Source of the DNA: Ascidia mentula | Lineage: Eukaryota; Chordata; Ascidiacea; Phlebobranchia; Ascidiidae | Length of the DNA: 64,000 bases | Reading direction: 5' to 3' | NCBI GenBank assembly: GCA_947561715.1 | Contig: OX387198.1 | Location: 15,314,001-15,378,000, forward strand | Notes under the pieces: generated by a model | What the model was told of the DNA's origin: nothing | Databases searched by the model: none | Seen by the model: only the letters and a program-made list of their open reading frames with translations | Part shown: positions 1 through 64,000 of the stretch, in pieces | Layout of the letters: each line of letters begins with the position of its first letter | Position numbering within the stretch: position 1 is the first letter of the stretch | Translations under genes and position numbers: made by a program

Positions 1-442
1 TTACTTTTCTTATGATTTTCCATAACTTTTCTAGTATTTTTTTAAAAATTTTCAGTCTGGAGTTAAAGCAATAACTGATTCCACAATTTCGTTTCTAACT
101 CTCTGCCCTTTTCTGTAATTCATGGTAAGTATGCATTTAAATTTGTATTTTTAAGTAATTTCAATTCATAAGCAAGTTTACAACAGAGGTCAAGCAAACT
201 TTTTCAGAATATCCACACCATATCGTGGGCCACATTACTTGGCTTGACATTTTTACAGCAAGACTACAAGATGATTAAGTGTAAGACAATTCAAATAAAT
301 AAGTATACATATTCATTTAGTAAAAGCGTAAGTTTACATATGATTTCATTTCAATCTAGCGGAAAAGTGATGCAGTAGATATTCAAACACAAGATTGCGC
401 AATTGAGTGTCCAAAATCAAAAATGTGATGCAATGAATCGGG
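1..442. repeat. 3' flank of the kinase-TPR family, repeated
   Basis: Non-coding sequence that recurs at about 5990-6465, 41780-42232 and, for the first 80 bases, 20155-20225. In each place it lies directly beyond the C-terminal end of a kinase-TPR coding remnant, so it is the conserved 3' flank of that gene family and not an independent gene. The small open frames in it are not conserved between copies. Confidence 0.6.
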
Positions 443-2838
443 TCAATCACCGAGCATTTTGGTTCGTGTTATTCGCAAATATGATTCCACTTCCTCGACT
501 CGCCTTTGTTTGTCTTCATCGCTTTCGTCAACAGCCGCTTTGTAACACTCGATGGCTCGTTTTAATAATTCGCATGCCTCCTCGTGCTTTTCTTCTTTCA
601 GTTTTATGATGCCTAGGTGGGTTAGGGCATTTGCATACACGGAATATGTATGAGCTTCAGCACCAAATGCTTCATCCATTATTTCAGTTATCTTCCTGTA
701 TGAATCTTCGTTGGACTTGCTATCGTTGGCAAGGTGATACACAACTGCCATACATTTGTAGCAAGTTGCTTCATTTCTGCTGCAGAGTTTGTTATGTGAA
801 GTGGAAGCAAGAAATCTTTATTCTTCTGATCTAGTTTGACCATTTTATCGCTGTAGGCAGCGATTCCACCACAGACGCGACTTATATCACTCAAGGCATC
901 TGTTTTGTCTATTTTGTTCTGGTAAAGCAAACCAGCAACATAAAAAATAAGGTTGACAACGTATATTTCTCCTCCTTGAGCAGCTTCCTGGCACAGAACT
1001 CTACCCTGTCTCCAGAAGCAAATTTGTCTTCCATGATTAATTTCAGTAGGAGATCGGCGATTCAGTAGGAGATCGGCGACTTTGTCAAATTGCTTTTTTG
1101 ACACGTGAGCCTCATATTCATAGATTTTTGAACTGGCCCGAGACACTGCAAAAAGTTGATTTGGTTTTAAAAAGAACAAACACAACACCCAACAAACACA
1201 TTTGTATTTTAGATAAAAAAATTTTCTCTGATTATAACGATTTACTCTTCTGCATACCGTGTTCATGGAAGATTTCCTTTAAATTTGGGTCTACTGGCAT
1301 TCGCGCAATGGTAGGTTTGGATGGTACACCTGTACACAAAGCACTCATGACATTGATAAATCAAAGATACTCATTTTATTAAAGTTTACACTGTGTGATT
1401 CAATGTAACAATTTTTCTTGCCACATGTATTTAATTTACCCAACATAGTTTTTCTGAAATATAATTAACGAATTCCAAACATGTACAAATGCGTGGGTTA
1501 AAATAAAAAAATCATTTTCCAATATCCTGAAACTATTTTTTGTGTACGATTTGTGACTTTTAGCAAGTAAAAACTTTCTGAGAGGAATCTTTACTTCGTT
1601 GCAAGCATCAGGGTCGACGAACGAAAGATTTTTCATTGCTTCGGATACGCTGGTGATAACATCCGAAGGCTTATACTTCGCAAGTTGTTTCTCCAAACGT
1701 TTCTTCACATCCAGCATATTAGGTCTTTCTTCGGGTTTTTGCTTCCAACAGTTTTCCATTATCTCCTGCATGAGTTGAACGCTCTCCAGATCCAGGCCAT
1801 TCAGGGTTTTCTTCATTGCATCTATTTTGCTGATATTTGGGCGACCCCCTGTTTTGATCAAAAGAATAAACAAGGCAGCCATATTAAATGGGTGACATCT
1901 GGTTAAGAGCATAAAGACCACCATGGAAAAGGAGTAGGTGTCTTGCTCTTTGCTTAAAGGCATGCTAGGATCATTAAGAACTTCTGGAGCCGTGTACGCC
2001 AGTGTGAGTTGATCACGTGCCGGATTAAGTGAAGTCGTCACACAATTCGTGTAGTTGCACAACTTTGCTCCACCGAAGTCGGATAACTTGCAGTGAAAAT
2101 ATTTGGAAACCAAAATATTTCCAGGTTTGATGTCACAATGCACCATTCGTTTAAGCTTTGACACATTGTGAACATTTGCAATGCCACCAGCGATTTCGGT
2201 GCACATTTGTAAGATAACTGACACCGATAAACTCACTCCACTGTTGAGGAGGATATCTTCAAGACTTCCATAATTGCAGTATTCCATCACAATCGCTATC
2301 ACCCCTTTCCACTTTGTCCACCCATAGAGTCGTACAACGTTTTCGTTGTTTGATGTTTCATGATGTGACAATTCATTCTTTACCCTGAAAGTAATTTCGT
2401 TTTCCAGAAATCGTATGCAAGAAAATGTCATGATTTTTTTGATTTTTTAATGTTTTAGTTTTACTAAATTTTTGAATGACTGTTTGGAACTCAACGTTGA
2501 TTAGAGATTTTGAAGCTAAGCAGAATCGATTTCTTTTATTTACAATTGGTTTAATTCTGTCTCTAACTTTGCAACTTTTAATTTGCTTTATGTCCACTTT
2601 TTGTAGATATTTTCGTGTACTTTGTCTACCCGTTAAAACAAATAAGTCAAAAAACGTTACTTTGTCTTACATTTCCTCAATGGATGTTCCTCCAGTTGTT
2701 GAAAAACACTTTATTGCAACAGGACCGAGGACTTTATGAACGGCAAGTCTCACAACTCCAAATGCACCTGAGCCGAGGTGTCCAAGTTTCCCAGGAATAC
2801 ATTCGAATTCTCTTGAATCAAACTTCTGCAGCTGGATG
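443..2838 (-). pseudogene. kinase-TPR gene, broken paralogue of the 48.6-51.6 kb gene
   Basis: Read on the minus strand, this matches the intact gene at 48592-51615 exon by exon. Exon A (about 2838-2671) carries the glycine loop LGSGAFGVV and VAIK, and ends in a GT donor. Exon B (2384 to about 1590) carries HCDIKPGNIL, SDFGGAK and TAPEVL. The last exon (1145-443) carries the TPR-like helices ending in SYLRITRTKMLGD. Splice sites and phases match the intact copy. It is broken in three ways. A 19-bp tandem duplication at 1042-1060/1061-1079 shifts the frame just after VADLLL. A second shift lies near 755-765, before the block CMAVVYHLAND. The proline/serine-rich linker exons are not found between about 1146 and 1590. 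The kinase part is still open, so a shortened kinase transcript is conceivable. Confidence 0.75.
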
Positions 2839-3335
2839 CAATAAAATTGTCTTTATTTCGATTTAGTTTTACGAAATCAAAGATATAAGTTACAACAAAG
2901 TTCGAAATGTATAATTTTATATATACTTTACCATCCATTCCTTGTTGTTACCACAAACGAAAAAAAATTGTTAATATTACTGCATGAAGTTGATAAGCTT
3001 CGTAAAATGAAACGTATGCACCACATGCGTAAATATTACCCGAACTCTTTCCATTCTTGCCATCTTCAACACATCATAGTAATCATCAATTTCAAACTTG
3101 CTGTAAGTTACCAATATAATTTTTTTTCTGTCTATCCCTGCAACAACCACACCGATATGAAACATACAAACAAAAAAAACTGCAATGCGAAAAAGTGTTA
3201 CGAATATTCATACAGAACCTTATTCCTCAAGCGCAGAGGGTCTTCAGTCAAACCAAATACATCTGCATCTATGTATGTTTCATTTTTGAGATATTTGCCG
3301 GTTTAACTCAACAATATATTGATGACTATGCATTT
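2839..3335. other. intergenic, nothing recognised
   Basis: AT-rich sequence upstream of the broken kinase-TPR gene. Several short open frames exist on both strands, but they have no recognisable motif, no paralogue elsewhere in the window and no consistent splice structure. Any 5' untranslated exon of the kinase gene would lie here. Confidence 0.4.
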
Positions 3336-3965
3336 AAATACTGTGAGATTTCAACATATGAGTTGTGCAAAACAAATATTTTCGTGCGTCCAACGCGAGA
3401 ATGCAGAACTGCCAAATGCACACAACAAACATTTATTTACGATATGAAAATGCCAGATAACCTTTTACCACATAATCTTTCGTGTGATCAGCAGATAGAG
3501 TGTACACACTGTTTCGGTCTCATCAGTGCAGCTGTTGACAATTGCACTGCGCTAGCTTTTACACTATAGCTGGCACACAGATTTCCGCTTTGTGGTAACT
3601 TTCAGTCAACGTCGGTGCGTTGGGTACCCAACTGGGTACCAAACAACAGATACGAACCACCGTGGAGCGCACTATGATCAAACAACTACTTGGTATCCGA
3701 TAGTGCTACCGGCTCGGGTTAACCCAATTTATATATGTGCAAGAAGAGCCATAATATGTATTTGAGTGTCAGGGGGTTATGGACCACTAATCTGAACGGA
3801 CGCTGGCGGGCGAAATAATGAGTGGCAAAACCGGACAGTTCTCTTGTGATGATACCTTGACCCAATAGCACTGTCCTGGTAGCCAGTTAGTGCAGGGTAA
3901 ACTGGATGTTTCACCAATTACGATCGTTAAACTCCAAATCGAATTCCGGATTGCGCAAACGGTTT
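3336..3965. repeat. old copies of dispersed repeats, including hammerhead-element remnant
   Basis: About 3336-3500 resembles the dispersed non-coding repeat also seen at 5488, 41256 and 52790. About 3500-3760 is a diverged copy of the hammerhead-bearing element found at 7768-8010 and 57152-57421. The minus-strand core CUGAUGA and GAAA are recognisable near 3505-3525, but the helix II hairpin between them is shortened. About 3790-3960 resembles 8220-8560 of the duplicon. The hammerhead here is unlikely to fold properly. Confidence 0.55.
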
Positions 3966-4299
3966 GTTTAGCCCGCTGATATCACGCCTTCCTGCCTATT
4001 ACGAAGATTGCAGGGTCGCTGAACTAATTCTGGTAACAAACGAAGCGCACAGCAAACAAATGTTGCATGTTTGCGTATTCTGCAGCGTATGTTGCAACAC
4101 TGAACAAACATTTCGTATATGCGACAGAAGAGTGGCCCGACATAACGATTATTATGAATATTTAAAAAGTTTTTTGTTCGGTACAACGTCGAGAGCCTTT
4201 AAAAGCTTCACAAATATTCGTAAAATTTCTTGCGTCATTCTGTGACACGCAATATAAAACAGAAATTACCTTAAAATAAAAATTTTGCAAATTATGTAG

Positions 4300-4560
4300 A
4301 AAACTACACAAAAACGTATCGTTACATCCATGAGATTGCAACACCATGGATAGTGTAAGACAAATTGTCTCGTGTATGCAATTCAGCCTTACGTAAATGT
4401 AACAAACATTTATTTAACGATAAGAAAATGCCATCCTGATACAAAATATGTTTGGTACAAGCTGTAATTGAACAAACAACAGTGATGACGATTAAACAAT
4501 GCGGACACACCAGCAACATCGTCAAAATGATAACCCATGTTAAGGGTTTGATCTGAAATA
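4300..4560. repeat. dispersed repeat copy
   Basis: A diverged copy of the repeat that starts the duplicon at 5488-6010 and recurs at 41256, 43810, 52790 and 54540. Shared blocks include the stretch around AACAAACATTTATTTAACGA and the block reading TGGTACAAGCTGTAA followed by a run of TGAACAAAC type. No coding sequence is supported. Confidence 0.5.
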
Positions 4561-5180
4561 TCTTTGAAACTCCTGTTGCTGCCAGGCATATTGCAATTTA
4601 AAATGTACTGCTCTTCTGGCATAAAATATACGTGATGTGATTGTAGTTTTGCGACGTTTCGTCTGATGAAATCTCGAAATATAATTGCTACAAACCTACA
4701 CACTTTGAAGACAAACACTATTCGAAGACAATCCATGTTCAGTCGCACAGCAGTAAAAGTATTTCATCGCTGTGACGCGACACCGTAAAAACATAACCGT
4801 GACACGGTGCATGATAAAGCTGCTCATAAAACAATACAAAAGTGGTAAGTGAAATTATGCGTTAAACAATTTCAATAATGTGGCCGCAAAATACTTGTGT
4901 ACAATAAACTTGTTTTATTCTTATCGTATTTATGATTAACATAATCAAACAGATCAAAAGATTTCAGCACAAAAATAAGAAAGGCCAATAATACCATTAG
5001 TCGCAATCGACTCAACACTAAACGCGGGAGTAAAAAATAAAAAGAACATCGGTCGTTTATCCACGCGCTGTGCGGGTATGCTTAAACAAATCGAATCAGT
5101 TTCGTTGCGACCAAGCGTCACAAATCAAGTAACTGCTATTTTTATTATTGCTTTAAACATTTCGTATTTTTCTTGGCAGT

Positions 5181-5407
5181 TTGTTTATGGCCCACAACAG
5201 CGTTATAATAAATTTAAAAACAGTAGTTATGCGGAGTGGCTCCGCTTCATCAGGTGTAAATAAACATAATGAGATACACAAAAACACTAACGATGCCGCA
5301 ACAAAACGATGTCAACCAACGACAGCTTATCGCTTCGTGCCTTTTTTCTTTACCCGTCTTGCGCTTGTTTATTTGTGTCGCATTGTGTTTATTTACACCT
5401 GATGAAG
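5181..5407. repeat. inverted repeat with Penelope-like hammerhead remnants
   Basis: A 27-nt arm at 5245-5271 is the reverse complement, with one mismatch, of 5381-5407. Both arms read ACACCTGATGAAG outwards, the phrase that opens the hammerhead core in Penelope-like elements. On the minus strand the left arm continues into a six-pair hairpin GCGGAG-CCA-CUCCGC, followed by AUAAC where GAAAC is expected, so the left motif is degenerate. The right arm lacks a matching hairpin. I read this as two head-to-head element ends. Confidence 0.4.
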
Positions 5408-6465
5408 TGAGAGGTCCAAAGCTAATGTACTTTAGAATGCAAAATTCAGACTTCTTAAAGAGTGCAAAACCGAAAATTTAGTATGTAGGTTGTGAAATAC
5501 AAACTTTTATTGCAATTCTCACGTGAATGCAAGTCAGCCTAATCCGCATAACAAACATTTGTTTAACGATACAAAAATACCCCAGTGTGTTTGTCGAAAA
5601 TGTACGGTTGTTGCCCAATTATTATATATATTTAACTTGAGATGCATAACTTAAACCCACATCTAACTGGGAACTTTTGAAGAAAAATGCATACCAAGAA
5701 TAAAATTAACACAACTGTAAAATCCGCTGTCTTGCAACATTATCGTAGGAGATGGTGACAAATGATAGTATTCAGAAATTTCTGTGGCGCGCAAATTTAT
5801 GCAAAATAAGTAATGACCAATTTTTTCGAGCATCCTGTTGCGTTTGTTGCCAGAGATAACGAAAGAAACACTCCATGCATGAGGCAAAATCACGGGGTCA
5901 ACGTCCTGATACAATACGTGTGCTTGGTACAAGCTGTAACTGAACAGACAACGATGATGACGTTCGAACAATGCGGGCTGTCGAACCAACACCAAATTAT
6001 CGCTTATATACTTATGTAATTTTCCTCCACAAATGTTGCCAAAGTTTTTGCCTAGGTTTAAGTATTAACCTTTCCCATAATTTTTTTTCTAACTCTTTGC
6101 CCTTCCACGTAATTCACTGCGAAATATGCATTTAAATTTATTTTTTGTATAATTTCGACTAATAAGCAATTTTCCAACAGGATTTACGCAAACTTTCTCA
6201 GAATATCCACGCCATGTCATGGGCCACATTACTTGGTTTGATATATTTGCAAAAAGACTAAAAGATGATGCATAGTGAGACAAATAAAATAAAGAAGTAC
6301 ATGTATATTTGGGGTTTACCTGTCATTTTCAACTTGATTTCATTCAAACCAGCGGTAAAGTGACGAAGTACTTATTCAAATACAAGATTGCGCAATTTAG
6401 TGTCCAAAATCAAAAATGCGATGGGCTACAACAGAATAAAACGGTTAAAGGAAACGGGTCACATT

Positions 6466-6603
6466 CCACTTCCTCGACTCACCTTTGTTTGTCTTCATCT
6501 CTTTCGTCAACGGCAGCTTTGTAACACTCGATGGCTTGTTTTAATAACTCGCGTGCCTCACCTAACTTTTCTTGTTTCAAGTGAGGAATGTTCAGTTGAG
6601 TAA
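6466..6603 (-). pseudogene. kinase-TPR C-terminal scrap
   Basis: On the minus strand a short stretch matches the penultimate helices of the kinase-TPR protein, including EARELLKQAIECYKAAVDE and a DEDKQR block. A stop codon then interrupts it before VEEVE. No kinase exons accompany it. The same scrap is present in duplicon copy 2 (42233-42368), and a smaller piece lies near 33838-33870. It is a relic carried inside the duplicon. Confidence 0.7.
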
Positions 6604-6839
6604 AAATTAAAAAATTTGAAGAACGTTAGAATGGTTGTACGGTTGTACGACCACTGGTACATGGCAGAGTTCGGCTTTGGCCCGCAGTTACGAAAATGTT
6701 GTCAATTCTGTATTACACACTTCCTTTTTATTTGATCACACCGGGATTCCAACCAACAATATTCAGACCAGGAATCCCAATCAAGTTTTTTTCTTGGTCT
6801 GGCGCTTGACCATTGTTGCCAATCACCCGTCCGATTCTG

Positions 6840-7757
6840 TATTACACACAATCACCATGTTACAGTTTTACGACACTGGGGCGACGTCTAACGACGATAA
6901 TTACATATCGACTAAGCAAGATTACGACCCGAGCATTCAGGCAATCCGCCTTGAAAAGGAATATCGAATGCAAGACATAGGTGTCGATTCCTGGAAGAAA
7001 GATCAGATGGAAAAACATCAACACCGGGACTACAAAGAGCTTGCAGACAGTTCCGCCGCCAGATAACAGAACATATATCATCGACGGAGGAAAGCTACAC
7101 ATGGATGAAGGATGCAGGTCTTAAGGCTTCGTCGGAAGCTATCGACACCGCAACACAGGGCCAAGCACTTAGCACCAAATGTCACAAGACAAGGACCGTT
7201 AAAATCAGCAAGGATCTTAAGTGCAGTCCGTGAAAGGAGCATGATGAAAAACGGTCAGTCATATCCTGATCGGATGCAACAATATCGCCAATACCGAATA
7301 CCTGGAAAAGCATAATACCGTGGCTGCGTATGTTCACAGGAGCATATGCGCACATTACAAGCTCCCAGTGGCAAAAAGGCCGTGGATGCATAAACCAGAG
7401 ACCGTGATCGAGAATGAGATGATGAAGATCCTGTAGGACATGGAAATACGAATCGATTAAATAATTCCTAGACATCACAATAATAGACATCGCGGTCTCT
7501 GACGACAGATACATCGATTTTAAAGGTCAGATGAAAATCACCAAATACCAGGATTTGCGACTTGAAAGACAGAGACTGTGAAATGTCAAGGCCCACGTTG
7601 TCACAATAGTTGCGTTTGGGAGCCGACCACAACATCTAAGCGAGTACCTAGAGAGCCTTTTCGGAACGCACAATGCATCATCCCTTGTGAAAGCAGCGTT
7701 GCTAGGTAGTGGCCAACTGGCCACATCCTAAGAAAAATCCTACCTAAACAGGAAAAG
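6840..7757 (+). mobile_element. degraded non-LTR retrotransposon 3' part (R2-like endonuclease region)
   Basis: Read in shifting plus-strand frames, this resembles the C-terminal end of a restriction-like-endonuclease non-LTR retrotransposon. The block TWMKDAGLKASSEA is followed by TQGQALSTK, then a Cys/His cluster (CSP near 7217, HILIGC near 7250-7270), then KPETVIENE near 7400, and then IIDIAV with KITKYQDLRLE (7485-7570). The final block is KAALLGSGQLATS (7692-7730). Several stops and at least two frame changes interrupt it, and no reverse transcriptase core is present. The family (R2/R4/NeSL group) is inferred from the CCHC plus PD-type arrangement, not from a database match. Related pieces lie at 42600-43540 and 53195-54240. 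Confidence 0.6.
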
Positions 7758-8016
7758 AGAATATTGGTAAGCTGCAGACAGGGTGTGTACACGCACTGCT
7801 TCGACCTGTGAGGTCTCATCAGTGCAGCTGTTGCAGTGGCACTGTGCTAGCTTTTACACTAGCAGGCACACTAGATTCCACTTTGTGGTACCTGACCGGT
7901 CAACGTCGATCTGTTGGTTACCCTATACTGAGTACCAAACAACAGAGACGAACCACTGTGAAGCGCACTATGGCCAAACGGATCTGCTTGGTAACCGATA
8001 GTGCTAAAGGCAAAAC
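7758..8016 (-). mobile_element. hammerhead-bearing short element, single copy
   Basis: About 250 bp matching each half of the inverted pair at 57152-57631. It interrupts the collinearity of the two duplicon copies, so it or its neighbourhood moved after duplication, or was replaced in copy 2. On the minus strand its 3' end carries a hammerhead ribozyme at 7770-7829. No open frame is shared with the other copies, so it looks non-autonomous. Confidence 0.6.
7770..7829 (-). ncRNA. hammerhead ribozyme, type I, near-complete
   Basis: On the minus strand: helix I strands AGCUGCA (7829-7823) and UGCAGCU (7776-7770); core CUGAUGA (7822-7816); helix II GACCU-CAC-AGGUC (7815-7803); G12-A13-A14 (7802-7800); helix III closed by 7799-7796 with 7781-7778; and C17 at 7777. 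The only departure from the standard core is G at 15.1, giving a G-U pair in place of A-U. Self-cleavage would fall between 7777 and 7776. Activity is not shown. Confidence 0.7.
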
Positions 8017-10560
8017 CACCTTCCTCGTTTTATTTTTTGCATACTTTGTTGCTATCTTTATTTTCACCTCATCTCTTTATTCACTTTAATTCAAATATTT
8101 TTTCTTGTTTATTTCCCACGAACATATGGTATGTAGCTGTATTTGTTTCACCTTACCGCATCTAATTTTATTTTGTACGCCTGGGTAGTTTTGCTTGCGT
8201 GGCAAATGTGTAACACGTTGATTGCTCGGGATGCTGACAGTCGAAATTATGTGAGGCACACCCGACAGTTCTCTGGTAGTGGATTGTCAAGGGCTGAATG
8301 ATTGTAAGCGGTTCTTTTAATTGGAGAGAATCTTGATGTGCAACCTAAATTGTGTCGATCAGCATTGTGCTGTTTTGTGCTAGCCTATCATAAGATCGAA
8401 CGTTGTTTTATTCGTTCGATTTTGTTGTATTTAAACTTAAAACGTATTATTGCACATTTTGAATATAAGCGTAGCCGGCTTGGCAGCGTGGTTCCAGGTT
8501 TTAGGTTGCTATAGTACAGGGTAACCTGGGCGTTTACCATATTGGGTTCGGCCACCTGCTAAAAATCGTAGTTCGGGTAAAGCTTTTGGTTTTGACCGTT
8601 AACGTCTCTCACTCAAAACTAATTTCGGTTACACTAGTAGTTAGATTACGTGTGTACACATAATTTGGGAAGTTATTTCCAATCAACGGCTGAATCTAAA
8701 GTGTTCATTTGTTCTGTGTTGTTGCTTAGGTTATCGACAGATCGTCATTTTCGTATTTCATCCAACTTAAAACATAACAGTATGTTAGTTGACAAACATT
8801 TTACTCTTTCCACTCGGACCATTTTTGCAAAACTGTCTTTAAATCGGTAAAATCACAATTCTGCAACATTTCCCATTTTTTAAATATATAAATTAGAAAA
8901 GGAAGCAAAAGAAGACTTGCGACTCGGCTTGTACCAACATTTATTGACGAAGTGTGTGATGCGTATGCATATGGCTTGACGGCTAAAAAAGCGGCGGGCG
9001 ACGGTCGGGTTGGAGTAAGTTGTTGTTGAATTTAGCATAACGTCCTCGACCGAATTGATTAAAGTTTGATTTCATCCGACAGTAGGATTGTATAGGATTG
9101 TTTATGCAAAAAAGCGCCTCGACTCGGCTTGTAGCAACATTTATTGCCATAAGTATGCACCGCACCACCCCTAAACTGTGTTTATAATGGGTGGTATAGG
9201 GTTTGAATGTATTCGGATCGAACAGCGGCGGCTTAATGCGTTATTATGATATAGTTAAAAAAAATAAGCGCATAGAAGGCTCTTCATTCAAATTTTGTTC
9301 AGCGAATCTTGTTTTCGCGACTTATGTCATAATATGCGTATCATATTCATAACCGAATATTAATATGTTTTTTTTTTATAATTTTGGTATCGAAAGGTCA
9401 GTCTATAGACTGTAACACATACAAGTATCATGTCGCTACCTCGTAAGGTGGCCGAGTAACCCGCGTTCAAATTTTGTTAACTGGCGATATTTTTGTCAAC
9501 TAGCTTCCCCTTTGTAACGACCATAATCTTGTGTTTGCTTCGCAGGCCTTTCAATACCCTCCTAATTTTTATGCCGACGGTTCAGGCGATCTCTGTACTT
9601 ATAGTACCGACTCTATTTTCATTATACTGGCGCGTTGCTGGTCGTATTGCAACCGAAATATGTGAAAACAGTGCGAAAAACGCAACAAAATTGATCAAAT
9701 TCATCAAAACATTATTGTAGACTTTTGTTGACGTAAGGAACAGTTCTTCCATCCTAGTTTATTGAACTAAATGTATTTTTGCGCGGCCAAGGCTCAAAAT
9801 TGCAACGCAATGACGATTTCATTTGCGGTATGTGTGTAGACGCTCGGATTCTACTGTAGGCGCATTATTGTCTATATGTAGACTCTCGGGGTGGAAAGAG
9901 TTAAAAGCTATTTTGAAACTCAAACCGCTGTCTGGCAACATTTACCATCCAGACGCCTGCATTTTTGCTGTGGTTGACTGGTTTAGCGGTGTAATTCAGC
10001 CTTTGTTGAATCGTTTGTGTTGAGGTGAGCCATAAAACTCGGCGTCTACCTCAGACCTCATGCCTGCTTCAACGATTTGTTAGTTTACAATTGAGTTTGT
10101 CACAGTGAGTTTTAACATAACTTCAAATTAGCAAAAATATATGACACACTATTTTACAAATATGTACAATATACACATGTGATACTCTTAAATATGCGGT
10201 TTTAAGGTCGTATGCCTAGGTTCAGTGTAAACCCTGGAGAGATTTGGCTTACAGTTGCTCAAACTGTCGTTCACGGTCGAGCTGTAGAACCCCGCTTCTA
10301 CACCAGTCCCGATTTAATTGAAATTGTCATCACATTGGCCTGTGTTCGCCGGGCGCAATACCTATTCAAATGTTTTCACGATGCGTTAGACCCTGGAAGC
10401 TCAACAAAGGCCACGATTGTTTTGTTTCCTCGAACTTCTGTCGTGGATAAAGGCGACCGTGGCTCAAATCAATGCCATTCTTGGCACAAGCAATGTGCTG
10501 ATTATCACATCTTTTCCAAAAGCAACCACATGCCATTGTGAACGTTTAAAATGTACATTA
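8017..10560. repeat. non-coding duplicon sequence shared by several sites
   Basis: Long AT-rich repeat sequence paired with 44427-46980. The part at 8470-8760 also recurs at 25940-26200 and 56865-56950. The part at 9490-10560 is an incomplete copy of the about 1.8-kb unit that is tandem at 57640-63555, and recurs in part at 26240-26520. Open frames of 60-110 codons occur, but they shift or break between copies. No gene is supported. Confidence 0.6.
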
Positions 10561-10877
10561 CAATTTTTGCTGTACCCTACAAAAAATTAAAAACATGCAA
10601 TAATTAGGAATACGCTTGGATTAACTTCGCAAGTCATTCGAACCTTATAACTGGGAAGGAATTTGCTGGTACACACACCACCCAATAATGTCCACACAGT
10701 TTGAATCTTAAACAATATATCATCAAATCACAATGGCATCAAATCATTTTAGCAATAAAACAGGCTATAAACAAAATAGTAGCAAATACTATCAACTTCA
10801 TAAACGCTTCATATATTACTTCATAACTTTATATATAGATAATTTTGCTACGCCAAATGGTTTAAAAAATCAGACAG

Positions 10878-11096
10878 TGTATGACGCCAAACGAGTTGCT
10901 CAACGAACCGTGATATATGAAGTTGGCGCAGTTAAGTTTAAAACAGGCCTTGTGCTTTGTCATAACGGTTGGTACAAACCAGTTGTTTCTTCTTATGTTC
11001 ATGTCTTATTAGCGGTAATTCAAACTTCACAAAAGATGAACAAGATCTGTTTCTACTTTTGTAATGCTCATGAAATATGCCATGTTTTCAAATAAA
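10878..11096 (+). other. conserved 70-odd codon open frame of unknown status
   Basis: An open frame containing TVYDAKRVAQRTVIYEVG and ending in CNAHEICHVFK is present almost unchanged at 47313-47540 and 63571-63798, always a few hundred bases upstream of an atlastin-like first exon. I recognise no domain. It is rich in Val, Cys and Tyr. Because the surrounding non-coding DNA is about equally well kept, conservation alone does not show that it is translated. It may simply ride in the duplicon, or be part of an upstream exon or promoter region. Confidence 0.25.
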
Positions 11097-11600
11097 TGAC
11101 AACATTTTTGTTTGTTTTCCTGAAGTACCAACACCAATATAATAAGGTTGTTTTTTAACATTTCCTAACAGTGTTGTTATGTGACCATATCAGACATTCA
11201 TGATTAGCTATATCATGCTAATGAATTGTTTGTCAGCTCATATTCTTTGTTACACGTTAGGTGTATCAGGAACTTGAGCATTGGTAATTTGTTCTTTTTC
11301 GAATCGTGATACGTGACGAAACGCAATGTTCAATGGCGCGTAAAAGGCCCCAGCTCTAACCTCAACCCTAACTTTTTTCTCTCAACGCAAACGTGGTCAT
11401 AGGGTATCGGCCCAGGGTGCTGAAAGCAAGTATTTTAATTCTTCGGTAAAATATAATTTCTGCAATATCCAGGTTTTCATCTGACTGGATCCTTATTCCT
11501 CTTTAACATGTACTAATATAAGTTATTTGTTATGTGCGACATGTTATACAGACTAAAGCTTTTGTACATTTGCAGAAGTTTTAAGCAAATATTTAGAAAT

Positions 11601-14600
11601 ATGGCAGACCAACCACCGCCACCTCGTTATGTCGTTAAACTAGTATTTCTGGATATCGAACTATACGGAAATGCAGCTCTGGCAGCAGCTCTAGCTACCG
11701 GTGTTGGTGCAGGGATTTTATTATGGAAAAACCATGAAAGATTGATTGATATCTTTGAGAAAGCAATATTAATCTACGAAGCAAATCTATTTAAAGTCAC
11801 TCAGAAGTGCATAGTTCTGACAGTCTTTGCTGAAAGTCCAGAAATTGCCAAGCGAGTTGAAAATGCATGCAAGTCTGGTGACTTGCTACGAGAGATTAAC
11901 AAAAATGTAGAGTTGTACAATGCAGAAGTAAACGATGATGTCAGTATGTTCGAATCCATCACACTCCTTTCACAAACATCACAATTGAACATCAATGAAA
12001 ACGATTTAAAAAAAATAAAACTGAAGGGCCAAGAAAACATGAAACAAACACTAAAGTTTGGACTGCAGGTAATACACTTTTATTTTTAAGTTATCATAGG
12101 CAATAAGAGTAAATTTCTCAAAAAGGTGTGGTAAGTTTTGTGTAAATGACCACAAATGTAAAGGCAGTTTTATGTATGGTTGTATGTGTATTTGCTGACC
12201 TATAGTTGCACGCTCCCGACATTATGAGTGTTATGGCTGACCTTCAGATTGAGACTAACTATGACATACCACCCGTTGGAGAATTTCCAAAAATCAATTG
12301 TGAAAAACAATCAAACAATTCTCTGGATGTTGGAGAGAAACATACCTTTGAAACTTCAGGTTTGTGTGCGATTTTCTGCATGTTTTGTCATTTTTTAAAC
12401 CTTTATAAACTTATGCTGTATATTCTTTTTTACTTTATTTCACAGAATTGCAAGAGCATGATTACAAATCTGTTCAAATTTTTCGACCTGATCAAAGTGC
12501 TAAAGGAGGTTACTCTGTTGACAAAGATGAACTGGAAAAAATATTTTCGCACCCAGACGTTGCAAACATACCGGTTGCTGTCTATTCAATTGCGGGTGAT
12601 CTACGAACAGGAAAATCGTTTTTACTTAACTTGTTTTTGCGATTTTTGGAGGCTCAAAATTCGGAAACGGTGCAGTTTTACACAAACAGACAAATACCTA
12701 ATAATAACCGTGAACTCCTCTATAATAGTTGGACAAATGGCTTAAATCAAAGGAAGACAAAATAAGCAAAGGATTTGCTTGGAAAACTGGAACTGAAAGG
12801 CACACGGAAGGTATATGGATTTGCAACGCACCGTTCTTTCTTGACACGCCAAATGGAAAGGTAAAAATTAAATAACATATATTGCCTAAATAAATTCGCG
12901 AACATGATTAGTTGGTAATGGTCCAATTAATCGACTTTTTGTGTTGAATCGCAACTATTCAAGGCTAGTAAGACCTGCTTCAAACCAGCAGGGTATATGC
13001 CTCAAAAAAAAACTTCAAATGCGCTGCGCTCAATCGCTCCTCGCCGGTTTTTTTGGCGCAAGAGGAGCGACAGAGCGCTCAATCGCTTTCGCGCTCATTC
13101 AGTTCGAAGGATGTGTATTTGATTCGCTTCGTTTTCAATCCACTTGCAGAACAGACGAATGCGAATGGTTTTAGGTGTGCGTTTTTTTTAAAGTTTGTCA
13201 CATTATATTAAATAAATGACCACATACAGAAGCTGTCATAGAAATCTCCCGTCCACTAGAGGCGATAACGAGATACGACGACAAATATATGTGCTATAAT
13301 TGATCTTTAGTTTTAATTCATGAACAACAATATGGTAAACTTATTACAAAACAAGACAAACCAAACACACTACAACATTGTGGTCAAACGCATTGGTGTT
13401 TCTTTTTATAAGGTTGCAGTGTTTTTAATGGATACTCAAGGCTCCTTCGAACCAGGGAGGAGTTTGCTGAACTCTGCCTGTATTTTGGGAATGAGTACTT
13501 TTATGAGTTCTTTTCAAATATGCAACATAATGCTCCAATTCAAAGAGGATAACATGCAAAACTTGCAGGTTAGTTTTTTGTCCTGATTCACATAACATCT
13601 GATAAATCTGAACTTTTCAGCTGTTTTTTAACTACGCAAAAGCGGCCAATAAAGGAACACCTTCCTGCAAATCATTCCAGGTGTGCTTTTTATAGGTTAC
13701 ATTAACAGGCAATTACCTATTCTCATACTGTGTCGCCACCAGGAGCTTCTGTTTCTTGTTCGAGATTGGAGAGATATTAAAAATACTAAACACTTTGATG
13801 GCGGTGAGGAAGTATTGAAAAAGTTTCTTCATCCAGCCAATCAGCACGAAGAAACAAACTTGGTTCGTAACAATTTGGAAAATTCCTTTGAAACGATTTC
13901 TTGTTTTTTAATGCCGACTCCTGGGTGCGAAGTGACGGAATGGAATGACCAGGAAAACAATATGAAATTGGCAGGTGACTCTCGTAGCATACTGCTATTT
14001 AAAAGCTTGCTTAGTATGACGAAAATATGTTTTTCAGATGTACGAAACGTCTTTCTGAATTCTGTTGATGTTTTGGCCCGCAAACTTTTTGCACCTGATC
14101 ACGTTGAAATGAAAAAAGTCCACTGTAAACCAGTGACGGGAAAGCATTTTATAAACATTACCTTGGCATACTTTGAAGTATTTAGCAGCAATAAAATGCC
14201 TGAAATTCAACCACTTTTGCAGGTTAACGTGCGGTTTTTATTTACTCATGGCGGCCATCTTTAAAAGGCACAGTAGCATAGAAACTTAGTTGCCTTATTA
14301 TCAACTGTAATTGTACTTATATTAAAAACTACATTGTTTGCTTTTGGGAGCACAAAACGTGCTTCAACAGCCCCAACATCAGTACTCATTTTAGATTCAC
14401 ATTTGCATTTTTTGCACAGGCAACCAACAAGTTCTCCTTACTAATCATTATCCATGAATGCCAACAGAAATACCAAGAGCAAATGACAAAGGTCTCGTTT
14501 CAATTTTGAAATTTGTCGATTAATGCAAACATGCCTTGCTATTTTTTACAGTCGTGCAAAAAAAAATGTTTTGGCAAAGAGGAGCTGAATCATGAACATA

Positions 14601-17600
14601 CACACTATAAAAATGAGTCCTTGACACACTTTGATCAAAAACCAAGATTTGTCAACGGGGATGATTTAACTGAACAGCATCGCGACCATTTATGTGGATC
14701 TATAGACATTACCTTCTTGTTTTTCATTCAGAAAAACAAACAAAACAGGGTAAGTGAAATACAAGAAAACCTAACATCGACTAAAATCGGATGTAAATTA
14801 TTTTCGTATTAAGATTAGGAAACAAATTTCACATCTACATACTTTAAAAATCAGTTATTTGTATTTTAAACGATTTGAGTATGATATTACGCTATAATGG
14901 CAAATGTGCATTGGATCATTTCTATTGCCATTGCCAGTGTAGGAAAGGAGGATTCGAATTCCTCTTTGATTAAACTTGCCTTCGTTAGCCATACATCACG
15001 TTTAATTTCTTAATGTGGTTAAATTTCTTTTTCCTGATAGTTTGCTATGGCACAACTTTGTTTGCTGTCGAATTAGGAATCAGCAACAACGTTTCGCTCT
15101 TTTTTGCCTTTTTTGTCACGCGTTGTTATTTATCGCCGTGTTGGCGTTTTATTTTACTTCGCTTGTCCTGATGAAGGTTGTTGAATAACGACCGAAACGT
15201 CGTCCAAACAAGTTTTTTGCCAGAAGAGCCTTAAATTATTGAATCAGCAACAACGTTCCAATATCGTAGCAAGATTGTTTTGACTGCCGAACAACGGGGA
15301 TGTAAATTGCTCATAAACCCAATATGGCCTGCTTTGAGATGGCTAAATCCACAAGATTAGGCCTACTTGTACGTATTCACGTTGCCACCATCAATGATTT
15401 TCTATTTATATTCTGCTGGAATCTTTTCCCTACATGTGTCTTCGCTTGTCTTGTCCTTTCAATTAGAAATCCGTTTCTATTGTGGCGTTGTCATGAGCTG
15501 GTATCTAATTTTTTGCTCTTATATTTTTTGTTCATAATTTGTATACCAACGAAAACCATTTCAAACCAGTATTCTACGTACAGGTTAAAACTATAGAAAA
15601 AGTTGCCATTTCGTTGACAGAGGTGGAAAACTGCTATGTAACTTCTCTCCAAACTGTAAGTTTGCTTGCCTTCTTTTCTTCAAATGCCCATTTATGCCAT
15701 GCCAATAACGTATTTATTTTTGATACAACTAAAATAAATAAATTTTAGATCGCCAGTGGGGATTACGTTGAAGAGCATGAGTTGGAGAAAATTGTTCAAG
15801 GCGCCAGTAATGAAGCATGGAGAAAGTACAATGAATTAATAAAGGATCAAAACGAAAGAGAAATATACCGTTGTGAAATACAGGAAATGATTTCTCTCAG
15901 ATTAAATCAACTGATGGACGATAATAAACAGAAACTAGTACGTCCAAGTATATTCTTAAACACAACCTTGTCATTTTTGTACTTTTCACTTTTCTGTATT
16001 AGTCCTTTCTAAATTACAGTTTAATGTCACAAGACTGGTACAATCAAATTACAGCGAATCTCCTTTTTTCAGGTTGAACTGCAACGAAACATTGAAAAAC
16101 ACTCTCTGAATGCGGTTAAAACCTACCAACACCTAATGAACACAGTTGGTTGTTTCTAGTCGTTAGCAATAAAATATTTGTGTTGGCAATAATGTTGTTA
16201 AACTACTGCAACTCTAAAATTAACATGATGTTAGGCCAACATGTTTTTATACCACACCTTAAAATGGAAAATATTGGAAATTTTAAATATATTCAAGTTG
16301 TTTATTTTTTCAGGGCTGGCTTAGCTAAGGATTTTTTTTACCTAAAAATGATTATGTAGCTTGTTTTCGGTGTAACCATTGCTGTTCTATTGGGTTTATT
16401 GCTTATGACATGTGTTGAATCAAAAGTCATTCTTTGTTTTAAAGTACCATGATGTCCTTTTCAGATACACGAAGGAAGAAGTGACTTTAAAGAGGAAGAT
16501 TTTGTCACAAATCATCGAGAAGCACAAGAAAAAGCTTTACAACAATTTAACAAAGAGTGTGTTGGTACGCAAGACGCGATGAAAGACAAAGCTGTCGGAC
16601 AAACACTTTTGCTGATAGAGGAAGAAAAAGAAAACTTTTCAAAAGCAAATGTTAGTGCTGATTAAATTTTATTATGGGTTGATTTTCTGGAAATTTTTTT
16701 TATGCTTTAGGAAATCTTTCTGGAAGAGGTATCTCCAAGTGTAGCTGATGGAAGACAGAAATATATCTCGGGGATGAAAGAGGTAGGTGAAAAACCTTGC
16801 AAAATGCACTAAACCGTGGATTATTATGAAATAGGTTTAATTTTGTTTTGCTTGTTCTATACGTGTTAAGCATATTGCATAACAACAGAGTCTTAATTCT
16901 AATGTTTTTCACAGAATCTTAACAGTGGATATACAGATGAAACAATACTTTATGAGGCTCATTTAAAAATAAAAGAACAAACTAAGGCTGGTATTTCGTT
17001 GGGAGGAAAAAACGAAAACAGTTTATCGAAATTTTATAAAATTGTCGACCATGAATATGAAAAGATAAAAAGAGAAAACGAACTTAAAAAGGTGTTTTGT
17101 TGAATATTTTTAACCTAATTCTATTTATTGCAAGGTCTTCTATGCGCAACGTCCACACACGCTAAATTTGGCATGCGTGGTCATATTCTTAGCACGCCAA
17201 TACTTTGCAAATACAGCGTTTTTTTGCGGCAGGAAGAAAGTTAAAAGTGCTAAATGTTCGGAAAATATATGAGTTTTAAGATGTAAATTAAAAATTTATA
17301 TAATGACGACGTAGTGGTTAAGCTCAACATATTTTGGTATTTTGGTATTATACTGTATGTTGGCATTAGAAGCCATTAACGCATTGACCTCACTTGTAAA
17401 CTGGCACGCAGCGTTGGAAAAGTTGTTGAATTGAATAATCCTTGTATGTTATTTCTTTGTTTTTCAGAAAATGGCAAGTCTCTTAATTCAGCAACAACAC
17501 GATGAATCACTTAATGAGTATTCAAAAATAACAAATAAAGTGAGCTTGATGTTTTTATGTTTGTCAAGAATATATCCTATTCTTTTTATTTTAGGAAACA

Positions 17601-18968
17601 GGGTTGTTTGTGGAAATGAAACATCTGGAAAAAATACACAGCGAAGCTAAGTCCAAGGTGGTGAAACAGTTTGAAGCTTTTGTGTGCAAAGAACCAAAAA
17701 AAGAGTTTCAATCAACTTTACAGCAATTAGAAGACAAAATAGACGAACTATACAAGTTGACTTCCGAAAGGAATGAAAAACGCAAGGTGAATTGATTAGA
17801 AAAAAAACGAAATACAATAAACACAAAATTTGGAAATACAAATGCTCGCGGTCAAAACAGTATCAGCTTGTGTTAACTAACGTGCGATTAAATGGTAGAA
17901 ATGTCCGTTGAAGACAAAAGCAAATTATTCAATGAAATATGTACTTTTTGTGAACTTTAACACGTTTATATTTAAAATACCAATACAGTATGTAATAATT
18001 TTTTGTTGCAACAGATGATACTTCACCACGTGGCACAATGGTCTTCCCGCTACGTCCAACTAAAATACTTAGAGTTCATGAATGAGGTAAGAACAGTAAC
18101 GCAATGTACTGTACCGCAACTTATTCGGCCACGAAATTTGGTAACATTTAACCACATAGAAAAAAATCTAAACAAGTAATTCGGAAACTTGCGGTTGGTG
18201 GCAGTGCCTTGGGGCTCCTTGTCAAATTACAGCCTGTCTATTGAGGATTATGCAGTAGCCTAAAAGACAAACATACCCAATGGCCAACATTTATTGCATG
18301 GATTAAAAAGACAATTACTTTTCTAGAATAAATCTTCAGGAGAAAAAAGAAAAAATAATACCTAAAAATTACTTTGTCGGTTTCAGACTCAACAACCAGC
18401 AAAATAACAATTTTACCGGTTATTGTATGAAAAAATGTTTAAGTGTATAAATATATTCGTGAGTTGCTTTAAAGACATTTTCTCTGTGCTTTGCATATTG
18501 TCGGGCGGCACAATTTTCCGGCCATTGTATGTTTAAAAACAAAAAAGGATTGTTATTAACCGAAAGATAACCTACATTTGATCCTGTTGCTTACAGTTGT
18601 GCGATGGAGTGCATGTCCAACCCTCGCTTTTGGAAGAGGAACATAACAAACAAAAGAAATATGCAGAAGACATGTTCAAGCAGGAATTTACAGATGATAA
18701 CGAGACAGTTCTTGCATCTGCTCTTGAGAAATGTCTCAGGAAGCTAGACAATCACTACAAACGGATTGAACGACAAAATTCCAAAAACAAAACATTTTTC
18801 CTTCGACAAAAGACCTTTCTACACGGAGATCATTTAGATTGGCATTCATATTTAGCGAAATTCCTTCACACTTTTGCGTCAAGCAGACAACAAGAACTTG
18901 ACAAATTAACAGATAGGTTTCATGGTTTGTTATTTCATCGCTTGGTGTGTGAAATCCATTGCTCGTAA
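11601..18968 (+). CDS. atlastin-like GTPase gene A with six tandem helical-bundle modules
   Basis: Predicted 1118-residue membrane GTPase, open through 20 exons: 11601-12068, 12206-12359, 12446-12669, 12729-12860, 13413-13568, 13621-13680, 13743-13974, 14038-14222, 14420-14491, 14552-14749, 15584-15655, 15749-15937, 16073-16144, 16465-16650, 16711-16782, 16915-17091, 17468-17539, 17595-17786, 18015-18086, 18597-18968. Residues 24-42 form a likely membrane segment, and 68-140 resemble a TRADD-N region. The atlastin/GBP G domain shows GDLRTGKS (258-265), HTEGIW, MDTQGSFEP (from 332) and LVRDW (404-408). From residue 538, six modules follow, each a 24-codon exon plus a longer exon, resembling the single three-helix bundle of atlastins. 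No C-terminal membrane pair is seen. The start was chosen because gene B and the truncated third copy begin at the same place; an acceptor TTGCAG lies just upstream. Atlastins fuse ER membranes; the role here is unknown. Confidence 0.85.
14990..15290 (+). mobile_element. Penelope-like element 3' remnant inside an intron of gene A
   Basis: This part of intron 10 matches 36380-36600, the tail of the Penelope-like element at 35.7-36.6 kb. Shared features are a TTTTTTGCC-type tract, TATTTA followed by a GCGTTTTATTTTACTTCG block, the hammerhead, and a downstream block with TTGCCAGA. The phrase AATCAGCAACAACGTT occurs on both sides (near 15075-15090 and 15240-15257), so the piece may be flanked by a short duplication. 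No coding part remains. Confidence 0.55.
15160..15212 (+). ncRNA. Penelope-type hammerhead motif
   Basis: Core CUGAUGA at 15168-15174, helix II GGUUGUU-GAAU-AACGACC at 15176-15193 (seven pairs including one G-U), GAAA at 15194-15197, then CGU and C at 15198-15201. Helix III would be only the self-complementary ACGU, as in minimal Penelope hammerheads that are thought to act as dimers. The outer helix I is imperfect here (a U-U mismatch at the second pair), so activity is doubtful. Confidence 0.55.
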
Positions 18969-19960
18969 TTACGGCCCCAGCGAATGAACGTAGTGTAAGT
19001 TTTCACTATTGTTAGCATTGTGTGAAGATTGTGACGGTTGTTTAGAAACGCAGAACAGCAAGAAAAGAAACTTTTAGTTTTGTGTTTGTGTGTCTATTCA
19101 AACGGTTATTGTGAGCGATATACCGCTTTATTTTGAATGTACAATTTTTATTGTCTTCTTTCTTTTGTGCACTAAACGTTTTGCTTCGCAGCTTCCTGGG
19201 GTTAGTGCTAAATAAAGGATCGCTTGCATGGTCACTCTGGACTAAAATGAAAACGTTCGAAAGTAGCGTGAAATCGATACAGACATAAATGAAGTTTTGT
19301 AGCAACTGGGCACAGAAACCAAAAAGTTACAAATGCGTTAACGATGACATAATAACGTCAGTAACAATTTATGACATAATAACCTCACAAAAGAGAGGCA
19401 GCGACTCCTCAATTTGCGAATGACTTTTTGTTACCCAACTGAGTTTGCCCACTGGATTGTTGTTGTTACTTTGCTAAACGTGTTTCATGCCTATAATTGT
19501 GTTTCTCTTTTTTAGATGATGTTACATACAGCAGATCACTGCATAATAACAGCAAAAAAAGTTTAAACCAGTTTTTAGGGAAACAACCCAGTTTAACAAA
19601 ATATTATTATTTGTAATTGCCTGAACGACGCAAGTTTGATTATAGGTAAAACGAAAAAGAAGGCTCTACGAGCAGAAAACGGAAAAACAATTCTTTCTTT
19701 TTTAGACCACTGGTACATTGGAACCCAAATAGACCTGTTGGTCTCAAAACCACAGAAAGAAATTTCAAAAATAGCGGAAAACAGCTAACAAAGACTTGGA
19801 AAAGCATAAGTCATGAACAAAATCTTTGTTTTTACGGATATGAATATTATTTGCAGCCATCATTATCACTGAAAAAACAGCGCAGTTCAAAACAGAAGTT
19901 GTTTAAAATGTTAGTAAAAAACACACACACTGACATTCAGATGTAAGGACTGCACATTAG
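18969..19960. other. gene A 3' region
   Basis: Follows the gene A stop codon. A polyadenylation signal AATAAA lies at 19211-19216, 243 nt after the stop, a reasonable 3' UTR length. Beyond it the sequence is AT-rich and holds no recognisable gene. Confidence 0.5.
19211..19216 (+). terminator. putative polyadenylation signal of gene A
   Basis: Canonical AATAAA 243 nt downstream of the gene A stop codon. It is assigned on position only; no transcript evidence is available. Confidence 0.45.
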
Positions 19961-20275
19961 TAAAAGTCGCAAACGACCACTTCCTGAAAGAGGCAGACTC
20001 ACTGGGTCAACGTCCTGATACAGACTTGCGCAAGGTACAAGCTGTAACTGAACAAACCACGAGGACGGCTGAACAATGCGAGCAGTTCACTGACATTGAG
20101 TTAGCGGTTATATTTCGTATGTGCTCTACATATGTGGGTCGATTATGTTGATATTCTTTGTTTTTCTTTTCTTATGATTTTCCCTAACTGTTTAATAATT
20201 TTGCTTAAATTTCAGCCTATGGTTAAATCTGATAACAGTTGTAAACACTTTCGGATTATTTAACTGAAATGGTTA
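19961..20275. repeat. dispersed repeat and kinase-type 3' flank copy
   Basis: Resembles 5860-6040 and 41640-41790 (block GGGTCAACGTCCTGATACA followed by a GTACAAGCTGTAACTGAAC block), and then positions 1-80 (CTTTTCTTATGATTTTCC). No kinase-TPR exon adjoins this copy. Confidence 0.45.
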
Positions 20276-21105
20276 ATATCGTTAGGACCCTAAAACATGT
20301 TCGATTGTATGTTATGTCAATGCCGAACGTGGCAGGTCGCAACTGTCTGCACACTTGTTTATACAACCACGCCGAGTAAACTGAAATTGGCCAAAGTGTG
20401 AACGAAACATCAGTTTCCTCATGTAATTAAATAGTCTGTTTACAATGCGCACAACTTCGTTTCTTCATTGCGTTTGCCTGGTGCGAAAAAGGTGGCAGTT
20501 TATGGTTAGAAATCTTGTTTCGCCGACACGCAAACCAGTAATGTTTTTGCAATTCCTGTCGCAACAGCTGCATTAAGATTGTGAAATATTTACTACAGTT
20601 AGATATACATGAATACAACCTGGTTTGGTGACATGATTGTTTCAACAGTTAGCCGACGTTGTGTCAATGCTGAACGTGGCAAGTCGCAACTAAATTGCAT
20701 TATGGTGTTGTAGGTGTACGGCAACAGAGAGTTTGTGCAGTTTAAGTGTATATTTTTACTGACACTAAAAGGTAGATGTGGAATCAAACATCTAGAGACA
20801 AGGACGAGAGTCAAGTAAAGGTATCCATGTGCGTGGTTTTGAAATATTTGCGTATTATAAATACTTATTTATATTTCACATCACTGACTGTAATTCCTCT
20901 TTTCATCCAGTATACATAAACTACTTCCAGGTTACAGCTAATAGCGTTTGTAAAATTGTGTGAAAATGTCCTGGTAACTTTGTGTCATAAGTTGGTCTCT
21001 ATTGTTCACACTAATTATTAACAAGAACTTTGTGCAATACAAAGTACACAAATGTGTGGATTGAATATGGTCACGATGTCATTAAAAATTGATAAATATC
21101 AAGGG
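20276..21105. other. intergenic, only a short direct repeat seen
   Basis: No coding sequence recognised. A block of about 30 bp containing GAACGTGGCAGGTCGCAACT at about 20320-20342 recurs, slightly changed, at about 20668-20691. The rest is AT-rich sequence upstream of the broken kinase. Confidence 0.35.
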
Positions 21106-21107
21106 TT

Positions 21108-22181
21108 TATATTTAAAAGATTGAAAATAAAGTAGGTTCCGGATACTTTGGAAACGTGAAATGGGCGAAGATGGAAAGTATTGAAAGGGTCGCACTCAAA
21201 ACGGCGAGACGACAACAGGAAGAAGAATGGTAATTGTCGGCTAATAAATCAGATGCAATAAAGCTTATGGTTGTTTTGCTACCTGTTTTTCCTGTTTCAA
21301 TTAGAAAATTTATGCTAAATGCAGCACTATTTGTGTTTTAATATCTTTCCTTGTACATAGGTTAAGAAACGAGGCATCGGTTCAACAGGAAGCCAGTCAT
21401 GAACGTGCAGTAAGTGTTTACGGGTGTGATGCTGTTGGTGGAGAATGGACATTGATCATGGAATACCTTCCTGGGCCAAGTCTAGAGCAGTTACTCCTCC
21501 TTTATGCTTTATTCGGCGAACCCTAATGTGCGATGACGTCGTTTTGGGATTGAATCACTTGCACAACCTTCCTTCCGGTCGCTACATCATTCACAATGAT
21601 CTCAAGCCTGATAATATTTTGATCACCGCCAATCTGAGGTGCAAAATTGCAGACTTTGGCTGTGGCAGGTTGTATGACGATAGCGGGAGATTTTTAGATG
21701 GATGCCCAGTGAATCTATTTTGCATTCCATACGCGGCTCCTGAGGTATTGAAAGCCAATCTATAAACCTACATTCAACCTAATGCGAAACGAAGAGTTTT
21801 ATTACACTTTACGACAGCGATAATTCGTCCGAGTGTCAGGTTCCAATGCCTCACTGTAGCTCAGATATATAGAGTCTTGCATTGGTCATTTACATGTTTC
21901 TTTACCGTCGATTACCATGGGGTGAAATGACTGCCAATGACATAATGTCATGGGTTTTGGATGGAAATCGACCAGAGGATGAGAAACTTAGATCCGCCAA
22001 TCTGGAAGAATTCCAGCACGAGCGGTTTCTGTGGCAAGTCATGGTTGAATGCTGGCATCAGGATCCGAATATCCGTCCTACAGCCGCTGTTCTGAAAAGA
22101 GAGTTTGATTTGTGGCTCAACCGTCACGGTTTCGGTGGACTGCTAGGACGGAACCACTCAAACTTTATCCCAGTCGAATAA
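21108..22181 (+). pseudogene. protein kinase of a second type, broken
   Basis: Three segments make a kinase fold. Segment 1 (about 21119-21229) has the glycine loop VGSGYFGNV and VALK, ending at a GT donor. Segment 2 (from 21361) has the helix C region and the hinge LIMEYLPGPSLEQLL. A frame change and stop near 21525 then precede the catalytic part with IIHNDLKPDNIL, IADFGCGRL and PYAAPEVL. Segment 3 (from about 21854) begins SDI, meets TAG where the usual Tyr of DIYS is expected, and continues SLALVIYMFLYRRLPWGE to a C-terminus near 22181. It is clearly different from the kinase-TPR pair (no TPR, HND in place of HCD), although both lack the Arg of HRD. The frame change plus in-frame stops indicate a pseudogene or sequence errors. 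Confidence 0.7.
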
Positions 22182-23795
22182 CTGTACCATGAATGGCGAC
22201 AACTGGTCATTTGTAGTCTTTCTTAGTTTTTAATGAATTTTATCAATGATTGTCGGAAATTTATCATTACGTTGACATATTACAAGTAAACAAAGTATTA
22301 CAAGTAAACAATCTTTTGTGTTTTATTCACAAAATATATCATAAACTCTGTGATAAGCTGAAGAAAATATGGGACATGTATCGTAATATATAGTATTGGC
22401 TGTTTCGCTGCGCAAATTTTATCTTTTTTGTGTTTTCTTCCATTGGTGTAATGGCGAATTTAATACAATTCCTGACCATTTAATTACATGGTCGCACTGA
22501 TTTTATGGGTCTTTCGGTTTGCGTGCTGCACTCATGGCATTGTAAAATATTAGAATGTATACAATTCAGTGCTGGTGTCTCCATGTCCACCGCTAAGTTT
22601 CCATCGTCACAGACTTAGCTGCCAAACAAAGATGCTTCCCAACAAAAGTGCAACAATTCCTTTGTATAACCGTCAACGCATCGCCACAATTTTTTTCATC
22701 CTTTTGTCTTTCCCTCCGTCCTTAGCCAGACCCCCAACTTTGTATCGTAGCTGGCTGTGTGTGACGTCACCCTCCTTTCTCAAATTTCAATTTAAAATAT
22801 TGCGCTAAAATATTTGCGCCATGAAGTTATAAAAAGTAGGGGAAAACGAAAGTATACGCTTAACTTTGTGCTGGTTTTTATCTGTGAAATGAACCACATT
22901 TACTGAAATACGCATTTGTAGCAAATTAATAAAAGCTTTGGTTAAATTACAATTAGCCCCGATGCTTCGACTCAGGTGATTTAGGACTAAGCGAGTAATT
23001 AGTGAAAAAGATAAGCCCGTTTTGTTGTCGCCAAAGGGAAGGGTGCAGGCAAAATACCTGCTGAGTTATGGTCGATGCTACCATGCGTCTAGCTGAATAT
23101 TTACTATAGGCTACCGGTATATAGGTAAAATTGTTTTCGCAAGATGTTTTTTTGGAATATGTTTTTTCAAATATAAGCGACATTTAATCCTGTATGGCAA
23201 ATAAACTACATTGTTTCGAATTGGCAACATCCCTGCTGCAACCCTTTAACCAAAAAGGGGGATTTTCCTCAAATTATATCTCCCGTTGTAATTGGCCTAG
23301 CGATCTAAGGTTTTCAGCAACAGTCAGCTTGAAGTTTATTATAAAAAAAAATATATACACTCGCATTAAAATTTTCCGTCTAATTAGTCACTTTTTGATG
23401 ATATTTTATCAAAAAAAAACCAGCATAGCAGGTGGTCTGATTGTATGTCACAACAAATAGCCAACTACCCGTTGGGAGTAGCGCGAAACGTTCTACAGAC
23501 GAATTGTGCGCGAGGGTCTCAGCTTTCGATCGGCGGTTTCCGTTTCTCACTATGACATCATAATGGCGAGATGTGCGCATGCAAATTTAGACTGGTAGGA
23601 TTGCTGCAGTTTTTTTGCGTACAAAACAACAAAATAGCAGGAAGAAATGTACATAACATGAAACAAACATTATGAGGGTGCAGTATAAAAAAAAAAAATT
23701 ATAATAAATAAACAAAAAAAAATGTTTTTTTTTCGCCGAAGCAAAAAAAACACCAATTTACAAAAAAAATACCTTTATTTCTTTTAGTTACAGGT
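22182..23795. other. intergenic, AT-rich, no gene seen
   Basis: Holds a short direct repeat TACAAGTAAACAA at about 22281-22312, poly-A rich tracts near 23685-23770, and at 23140-23250 a copy of a dispersed repeat ending in GGCAAATAAACTACATTG that recurs near 44290, 54890, 58260, 60070 and 61870. Open frames here are not supported by homology or structure. Confidence 0.4.
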
Positions 23796-23799
23796 TTTT

Positions 23800-24470
23800 A
23801 TTCCAGGTCATAACACTGTTTTTGATCTCCTGACAATTGAGTAATTCTTTCCTCTACATAACAATCACCAATGGTTTGGTCATGTCACAGTCACCTCTGT
23901 TACATCCCTGGTGCATAATTTGCTATCAAAGCATCACATATGGAAGCATATTCATCCAATTTGCTCAAGAATCGCAGGGTTGTTGGTGTCATTGAAGGCG
24001 TGACTCAGTAACTAGGGTCGCTTCAATTTCATACAGCTGATTTTTTCCTTGTCTTTTTTGTAGATTGTCTCTGTCATGTTGTGGCTAAGGCTTATACACT
24101 GGTAGTTGGCTTGTTTATTCAATAATTCACATTCTTTTCTTTGCATAACGATCGGCAATTGTTCTCGATGTCCAAAACATATCCACAAAAAGTTTAATGA
24201 TGATGATTAGGTCATGTCACAGTCACCTCTGGAACATCCCTGATGCATTATTTGCTATCAAAGCATCATATATGGAGGCATATTCATGCAATTTGTTCAA
24301 GAATCAAACACTTGTGGGTGTGGCTGTGGGCGTCACCCAGTAAATAGGGTTGCTTTAATTTCATACAGCTGCACTTTTTCCTTGCCCTTTTTCCCAGCTC
24401 TATCATGTAGTGGATAAGGATTATATGCACTAGTAGTGGGCTTGTTTATTCAATCATCAATATATTTATT
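23800..24470 (+). repeat. tandem duplication of about 333 bp
   Basis: The block starting GGTCATGTCACAGTCACCTC at 23878 recurs at 24211 and stays alignable through the following sequence, including GCTATCAAAGCATCA and AATTTCATACAGCTG, up to a GGCTTGTTTATTCAAT block near 24105 and 24438. The two units have diverged noticeably. No coding function seen. Confidence 0.7.
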
Positions 24471-24884
24471 GGTGTTATGCCCTCTTTTTCATCAGATAGC
24501 TGACATACACTACCAGTTGAACAAACACACAAACAAAAAAAAAACTTTTTTTAGAAGTGCTGTCAATATCATTTGCTATCAGTCTGGGCTGTTTTATAAA
24601 GCTTACAAGCCCTTTACAAGCAATAACTAACAGTATAAGTAGGTTATACCAAAAAAACTCCCTAAAAGTCCAGTTTACTACACAGTACCGTCGCTCAAAA
24701 ATATCAAATGCAGCTACCCAGTTTTTTCGCTGGAAATTATACTAACGTACACTGGGATTTTTCAGGTAACTATCACTCCTTAGTTTCCCTGTATCATTTG
24801 TATTGGTTTCGATGCGAACTGGGGAATCTAAGGAAAAATAGCGGGAGACAACTTCGTACGTACATTGTAAATCCTGTTGTACGT

Positions 24885-25925
24885 CAGTTTAAGAAATTCA
24901 TGGCATTCAACGTACACTCTGATTTTCGTGTGCAGTTGCAAGCGCTTTAGCTTAAGAAATTCATTGCGTTCAACGTCCACTCTGGTTTTTGTGTACAGTT
25001 GCAAGGGCTTGAAGCTAAGAAATTCGTTGCGTTCAACGTACACTCTGGTTTTTGTGTAGAGTTGCAAAGGGCATAGGGTTAAGAAATTCGTTGCTTTCAA
25101 CGTACACTCTGGTTTTTGTGTAGAGTTGCAAGGGCTTAGGGCAGCGGTGCACAACCTGCGGCCGTACGGCCGCATGCGGCCGCGGACGCTATTTTTTGCG
25201 GCCGTGCACATTTATATCAAAATATATGCATTGGCGGCCGTTGCTTCTGAAACTTGTTTTTCTAGCGGTCGCAAGAGTTAAGCTTTTAATTCGGCCCATA
25301 ATTCACATTTTATTACATTGTAATATACGTAATTTGGCAAATGTAAATAATAAATAGTGCACATTTTTCAGGTATGGAATCATTTCCATTCGTTTCTAAT
25401 AATGCTCACGTCAACTTGTCGTAATTATCAGGAGTATATCGTTGGAAAAGCAGTATATTCAGTGGCGGCCGTTAGCACACAGTGGTGTGTGTGTTGCGGC
25501 CGGCAATAGTAAAAAGGTTGTGCACCCCTGGCTTAGGGTCAAGAATTCGTTGCGTTCAACGTACACTCTGGTTTTTGTGTAGAGTTGCAAGGGCTTAGGG
25601 TTAAGAAATTCATTGCGTTCAACGTCCACTCTGGTTTTTGTGTAGAGTTGCAAAGGGCTTTAAGCTAAGAAAATCATTGCGTTCAACGTCCATTCTGGTT
25701 TTCGTGAACAGTTGCAAGGGCTTTAAGTTTAAAAATTCCTTGCGTTTAACGTACACTCTGGTTTTCGTGAACAGTTGCAAGGGCTTTAAGTTAAAAAATT
25801 CATTGCGTTCAACGTCCACTCTGGTTTTTGTGTAGAGTTGCAAAGGGTTTAAGCTAAGAAATTCATTGCGTTCAACGTACACTCTGGTTTTCGTGAACAG
25901 TTGCAAGGGCTTTAAGTTAAAAAAT
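24885..25925. repeat. 63-bp minisatellite, about ten units, interrupted by a MITE
   Basis: Units of about 62-64 bp carry GCGTTCAACGTACACTCTGG followed by TTTTTGTGTAGAGTTGCAA or a close variant. Four units lie at 24885-25133 and about six at 25539-25925, separated by the insertion at 25142-25530. A 63-bp period keeps long stretches open on both strands (minus-strand repeat TKTRVYVERNEFL), which explains the open frames without needing a gene. Confidence 0.85.
25142..25530. mobile_element. hAT-type non-autonomous element (MITE), 389 bp
   Basis: Terminal inverted repeats CAGCGGTGCACAACCT at the left end and AGGTTGTGCACCCCTG at the right end (one mismatch) are flanked by the 8-bp duplication GCTTAGGG at 25134-25141 and 25531-25538. 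An 8-bp target duplication with CAG...CTG ends is the hAT superfamily signature. There is no transposase. The interior begins and ends with GC-rich GCGGCCG palindromes around an AT-rich centre. It split a pre-existing minisatellite array, so it is younger than that array. Confidence 0.9.
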
Positions 25926-25939
25926 TCATTGCGTTTAAC

Positions 25940-26530
25940 GTTGGCCGCGCGGTTCCAGGTTTTCGGCTGCTATAGTGCAGGGTAACCTGGGCGTTTACTA
26001 TATTGGGGTTGCTAAAAATCGCAGTTCGGGTAAGCTTTTGGTTTTGACCGTTAACATCTCGCACCCTGAACTAATTTCGATTACACTAGTAGTTAGATTA
26101 CGTGTGCACACATAATTTGGGCAGTTATTTCCAATCAATCTACAGTTTTCATTTGTTCTGTTTTGTGGCTTAGGTTATCGACAGATAGTCATTTTGGTTT
26201 TCCTCTAATTTAAAACATAAAAGTATGTTAGTTGACAAACATTTAAAAGCTATTTTGAAACTTAAACTGATGTCTGGCAACATTTACCTCCCAGACTTCG
26301 GCATTTTTATTGTGCTTGACAGGTTTAACGGTGTGATTCAGCCTTTGTTGGATCCTTTGTGTTGAGGTGAGTCATAAAACTCGGCGCCTACCTCAGAGCG
26401 CATGCAACGATTTGTTAGTTTTTGAATTGAGTTTTTTCAACACAAATTCATGCCACAAGCAGTATGCTTATTATCACATCGTTTCGAAAAGCCACCACAT
26501 GCCATTGTGAACGTTTAAGATTTAAATTGT
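25940..26530. repeat. duplicon fragment upstream of gene B
   Basis: About 25940-26245 matches 8480-8790 and 44895-45200. About 26240-26520 then jumps to sequence matching 9900-10080 and 10500-10550. This compressed version of the gene A upstream region supports gene B having arisen together with its 5' flank, followed by internal deletion. Confidence 0.6.
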
Positions 26531-26766
26531 GTGTACGTACTAGCTTGTTCATTCCCAGTTATAATTTTCGAATGACGGTATTCCTAATGAATGCATTATC
26601 AAACGTTTTGTCTGGCATTTTTTTTATTTTAAGTGAAGACTACAAAACAGACACTGATAAGCAACAAGTATCACATAAGTTGTAGCAAAATGTGTTATGG
26701 GTGACAATACATTGCAGGGTTAGACTTTTGCAAGTTTAGTAAATGCTTACGTAAACAGAAAAAGCA

Positions 26767-29700
26767 ATGACCGAAAATTCTCCGCCAGCACGTTTTTCCC
26801 TGGATTTAAAATGGTTCAAGATTGAACTTCATAGAAAAGCCGCTCTTGCGGCAAGTGTTGCTTTGGGAGCTTCTGCTGGGTATTTAATATTTCGGAATCC
26901 AGAAAAATTTATAAATATGTTGGAGAAGCTAGTCTCAAGATACTGTGCATACTTATTTGGCGTCACTCAAAGCAGCATAGTTTTGACAGTCTTTGCTGAA
27001 ACTCCAGAAAACGCCGAACGAGTGGAAAATGCATGCAATTCTGGTGACTTGTTACGAGAGGTTAACAAAAGTGTGAAGTCCTACAATGCAGAAGTAAACG
27101 ATGATGTCAGTATGTTCGAATCCATCACTTTCGAAACATTGGAATCAAACATTAGTAAAGAAGATTTAGAAAAAATAAAAATGAAGGCAAAAAAAACTTG
27201 CAGGAAACAATTGAGTTTGGATTGCAGGTGACACAGTTTTTTGTTTAAATAGCAATTTGTAAAACCATAAAGATGGACAATATTTTTTGATACATGTGTA
27301 AGAAGTGTATGTTTCTTGAATAATATATGGTCACTTTTGCCAATTTAGTAAACGGTGACAAACTAATGTATTTAAATGTAATTATCTTTGCTGATGCAGC
27401 ATGTTCCCGACATCACAAGTATAATTGGTGAACTCCAGATTGAGACCAAAGAATATATACCGTCTGTGAACGAACAACAAAGTCAAATCCAACACAAAAA
27501 GAAATCAAACAGTGTTACGGAAGAGAAACAACATTTATTGAACATAGGTTTGCTTATTACATTATATACATCAGTGGTCTTCAAATTGTGCGTCGCGACG
27601 TATCGGTCCAGAAATTCTAATTACAGTAGTTTCATTGACTTCACTGACTTAGTTATAATGAAGGTTGACATTTCACCATTATTGATAAAAAATGTACAAT
27701 AATTACAAAGTTTTTTTCATGTTTTCATAGATTTGCATGGAGTTAACCAACATGCCAAACCTGTCCAAATCTTTCGTCATGATTGCAAAGTTGATGGGGG
27801 TTACTCTATCAACAAAGATGAACTGGAAAAAATATTTTCACACCCAGACGTTGCGGAAATACCGGTTGCTGTCTATTCGATTGCGGGTGATCTACGAACA
27901 GGAAAATCATTCTTACTGAACTTGTTTTTGCGATTTTTGAAGGCTCAACAGTTGGAAATGGTACATTGTTGTATAAACATAGTAATGCTTAGAAATACAT
28001 AAATATTTGTTGCAGTTGGACCAATGGCTTGAATCAAAAGGAGACGAATTAGATAAGCAAAAAGGTTTTGATTGTAAAGGCGGAAGTAAGAGACAAACGG
28101 ATGGTATTTGGATTTGGAACAAACCGTTCTTTGTTGACACGGAAAGAGGAAAGGTAAAATTAATGTTTAATCTAATTGAAACAATATACATGTTGTCCTA
28201 AATACTACAAAAAATGCAATTTCAATGTGAATCCGAAACTTTCAGTCAAATGTTTCAGTGATTTTTGCTTTATAAAGGTTGCTTTGTTTGTAATGGATAC
28301 CCAAGGCTCTTTCGAGCCTGGAGGGAGTATTGAAAACTCTGCCTTTATTTTTGGACTGAGCACTTTGATGAGTTCATTTCAAATATGCAACATATTGACT
28401 CAATCAAAAGAGGATAACTTGCAAAACCTGCAGGTTGGTTTATTGTCTCAACTATCATCATAAGTTTTAAGATGAAATTTTCCAGCTGTTTGTTGACTAC
28501 GCAAAATTGGCAAAGAAGGAGAAGCCTACAGACAAGCCATTTCAGGTCTGATGATTTTGTACGTTTTATTAAAAATCACATATATTTTTTTAATGTTGGC
28601 ATGTCTTTAGGATCTCTTGTTTCTTGTTCGAGACTGGAGGGATATTGCAAACACCAAAAATTTTGATGGTGGTGAAAAAATACTTTACGAGGTCCTTCAC
28701 CCAGACCAACAGCACGAAGAAACAGATACGGTTCGCCAATGTATACGAGAATCCTTCGAAAACATTTCTTGTTTTTTGTTACCAAATCCTGGCGAGAAGG
28801 TGGTGGAATGGAATGAACTCGGAAAAAGCAGTTTAAAACTCTCAGGTGGCACCTATGATATGCCATTAAAATGCTGAAGCATTATTGAAATATGCCTACT
28901 TATTTCAAAATATACAACAGATATGCTAATGCTTTTCAGATGTAAGGAACACTTTCCTGGAGTCTGTTGATATTTTAACTCGGAAACTTTTTGTCCCTGA
29001 TCACATCAAAATGAAAAAAATCGACTGCAAATCAGTGACAGGAAAAGATCTCATCAACTTTACTTTGGCTTACTTTGAAGTTTTTAGCAGTGACAGTATG
29101 CCAAAAATTGAACCACTTTTGCAAGTAAACATACAGTTGTTGTTTAACCTCCGTTAAATTATCTTTTCATGCACGATATTTAATATGTATAAATATAGTT
29201 AGAACAATAGGTACTTGTGATGAACATAACTGACAACAATGCGCTTTTTTTGTGACGTATGAGTTTCTACAAATTTATGCATTCTTGCTTAGGCTACCAC
29301 GAAGGCCTCCTTATTGACCATTATTAATGAGTGCAAGGAGAAATACAAGAAACAAATGATAATGGTAGGTTTACAATTCACACGTTACTGAAAATTGGTC
29401 AAGTAGTGGTTCTGTTTTTTTACAGGGATGCAACGCAAGATGTTACAGCAGTGCGGAACTAAAGCTTTTACACAAAGAATGTACAGAAGAGACTTTATCA
29501 TGCTTTGATAGGCACCCAAAGTTTGGTAACGTGAATTTAGCTGAACAGCATACCACTCACCTGCGTGACGTCATCGAGCTTTTCTTTATGCGCTTCGTCG
29601 AGGAAAACAACAAAAATAAAGTAAGAAATGAAAATTCAACATGCAGGTTTTAACATGAACCCCCGTTAGTAGAAGGAAATTGCGAGATAACACACAACGA

Positions 29701-32700
29701 AAGATGATGTGTTATTGTGTAGTTTAGTTCTTTGTCACATTTTTTTTCTGTCAAAAAGGAATTCTCCCAAAGCGGGCGGCCATTGGTATTGTGTGACGCT
29801 GTAAAACAAAGTTAGCATTCTTTATTACATGCTTGTTTGATTGAAACTGTGGTTCGAGATTTCAAAACAACTTCGGTATACAAAAAATTTCATTGAAAGT
29901 GTGGACATAAATTGCGCGCTTGGTTAGTAGAATTTGTCAAAAACGCTCCATTGCGGTTGAAAAGTAGACAAGATTGCGTATTCTTTTAAAAAGGAATTCC
30001 GCTTACGGAATGCTGAATTTCCCTCTGTCGAAATTATTTTTTTTTGTTGGCGGTTCAACTTTTATCGTTTTGAAAAATTCCTTTATTTACTTTATGTTCC
30101 TTTATTTAATTTGAAGAATATTATGCAACACGCATTTTTGAGTTTGTTATGCTATGCAACTTATACAATTAAGTGCTTAACAGATCAAAACTCTAGAAAA
30201 GGTTGCTCAGGATCTGACAGAAGTGGAAAAACGTTTCGTAACTTCCCTTCAGACTGTAAGTTAATTTGCTTATATTGTTGGCACATAAGTTTTTTTTATG
30301 GTCGGTGCAAATAACAGTTTTGCTTTTGGTTGTAATTTTGTAGATCGCCAATGGATATTATGGTACTGAACGCGAGCTAATGGTCAAAGCACACTCTGTC
30401 TGTGAAAAAGCAAGGACCCAATACAATGAATTAATTGATGATCCAATAACAAATGAAATATATCGCTCTGAAATGGAGGGGATGATTTCTCTTAGGTTGA
30501 AACTACTGAAAAAGAGCAATAACAAAAAACGGGTAGGTTCAGGTTTATCGGCCACATCGCAGAAAGTAAGGTACACTATTTAATTAGCTTTTTTGCTGCG
30601 CTTTTCGTAATATGACGGATCGCAGATTGATTTTGAAAGACGTCTGTAACAAAGTTCTTTGGTCAGACCAAATTATTTGGACGCGGTGACTGCGTGATGA
30701 GTGCGTTACTATGGTAGCGCTTTGCAAGCATTGTTGCGTATCGAAAGGGTTTTAGGGAAAATTTTTTTTCATCGGCAAAATAACCTACGTATTCGTCGTT
30801 ATATGGTATTTAGACATCATAATTCGTGCAAAAGCAAATACGCCACAAAGCTATTTTGTCAGCCACGGGACGTAGTGTATAAGAACAAAACCCCCTTCAA
30901 AAGACCTCAGAATCTTGATCGTTAAATCAGTACTGCAACAGGTTTGTGGAAACAACGTGAATTGTAAAAGCACTGGTTAAATTTCTTCAGAATATCATAT
31001 TTTGATCTAACTACATTTATCCAGAACCAACTGAAAGGCAAAGCTGGACAAAAATCGCTGGATGCGGTTGAATATTACACATCTCTAATGAACGCAGTAA
31101 GTGGTTCTTGATGTTGGCAAAACAGACAATTGAATTGGAAAACAATCAGAAGAGTTCTAAATGGTTCTGTTTTACAAGCACTTGATAAAAGGCTATGAAC
31201 AACTGTTTCAATGTATTAAGTAACTTTTACTCCACGATTTATAGCTTAAAAGATATTTACCCGCGTTGTAATAAGAAACGAAATAAGAATATTGAAACAT
31301 ATTTTGCTGATAGAAATGCGGAGAGACTGTTTTAAATGATGAAGAGTTTACATTTGCCCATCAAGAAGCAGAAAAGGAGGCGTTGCGGAAATTTAACGAG
31401 GATATTTTGATCGAGGACACAGCTATTAAAGACAATGCTACCAGACTCCTGTGTTTGATGATAAAACATGCAAATACATACTTTGTTAGATCCAATGTAG
31501 GCGGTTGATAATAGTTGTCATGCAAATATATCTTTAATCATAAGGTTCACAGGCTTCGCAGCCAAGGCATTGCAGCCAAGCTGGATCAGCCACTTTTCCC
31601 GACAAGTCGGAGCGAGATCTGAAAAATCAAGGTCCCGGTGAGGTTTGAACTCACGACCCTGGGCTAACCAGGCCCCACGCTCTACCAACTGAGCTACAGG
31701 AGCTCAGTGGCTTCACGGGGTATATTGTGGCCAAGGTACACTGGTGCGCAAGCGCACAACTTGTCAGGCGACCTTCACATGCGTAGAGGATCTCCACCAC
31801 CGTAATCAGACAACGCAGAAGTAATGCCATGCTTACGCATAGCAAGGCGGGATCGCCCCACTGCGCAGGCCATTTATATTTGTCGATCACAGCTCTAATA
31901 TTCCGATCATAAGGTTCACAGGCTTCGCAGCCAAGCTGGATCAGCCACTTTTCCCGACAAGTCGGAGCGAGATCTGAAAAATCAAGCTCCCGGTCGGGAA
32001 AAGGGGCTGATCCAGCTTGGCTTACTTATGAGGCAAAAACTCGACGATTCGTTTGCTGAGTATTCAACAAAAATCAATGAAGTAGGTTTGCATTTTAATT
32101 TTTGTTTGTCAAATCTATGTATATACAGGCCTTGATGTAGTTTCAAACCTAAATGTTATTCGTCAGATGACGGAGGCATTTGTGGAAACAAAAAACTTGG
32201 AAAAAATACACAACAGTATAAAGCTCGAGGCAATGGATAGTTTTTGAAGCATGCGAATGCAAAGAGCCAAAAAACGAGTTCCAAAAAAGTTTGCAACGCT
32301 TAGAAGAGAAAATAAGCAAACATTACAAGTTGACTTGCGAGAGGAACGAAGAGCGCAAGGTAAATTTGATAAAAAGCTTAACATAACTGGTTGACAGATT
32401 CATAATCTGAGAAAAAAATATGACTTACAGGAGACACTCAACCATGTGGCAAACTGGTTTTCCTACTATGTCCAAGTCAAATACCTGAAATTCATGCATA
32501 AGGTAATTAGTAAATTAACAAAGGATAAGTATTAATACATAATTGCATTATTTATTTGGACACGAAAGATTGGAATAATTACTCATAAATCGTAAAATAT
32601 GTTTGACCTGTAACAAAAGATTTAAGTGCAACAGCTTACCAGACATCATGTTTTATTATAATTGGAAGCAAAATGTGTTGAAAAATATTGCTTGACATCT

Positions 32701-33236
32701 TAACATTACAATATCTATTTCGCACTGCAAACATTTATAGTCACGTTACGTGGTTTGACTGTAAATGTTTAACAAATACATCAAATGTATAAAAATTAAG
32801 CAGTACAAAACATGATCAATAACAAGAAAAAAACCTTTGGTCCTATTGTTTTCAGCTATGCGATGCAGTGTATGTCAAGCCCTCGCTTTTATCCGAAGAA
32901 CACAATAAACAAAAGGAAGAAGCAAATGGCATGTTTAAGGAGGAAGCTACCGATAACAACGAGAGAATTTTATCAGCAGCTCGTGAGAAATGTCTGAAAC
33001 ATCTTGATGTTCACTACATGCGACTTGAAGAACAAAATTTTCGAAACAAGCAATTTTGTTTGCGGAAAATATCCGAAAATTTTTATGGCATAGCTGAAAA
33101 CATCGAATTCAAAAAACTAAAACGGTTCCTTAAAGTATTTAGGGGAGAAAAAGTATCGGCTGGTTTGACTGGTTTATTTGTAACTCAACTGGTGCGTAAA
33201 GAAGTTAGTGTACAAGCACAATCGTACTTCATTTAG
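26767..33236 (+). CDS. atlastin-like GTPase gene B, damaged paralogue of gene A
   Basis: Exons: 26767-27227, 27400-27547, 27731-27960, 28016-28153, 28278-28433, 28486-28545, 28611-28845, 28940-29124, 29293-29364, 29426-29620, 30184-30255, 30344-30532, 31025-31096, 31314-31496, a remnant 32016-32081, then 32167-32359, 32431-32502, 32856-33236. Intron positions and phases equal those of gene A. Kept features are the N-terminal membrane segment (AALAASVALGASAGYLIF), the TRADD-N-like region, GDLRTGKS, RQTDGIW, MDTQGSFEPGG and LVRDW. Three lesions exist. An 8-A run near 27189-27196 is one base short and shifts exon 1 before its donor. The two exons of module 4, with the acceptor of the next exon, are replaced by a SINE at 31.5-32.0 kb. 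Exon 18 is 193 nt in place of 192, with an in-frame TGA near 32247. Taken literally it is a pseudogene; a homopolymer error could explain the first lesion but not all three. Confidence 0.7.
31631..31703 (-). tRNA. tRNA-like head of the SINE (not a functional tRNA)
   Basis: Minus strand: acceptor strand GCTCCTG, D arm GCTC-AGTTGGTA-GAGC, T arm GTGAG-TTCAAAC-CTCAC, and 3' acceptor strand CGGGACC. A box TAGCTCAGTTGG and B box GAGTTCAAACC are good pol III promoter matches. The anticodon arm is one base too long, and one acceptor pair is C-C. Together with the SINE body this argues for a retroposon head and not a tRNA gene. If the bulged arm is folded, the loop CTGGTTA would give a Thr-type GGT anticodon, which is a weak assignment. 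Confidence 0.6.
31929..32022. repeat. 30-bp inverted repeat at the SINE / gene B junction
   Basis: Positions 31929-31958 and 31993-32022 are reverse complements over 30 nt with one mismatch, separated by 34 nt. The right arm contains TGATCCAG directly before a run that is in frame with exon 17 of gene B, so it may supply a replacement splice acceptor. Confidence 0.85.
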
Positions 33237-33830
33237 AGTTCATTTAGAAATGTAGTTTGTACTCCAGTAATTTTTGTGAATGCTCTTATTGTCACGTTAA
33301 TCGTGAGTAAACAATATGCTTTGCTTTATATAAGGTTTGCCTTTGTATAGTAGCTCGTTTTCCGTGATTTATTGCGTGACATTTGTTTATGTGTTATCTT
33401 TAAGCATTAAATGTTGTGTTTCGCTTTTATTAATTTGTAATAAATGCATGATTTTTCTGGCTGCAAAAAAGAAATCACAAAAAGCAAAGTTAAATGATGT
33501 TTTCAGTGCAAAATATTGAGGAAATTCGTTACCGCACTAAGTCTTGAACCCATGTTATCCTGGAAAAAAATCCTGATTGTTTTTTTTTGTATGCATTCTG
33601 ATCTATGATCCAATTACCTGCCCTATTTCGACGATACTTCAGCCAAGTTGCTGCCCAGTGCTGTTGCGCCATTTAGTGTCGGATTTTACTATGCGACACC
33701 ACAGCAAGCGACAAGCGTAGTAATACAAGCAGAGGAGACTTCTGCGCAGAAATGCCTAGGTTTAAACCCTGTGGTCAAAAACAGATTTTGTACTTAGAAA
33801 TGAACTTTCGGCGGCTCGTTTCTATACATA
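33237..33830. other. gene B 3' region
   Basis: Contains AATAAA at 33439-33444, 203 nt after the gene B stop codon, comparable to the spacing in gene A. The rest is AT-rich with no gene recognised. Confidence 0.4.
33439..33444 (+). terminator. putative polyadenylation signal of gene B
   Basis: AATAAA 203 nt downstream of the gene B stop codon. Positional assignment only. Confidence 0.4.
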
Positions 33831-34060
33831 GCATGCCTCATCTAACTTTTCTTGTTTCAGGTGAGGAATGTTGAGTTGAAGTAAAATTTAAATATCGAAT
33901 GGAACGATAGAATTGGTTGTGGGGCCACTGATACATGACAAAGTTTGACTTTGGTCCGCGGTTACGCTAATGTTGACGATTCTGTATTACACACAATCGC
34001 CATGTGACAGTTTATCGACACTGGGGCGACATCTATCGACGATAATTTTTGTCAGGATGT
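33831..34060. repeat. fragment of duplicon (kinase-TPR scrap plus retroelement start)
   Basis: Matches 6545-6900 with deletions. On the minus strand the first 40 bases are the tail of the kinase-TPR scrap. The rest matches the start of the R2-like retroelement scrap (ATTCTGTATTACACACAATC and GACACTGGGGCGAC blocks). Confidence 0.5.
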
Positions 34061-34410
34061 TTTAAAGTTTTAATAAGTAATTTTAACGTCGTAAGATTAA
34101 CATACTACAAACGCCCCGAGTCTACTTGTGTGTTTGCGCGATAAGAAATATTGGATTCCTGCTGAATTCACTTGTGTCTAAAGTGCTTCTTTCTTCTCTT
34201 CGTACAAGTAAACACTTCACCCGAATGTATTTTGAAGATGGTATTATCGAATCCATTTTCGTATTGATTTTTGTTGTTAATACAGTTATCTTTGTCTTGT
34301 TGGTGTAGCCAGGCGTATCATTTGAAACGTTTTGCTTGGTTTTATAACTCTGCCATTATAAGTATGCACGACTTGATCGTCCTCCGTAAGCAATCGACTG
34401 ATCTCACCCA

Positions 34411-34626
34411 TCAGAAATCTGCGATAACACACAGCCTACCGCAAAGTTTGAAGCTTCTCTTCAACACAAATTGTTTCGCCTCATCAGGAAATCTCAAAAT
34501 AGGCTGAGAAACAAGCATTTCTTTAAATTGAACCAGAAGAAACTGCATTTTTTGCTTTGTAAGGTCGTACATAGGATGCACAAGAGGTCTGTACTTCCGT
34601 GGGAGGAGGAATGGTAACTGATTCAA
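34411..34626 (-). mobile_element. Ty3/Gypsy-type polymerase scrap
   Basis: A 71-codon minus-strand frame contains the connection between reverse transcriptase and RNase H typical of Gypsy-type elements (HPMYDLTKQK, then LVSQPILRFPDEAKQF). A frame-shifted continuation toward lower coordinates reads like the following RNase H start. There is no reverse transcriptase core, protease or terminal repeat nearby. It abuts the atlastin-like remnant that starts at about 34640. Confidence 0.6.
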
Positions 34627-34639
34627 ATTTGTTTACAGT

Positions 34640-35366
34640 TTTACTGATAGAGAAAGAAAATATACTTTATAAAAGAAAATGAAGGTACTGATTGAATTTT
34701 ATTATAGGTTGATTTTCTGGAAAAAAGTTTTATGCTTTAGGAACCTTTTCTGGGAGAAGTATTTCCAATTGTAGCTGATACAAGACAGCAATATATCTCA
34801 GGGATAAAAAAGTAGGTGACGACTATTGATAAACTTTGCCAAATCAACTAAAGCGTAGCCTATTATGAAATAGGTTAATTTTTTTGGTTAATGCATGGGG
34901 TAAAAACAGTAACGCAACGTACCTTACCGGCAAGTTTTAGGCCACGAAATTGAGTAATAATTAACCATAAAGAAAAAAGGGCCAAACAAGTATTTTAGAA
35001 ACTTGCGTCAGGTGGTAGTGCCTTTGACAGCCCCGTCAATTTAAGAACTGTTTGTTCAGAATGATCCGGTAGCCAAAAAGACAAACATACTCAATGGCCA
35101 AACATTGTTCTGGACATTATATGTTTGAAACAAGAAAGGATTGTTATGAACATTAGCCTATGTTTGCTCTGTTGCTTGCAATTGTGCGCTGGAGCTTATG
35201 ACAAACCCTCGCTTTTAAAAGAGGAACATATCAAGCAAAAGAAAGATGAAATGTTCGAGCATGAATTCCAAGATGATAACGAGACAGTCCTTACATTTGC
35301 TCTTGTGAAAGGTCTCAGGAAACTAGACAATCATTACATACGGATTATCCGTGGTGAGAGCTTTTA
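34640..35366 (+). pseudogene. atlastin-like gene remnant (third copy, 3' pieces only)
   Basis: Pieces of a third paralogue lie in order. The end of an exon-14 equivalent is at about 34640-34685. An exon-15 equivalent at 34741-34811 (GEVFPIVADTRQQYISG) is one base short of 72 nt. Intron sequence then jumps to intron-19-like sequence at about 34905, followed by a last-exon equivalent at about 35176-35366 (YDKPSLLKEEH, DDNETVLTFAL). The acceptor of the last piece is AA where gene A has AG. The G domain and N-terminus are missing. This copy keeps a piece of module 4 that gene B has lost, so it is not simply the displaced part of B. Confidence 0.75.
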
Positions 35367-35725
35367 GATATTTTAACGACAAGTTTCGAACCATTATCAA
35401 AGCTAAAACCAATAAAAACCATATAATAGAGTTTTCCTATGTAAACTACACGAGTACTGCATTGTGAAGTGGTATAATCATAAAGGCCAATGCGGCGCAG
35501 ATAGAGCTTTGATTGCCCTTATTGCGTCAGTAAGGACTGCGTAGGCACGTGAGTTTGCACTACACAGTGTTGTAACATTTCAATGTCACCTTGCATATTT
35601 GGTGTAAAAATAAAATGCAAAATTGTATTTTTAATTGTCAGACCGAAATCAACTTTAGGAATTTTAGAAAGCTAGTAAATAGTTCGTATATTTATACAAA
35701 AGGTTTCATATTTATAGATATAAGG
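35367..35725. other. intergenic, nothing recognised
   Basis: AT-rich sequence between the atlastin-like remnant and the Penelope-like element. No conserved frame, repeat or RNA signal was noticed. Confidence 0.3.
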
Positions 35726-36600
35726 CGCTGTTAAGGAATGGTTACCCTCGCTCCTTTCTGCGACGAAACCATGCATCCCTGCCTCAATGCGACAAAAGTC
35801 CGCGGGTGTGGTTGTTAAGCCTTATTTTTCAGGTCTTTTAGGGAACTTGAAGAGTGCTAAAGGATTTTTCCATCCTGGTGTACGAGCGTCCTTCAGTCAC
35901 ATTACTCTCCTTGGTCTCACAACTCAAAGATCGCGCAGGAGGTGCGCTAGATGCTAGAGGTGTGATATACCGCATCCCCTGCGGAGAATGTGAGAAGGTA
36001 TATATTGGCGAGACGGGTCGCGCCTTACGGACAAGATTAATGGAACATCAACGAAATGTCGTCAAGCCCAAGAAGATTAGAGGGACGGCACTGTCGCAAC
36101 ATGTGGCCGACACAGGACATATAGTTAATATTGAAGATACAATAAATCTGGACAGGGAAAATGACAGGTTCAAGAGAATGTTTATTGAGTCTGTGCATAC
36201 AAATGCACATGAATCTGCGCTAAATGACAAAACGTAAACCTTTTATCCACCCGTTTATCGTCATTTGATAAACGGTCTGCGCGACACGCCCCTGATTGAA
36301 CCTGATGGTCCTGCGTACCTTGGGGCACTGTGCTTTAGACCCCGGTATCTCGTTCCTTGTTGGCGCGCATTTTTAATTCTTTGTGCCTCCCACCCCTGTT
36401 TTTTTTCAAGCTTTTTTGTGCTTTTTGCGCCTTTTTTACGCGTTACTATTTATTTTAGCGTTTTATTTTACTTCGAATGTCCTGATGAAGGTCTGTTGTG
36501 TAACGACCGAATCGTCGACCATAACGAGTTTTCTTGCCAGATAAGCTTTGATTATTGAGTAATATGCCTGGCAGCATCAGCAACAAATGAATAACGTTAA
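35726..36600 (+). mobile_element. Penelope-like element, 3' part with GIY-YIG endonuclease
   Basis: The end of the reverse transcriptase region is suggested by ALLRNGYPRSFLRR near 35730, interrupted by stops near 35835. It runs on into an open frame at 35854-36237 (127 codons) with the GIY-YIG domain of Penelope-like elements: GVIYRIPCGECEKVYIGETG, with its two-Cys spacing between the motifs, then TRLMEH and the late Glu in FIESVHT. The frame ends at 36237. A hammerhead motif follows at 36482-36516, and a tail ends near 36600. A related tail lies in intron 10 of gene A. The reverse transcriptase core is absent, so this is a 5'-truncated, dead copy. Confidence 0.8.
36474..36522 (+). ncRNA. Penelope-type hammerhead motif, degenerate
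   Basis: CUGAUGA at 36482-36488, a helix II opening GGUC and closing GACC with a bulge, GAAU at 36509-36512 where GAAA is expected, CGU and C at 36513-36516. Helix I pairs GUC upstream with GAC downstream. The A-to-U change at 15.1 probably disables it, but the arrangement matches the copy at 15168. Confidence 0.5.
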
Positions 36601-37214
36601 TTTAGATATGGAAACGTTATCAAATGCGGTACTGCTGCACTGAAGTTATTTTCTCTTGGCAAGTCAAGATTTGAAAATAGTTTTGATATTTGTTTTATTT
36701 TTTACTTGCTTGGCATGTTTTTTTTATTTGTTTGAAGTTAGTAGCATAAAAAAATCTAATAAAGAAGTTATGACCTGGTTTGGATGGAAAAAAAGTCTGC
36801 CAGAGTACACCAACAGAGGCTCAGACGCTTTTTCGCCTTGCTCGTTTTTGAGTCTACTCTGAGCGAGCGATGTAGCCAATGTGAAGCCATCCTAAAGAAA
36901 GTAAATAGAACAATTGATATTGGGTTTGCCAGAGGATAAATCAACATTAATTGTTTTGTGCAAAATATCTAATGTGTAACATGGTAAACTGAACAAAATA
37001 AAGCTGTTTACCCATTCACAAAGGCAATATCACCAGCGCTGCACAAAATATCTGTTTTTTGATACCCCAAGTAAAAATTTACCTTGTGTTTGTTTATCAA
37101 GCAACGTCAGATGTTTGTCAAACACTCAGACAGCGATGAATGGTTCAATCGAAAGACCTGGCAGATCAATATTACTTGATCAGTTCCTACAAGCTCACCA
37201 GAGTGGAAATCACA
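36601..37214. other. upstream region of the Ig/sushi receptor
   Basis: AT-rich with no repeat shared with other parts of the window that I noticed. It should contain the promoter of the receptor gene; no convincing TATA element or initiator was assigned. Confidence 0.3.
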
Positions 37215-40200
37215 ATGAAATTTCTGAACTGTTTTCTAATACTTAGCTGTGTTTGCCTGCAGGCTACTTTGTCAGAAGGAGTGGAAGGTTAGTTGTGTGA
37301 AGTAGAAATTGTGAAAGTGATTTCTGTTTGTAATTTGTACTGGATTCCCGCAGTTAGTATTGAGTTAATTTGCTATAGTTTATTTTACTCAAAGTAATTC
37401 TTCACTACGTACCTTTCTAAATATGATTAGATTGCTTCCAGAGAATTTGCACAACAGTGTTTCCAACACATTTCTATTGGCCAGTGGGATACAAAGGACT
37501 TCTTTATAACTTTACAAATTCTGATTCCTATTCACGTTACCGGTTGATCATCAACAAAGACCAGGAGTTTATTTATAACGAAAGTTGTAATCTCAAAAGT
37601 GGTTTCGAATATTCGCCTTTTAAATGTAACTGTGATTGTGATGGCGGTTCTGTATCACTACTTTTATCGACTGAACAACTTTCCCCTTTGCATGATCAAA
37701 CTGTGGTGGAATATGGTCACAAAAATTGGCTCTCTTCTGATTGGACTTCCTGTAAACTAAACATCTCAGTAAAAAGTATAATTTTTTTATATTACTATGT
37801 TCAAAGTTAACTTGTGCTGCTATAACAGACTGCCCATCAATTTTACCTTTCAACGTGAAAGTCAGTTCCAACAACTACACATACAATGAAACTGGAGAAT
37901 TTTATTGTAATTCAGGACAATTGTTTTATGCAAATTCATCAGAAATACTTGATAACAAAACTCAATGTTTGGCGACAACAGAATGGAAAGATCAAGCGGG
38001 AATAGAATGCTGGGGTGGTAAGTGACCTTTTAATACAGAGATGACCGCCGTTTAACATAGGGCGCTGAAATATAGGATAATTGTATCATTGTTTTGTGGT
38101 AAGTTCCACACCAATCAATCTATCGATAGCTTGCATAATTTGAACCGTAAATTACTATTTTTTTTCTAGCTCCGAATGTTTCGTTAAGGATTGAAAAACC
38201 TTTCTGTCCTGTAACTGGAGATAATATAACAATGCATTGTTTGTACCAAAATACAACACCAGAAGGAAATGAAAGCATGTATTGCTTTGGACACAACTGC
38301 ACGTTGAAACCTACAGTAATACTAGAAGAGAAAAGAAACATAATATTACACAAGGTTACAGAACTTTTTTTCATGAAGGGTGTTGCTTTTTCAATGCAAC
38401 TGAGTTTGTTAAATAACGGATCAAGCATTTGGTGTCAAGCAGTTACACCTTTTACGCAACTTAACAACAACACTGGTCGATCTACAGAGGAATTTCTTTA
38501 CGTTTATGGTAACATTTTACCATACAAAGTATACATTGCCAATAAATTTTGTTCCTTTATGTTTCAGAAGCACCTGGTGATGTTAAGTTAAGATACAATG
38601 AGAGTCAGGATGTTTTGTCCACTGACCGTAATGTTTTGCTAAATGGAATTCAAACACTGATGTTGAGTTGCCAAAGTGCAAACAATGCCAGTTGCAATTG
38701 CACTTGGCTGTTAGATAATGGACCACTTACGACCCGTTCCTGCGAGATTGTTCACATTTTCCAGCAAAACACGACTTTGTTCTGCCAAGCAAGGAATTGT
38801 GCTGGAAACCGATCAAGCAAATCAATCACATTTGTAATTGTCGAAGAGAGTGAGGATTTTTATCCACAGTATTTTGTGAAGTAATATTTGACGATATCAC
38901 CAGAATTAGAACAAAACTAACTTTAATTTTGCATATTATACTACAATGAATAACTCTGTTAAAGGTTAGTAGTAGGTTAAAATTCTGTTAATGTTGGAAA
39001 TGGAAGATACCTGCGAATCTGCCAACTTTTATGACGAAAATGATTGTTTACCTCAGGGTCAGAGGAAGCTGGAATTGTTACGTCAATGAACGGATCAATA
39101 AAAGCTGGAGGGAATCTGGAACTAAACTGTAGTGTTTCTTATCAGAACGAACTAAGCACAAAGTTTCGATGGGAAATTCCTTCCCCAAGGGGAAGTTTTG
39201 ATGCAAACAATTCGTTTTTACATTTAACAAACCTGACAAGACATGATTGGGGAAATTATTCTTGCATTACAAGCGACGTTTTTCAATCAACAGAAAACAG
39301 CTATTTCGTGGATGTTTTATGTAACAACATAAATTAACTTAATAAAAAAAACTTATAAAAACTATAACGACTTCTCATTTTCTTTTCAGATTCGCCAGAA
39401 AATTTAAGTGGAAACATTAATTGTACTTGGGCCGAAGTTGAAAACCAAACTTGTGTTGTAAATTTTACTTCAAACCCTCCAGCAAATAACTTTGTTGTCA
39501 CCAGAAATGGCGATTTGTTGAATTGCCCTATGTGTTACATCAGTAATTACACAAATGAACCAAACTTACAATCGTTTACCTTGATTACCACAGTAAGTAA
39601 ATTCTGTTGCGTTGGATTCTTTGCAAAAACTAACAGAAGTTATCAATAGACTTCAAACGAGGATGAGTATTTCGAGATTTCAATAATTTCATACGGAATG
39701 GATCCACTGGTCGTTCAAATGAAAATATCCAGCGAAAACTTGGTCTCCAATGACAACCAGCTTGTCATTATTGCTTCCAGCGTTGTTGGAGGCATTGTGA
39801 TTCTGGTTGTCCTTGTTATAGTGATCGTATGTTGGCGAAAAGAAGCACGAAAAAAGGAAGGTTGTATTTGTAGTTCTACAGAATAAAATTTTATGCTGCT
39901 AAAGAGGTTCAAAAATAAAGTTTGTTTTATATAAAATTACCGATGTGTCAAACGATTCGGCCAAAGGCTTTTCAAGTGATTACATTTTACCGAAAACTGT
40001 GTTACGTTAAACAATCGCATTGATTTTAGCAAAGGAGATGCATCCAAATCCAATTTTCTCTGCAAGTGACAATATCTATGCTGAAGTTGAGAAGTCAAGC
40101 AATACAGGTAGAAGTGTGAAAAAATGTGTTTGTGTTTTTAATTATTATTGTTTCAAAAGTTGTTTTAAACTAGCATTAGGAAGAGTAAGTGCAATTGTTA

Positions 40201-40672
40201 GTTTAAATTTAATCTATCAATAGTTTGTGGCCATTCCATTTATGTCGCAGATGAAGCCATTGTAGACTTAACATTGCAAACCGTACACTATGATGTCGTA
40301 GGTGAAGATATTGCTATAGAACATTCTTATGAAGAATTAGATTCGACAAAAGACGAAACTGAAAGTATGTCGTTTAACGCGTGGTTTGGCTTGCAACGTT
40401 GCAAGCAATGCTTTTTGTGGTATTTTTAGCAAAAGAAGATCGTTTAAATCCCATATACAAAGCAAGCGATTCCCTAGATGTTGAAGATAATTATGCATCT
40501 GTTGACAAAACAAAAAAGGCTCCGAAAAGTGAGGTATTATCCTAACTTAACTTTTGTGGTATTTAATGTTGTTTACTGAATTTCAGAGGACAAAGAAGAG
40601 AAATTAAATCCATTGTATGGAGAATATCCTCATGCAAAGAAACGTGCATTGAAACAAAGCAAATCCAAATAA
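37215..40672 (+). CDS. sushi/Ig-domain type I membrane receptor with tyrosine motifs
   Basis: Twelve exons join to exactly 760 codons plus stop: 37215-37287, 37431-37775, 37829-38017, 38170-38508, 38568-38849, 39057-39320, 39390-39592, 39650-39860, 40030-40107, 40251-40364, 40430-40528, 40587-40672. Residues 1-24 hold a signal peptide (MKFLNCFLILSCVCL). Residues 25-139 form a Cys-rich domain I do not recognise. About 139-202 is a sushi/CCP-like domain (GEFYCNSGQ and a final IECWG). Residues 203-315, 316-409 and 410-497 are Ig-like (the third has the classic GNYSC). A membrane segment spans about 603-626, followed by a basic stop-transfer. The tail carries NIYAEV, VHYDVV (fits the ITIM pattern), SYEEL and DNYASV. 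Most domain borders are phase 1, usual for extracellular modules. It has many N-glycosylation sequons. It is probably a cell-surface recognition receptor; the ligand is unknown. Confidence 0.85.
39882..39919 (+). terminator. intronic polyadenylation signals, possible short-tail isoform
   Basis: If the donor at 39860/39861 is not used, exon 8 of the receptor runs on for eight codons to TAA at 39884-39886. AATAAA occurs at 39882-39887 and 39914-39919. That transcript would encode a receptor with the membrane segment but none of the tail tyrosines. No RNA evidence is available. Confidence 0.4.
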
Positions 40673-41255
40673 ACTATTGCAAATATTTTAATCAGCTTGT
40701 TTGTCTACTTTGATCGTAAAATTGTGTTTGTCGCCGTTATATTTATTATGCCTACAGCAATAAGTTCCATGTCACTACGTATATTGACCAACAGGAAAAT
40801 TATATTTGTGATGAAAATAATCTTGACCCTAAATTTTAAATGGCATCAACTAGAATTTTCAAGTTGCAAATTACATGCTTGACTTTTGATTTTATGCCTA
40901 TTTTAAGTAATTCGCCAACAATTATTGATGTCACTTATCCAAAATTTGAGAAATAATCGTATGGTTATTGAGCTACTGACACATGCGCACATACAGTTTT
41001 AACCTACAAGGTCTCGTCAGTGTGGCTTAAATGTTATACTAGCTGGTAAGCTAGCCAGGGGCGAATGGTTCTTCCACATTTTTATGTTTATAGTTCAAAT
41101 TAAACAAGCAAACTCCTTGGTGATTGATTCTGTGAATCATTCCCTATTTTGTTGTAACCGGCCCTGACGATTTAAATCACATGAGTAACAATGTCACAAT
41201 CACAGAAACGTTATTTCCAGGCTAAAATCTGTCAGTCTTGGCATGCAAACTTCCA
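40673..41255. other. 3' region of the receptor and hammerhead-element fragment
   Basis: No clear AATAAA directly after the stop codon. At about 40985-41060 a decayed fragment of the hammerhead-bearing element is recognisable (minus-strand CUGACGA in place of CUGAUGA, then a GACC hairpin). It stands immediately before the start of duplicon copy 2. Confidence 0.4.
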
Positions 41256-42232
41256 GGTTGTGCAATACAAACCTCTATTGCAATTCTCACGTGAATGCAA
41301 GTCAGCCTAATCCGCATAACAAATATTTGTTTAACGATACAAAAATACCCCAGTGTGTTTGTCGAAAATGTACGGTTGTTGTCCGATTATTATATATATT
41401 TACCTTGAGATGCAGAGCTTAAACCCACGTCGAAGTTGGAACTTTTAAAGAAAAATGCATACCAAGAATAAAATTAACACAACTGTAAAATCCGTTGTCT
41501 TGCAACATTATCGTAGGAGATGGTGACAGATGACAGTATTCAGAAATTTCTGTGGCGCGCAAATTTATGCAAAATAAGTAATGACCAATTTTTTCGAGCA
41601 TCCTGTAGCGTTTGTTGCTAGAGATAACGAAAGAAACACTTCATGCACGAGGCAAAATCACGGGGTCAACGTCCTGATACAATACGTGTGCCAGGTACAA
41701 GCTGTAACTGAACAGACAACGATGATGACGTTCGAACAATGCGGGCTGTCGAACCAACACCAATTTATCGGTAATATACTTATGTATTTTTCCCCACAAA
41801 TGTTGCCAAAGTTTTTGCCTAGGTTTAAGTATTAACCTTTCCCATGATTTTTTTCTAACTCTTTGTCCTTCCACGAAATTCACTGCAAAATATGCATTTA
41901 AATTTATTTTTTGTATAATTTCGACTAATGAGCAATTTTCCAACAGGATTTACGCAAACTTTCTCAGAATATCCACGCCATATCATGGGCCACATTACTT
42001 GGTTTGATATATTCGCAAAAAGACTAAAAGATGATATATAGTGAGACAAATAAAATAAAGAAGTACATGTATATTTGGGGTTTACCTGTCATTTTCAACT
42101 TGATTTCATTTCAAACCAGCGGTAAAGTGACGAAGTACTTATTCAAATACAAGATTGCGCAATTTAGTGTCCAAAATCAAAAATGCGATGGGTTACAACA
42201 AAATAAAACGGTCAAAGGAAACGGGTCACATT

Positions 42233-42368
42233 CCACTTCCTCGACTCACCTTTGTTTGTCTTCATCTCTTTCGTCAACGGCAGCTTTGTAACACTCGATG
42301 GCTTGTTTTAATAATTCGCGTGCCTCGCCTAACTTTTGTTGTTTCAAGTGAGGAATGTTCAGTTGAGT
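42233..42368 (-). pseudogene. kinase-TPR C-terminal scrap (duplicon copy 2)
   Basis: Same relic as at 6466-6603: minus-strand EARELLKQAIECYKAAVDE region with the same stop before the final helix. It was evidently already dead when the duplicon was copied. Confidence 0.7.
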
Positions 42369-42599
42369 AAAAATTAAAAAATTTAAAGAACGTTAGAATT
42401 GTGGTTGTACGACCACTGGCACATGGCAGAGTTCGGCTTTGGCCCGCGGTTACGAAAATGTTGTCAATTCTGTATTAAACACTTCCTTTTTATTTGATCA
42501 CACCGGGATTCCAACCAACAATATTAAGGCCAGGAATCCCAATCACGTTTTTTTCTTGGTCGGGCGCTTGACCATTGTTGCCAATCACCCGTCCGATTC

Positions 42600-43540
42600 T
42601 GTATTACACATAATCGCCCCGTTACAGTTTTACGACACTGGGGCGACGTCTAACGACGATAATTACATATCGACTAGGCAAGACTACGACCCGAGCATTC
42701 AGACAATCCGCCTTGGAGAGGAATATCGAATGCAAGACATAGGTGTCGACTCCTGGAAGAAAGATCAGATAGAAAAACATCAACGCCGGGACTATAGAGA
42801 GCTTGCAGACAGTTCCGCCGCCAGATAACAGAACATATATCGACGGAGGAAAGCTACACATGGATGAAGGATGCATCGTCGGATCGTCGACACCGCAACA
42901 CAGGACCAAGCACTTAGCACCAAAGGTCACAAGACAAGGACCGTTAAAATCAGCAATGATCTTAAGTGCAATCTGTGAAAGGAGCATGATGAAACGGTCA
43001 GTCATATCCTGATCGGATGCAACAAGATCGCCAATACCGAATACCTGGAAAAGCATAATACCGTGGCTGCATATGTTCACAGGAGTGAATTCGCACATTA
43101 CAAGCTCCCAGTGGCAAAAAGGCCGTGGATGCATAAACTAGAGACCGTGATCGAGAACGAGATGGTGAAAATCCTGTAGGACATGGGAATACGAACCGAT
43201 TGAATAATTCCAGCAAGGGGCCCAGACATCACAATGATCGACAAGCTGTCTAGAGCCGCGACAATAATAGACATCGCGGTCTCTGACGACAGATACATCG
43301 ATTTTAAAGGTCAGGTGAAAATCACCAAATACCAGGATTTGCGACTTGAAAGACAGAGACTGTGAAATGTCAAGGCCCACGTTGTCCAAATAGATGCGCT
43401 TGGGAGCCGACCACAACATCTAAGCGAGTACCTAGAGAGCCTTCTCGGAACGCACAATGCATCATCCCTTGTGAAAGCATCGTTGCTAGGTAGTGGCCAA
43501 CTTGCCACATCCTAAGAAAAATCCTACCCAACAGGAAAAG
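42600..43540 (+). mobile_element. degraded non-LTR retrotransposon 3' part, second copy
   Basis: Matches 6840-7757 and is somewhat better preserved around KPxxVIENE: after it come IIPARGPDITMIDK and then ATIIDIAV and ITKYQDLRLE. This restores the Pro-Asp of the putative PD-(D/E)XK endonuclease that copy 1 has lost through a deletion. Stops remain in every frame. Confidence 0.6.
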
Positions 43541-44426
43541 AGAAATTGTTTTGTTTTTTTCTGGTCACACTAAGATGTAAAAAGTTCCGATAAAACTTTA
43601 CTGTCCACTCGGTGGCGCCAACGACTCTGCTATAGATCAATCCATGTGGGCACTTACGTGGGAACGTAGGTTTAAAACATATAGGAAAATTTTTTTGTTG
43701 CTGACTGCGTAAATCACTCAATCAATATACATCACTTGTCACATATGATCTATAAACCTCCATCTCGATAAGTTAAATAACGGTATATCTGTGAAAAGGC
43801 ATCGTCATAACCATGAGATTGCAATATCAGTGTGGTGTAACGTAGGCCTGTTCGTGCAATTGTCGGGTGATTGCAAATCAGCCTAACGAACATATAACTA
43901 ACATTTGTTTGACGACACGAAATACACAAGTTTTCTTTCTAGAGCAAAAAATTTAAAACAAAAATATGTATGCTGGGAATAAACTAACATCAACTGTAAA
44001 ACCTGTTGTTTTCAACTTTGGAATATATGAAGTAATGGTGACCGAATTCATATAGTAGTATTCAGAAATGTGATTGCAATCCGCAAATTAAGCTGCACGC
44101 AATGATATGAAAATGGTAGCAGCGAAATTGTCAAATATTCTGTGGCGCTCGTTGCAGATAACGGAACAAACATGGAAGAGGTAAAATCACTGCGTCAACA
44201 TCTCGTTATAAAATTGTGCAAGGAATAGAAACTTAAAAGAATTGAGCAAGGTCAAAAAATGTAGTAAATGTAAATTTGACGACCAATTAGTCTTGTTACA
44301 TACAAGATGTTTTTTCCGGAATATGTGTTTTCAAATATAAGCGACATTTAGTCCTGTATGGCAAATAAACTACATTGTTTCGATTTGGCAACATCCCTGC
44401 TGCATTTACAAGTGCTAGGAAAAAGA
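43541..44426. repeat. repeat block shared with 54241-55010
   Basis: Non-coding block containing GGTCACACTAAGATGTAAAA, CTCGGTGGCGCCAACGACTC and, near its end, TGGCAAATAAACTACATTG. It also resembles parts of the tandem units at 57.9-58.3, 59.7-60.1 and 61.5-61.9 kb. No coding sequence. Confidence 0.55.
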
Positions 44427-47300
44427 CCTTCCTCGTTTTATTTTTTGCATACTTTGTTGCTATCTTTATTTTCACCTCACCTCTTTATTCACTTTAATTC
44501 AAATATTTTTTCTTGTTTATTTCCCACGAACATACGGTATGTAGCTGTATTTGTTTCACCTTACCGCATCTAATTTTATTTTGTACGCCTGGGTAGTTTT
44601 GCTTGCGTGGCAAATGTGTAACACATTGAGTGGTCGGGATGCTGACAGTCGAAATTAAGTGAGGCACACCCGACAGTTCTCTGGTAGTGGATTGTCAAGG
44701 GCTGAATGATTGTAAGCGTTTTTTTTAATTGGAGAGAATCTTGATGTGCAACCTAAATTGTGTCGATCAGCATTGTACTGTTTTGTGCTAGCCTATCATA
44801 AGATCGAACGTTGTTTTATTCGTTCGATTTTGTTGTATTTAAACTTAAAGCGTATTATTGCACATTTTGAATGTAAGCGTAGCCGCCTTGGCAGCGCGGT
44901 TCCAGGTTTTAGACTGCTATAGTATAGGGTAACCTGGGCGTTTACCATATTGGGTTTGGCGACCTGCTAAAAATCGTAGTTCGGGTAAAGCTTTTGGTTT
45001 TGACCGTTAACGTCTCTCACTCAAAACTAATTTCGGTTACACTAGTAGTTAGATTACGTGTGCACACATAATTTGGGAAGTTATTTCCAATCAACGGCTG
45101 TATCTAAAGTGTTCATTTGTTCTGTGTTGTTGCTTAGGTTATCGACAGATCGTCATTTTCGTATTTCATCCAATTTAAAACATAACAGTATGTTAGTTGA
45201 CATTTAACTCTTTCCACTCGGACCATTTTTGCAAAACTGTCTTTAAATCGGTAAAATCACAATTCTGCAACATTTCCCATTTTCTAAATATGTAAATTAG
45301 AAAAGGAAGCAAAGGAAGACTTGCGACTCGGCTTGTACCAATATTTATTGACGAAGTGTGTGACGCGTATGCATATGGCTTGACGGCTAAAAAAGCGGCG
45401 GGCGACGGTCGGGTTGGAGTAAGTTGTCGTTAAATTACCATAACGTCCTCGACCGAATTGATTAAAGTTTGATTTCATTCGACAGTAGGTTTGTATAGGA
45501 TTGTATATGCAAAAAAGAGCTTCGACCCGGCTGGTAGCAACATTTATTGCCGTAAGTATGCACCGCACCACCCCTAAACTGTGTTTATAATGGGTGGTAT
45601 AGGGTTTGAATGTATTCGGCTCGAACAGCGGCGGCTTAATGCGTTATTATGATATAGTTTGAAAAAAATAAGCGCGTAGAAGGCTCTTCATTAAAATTTT
45701 GTTCAGCGGATCTTGTTTTCGCGACTTATGTCATAATAAGCATATCATATTCATAACCCAATATTAATATGTTTTTTTTATAATTTTGGTATCGTCAGAA
45801 AGGTCAACCTGTGGACTGTAACACATACAAGTATCATGTCGCTACCTCGTAAGGTGGCCGAGTAACCCGAGTTCAAATTTTGTTAACTGGCGATATTTTT
45901 GTCAACTAGCTTCCCCTTTGTAACGACCATAATCTTGTATTTGCTTCGCAGGCCTTTCAATACCCTTCGTAATTTTATGCCGACGGTTCAGGCGATCTCT
46001 GTACTTATAGTACCGACTCTATTTTCATTATACTGGCGCGTTGCTGGTCGTATTGCAACCGAAATATGTGTAAACAGTGCGAAAAACGCAACAAAATTGA
46101 GCAAATTGATCAAAATTGATCAAAATATTATTGTAGACTTTTGTTGACGTAAGGAACAGTTCTTCCATCCTAGTACATTGAACTAAATGTATTTTTGCGC
46201 GGCCAAGGCTCAAAATTGCAACGCAATGACGATTTCATTTACGGTATGTGTGTAGACGCTCGGATTCTACTGTAGGCGCATTATTGTCTATATGTAGACT
46301 CTCGGGGTGGAAAGAGTTAAAAGCTATTTTGAAACTTAAACTGCTGTCTGGCAACATTTACCATCCAGACGCCTGCATTTTTGTTGTGGTTGACTGGTTT
46401 AGCGGTGTAATTCAGCCTTTGTTGAATCGTTTGTGTTGAGGTGAGCCATAAAACTCGGCGTCTACCTCAGACCTCATGCCTGCTTCAACGATTTGTTTGT
46501 TTACAATTGAGTTTGTCACAGTGAGTTTTAACATAACTTCAAATTAGCAAAAATATATGACATACTATTTTACAAATATGTACAATATACACATGTGATA
46601 CTCTTAAATATGCGGTTTTAAGGTCGTATGCCTAGGTTCAGTGTAAACCCTGGAGAGATTTGGCTTTTACAGTTGCTCAAACTGTCGTTCACGGTCGAGC
46701 TGTAGAACCCCGCTTCTACACCAGTCCCGATTTAATTGAAATTGTCATCACATTGGCCTGTGTTCGCCGGGCGAAATACCTATTCAAATGTTTTCACGAT
46801 GCGTTAGACCCTGGAAGCTCAACAAAGGCCACGATTGTTTTGTTTCCTCGAACTTCTGTCGTAGACAAAGGCGACAGTGGCTCAAGTCAATGCCATTCTT
46901 GGCACAAGCAATGTGCTTTTTGTCACATCGTTTCCGAAAGCAACCACATGCCATTGTGAACGTTTAAAATGTACATTACAATTTTCGCTGTACCCTACAA
47001 AAAATTGAAAACAAAACGTTTGGCAATGCAATAATTAGGAATACGCTTGAATTGATTTCGCAAGTCATTCGAACCTTATAACTGGGAAGGAATATGCTGG
47101 TGCACACACCACCCAATAAAATGTCCACACAGTTTGAATCTTAAACAATATATCATCAAATCACAATGGCATCAAATCATTTTAGCAATAAAACAGGTCA
47201 TAAACAAAATAGTAGCAAATACTATTAACTTCATAAACGCTACATATATTACTTCATAACTTTATATATAGATAATTTTGCTACGCCAAATGGTTTAAAA
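44427..47300. repeat. non-coding duplicon sequence, copy 2
   Basis: Partner of 8017-10860. As there, open frames are short and not preserved between copies. It includes the incomplete about 1.8-kb unit at 45900-46980. Confidence 0.6.
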
Positions 47301-47312
47301 ATTCACTTAAGG

Positions 47313-47540
47313 GTGAAGACAGTGTATGACGCCAAACGAGTTGCTCAACGAACCGTGATATATGAAGTTGGCGCAGTTAAGTTTAAAACAGGCCTTGTGC
47401 TTTGTCATAACGGTTGGTACAAACCAGTTGTTTCTTCTTATGTTCATGTCTTATTAGCGGTAATTCAAACTTCACAAAAGATGAACGAGATCTGTTTCTA
47501 CTTTTGTAATGCTCATGAAATATGCCATGTTTCCAAATAA
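47313..47540 (+). other. conserved 75-codon open frame, copy 2
   Basis: Nearly identical to the frames at about 10878-11096 and 63571-63798, starting MKTVYDAKRVAQRTVIYEVG. Status unknown, as for the first copy. Confidence 0.25.
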
Positions 47541-48049
47541 ATGACAACATTTTTGTTTGTTTTCCTGAAGAACCAAAACCAATATAATTAGGTTGTTTTT
47601 ATCATTTCCTAATAGTGTTGTTATGTGACACACTATATCAGACATTCGCGACTAGCTATATCATGCTAATGAATTGTTTGTCAGCTCATATTCTTTGTTA
47701 CACGTTAGGTGTATCAGGAACCTGAGCATTGGTAATTTGTTCTTTTTCGAATCGTGATACGTGACGAAACGCAATTGTTCAATGACGCGTAAAAGGCCCC
47801 AGCTCTAACCTCAACCCTAACTTTTTTCTCTCAACGCAAACGTGGTCATAGGGTATCGGCCCAGGGTGCAGAATGCAAGTATTTTAATTCTTTTGTAAAA
47901 TATAATTTCTGCAATATGCAGGTTTTCATCTGACTGGATCCTCATTCCTCTTTAACATGTACTAATATAAGTTATTTGTTATGTGCGACATGTTATACAG
48001 ACTAAAGCTTTTGTACATTTGCAGAAGTTTTAAGCAAATATTTAGAAAT

Positions 48050-48105
48050 ATGGCAGGCAAACTACCGCCACCTCGTTATGTCTTTGACATAGGATTTCTG
48101 AATCA
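48050..48105 (+). pseudogene. truncated first exon of an atlastin-like gene (copy C)
   Basis: Reads MAGKLPPPRYV, matching the first codons of gene A (MADQPPPPRYV). It then diverges and reaches a stop at about 48130. The upstream acceptor TTTGCAG and the sequence before it are intact. This marks the right edge of duplicon copy 2: the promoter-side region and start codon were duplicated without the gene body. Confidence 0.75.
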
Positions 48106-48591
48106 AACGCCACCAACCATTTCCGTTTAGTTGTGTTAGTTGCTATAACGCTGTAGCGACATGACTGTCAAATCTGTGTTGAAACTGCTTTACCAAGTAA
48201 TTTAAGCAAGTATTTTGAAAATATGGAATTATTTATGGTGAATAATCATTGACTTCGACGGTGATGGAAAGCGTTCAGGTAATATTAATGTGTTTTATCG
48301 TTCGTAGATGTTATTCTCCGTATACCGCCTACACAGAATTAATGTACCTCAGAATTTTTTGCGTGTGTTGCACCTAACTCTCTAAATTCGTTGTCAACAC
48401 AAACCTAAAAATATTTGCGCATTCTTCAAGACTGAATATCATTCATGACAAATAAAAAAAAACTTGTTTGTGGGGTTGCATAGTACGGGAATACAAAATA
48501 TGGCAATGTGTTTACACTGGCGGACCTATCCATAATGTGCCTTTGAAGTGAAAATAATTGTGAAAAAAATAGGAGAAAACATTGAACATTT
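48106..48591. other. intergenic between duplicon and kinase-TPR gene
   Basis: No recognisable gene or repeat. It probably contains 5' regulatory or untranslated sequence of the kinase-TPR gene. Confidence 0.3.
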
Positions 48592-51500
48592 ATGAGATCA
48601 CAAAACGTTTTAAATGAAGTAAATCTACAGTCTGTCATTTATAACTGTGATTTTTTGTTGGGTTTTAAGTTAAAAGAATTTTATCCTGACGAATTCGAAT
48701 GCATTCCCGGAAAACTCGGACACCTGGGTTCCGGTGCTTTTGGAGTTGTGAGACTTGCTGTCCATGAAGTCCTCGGTCCTGTTGCAATAAAGTGCTTTTT
48801 AACAACCGGAGGACCATCTATTGAGGAAATGTAAGAGTGTGTTTTCAAGATATCAGTACTGATCAATGAATACAAACGGTTATGCGTTCCATAATTGTTA
48901 TATAGCCTTATGAACAGTTCTTTGCAACAGAAAATATCCGCATCTTTTTTGGAAAAAGTTTGTCGAAACAAGTATATCACAAAGCATGTTGACAAACAAA
49001 TATAATATTGTTTGATTTATTGGATCTGCCTTTTGTTGTGTATTCCTGTCACAAAGCAATCTCGGATCAAATCCTAATTGCATACAAAAGTTTCTGTTTT
49101 GTAAAACGCAGTTCAGATTATTACAGGCCGGAAACATTTAAGCCCAACGGCATTACTTGCAGGGTAAAGAGTGAATTGTCACATCATCAAACATCAAACA
49201 ACGAAAACGTGGTGCGACTCTATGGCTGGACAAAGTTGAAAGGGGTGATGGCGATTGTGATGGAATACTGCAATTATGGAAGTCTTGACAATATCCTGCT
49301 CAACAGTAGCGTGAGTTTGTCGGTGTCAGTTACCTTACAAATGTGCACCGAAATCGCTGGTGGCATTGCCAGTGTTCACAATGTGTCAAAGCTTAAACGC
49401 ATGGTGCATTGTGACATCAAGCCTGGAAATATTTTGGTTTCCAAATATTTTCACTGCAAGTTATCCGACTTCGGTGGGGCAAAGTTGTGCAACTACACGA
49501 ATTGTGTGACGGCGTCACTTAATCCGACACGTGATCAACTCACGTTGGTATATACGGCACCTGAAGTCTTGAATGATCCAAGTTTGCCCTTGAGTAAAGA
49601 GCAAGACACCTACTCTTTTGCCATGGTGGTCCTCATGCTTCTGACCAGGTGCTACTCGTTCAATCATCCAAAGTTGTTTGTTATATTGGTCAAAGCAGGG
49701 GGCCGCCCAAATACCAGAAAAATAGATGCAATGAAGAAAAATCTAAATGGCCTGGATCTGGAGAGCGTTCAACTCATGCAGGAGATAATGGAAAGCTGTT
49801 GGAAGCAAAAACCCGAAGAAAGGCCTAACATGCTGGATGTGAAGAAACGTTTAGAGAAACAACTTGCGAAGTATAAGCCTTCCGATATTATCAGCAGCAT
49901 CTCGGAAGCAATAAAGAATCTCACTTTTGTCGACCCGGACGATTGCCAGGATGAAAAGATGCCACTCAGCAAATTTTCTCTCGAAAACAAATCCTTTGGC
50001 ACAGGACGCCCAATCAAACCACCCACTCTGCCAAAACCAAGGCGCATTGCAAAGCCTTCAAATCCGAAGGACGTCGGTAAGTAAAATACATTGTCAGTTG
50101 TAATTTAAGGTAACCAATGTTTGGTGCTTTAACCATCTGGCTTTCAATGATTGTTGGAACCGTTGCGTGCAGGTGGATCATCAAGCTTGCAATCGTCTCC
50201 TGGTCTTCTATCTGCAAATCCTCCATTTTCTTCAAAGCCGGATGGTCCTCAATTGGACAAACCTTCACATAAACGTGGTGTGTAAATTTTATAAAAAGGA
50301 TTTGGCACGTAAAAGGCAAAACAAATTGTAGTTTAAAAGAAGTTTTGTTCTGCCTCGAAAATGTCAATAGCGTTTGTTTGCTTTTCAATTTTGACCCTTT
50401 GTACTCAGGTGGTCCGTCAAGCTCTGCGCCTGCTACAAAGCCCCCACCTGCTTCAACGCCTTTAAACGAAAATTCGAATCAACGAGGTTTGTAAATTATT
50501 TGGTCACAGAACGGTTGAACACAGCTTTAAAACAACAACAACAACGTTTCATATAATAAGACAATAACCTTGAACATGTGGAACATTTTCTTTTGTTAGG
50601 CAACACTGAAGACTTTTTGGTATATAAGTTCTGTGTCTAGCTGTATACACACTTTAGCATGGTTTGGCTAAACAACTTCTCAAAACTTTTGTACGTAGGT
50701 GAAGCGTCAAACCCCCGGCCTGGCTCAAATCCAGATTTAAACGAAATTTTTCATCATCACGGTATGTGTTCGAACATATCTTTTGGTCAGCATACAATTG
50801 GACTATTACGCATAAAGTTTATTAAAGGCTTTTGCATTCTTTGACAAAAGATTTTTACAGAGCGTGAAGCCAATTCAAAAATCAAGGAGTATGAAGTTAT
50901 GGCCACCACAAAGCAATATGACAAAGGATCCGATATCGCCAAACTCCTTCTATCTCTAATTTTGGAAGACAAATATGCTTCCGGGGACAGGTTTGAGACT
51001 TATGCTATGAAGTTGCTGAAGCAGCAGAAATACACTTTGTCGACTCTATTCTTTTACCTTGCTGGTTTGTTGTACAAGAACAAACGCGACAAAAAGGAGG
51101 CACTGAGCGACATCAGCCGTGTCTGTAGTGGAATCAAAGCAACGAGCGAAAAAATAGCCAAACAACAAGACAAATACCCCAATGGAAAAGATTTATTGCT
51201 ACACCTTCACATTCCCTACATGGAAGAGCTCACCATGACGCTTCACGAAATTCCAAACGTGGATTCCAAACTCCGAAGTAGAAAAGAAGCATCTTGTAAC
51301 AAACATACTGCGGAGATTTATTACCTCGCGGATGACCTAAAGTCCTGGGAAGCATCGCTAATGAAGTTAACTGAGATAATGGATCAATCTTTTGGTGCAG
51401 AAGCAGACAAGTATTCCCTATACGCAAATGGCTTAACCTATCTTGGCGTCGCTAAATTAAAGGAAGAAAAGTTCAAGGAGGCACGCGATTTTTTGAAACA

Positions 51501-51615
51501 AGCCATAGATAGTTTCAAAAAGGCAGTGGATGAAAGCGACGAAGAAAAACAAAAGCGTGTCGAGGAAGTGGAATCATATTTACGCATTGCTCGCACAAAA
51601 TTGCTTGCAAACTGA
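48592..51615 (+). CDS. kinase-TPR fusion protein, intact copy
   Basis: Six exons give exactly 717 codons plus stop: 48592-48830, 49163-50076, 50173-50277, 50409-50486, 50699-50761, 50861-51615. The first ATG of the open frame is used; homology to the broken copy begins only at about 48665, so the true start may differ. The kinase domain lies at about residues 35-325 with glycine loop LGSGAFGVV, VAIK (Lys67), HCDIKPGNIL (162-171), SDFGGAK and TAPEVL, so catalytic Lys, Asp, Asn and DFG are present. Cys replaces the Arg of HRD, making it a non-RD kinase of the tyrosine-kinase-like type. A Pro/Ser-rich linker (about 335-466) comes from three small phase-1 exons. Residues 467-717 are helical with TPR-like repeats (KEEKFKEARDFLKQAIDSF). 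It is probably a scaffolded signalling kinase; substrate unknown. Confidence 0.8.
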
Positions 51616-52785
51616 ACGTTTCGATGCAGTGACGAATTGTTGCTTTTAGATTGGCAATTCCGAGTTTGCAAATGGCCTGTGTCAAAATCACACTCTGTCA
51701 TACTTGTAACTATATTTTGTTTTCATTGCACTGCTATGCATGCGCAAAAGTGTTAAACAGAGCAAACCACCACTTAAAATAGAATATGGCAATGTTCGTT
51801 GCATCACTTCTGTTATAGAGATATATCGAACCACAAATCAAAGTCTTTTCTAATCTTGCACAAATTCTAATCGCGCTTGTATTAGTTGCTGACTGGCTGT
51901 GTAGTGTTTTTGTCGCCACTGTAAATATGTTTTTACACAGTAATTTGTGGCCTGTTACAAATTACAACGTTTCGCAGAAATTTATTGATGTTGTTTGATG
52001 ACGTCATATAACCTCGTGATATTGTCATCGGATCATTCCACTGGCGCGTGATCACCTCCTGCCTTAACCTTGGTTGTAATAGAGTCGCATGACATAACTG
52101 CATGTGTTACATCCTTTTCAGAGAAATGTAGTACATTCATACTTCAAATTGGCTCGATTATTGCTGCGCGCTCTTTTACAGTAGGTTTGTTGCTCAGTGC
52201 AAATTGACAGCACCGAGTGTTGGTTGATGTTGGTTACGATACGCTTCGACAGTTAAAAACACTTTACTGCAACATGATCGTCACCCGATGCCAAACATTT
52301 TTTCCAGCGTTTCATGAAATATTGCAGAATCACTTGATTTTGTTGGATATGAGATGTAAATTGATCATAACAAGTTTCTGTCATTTTATAACGTATAGTC
52401 TATATGGCACTTCCTGATTTAAAGCGTGAAAAAACTGTAATCATGTTCGCCTAGGGTGAACACATTTTTACAATCAAAGTGTTGAATATGACGGATATAA
52501 ACGTTTTAAATGAAAGGTTCATCAAGAGGTGTGTTATGTGTACCATATCTGTAGCCTAAATGTAATTCATAAATGCATTGTTGGGAGTGCAGATACCACA
52601 CAAAGACTGGTTATACCCAGATGAAACTAATCGTGATTTGGACGTCGCGCTAACCGTTTATGTCATTTGCTTAGTGTTGTAACGTTTGCATGAACTATTT
52701 GCATAAACCGGTGTCACCATATTGTAAAGTATTCCTAACTTTTGTTGCTAACTACGGTAACCACTCCAATAGATGTACATAGTTC
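51616..52785. other. 3' region of the kinase-TPR gene, no gene seen
   Basis: AT-rich intergenic sequence. No AATAAA close to the stop codon was found, so the polyadenylation site is not assigned. Open frames here lack support. Confidence 0.35.
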
Positions 52786-52789
52786 GATA

Positions 52790-53194
52790 TATGGGTTGTG
52801 CAACACAAACCTTTTCGTGCGATTGTCACGTGAATGCAAATCAGTTTAATGTAAGTAACAAATATTTGTTTACCGAAAAGAAAATACCCCAGTTATTTTT
52901 TTAACGCTAAACATGAAACACATGTATTCATCAGAAATGTATGGTAACATTTAAAAAAAATGCATGTCAGGAATAAAATAACAACAATTGTAAAATCTGC
53001 TATTTTGCAACATTGTACCATGAAATGGTGCCAATATTTTGTGGTAGTGTTTATAAATTATTGCAATCCGCATATTATGCTACACGTAAAATCAAATCAA
53101 ATAAGTTACTGAATAACTTGTTCGAGCATTCTGCAGCTTTTGCTGCAAAACTAGAGATAACGGAGCAAACACCTTACGGTGGCAGAGTCAGTGG
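52790..53194. repeat. dispersed repeat copy
   Basis: Matches the left part of the duplicon (5488-5900, 41256-41680) with divergence: TTGTGCAACACAAACCTTTT, CACGTGAATGCAAATCAG and the later AGAGATAACGGAGCAAACA block. Confidence 0.5.
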
Positions 53195-54240
53195 GTCATC
53201 CAACAATATTCAGGCCAGGAATCCCAATCACGTTTTTTTCTTGGTCGGGCGCTTGGCCATTGTTGCCAATCACCCGTCCGATTCTGTATTACAAACAATC
53301 ACTATGTTACAGTTTTACGACACTGGGGCGACGTCTAACGACGATAATTACATATCGACTAGGCAAGACTACGACCCGAGCATTCAGACAATCCGCCTTG
53401 GAGAGGAATATCGAATGCAAGACATAGGTGTCGACTCCTGGAAGAAAGGTCAGATAGAAAAACATCAACGCCGGGACTATAGAGAGCCTGCACGGACAGT
53501 TCCACCGCCAGATAACAGAACATATATCGACGGAGGAAAGCTACACATGGATGAAGGATGCAGGTCTTAAGGCGTCGTCGCAACGTCGACACCGCAACAC
53601 AGGACCAAGCACTTAGCACCAAAGGTCACAAGACAAGGACCGTTAAAATCAGCAATGATCTAAAGTGCAATCTGTGAAAGGAGCATGATGAAACGGTCAG
53701 TCATATCCTGATCGGATGCAGCAAGATCGCCAATACCGAATACCTGGAAAAGCATAATACCGTGGCTACATATGTTCACAGGAGTGAATTCGCACATTAC
53801 AAGCTTCCAGTGGCAAAAAGGCCGTGGATGCATAAACCAGAGACCGTGATCGAGAACGAGATGGTTAAGATCCTGTAGGACATGGAAATACGAATCGATT
53901 GAAAAATTCCAGCAAGGGGCCCAGACATCACAATGATCGACAAGCTGTCTAGAGCCGCGACAATAATAGACATCGCGGTCTATGACGACAGATACATCGA
54001 TTTTAAAGGTCAGGTAAAAATCACCAAATACCAGGATTTGCGACTTGAAAGACAGAGACTGTGAAATGTCAAGGCCCACGTTGTCCAAATAGATGCGCTT
54101 GGGAGCCGACCACAACATCTAAGCGAGTACCTAGAGAGCCTTCTCGGAACGCACAATGCATCATCCCTTGTGAAAGAAGCGTTGCTAGGTAGTGGCCAAC
54201 TTGCCACATCCTAAGAAAAATCCTACTCAAACAGGAAAAG
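53195..54240 (+). mobile_element. degraded non-LTR retrotransposon 3' part, third copy
   Basis: Same R2-like C-terminal region as at 6840-7757 and 42600-43540. Recognisable order: NDDNYISTRQDYDPS, then the Cys/His block near 53660-53720, YVHRSEFAHYKLPVAKRPW or close equivalent, KPETVIENE, ARGPDITMIDK, ATIIDIAV and ASLVKEALLGSG. Stops and frame shifts remain. The copy ends at about 54240 and continues into the block shared with 43541. Confidence 0.6.
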
Positions 54241-55015
54241 AGAAATTGTTTTATTTTTTTGGTCACACTAAGATGTAAAAAGTTCCGATAAAACTTTACT
54301 GTCCACTCGGTGGCGCCAACGACTCGTCTATAGATCAGTCAATGTTGGCAATTACGTGGGAACGTAGGTTTAAAACATATAGGAATGTATTTAAAATTTA
54401 TGTTGCTGACTGCTCAAATCACTCAATCAATATATATCACTTGTCACATATGAACTATAAACCACGCGGACAAGGAACCCCCTATACCCCATCCCGATAA
54501 GTTAAATAACGGTATATCTGTGAAAAGGCAGCGTTATAAAATTTAAAACAAAAATATGTATGCTGGGAAAAAACTAACATCAACTGTAAAACCTGTTGTT
54601 TTCAACTTTGGAATATATGAAGTAATGGTGACCGAATTCATATGGTAGTATTCAGAAATGTGATTGCAATCCGCAAATTAAGCTGCACACAAACTTATAT
54701 CAAAAGCGTGGGAGTGAAAATTGTTTAAATATTCTATAGCATTCGTTGCAGATAATGGAACAAACATGGAAGAGGTGAAATCACTGCGTCAACATCTCGT
54801 TTTAAAATTGTGCAAGGGATAGAAACTCATAAGAATTGAGCAAGGTCAAAGTTAGGGGACAAGTTTGGCGACCAACTAGTTTTGTTACATACAAGATGTT
54901 TTATCGGAATATATGTTTTCAAATATAAGCAACATTTAATCCTGTATGGCAAATAAACTACATTGTTTCGAATTGGCAACATCCCTGCAGCATTTTTAAG
55001 TGCTAGGAAAAACGA
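54241..55015. repeat. repeat block shared with 43541-44420
   Basis: Collinear with the block in duplicon copy 2, so the third retroelement copy and this block were duplicated together. It has its own short insertion near 54460-54490. No coding sequence. Confidence 0.55.
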
Positions 55016-55029
55016 CCTTCCTCGCCGCA

Positions 55030-56835
55030 GCCTATTTTTTCTAATGGACCGCATGTCTGGGCGCAATTTCTTGTCGACATGGGGTCAGAAATCGGCGTTT
55101 CTCGCTTTGAGCGCCACACAAACAGGTCCGGTCAAACCTTTGTGGCTGCGAACGGCTACAGTATTCGGACGTACGGCTCAAGTCTGATCTCACTAAATTT
55201 GCCCCCTGTAAAGTTTAAATGTCTCCAGGCCTCTGCTCGGCGCCGATTTTTAAGAGCACATTCTTTGTTAGTTGATCTTTAACGACAGCGTTTGGTCAGC
55301 GCACAAACGTTTGCTAGTGTTCCCATTCGAAAAGACGGGACCTCAGTTCAACGCATAAATGCTCTTACCTCAGACAAGAGTGATTACGCGCGTTTGCTGC
55401 CCGCATTTCCCGCAGTTACATGGCCTCACTTTTCTGAATTGCTTCCCAGGCACGGAGTGCAGCATTTCATAACAACCACAGTGGACCTCCAGTGCACGCG
55501 CGTGCTCGGCGCGTTCTTCCTGAGAATCTCACTTTGTCAAGAAATGAGTTCGCCAATATGTTAAAAATGGTTCCAAAGTCTACAGGTGGTTGGAGGCTGT
55601 GTGGACATTACAGACGATTAAATGCTGCTATTTAACCTGATCATTATTCAATTCTTCACATTCAGGACTTTTCAGCAAGTTTGGCAGGATCTACCATTTT
55701 TTCCAAAATCGACCTTGTACGTGGCTACCACCAAGTTTTAGTTGCGCTCGCGGATGTTGCCAAAACGGCGGTAATAACACCTTTCGGTCTTTTTTAATTT
55801 CTGTGCATGCCATTTGGGTTAAGAAATGTCGCCCAAACATTTCAACGTTTGATGGACACAGCTTGCCAGTCTCTCGATTTTGTATTTGTGCACTTAAATG
55901 ACATCTTAGTAGCAAGCAAGACATCTGCTGATCACCACAACCATTTAAAACGACCTTTTACACGGTTGGCAGATCATGGTCTGGTCATCAACGTAGCCAA
56001 ATGTCAGTTTGGCGTCGACCAAATTGATTTTCTCGGTCACAAAGTCAATATGCATGGTGCGTGTCCACTGCCTCACAAAGTAAAAGCAATCCAGCAGTTT
56101 CCTCGTCCCACAATCATCAAGGGGCTTCAGGAATTCGCGGGTATGATAAATTTCTACCACAGGTTCATACCAAACGCAGCACGCATCATGTCCCCAATCT
56201 ATGAAGCGTTTTCAGGCAAAGCAACACAGCTCGTCTGGAACAATCGCCTGACTTCAGCATTTGAAACAGCGAAGGCAGCACTTGTGCGCGCGACGCTTTT
56301 ACACCACCCTCTGCCTCAAGCGCCTACAGCTCTAACTACTGACGCGTCACAAACATCGGTTGGAGCAGTGCTGCAGCAATTCCTTGACGGTGTCTGGCGC
56401 CCGTTAGCTTATTTTAGTAAACGTCTTCGACCACCTGAAGTGAAGTATAGTGCATTTGACAGAGAACTTCTCGCTTTGCATTTGTCCCTCAGACATTTTC
56501 GCTAGTTTTTGGAAGGTCGCAGTTTTGCCGCTTACTCTGACCACAAACCGTTGATTTTTGCCTTCACAAAAGTTTCCCAACCTTGGTCTGCGCGACAACA
56601 ACGTCACTTGACCGCCATTTCCGAGTTCACTACCGATGTGCGATACACCAAAGGAAAGCAAAATCAGGTCGCAGATGCTCTATCCAGAGCCTCCATTGAA
56701 TTTCCTTTGGACTTGGATTACTCCGCCCTTGCAACCGCGCAGCTTGATTCGGAAGTTCAAGCATACCGCACGGCTGTGACCAATCTCAAGTCTCAAAAAC
56801 TTACAGTATGGTATTTCCGACACCATATTCTGTGA
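55030..56835 (+). mobile_element. Ty3/Gypsy-type pol remnant
   Basis: A degraded pol region in the usual order. The protease motif region (MGSEIGVS, with Met where the second residue of DTGSE is normally Thr) is near 55070-55100. Reverse transcriptase starts near 55560 with a GGWRLCGHYRRLNA-type block, then FSKIDLVRGYHQV, MPFGLRNVAQTFQRLMD, and an active-site box reading HLNDIL in place of the standard Y-x-D-D. RNase H follows with TTDASQTSVGAVL and YSAFDRELLALH. Stops occur near 55630, 55795 and 56505. No integrase core or long terminal repeats were seen. It is an inactive copy. Confidence 0.85.
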
Positions 56836-56859
56836 TGTCTCTTAAAACGTCCCACGCCC

Positions 56860-57151
56860 CATTGTTTTTGACCGTTAACATCTCGCACCTTGAACTAATT
56901 TCGGTTACACTATAGTAGTTAGATTACGTGTGCACACATAATTTGGGCACTTGACTGGTTTAGCGGTGTAATTCAACCTTTGTTGGAATCTTTGTATTGA
57001 GGTGAGCCATAAAACTCGGCGTACACCTCAAAGCCCATGCCTGCTTCAATGATTTGTTTGTTTAAAATTTAGTTTGTCACAGTGAGTTTTAACATAACTT
57101 GAAATTAGCAAAAATATATGACATATAGTATAGCAATATATGTGCAAAAAA
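56860..57151. repeat. compressed duplicon fragment
   Basis: About 56865-56950 matches 8590-8670. The sequence then jumps to material matching 9975-10140, as at 26250-26400. It leads into the inverted hammerhead pair. Confidence 0.5.
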
Positions 57152-57166
57152 GCCATATTATTGCAA

Positions 57167-57226
57167 AGCTGCAGACAGGGTGTGTGCACGCACTGTTTCG
57201 ACCTGTAAGGTCTCATCAGTGCAGCT
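57167..57226 (-). ncRNA. hammerhead ribozyme, type I, complete
   Basis: Read on the minus strand from 57226 to 57167. Helix I is AGCUGCA (57226-57220) with UGCAGCU (57173-57167), seven pairs. Core CUGAUGA lies at 57219-57213. Helix II is GACCU-UAC-AGGUC (57212-57200), five pairs. G12-A13-A14 are at 57199-57197. Helix III is ACAG (57196-57193) with CUGU (57178-57175), closed by a 14-nt loop containing GUGCGUGCAC. C17 is at 57174, so cleavage is expected between 57174 and 57173. Every universally conserved core base is present. In vivo transcription and activity are not shown. Confidence 0.85.
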
Positions 57227-57565
57227 GTTGAGTTGCACTGTGCTAGCTTTTGCACTAGCAGGCACACTAGTCTCCACTTTGTGGTACCTTTCGGTCAACG
57301 TCGATCTGCAGGGTACCCTATACTGAGTACCAAACAACAGAGACGAACCATTGTGGAGTGCACTATGGCCAAACGGATCTGCTTGGTAACCGATAGTGCA
57401 AAAGGCAAAAGACACCAATGTAATATATGTGCAAAAAAATTGTTTCGTCGTCTCGGTTGTTCGGTACTCAGTATAGGGTACCCTGCAGATCGACGTTGAC
57501 CGAAAGGTACACAAAGTGGAGACTAGTGTGCCTGCTATTGTAAAAGCTAGCACAGTGTCACTCAA

Positions 57566-57628
57566 CAGCTCCGCTGATGAGACCTTACAGGTCAAAACAG
57601 TGCGTGTATACACCCTGTCTGCAGCTTT
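57566..57628 (+). ncRNA. hammerhead ribozyme, mutated partner copy
   Basis: Plus-strand counterpart in the right arm. CUGAUGA and the GACCU-UAC-AGGUC hairpin are kept, but G12 is A (AAAAC in place of GAAAC) and the 5' strand of helix I has two changes (AGCUCCG). G12 is required for catalysis, so this copy should be inactive. Confidence 0.7.
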
Positions 57629-57639
57629 GCACTATAGCA

Positions 57640-60600
57640 ATAATTTCACACATATGTACAATATACACATGCTGTGATTCTCTTAAATATGCGGATTTAA
57701 AGTCATATACGTAGGTTTAGTAAAAACTCTGGAGTGAATTGGCCTTACAGTTGCTTAAACTGTCGTTCGCGTTCGAGCTGTGATACCCAGCTTCTACTTG
57801 AATTCCAACCAGTCACGATTTAATTGAAATTGTCATCCCATTGGCCTGTGTTCGCCGGGCGCAACGGCCTTTTACACCTATTCAGGATGTTTTCACGATT
57901 CGTGAGTCCCTTGAAACGAAACAAAGGCCACGAAACTAGCATCAACTGCAAAATCTGCTGTTTTCAACTTTGGAATATATGAAGTAATGGTGACCGAATT
58001 CATATCGTAGTATTCAGAAATGTGATTGCAATCCGCAAATTAAGCTTCACACAAAATGATATCAAAAAGGTAGCAGCAAATGTTGTTCAAATATTCTGTA
58101 GCATTCGTTGCAGATAACGGAACATACATGGAAGAGGTAAAATCACTGCGTCAACATCTGGTTTCAAAAATGTGCAAGGTATAGAAACTTATAAGAATTA
58201 AGCAGGGTCAAAAAATTTAGGGGACAAATTTGGCGACCAATTAGTTTTGTTACATACAAAATGTTTTGTGACATTTAATGCTGTATGGTAGATAAACTAC
58301 ATTGTTTCAAATTAATCACGTGAAATTCGTGTCCTTAGTGTGATAGAACGCTTGGGAAACCATATTAATTTTCAAGCATTGTTAATTTCCAAGCAACAGT
58401 TGCGTTGTCAAGTGATTTTATTGGCTGGTTTGGAAGTGTTTGTTTTGGTCGCTTGGAGACGTTAGTTTGCTTTTGTGAAAAGTCCTCTATCGTCTTTGAA
58501 TAACTGTCTTTCCTTTGTTAACTGTCGGCTGGCCGTTAGCTCTCATTGCTCTTTTCTTCTCTATATGATGAGTGGTTTGCTGTGTTCTGTAGTTCTTTTT
58601 TGTGATTCGGTTCTGTTCAGTTCTGTCTGAGCGTTTGGGTGTCTTTAAATTCACTTAGTTTCCGGTTGGTATTCTTGCGTGTGTTAAAAGTGTATCCAAA
58701 ACAGGTCTTGATATCTTAAATATTTGTGTAGTGCTTGCATCAGGTTTTCAATTAAAGTCAGATTAGGAAACACAACAATTGGAACGGTATTGGTTTCGCA
58801 GGCTTTATGACGTTGCAGTGGACATTCAATACGTTCGAAATTTTTCTGGCGACGGTTCAAGCGATCTCTGTACTTACTGTAATGACTTTATTTTGATTAT
58901 AACGGCGTGTTGCTGGTGGTATTGCAACCGAAATATATGAAAACAGTGCAAAATAACGCCAAAAATTACTGAAAATTAGCGTTAAATACAAATTGATTAA
59001 AATTCATCAAAACGTTATTGTAGACTTTTGTTGACGCAAGGAACAGTTTTTCCATTCTAGTATATTGAAATAAATGCATTTTTGCGCGGCCAAGGCTTGT
59101 GATCGCGACGTAATGACGATTTCATTTACCGTATATGTGTAGACGCTCGGACTCTACGGTAGGCGCATAATCGTCTATATATAGACGCTCGGGGTGGAAA
59201 GAGTTAAAAGCTGTTTTGAAACTTAAACTGATGTCTGGCAACATTTATCACCCAGACTTCGGCATTTTTGTTGTGCTTGGCTTGTTTAACGGTGTGATTT
59301 AGCCCTTGTTGGATCCTTTGTTTTGAGGTGAGCCATAAAACTCGGCGTCTACCTCAAAGCCCATGCCTGCTTCAACGATTTGTTAGTTTAAAATTGAGTT
59401 TGTCACAGTGTGTTTCAACATAACTTGAAATTAGCAAAAATATATGACATACCATGGCAATAATTTAACACATATGTGCAATATACACATGCGATACTCT
59501 TAAATATGCGGATTTAAGGTCGTATGCATAGGTTTAGTGTAAACTCTGGAGTTATTTGACCTTACAGTTGCCCAAACTGTCGTTCGCGGTCGAGCTGTGA
59601 AACCCAGCTTCTACTTTAATTCCAACCTATCACGATTTAATTGAAATTGTCATCACATTGGCCTGTGTTCGCCGGGCGCAACGGCCTTTTATACCTATTC
59701 AGAATGTTTTCACGATTCGTGAGCCCCTTGAAACGAAACAAAGGCCACGAAACTAGCATCAACTGCAAAATCTGCTGTTTTCAACTTTGGAATATATGAA
59801 GTAATGGTGACCGAAATCATGTGGTAGTATTCAGAAATGTGATTGCAATCCGCAAATTAGGCTTCACAAAAAATGATATCAAAAAGGTAGCAGCAAAAGT
59901 TGTTCAAATATTCTATAGCATTCGTTGCAGATAACGGAACAAACATGGAAGAGGTAAAATCACTGCGTCAACATCTGGTTTCAAAAATGTGCATGGTATA
60001 GAAACTTATAAGGATTAAGCAAGGTCAATAAATTTAGGGGACAAATTTGGCGACCAATTAGTTTTGTTACATATAAAATGTTTTGTGACATTTAATCCTG
60101 TATGGCAAATAAACTACATTGTTTCAAATTAACCTCGTGAAATTCGTGTCCTTAGTGTGATATCGTTTTCCAAGCGTTTTAGCGTCATATTAATTTTCAA
60201 GCAACAGTTGGGTTGTCAAGTGATTTTATTGGCTGGTTTGAAAGTGTTTGTTTTGGTCGCTTGGAGACGTTAGTTTGCTTTTGTGAAAAGTCCTCTATCG
60301 TTTTGAATAACTGTCTTTCCTTTGTTAACTGTCGGCTGGCCGTTGGCTCTCTTTGTTCTTCTCTTCTTTATATGATGAGTGGTTTGCTGTGTTCCGTAGT
60401 TCTTTTTTGTGATTCGGTTCTGTTCAGTTCGGTCTGAGCGTTTGGGTGTCTTTAAATTCACTTAGTTTCCGGTTGGTATTCTTGCGTGTGTCAAAAAATG
60501 TATTCAAAACAGGGCTTGATGTATTAAATGTTGGTGCAGTGTTTGCATCAGGTTTTCAATTAAAGTCAGATTAGGAAACACAACAATTAGAACTGTATAT

Positions 60601-63555
60601 TCTTCGCAGGCTTTATAACGTTGCAGTGGACATTCAACACGTTCGTAATGTTGATGCCGACGGTTTAAGCGATCTCTGTACTTACCGTAACGACTTTAGT
60701 ATGACTATAACGGCGCGTTGCTGGTCGTATTGCAACCGAAATATATGAAAACAGTGCAAAATAACGCCAAAAATTACTGAAAATTAAGGTTATGTACAAA
60801 TTGATTAAACTTCATCAAAACATTATTGTAGACTTTTGTTGACGCAAGAAACAGTTTTTCCATCCCATTACGTTGAACTAAGTGCATTTTTGCGCCGCCA
60901 AGGCTTGTGATCGCGACGCAATGACGAATTCATTTACCGTTTACGTGAAGACGCGAGGACTCTACTGTAGGCGCATAATCGTCAGCTTTGAACGCTCGGG
61001 GTGGAAAGAGTTAAAAGCTGTTTCCAAACTTAAACCGATGTCTGGCAACATTTACCTCCCAGACTTCAGCATTTTTGTTGTGCTTGAATGGTTTAGCTGT
61101 GTGATTTAGCCTTTGTTGGATCGTTTGTGTTGAGGCGAGTCATAAAACTCGGCGTCTATTTTAGAGCCCACGCCTGCTTCAACGATTTGTTAGTTTGTCA
61201 CAGTGAGTTTTCAACATAACTTGAAATTAGCAAATATATATGACATACTATGGCAATAATTTCACACATGTACAATATACACATGTGGTACCATTGAATA
61301 TGCGGATTTGAGGTCGTATACATAGGTTCAGTGTTAACTGGAGTTATTTGACCTTACAGTTGCTCAAACTGTCGTTCGCGGTCGAGCTGTGAAACCCAGC
61401 TTCTACTTTAATTCCAACCAGTCCTGATTTAATAAAAATTGTCATCACATTGGCCTGTGTTCGCCGGGCGCAGCGGCCTTTTATACCTATTCAGGATGTT
61501 TTTGCGATTCGTGAGCCCCTTGAAACGAAACAAGGGCCACGAAACTAGCATCAACTGCAAAATCAGCTGTTTTCAACTTTGGAATATGTGAAGTAATGGT
61601 GACCGAATTCATATTGTAGTATTCAGAAATGTGATTGCAATCCGCAAATTAAGCTGCACACAAAATTATATCAAAAAGGTAGCAGCGAATGTTGTTCAAA
61701 TATTCTGTAGCACTCGTTGCAGATAACGGAACAAACATGGAAGAGGTAAAATCACTGTGTCAACATCTGTTTTTGAAATTGTGTAAGGCATACAAACTTA
61801 TAAGAATTGAACAAGGAAAAAAAATGTTGGGGAAAAATTTGGGGACTAATTAGTCTTGTTACATACAAAATGTTTGGTGGCATTTAATCCTGTATGGCAA
61901 ATAAACACCATTGTTTCGAATTAACCACGTGAAATTCGTGTCCTTAGTGTGATATCGTTTCCCAAGCCTTTTAGCGTCATATTAGTTTTCAAGCATTGTT
62001 AATTTCCAAGCAACAGTTTTGTTGTCAAGTGATTTTATTGGCTAGTTTGAAAGTGTTTGTTTTGGTTGCTTGGAGACGTTAGTTTTCTTTTGTGAAAAGT
62101 CCTCTATCGTATTTTAATAACTGTCTTTCCTTTGTTAACTGTCGGCTGGCCGTTAGCTCTCTTTGTTTTTTTTTCTTCTTTATATAATGAGTGGTTTGCT
62201 GTGTTCAGTAGTTCTTTGTTTGTGATTCGGTTCTGTTTAGTTCTGTCTGAGCGATTGGGCGTTTTTAAATTCACTTAGTTTGCCATTGGTATTCTTGCGT
62301 GTGTCAAAAAATGTATTCAAAACAGGTCTTGATGTATTAAATGTTGGTGCAGTGTTTGCATCAGGTTTTCAATTAAAGTCAGATTAGGAAACACAACAAT
62401 TAGAACTGTATATTCTTCGCAGGCTTTATAACGTTGCAGTGGACATTCAACACGTTCGTAATGTTTATGCCGACGGTTTAAGCGATCTCTGTACTTACCG
62501 TAACGACTTTAGTATGACTATAACGGCGCGTTGCTGGTCGTATTGCAACCGAAATATATGAAAACAGTGCAAAATAACGCCAAAAATTACTGAAAATTAA
62601 GGTTATGTACAAATTGATTAAACTTCATCAAAACATTATTGTAGACTTTTGTTGACGCAAGAAACAGTTTTTCCATCCCAGTACGTTGAACTAAGTGCAT
62701 TTTTGCGCCGCCAAGGCTTGTGATCGCGACGCAATGACGAATTCATTTACCGTTTACGTGAAGACGCGAGGACTCTACTGTAGGCGCATAATCGTCAGCT
62801 TTTAACGCTCGGGGTGGAAAGAGTTAAAAGCTGTTTCCAAACTTAAACTGATGTCTGGCAACATTTACCACCCAGACTTCAGCATTTTTGTTGTGGTTGA
62901 ATGGTTTAGCTGTGTGATTTAGCCTTTGTTGGATCGTTTGTGTTGAGGCGAGTCATAAAACTCGGCGTCTATTTTAGAGCCCACGCCTGCTTCAACGATT
63001 TGTTAGTTTGTCACAGTGAGTTTTCAACATAACTTGAAATTAGCAAATATATATGACATACTATGGCAATAATTTCACACATGTGCAATATACACATGTG
63101 ATACCATTGAGTATGCGGATTTGAGGTCGCATACATAGGTTCAGTGTTAACTGGAGTTATTTGACCTTACAGTTGCTCAAACTGTCGTTCGCGGTCGAGC
63201 TGTGAAACCCAGCTTCTACTTTAATTCCAACCAGTCCTGATTTAATTAAAATTGTCATCACATTGGCCTGTGTTCGCCGGGCGCAGCGGTCTTTTATACC
63301 TATTTAGGATGCTTTCACGATGTGTTAGACCCTTGTAGCTGAACAAAGGCCACGGTTGTTTTGTTTTTCTTCGAATTTCTCTCGTGGACAAAGGCGACCG
63401 TTGCTCAATTCAATGCGAGTCTTGGCCCAAGCAATGTGCTTATTATCACATCTTTTCCAAAAGCAACCGCATGCCATTGTGAACGTTTAAACTGTACATT
63501 GCAATTTTTGCTGTACCCTATAAAAATATATAATTTTGCGATGCCAAATGGTTTA
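57640..63555 (+). repeat. tandem array of about 1.8-kb units
   Basis: The landmark GGCCTGTGTTCGCCGGGCGC occurs at 57843, 59660, 61452 and 63266, giving spacings of 1817, 1792 and 1814 bp. There are three full units and a fourth partial one that passes into the sequence upstream of atlastin-like genes. Each unit contains a block related to the dispersed repeat (57940-58320 in unit 1), a block with GGCTGGCCGTTAGCTCTC, and a block shared with 9540-10400. Short open frames differ between units. No gene, origin or RNA is supported. Confidence 0.85.
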
Positions 63556-63570
63556 AAAATTCACTGAAGG

Positions 63571-63798
63571 GTGAAGACAGTGTATGACGCCAAACGAGTT
63601 GCTCAACGAACCGTGATACATGAAGTTGGCGCAGTTAAGTTTAAAACAGGCCTTGTGCTTTGTCATAACGGTTGGTACAAACCAGTTGTTTCTTCTTATG
63701 TTCATGTCTTATTAGCGGTAATTCAAACTTCACAAAAGATGAACGAGATCTGTTTCTACTTTTGTAATGCTCATGAAAATTTCCATGTTTTCAAATAA
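63571..63798 (+). other. conserved 75-codon open frame, copy 3
   Basis: Third near-identical copy of the frame beginning MKTVYDAKRVAQR. Its position predicts an atlastin-like start codon downstream, as for the other two copies. Confidence 0.25.
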
Positions 63799-64000
63799 AT
63801 GACAACATTTTTGTTTGTTTTCCTGAAGTACCAACACCAATATAAAGTTGTTTTTTAACATTTCCTAATAGTGTTGTTATGTGACTATATCAGACATTCA
63901 TGATTAGCTATATCATGCTAATGAATTGTTTGTCAGCTCATTTTTTTGTTACACGTTAGGTGTATTAGGGACCTTGACAAGCATTGGTAATTTGTTCTTT
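63799..64000 (+). repeat. 5' flank of a possible further atlastin-like gene
   Basis: Collinear with 11097-11297 and 47541-47745. In gene A the start codon lies 304 nt beyond the point equivalent to the window end. Whether a full gene or only a truncated first exon follows cannot be seen. Confidence 0.55.

Follow-up and report, generated by a model that had tools for sequence, protein, structure and literature searches.

Gene A of the ascidian Ascidia mentula very probably encodes an atlastin-type GTPase domain (G domain) followed by six tandem modules, and profile comparisons support these modules as repeats of the three-helix bundle known from atlastins. A longer stalk (Sey1p) and multi-module relatives (a moth protein and others) already exist. 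The best explanation, which we consider fairly likely, is an atlastin-derived GTPase with a six-bundle neck that would function as a membrane-anchored, GTP-driven rod, possibly in defence.

Gene A is located at positions 11601–18968 of the window (the whole stretch of 64,000 nt that was analysed) on the + strand, as are all features of the window described below. It has 20 predicted exons, which form one open frame of 1118 amino acids once spliced. Exon 1 (11601–12068) contains the start codon, a short hydrophobic segment at aa positions 23–41 and then a domain of about 110 aa. Exon 2 (12206–12359) is a linker to the G domain, which is encoded by exons 3–8 (12446–14222), i.e. 12446–12669, 12729–12860, 13413–13568, 13621–13680, 13743–13974 and 14038–14222. 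A frame break between exons 3 and 4 was considered and rejected; the junction is an ordinary 59-nt intron, as suggested by the matching junction in a second gene, gene B.

The region downstream of the G domain was originally seen to alternate between six exons of exactly 72 nt and exons of 177–372 nt, all in phase 0. This pattern is present. The modules are: module 1 at 14420–14749 (72-nt exon 14420–14491, 198-nt exon 14552–14749), module 2 at 15584–15937 (72-nt exon 15584–15655, 189-nt exon 15749–15937), module 3 at 16073–16650 (72-nt exon 16073–16144, 186-nt exon 16465–16650), module 4 at 16711–17091 (72-nt exon 16711–16782, 177-nt exon 16915–17091), module 5 at 17468–17786 (72-nt exon 17468–17539, 192-nt exon 17595–17786), and module 6 with the C-terminus at 18015–18968 (72-nt exon 18015–18086, 372-nt terminal exon 18597–18968 with a TAA stop). 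All six short exons are open, bounded by AG and GT and in phase 0, as are the long partners with respect to phase. The residues singled out beforehand are also found: Tyr at position 18 in all six 24-residue exons, Met at position 22 in four (the remaining two have Leu and Thr), and His-x10-Phe in the four long exons that had been named, out of six.

This pattern was compared with chance. Positions 14001–19000 contain eight open 72-nt stretches bounded by AG and GT, and the six with Tyr at residue 18 are the six exons. For comparison, ten further lengths in the 60–90 nt range yielded 40 open stretches in this region, with Tyr at residue 18 in one. In the loci examined beyond the window, an open 72-nt exon with Tyr, Phe, His or Cys at residue 18 (Tyr in 73 cases) lies within 900 bp upstream of 75 of the 80 distinct long exons that score at least 20 bits; the corresponding value for 400 random positions is 25%. 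Under a stricter rule, by which no two long exons may share a 72-nt exon and this exon must have Tyr or Phe, 68/83 pass in 19 clear loci (a count that has no null).

The G domain displays the motifs GDLRTGKS (aa position 258), DTQG (333) and RDW (405), which we take to be atlastin marks. It matches PF02263 (E = 3.9e-41), a family that covers both atlastins and GBPs; the database atlastin P0003 also matches it. Amino acid positions 201–628 align with atlastin-1 (4idn) over 428 residues (E = 1.8e-62). A pair of C-terminal membrane segments is part of the canonical atlastin, and two such segments were expected after the bundle. This expectation failed: in a 19-residue hydropathy scan of gene A only aa 23–41 (1.62) and one G-domain stretch exceed 1.3, and there is no C-terminal membrane pair. 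The same scan gives 2.54 and 2.37 in the C-terminal part of P0003.

Module 1 aligns with the three-helix bundle of atlastin-1 (4idn). A profile of modules 2–6 (15 rows, from gene A and two proteins of the ascidian Clavelina lepadiformis) gives 26 matches in the PDB, the top 11 of which are atlastin chains (best E = 3.8e-12). With hhalign, modules 2–6 of gene A, its paralogue gene D and the two Clavelina proteins match the bundle of two database atlastins with 97.0% probability; 20 column-shuffled controls reach at most 6.2% and the reversed control 0.3%. A profile search of each module against the atlastin middle domain had been proposed; position by position the match to the bundle is uneven, high for modules 1 (96%), 6 (93%) and 3 (85%) and poor for modules 4 (29%), 5 (21%) and 2 (5%). 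The module region shows a helical periodicity (z = 4.0 in gene A, 3.4 in the Clavelina protein P0001, compared with 0.5 in the G domain of gene A). Pro and Gly make up 9 of 640 residues in 20 module junctions of four proteins, and 26 of 264 in the loop that follows the 24-aa exon.

The two Clavelina proteins, P0001 and P0002 (LOC143462270 and a relative; the database names are uncharacterized and guanylate-binding protein 7-like isoform X2), have 30% and 29% identity to residues 200–1118 of gene A over 93% and 88% of this region. Both have six modules in the same order. A profile made from genes A and D finds all six modules in each Clavelina protein (weakest matches E = 0.07 and 0.19), and a Clavelina-only profile finds five of the six in gene A, missing module 3. 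Between gene A and P0001 the best match of a module is the module at the same position in five of six cases. The exception is module 4, which is the gene A module least similar to its Clavelina counterpart. Modules 1 and 6 show the greatest likeness (z = 9.8 and 9.1); the others range from 1.9 to 7.1.

The 48 modules of eight genes fall on a tree into six position groups with 5 changes, which is the minimum; shuffles gave a mean of 31.6 changes, and 0 of 200 were as low as 5. Three of the six groups are supported at the strict mark and the others have 89%–94% bootstrap values. Since each position clusters on this tree, the six-part rod is ancestral to gene A, the paralogues in the tree and the two Clavelina proteins. 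The six-module architecture of gene A stands, but gene A is not one odd gene, as paralogues and the Clavelina proteins share it.

When the protein database was queried with the modules of the Clavelina proteins, these two proteins were the only matches. The statement that known atlastins have one bundle is correct for canonical atlastins; it does not extend to Sey1p, with its longer bundle, nor to P0015 (an atlastin-like moth protein) and 13 other proteins from metagenomes, transcriptomes and other sources, in which an iterated profile finds 3–5 modules. Un-iterated profiles find 2–3 in P0015, 3 in P0005, 2–3 in P0011 and 2–3 in P0018. Among the titles listed in a literature search, with most subscription journals and preprints outside its scope, none concerned multi-bundle atlastins or GBPs or atlastins of tunicates.

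The genome displays 154 G-domain matches; those listed were grouped by hand into at least 102 further places, genes A, B and D being left out. Gene D, beyond the window, is intact, has the same 20 exons with the same lengths and phases, and is 91% identical to gene A in aa sequence; introns 9–19 are 91%–99% identical. Gene B (26767–33236) is a decayed paralogue. Its exon 1 frame is no longer joined to exon 2, modules 1–3 and 6 are recognisable, module 5 is damaged and module 4 was not found within the gene. A remnant of a further copy (34741–35390, ends approximate) retains two exons: a short one that by eye is module-4-like, and a long one at 35191–35361 that is module-6-like (64% identity).

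Clear tandem modules are found in 19 of 25 paralogue loci (L009 and L012–L035), a non-random sample in which 20 loci are on one contig (C52) and L033 and L035 overlap. Of the rest, L013, L024 and L035 show no module or one at threshold, and L012, L014 and L033 show doubtful modules only. A first scan suggested eight modules in L015. This was rejected, and the locus was counted as six complete cassettes because two extra module-6 long exons are without their own 72-nt exon. All five four-module genes examined have the order 1-2-5-6. Some paralogues acquired this order after the six-part ancestor, and the sequences show later losses and gains of modules among the other paralogues. L021 resembles 1-2-1-2, and L018 and L022 resemble 1-1-2, with low support.

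The following mechanism is proposed. In an ancestor shared with Clavelina, duplications of a two-exon phase 0 cassette would have turned a neck of one three-helix bundle into the six-bundle neck of gene A. Repeated cassette duplication leading to a long helical stalk was the original prediction, and the homology of modules 2–6 to the atlastin bundle supports it. Continuous helices may join the bundles end to end into a stiff rod, with an estimated length of roughly 20–25 nm (about 4 nm per bundle). The N-terminal hydrophobic segment would hold the protein in a cellular membrane, and GTP binding would bring two G domains together and make module 1 swing, by analogy with atlastins and GBPs. Such a rod with GTP-driven pairing is somewhat more likely than not. 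The working parts would be the best kept ends, module 1 at the G domain and module 6 at the tip, and the middle would set the length.

Because the family is large and shows tandem turnover, defence against intracellular invaders is suggested, a GBP-like task performed by descendants of atlastin. No defence marker was found directly, and profile searches gave no confident family for the exon-1 domain. A cell-autonomous defence role is plausible at somewhat less than even likelihood. Still more tentatively, atlastin may have given rise in tunicates to an independent branch of cell-autonomous immunity, with about 100 GTPases on rods of variable length. As part of the same proposal, symmetric phase 0 cassettes would be added, dropped or possibly spliced alternatively to set this length, the ends staying fixed and the middle being exchangeable. 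According to a statement quoted in PMC4926086, Ciona has yielded no GBPs.

Two alternatives concern the reality of the extra modules. It is very improbable that the six-cassette model is a prediction artefact and that the true transcripts differ. The gene A model is a prediction from sequence and the module 3 donor, GTTGGT, is weak, though gene D has the same donor; against an artefact, gene D has the identical 20 exons and the database Clavelina proteins, possibly themselves predictions, hold six modules in one chain. The extra modules might instead be relaxed, drifting sequence in a young and partly dead family where only the G domain and module 1 function, which is also quite improbable. 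The decay of gene B and of the remnant fits drift, as do the values for genes A and D: dN is 0.042 and dS 0.061 (dN/dS = 0.68 overall; 0.019/0.046 in the G domain), the ratio is near 0.9 in module 6 and the C-terminus, and dN exceeds dS in module 1 (0.056/0.021) and module 5 (0.028/0.021). However, dN is well below dS in module 3 (0.005/0.062) and module 4 (0.010/0.043), Clavelina and five further six-module paralogues retain the order of the six positions, and most of the modules examined have conserved both Tyr18 and the 72-nt length. The A/D pair is young and its selection signal weak. As the signal is absent from modules 1 and 5, purifying selection is not invoked for the protein as a whole.

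Two others concern the role, and both are unlikely, to a similar degree. The protein may be a GTPase that fuses or tethers ER membranes with an extended reach, a functional parallel of Sey1p/RHD3 with no role in immunity. The atlastin-type G domain with module 1 agrees with this, as do the two weakly hydrophobic stretches that end P0001 and the "significantly longer" helical bundle of Sey1p, for which a role in dimerisation or spacing is suggested (PMC9804665). On the other hand, gene A is without the C-terminal membrane pair, about 100 places with decaying copies would not be expected for a housekeeping fusogen, and Sey1p is not named among the 26 PDB matches of the module profile (E up to 10). 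Alternatively, the protein may be a scaffold or sensor arm in which a GTP-oligomerised rod triggers signalling by a TRADD-N-like exon-1 domain, as a death-adaptor platform would. Exon 1 matches 24 places in the genome (including genes A, B and D), many of them not adjoining a G-domain match among the matches listed; at least three further ones, on contig C67, are within 3 kb upstream of other G-domain matches on the same strand. Fusions of TRADD-N to GBP GTPases are reported in metazoa (PMC8195603). Yet only one of five relatives matches TRADD-like_N in its exon-1 domain, with an E of 0.12 that misses the cut-off; when the domain was searched as a profile against the PDB, the best E was 0.67, and residues 1–205 of gene A had no protein database match at E = 1. 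The TRADD-N Pfam family itself is found at one place in the genome, away from gene A. Identification of the exon-1 domain as TRADD-N was rejected as too weak.

The preferred reading, a membrane-anchored rod of atlastin descent, bears on a question raised in a 2022 review (PMC9005921): did atlastins assume defence functions in those invertebrates that have no GBPs? The module family is a case on which this can be tested: its design is ancestral, its copy number large and its length naturally variable (1-2-5-6 and probably 1-2-1-2). As modules are gained and lost without disturbing the frame, and the 1-2-5-6 genes keep the ends, it is a natural experiment on stalk length, and such a series could show how length shapes dynamin-superfamily machines.

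Among known systems, an isoprenylation motif is not present in every GBP, and gene A, which ends in CEIHCS, has no CaaX motif at its C-terminus. GBPs (GBP1, GBP5) resemble gene A in having a G domain and a helical stalk, which crosses over on GTP (PMC11746146). GBP5 is the best GBP match of gene A, but only at E = 0.0038 (P0001 matches GBP5 at E = 2.9e-18), so that the G domain is not classed as GBP-type; gene A shows no GBP_C (PF02841) match at E = 1, and P0001 scores 19.1 bits against this family (cut-off 24.3). The stalk of Sey1p consists of several bundles. Sey1p and RHD3 share with gene A an atlastin-like GTPase with a longer helical stalk, and in Sey1p two membrane segments follow the stalk (PMC9804665). 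The builds look similar, but the PDB matches of gene A include no Sey1p. We know of no exon-1-type domain in BmAtlastin-n of the silkworm. This antiviral atlastin-family GTPase of 770 aa, described in PMC4926086 as having a "coiled-coil middle domain" and no membrane segments, is like gene A in its family and in lacking C-terminal membrane segments; it differs in being an insect protein with fewer modules. P0015 of Ostrinia (771 aa), perhaps its ortholog to judge from length and lineage, gives five matches, one partial, to the iterated module profile. Atlastins (ATL1–3; 4idn, 5vgr) share the G-domain motifs and module 1 over the 428 residues, and their bundle is matched by modules 2–6, but they have one bundle where gene A has six, together with an N-terminal hydrophobic segment, an extra domain and no C-terminal membrane pair. 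The Clavelina proteins, which by eye and by search are without the exon-1-type domain and of which P0001 differs further in its weakly hydrophobic C-terminal tail, display six modules in the gene A order.

Gene A, a predicted GTPase gene (positions 11601–18968, + strand), has 20 exons with GT/AG borders that form one frame of 1118 amino acids. Exons 9, 11, 13, 15, 17 and 19 all measure exactly 72 nt and begin at the six positions of the original prediction (14420, 15584, 16073, 16711, 17468 and 18015). The partner exons that complete modules 1–6 (exons 10, 12, 14, 16, 18 and 20) are 198, 189, 186, 177, 192 and 372 nt, and all twelve cassette exons are phase 0; the predicted range of 177–372 nt and the uniform phase thus hold in the 20-exon model. 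The residue pattern was also read correctly, i.e. Tyr at residue 18 in all six short exons, Met at residue 22 in four of six, and His-x10-Phe in four of six long exons. Of the open 72-nt segments bounded by AG and GT at positions 14001–19000, 6 of 8 have Tyr18; among segments of ten other lengths, only 1 of 40 does.

A Pfam search with gene A (E-value 1) shows a GBP-family G domain at aa positions 230–497 (E-value = 3.9e-41) and otherwise one chance-level match. Against the PDB, aa positions 201–628 match atlastin-1 (E-value = 1.8e-62); the best GBP match has an E-value of 0.0038. Because the atlastin-1 match extends from the G domain into the three-helix bundle, module 1 is identified, by sequence, as the atlastin bundle. 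A profile of modules 2–6 from gene A and two Clavelina lepadiformis proteins (15 rows, module 1 excluded) finds atlastins as the first 11 of 26 PDB matches, the top one being atlastin-3 positions 336–413 (E-value = 3.8e-12); the next is a chain named H12 (E-value = 0.011). With hhalign, modules 2–6 match the atlastin bundle at 97.0%, and controls are low. All six modules had been proposed to be atlastin-type. Compared position by position, profiles agree well for modules 1, 3 and 6 and poorly for 2, 4 and 5. The latter are tied to the atlastin bundle through other modules; hhalign matches are 92% for modules 1 and 4, 89% for 5 and 6, and 56% for 2 and 3.

The closest database relatives of residues 200–1118 are the two Clavelina proteins (P0001 and P0002; 30% and 29% identity, 93% and 88% coverage), each with six modules; these relatives point to a tunicate as the probable origin of the window. 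Modules of gene A find their best match in P0001 at their own position, module 4 excepted. When the 48 modules of eight genes (gene A, five other six-module paralogues and the two Clavelina genes; 89 columns) are placed in one tree, they sort by position with 5 changes, the possible minimum (shuffled mean 31.6, 0 of 200 as low); labels follow order along the gene, and genes were picked for having six modules. Bootstrap/SH-aLRT values of the six position groups are 89/88 to 99/97, in a tree with several long branches (including gene A modules 2, 3 and 4) and two rows less than half filled. A larger, quicker tree of 79 modules requires 6 changes, and positions 3 and 4 each fall into two groups. 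By this position-wise grouping, the six-part rod probably predates the split of the Clavelina lineage, this lineage and these paralogues.

The 196-Mb genome has 154 G-domain matches, counted exon by exon; hand grouping of those listed gives at least 102 places, with genes A, B and D not included, and such a place is a locus that need not hold an intact gene. Gene D, just beyond the window end, is intact (1118 aa, 91% identity) and has the exon lengths and phases of gene A in all 20 exons. Gene B (26767–33236) is a decayed paralogue, as is a remnant copy (34741–35390). Among 25 sampled paralogue loci (L009, L012–L035; 20 from one contig, C52), tandem modules are clear in 19, doubtful in three (L012, L014, L033), and absent or limited to one at threshold in three (L013, L024, L035). 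The architecture described for a single gene belongs to a gene family and not to gene A alone. Of the 83 long exons in the 19 clear loci, 68 are paired with a short exon of their own that is exactly 72 nt long.

A search of related genomes for copies with other module numbers had been proposed; such copies were found in this genome. Six loci have six modules (L009, L015, L016, L019, L027, L034), with the fourth and sixth long exons of L016 scoring only 13 and 14 bits. Five other loci read as 1-2-5-6 (L023, L025, L029, L031, L032), where the third module groups with module 5 at 77% support in the 79-module tree. In L031 and L032, the long exons of modules 2 and 5 start so close together (3330 and 3986 in L031, 3227 and 3880 in L032) that the DNA between them could not hide two cassettes. 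L021 reads as 1-2-1-2, and L018 and L022 as 1-1-2, with supports from 80 down to 21%. Judged from these sequences, modules were gained and lost in paralogues after a six-part ancestor. L032 has one further module-6-like exon downstream, which may belong to a neighbouring gene. L015 (contig C67, − strand) displays one module-6 short exon followed by three long-exon copies (strand positions 4307, 5005, 5718), possibly alternative last exons.

Gene B carries, after module 3 and before module 5, an element with repeated ends (about 31540–32030) that contains a tRNA-Thr-like sequence (31629–31704, − strand); it is probably a tRNA-derived SINE that helped disrupt the gene. Downstream of the GTPase block is a receptor-like gene with apparently Ig-like exons, read by eye (37200–40670), found again after gene D (L010, 1316–2766), and GTPase and receptor genes may have been duplicated together. 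The window also has two closely similar protein kinase open reading frames (48993–50084, + strand, Pkinase E-value = 8.7e-32; 1436–2446, − strand), 63-bp tandem repeats (24889–25138, 4 copies; 25530–25941, 6.5 copies) and a retroelement fragment with reverse transcriptase and RNase H (55798–56502).

The module region of gene A shows helical periodicity (z = 4.0), and its G domain does not (0.5). In spectrin rods the last helix of one repeat passes into the first of the next. Pro and Gly make up only 9 of 640 residues at 20 inter-module junctions of four proteins, and this near-absence suggests a similar helix continuity between neighbouring bundles.

A canonical atlastin carries a C-terminal pair of membrane segments, then a tail. 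A hydropathy scan of gene A showed no such pair, and instead one hydrophobic stretch at aa positions 23–41. The exon bearing it has 24 genomic matches, including genes A, B and D, and three more exon-1-like matches lie shortly upstream of other G-domain matches on contig C67. Many exon-1-like places are away from any of the G-domain matches listed (for example contigs C2:2236552–2718733, C2:12516780–12522014, C1:1139579, C1:2161403, C2:15849544 and C2:15918267 of genome G000). The ~110-aa exon-1 domain has a faint TRADD-like_N resemblance in one of five relatives; TRADD-N fused to GBP GTPases is reported in animals (PMC8195603).

For atlastins and GBPs, it is described that GTP pairs the G domains and that the helical part next to them, whether first bundle or middle domain, swings to the other side (PMC12312388, PMC11746146). 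By analogy, GTP would pair the G domains of gene A and swing module 1, and five additional bundles would lengthen the lever. Likeness between gene A and P0001 is highest at the rod ends, and the modules missing from 1-2-5-6 genes are middle ones; from this we infer a membrane-anchored rod in which the ends do the work and the middle sets the reach. The number of copies, their tandem turnover and their decay suggest a possible role in defence, as does a parallel with silkworm BmAtlastin-n, a relative of atlastin that lacks membrane segments and is described as holding a virus in check (PMC4926086). The dN/dS between genes A and D is 0.68 overall and >1 in modules 1 and 5, which counts against a simple reading.

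The stalk had been put forward as an architecture not known from described atlastins, GBPs or Mx proteins. An ancestral six-bundle rod, the strict 72-nt cassette and module turnover were not found in literature searches. Multi-module relatives are present in the database. With an iterated profile, 13 proteins have three modules (P0005, P0007–P0014, P0016–P0019), P0015 (Ostrinia) four and a partial fifth, P0021 five, and P0022 (Styela) one clear and two weak. For the proteins compared again with un-iterated profiles, some of whose matches have E-values >0.01, the counts are 3 for P0005, 2–3 for P0011, P0018 and P0015, 4–5 for P0021 and none for P0022. In P0021 (jgi source, 1663 aa) the atlastin-like part is followed by an Hsp70-like domain, which could be a genuine fusion or a gene-calling merge. 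Longer stalks are already known in the superfamily: that of Sey1p is described as “significantly longer” than in atlastin (PMC9804665), and in GBP1 a long effector domain comes after a middle domain made up of helices 7–11 (PMC11746146).
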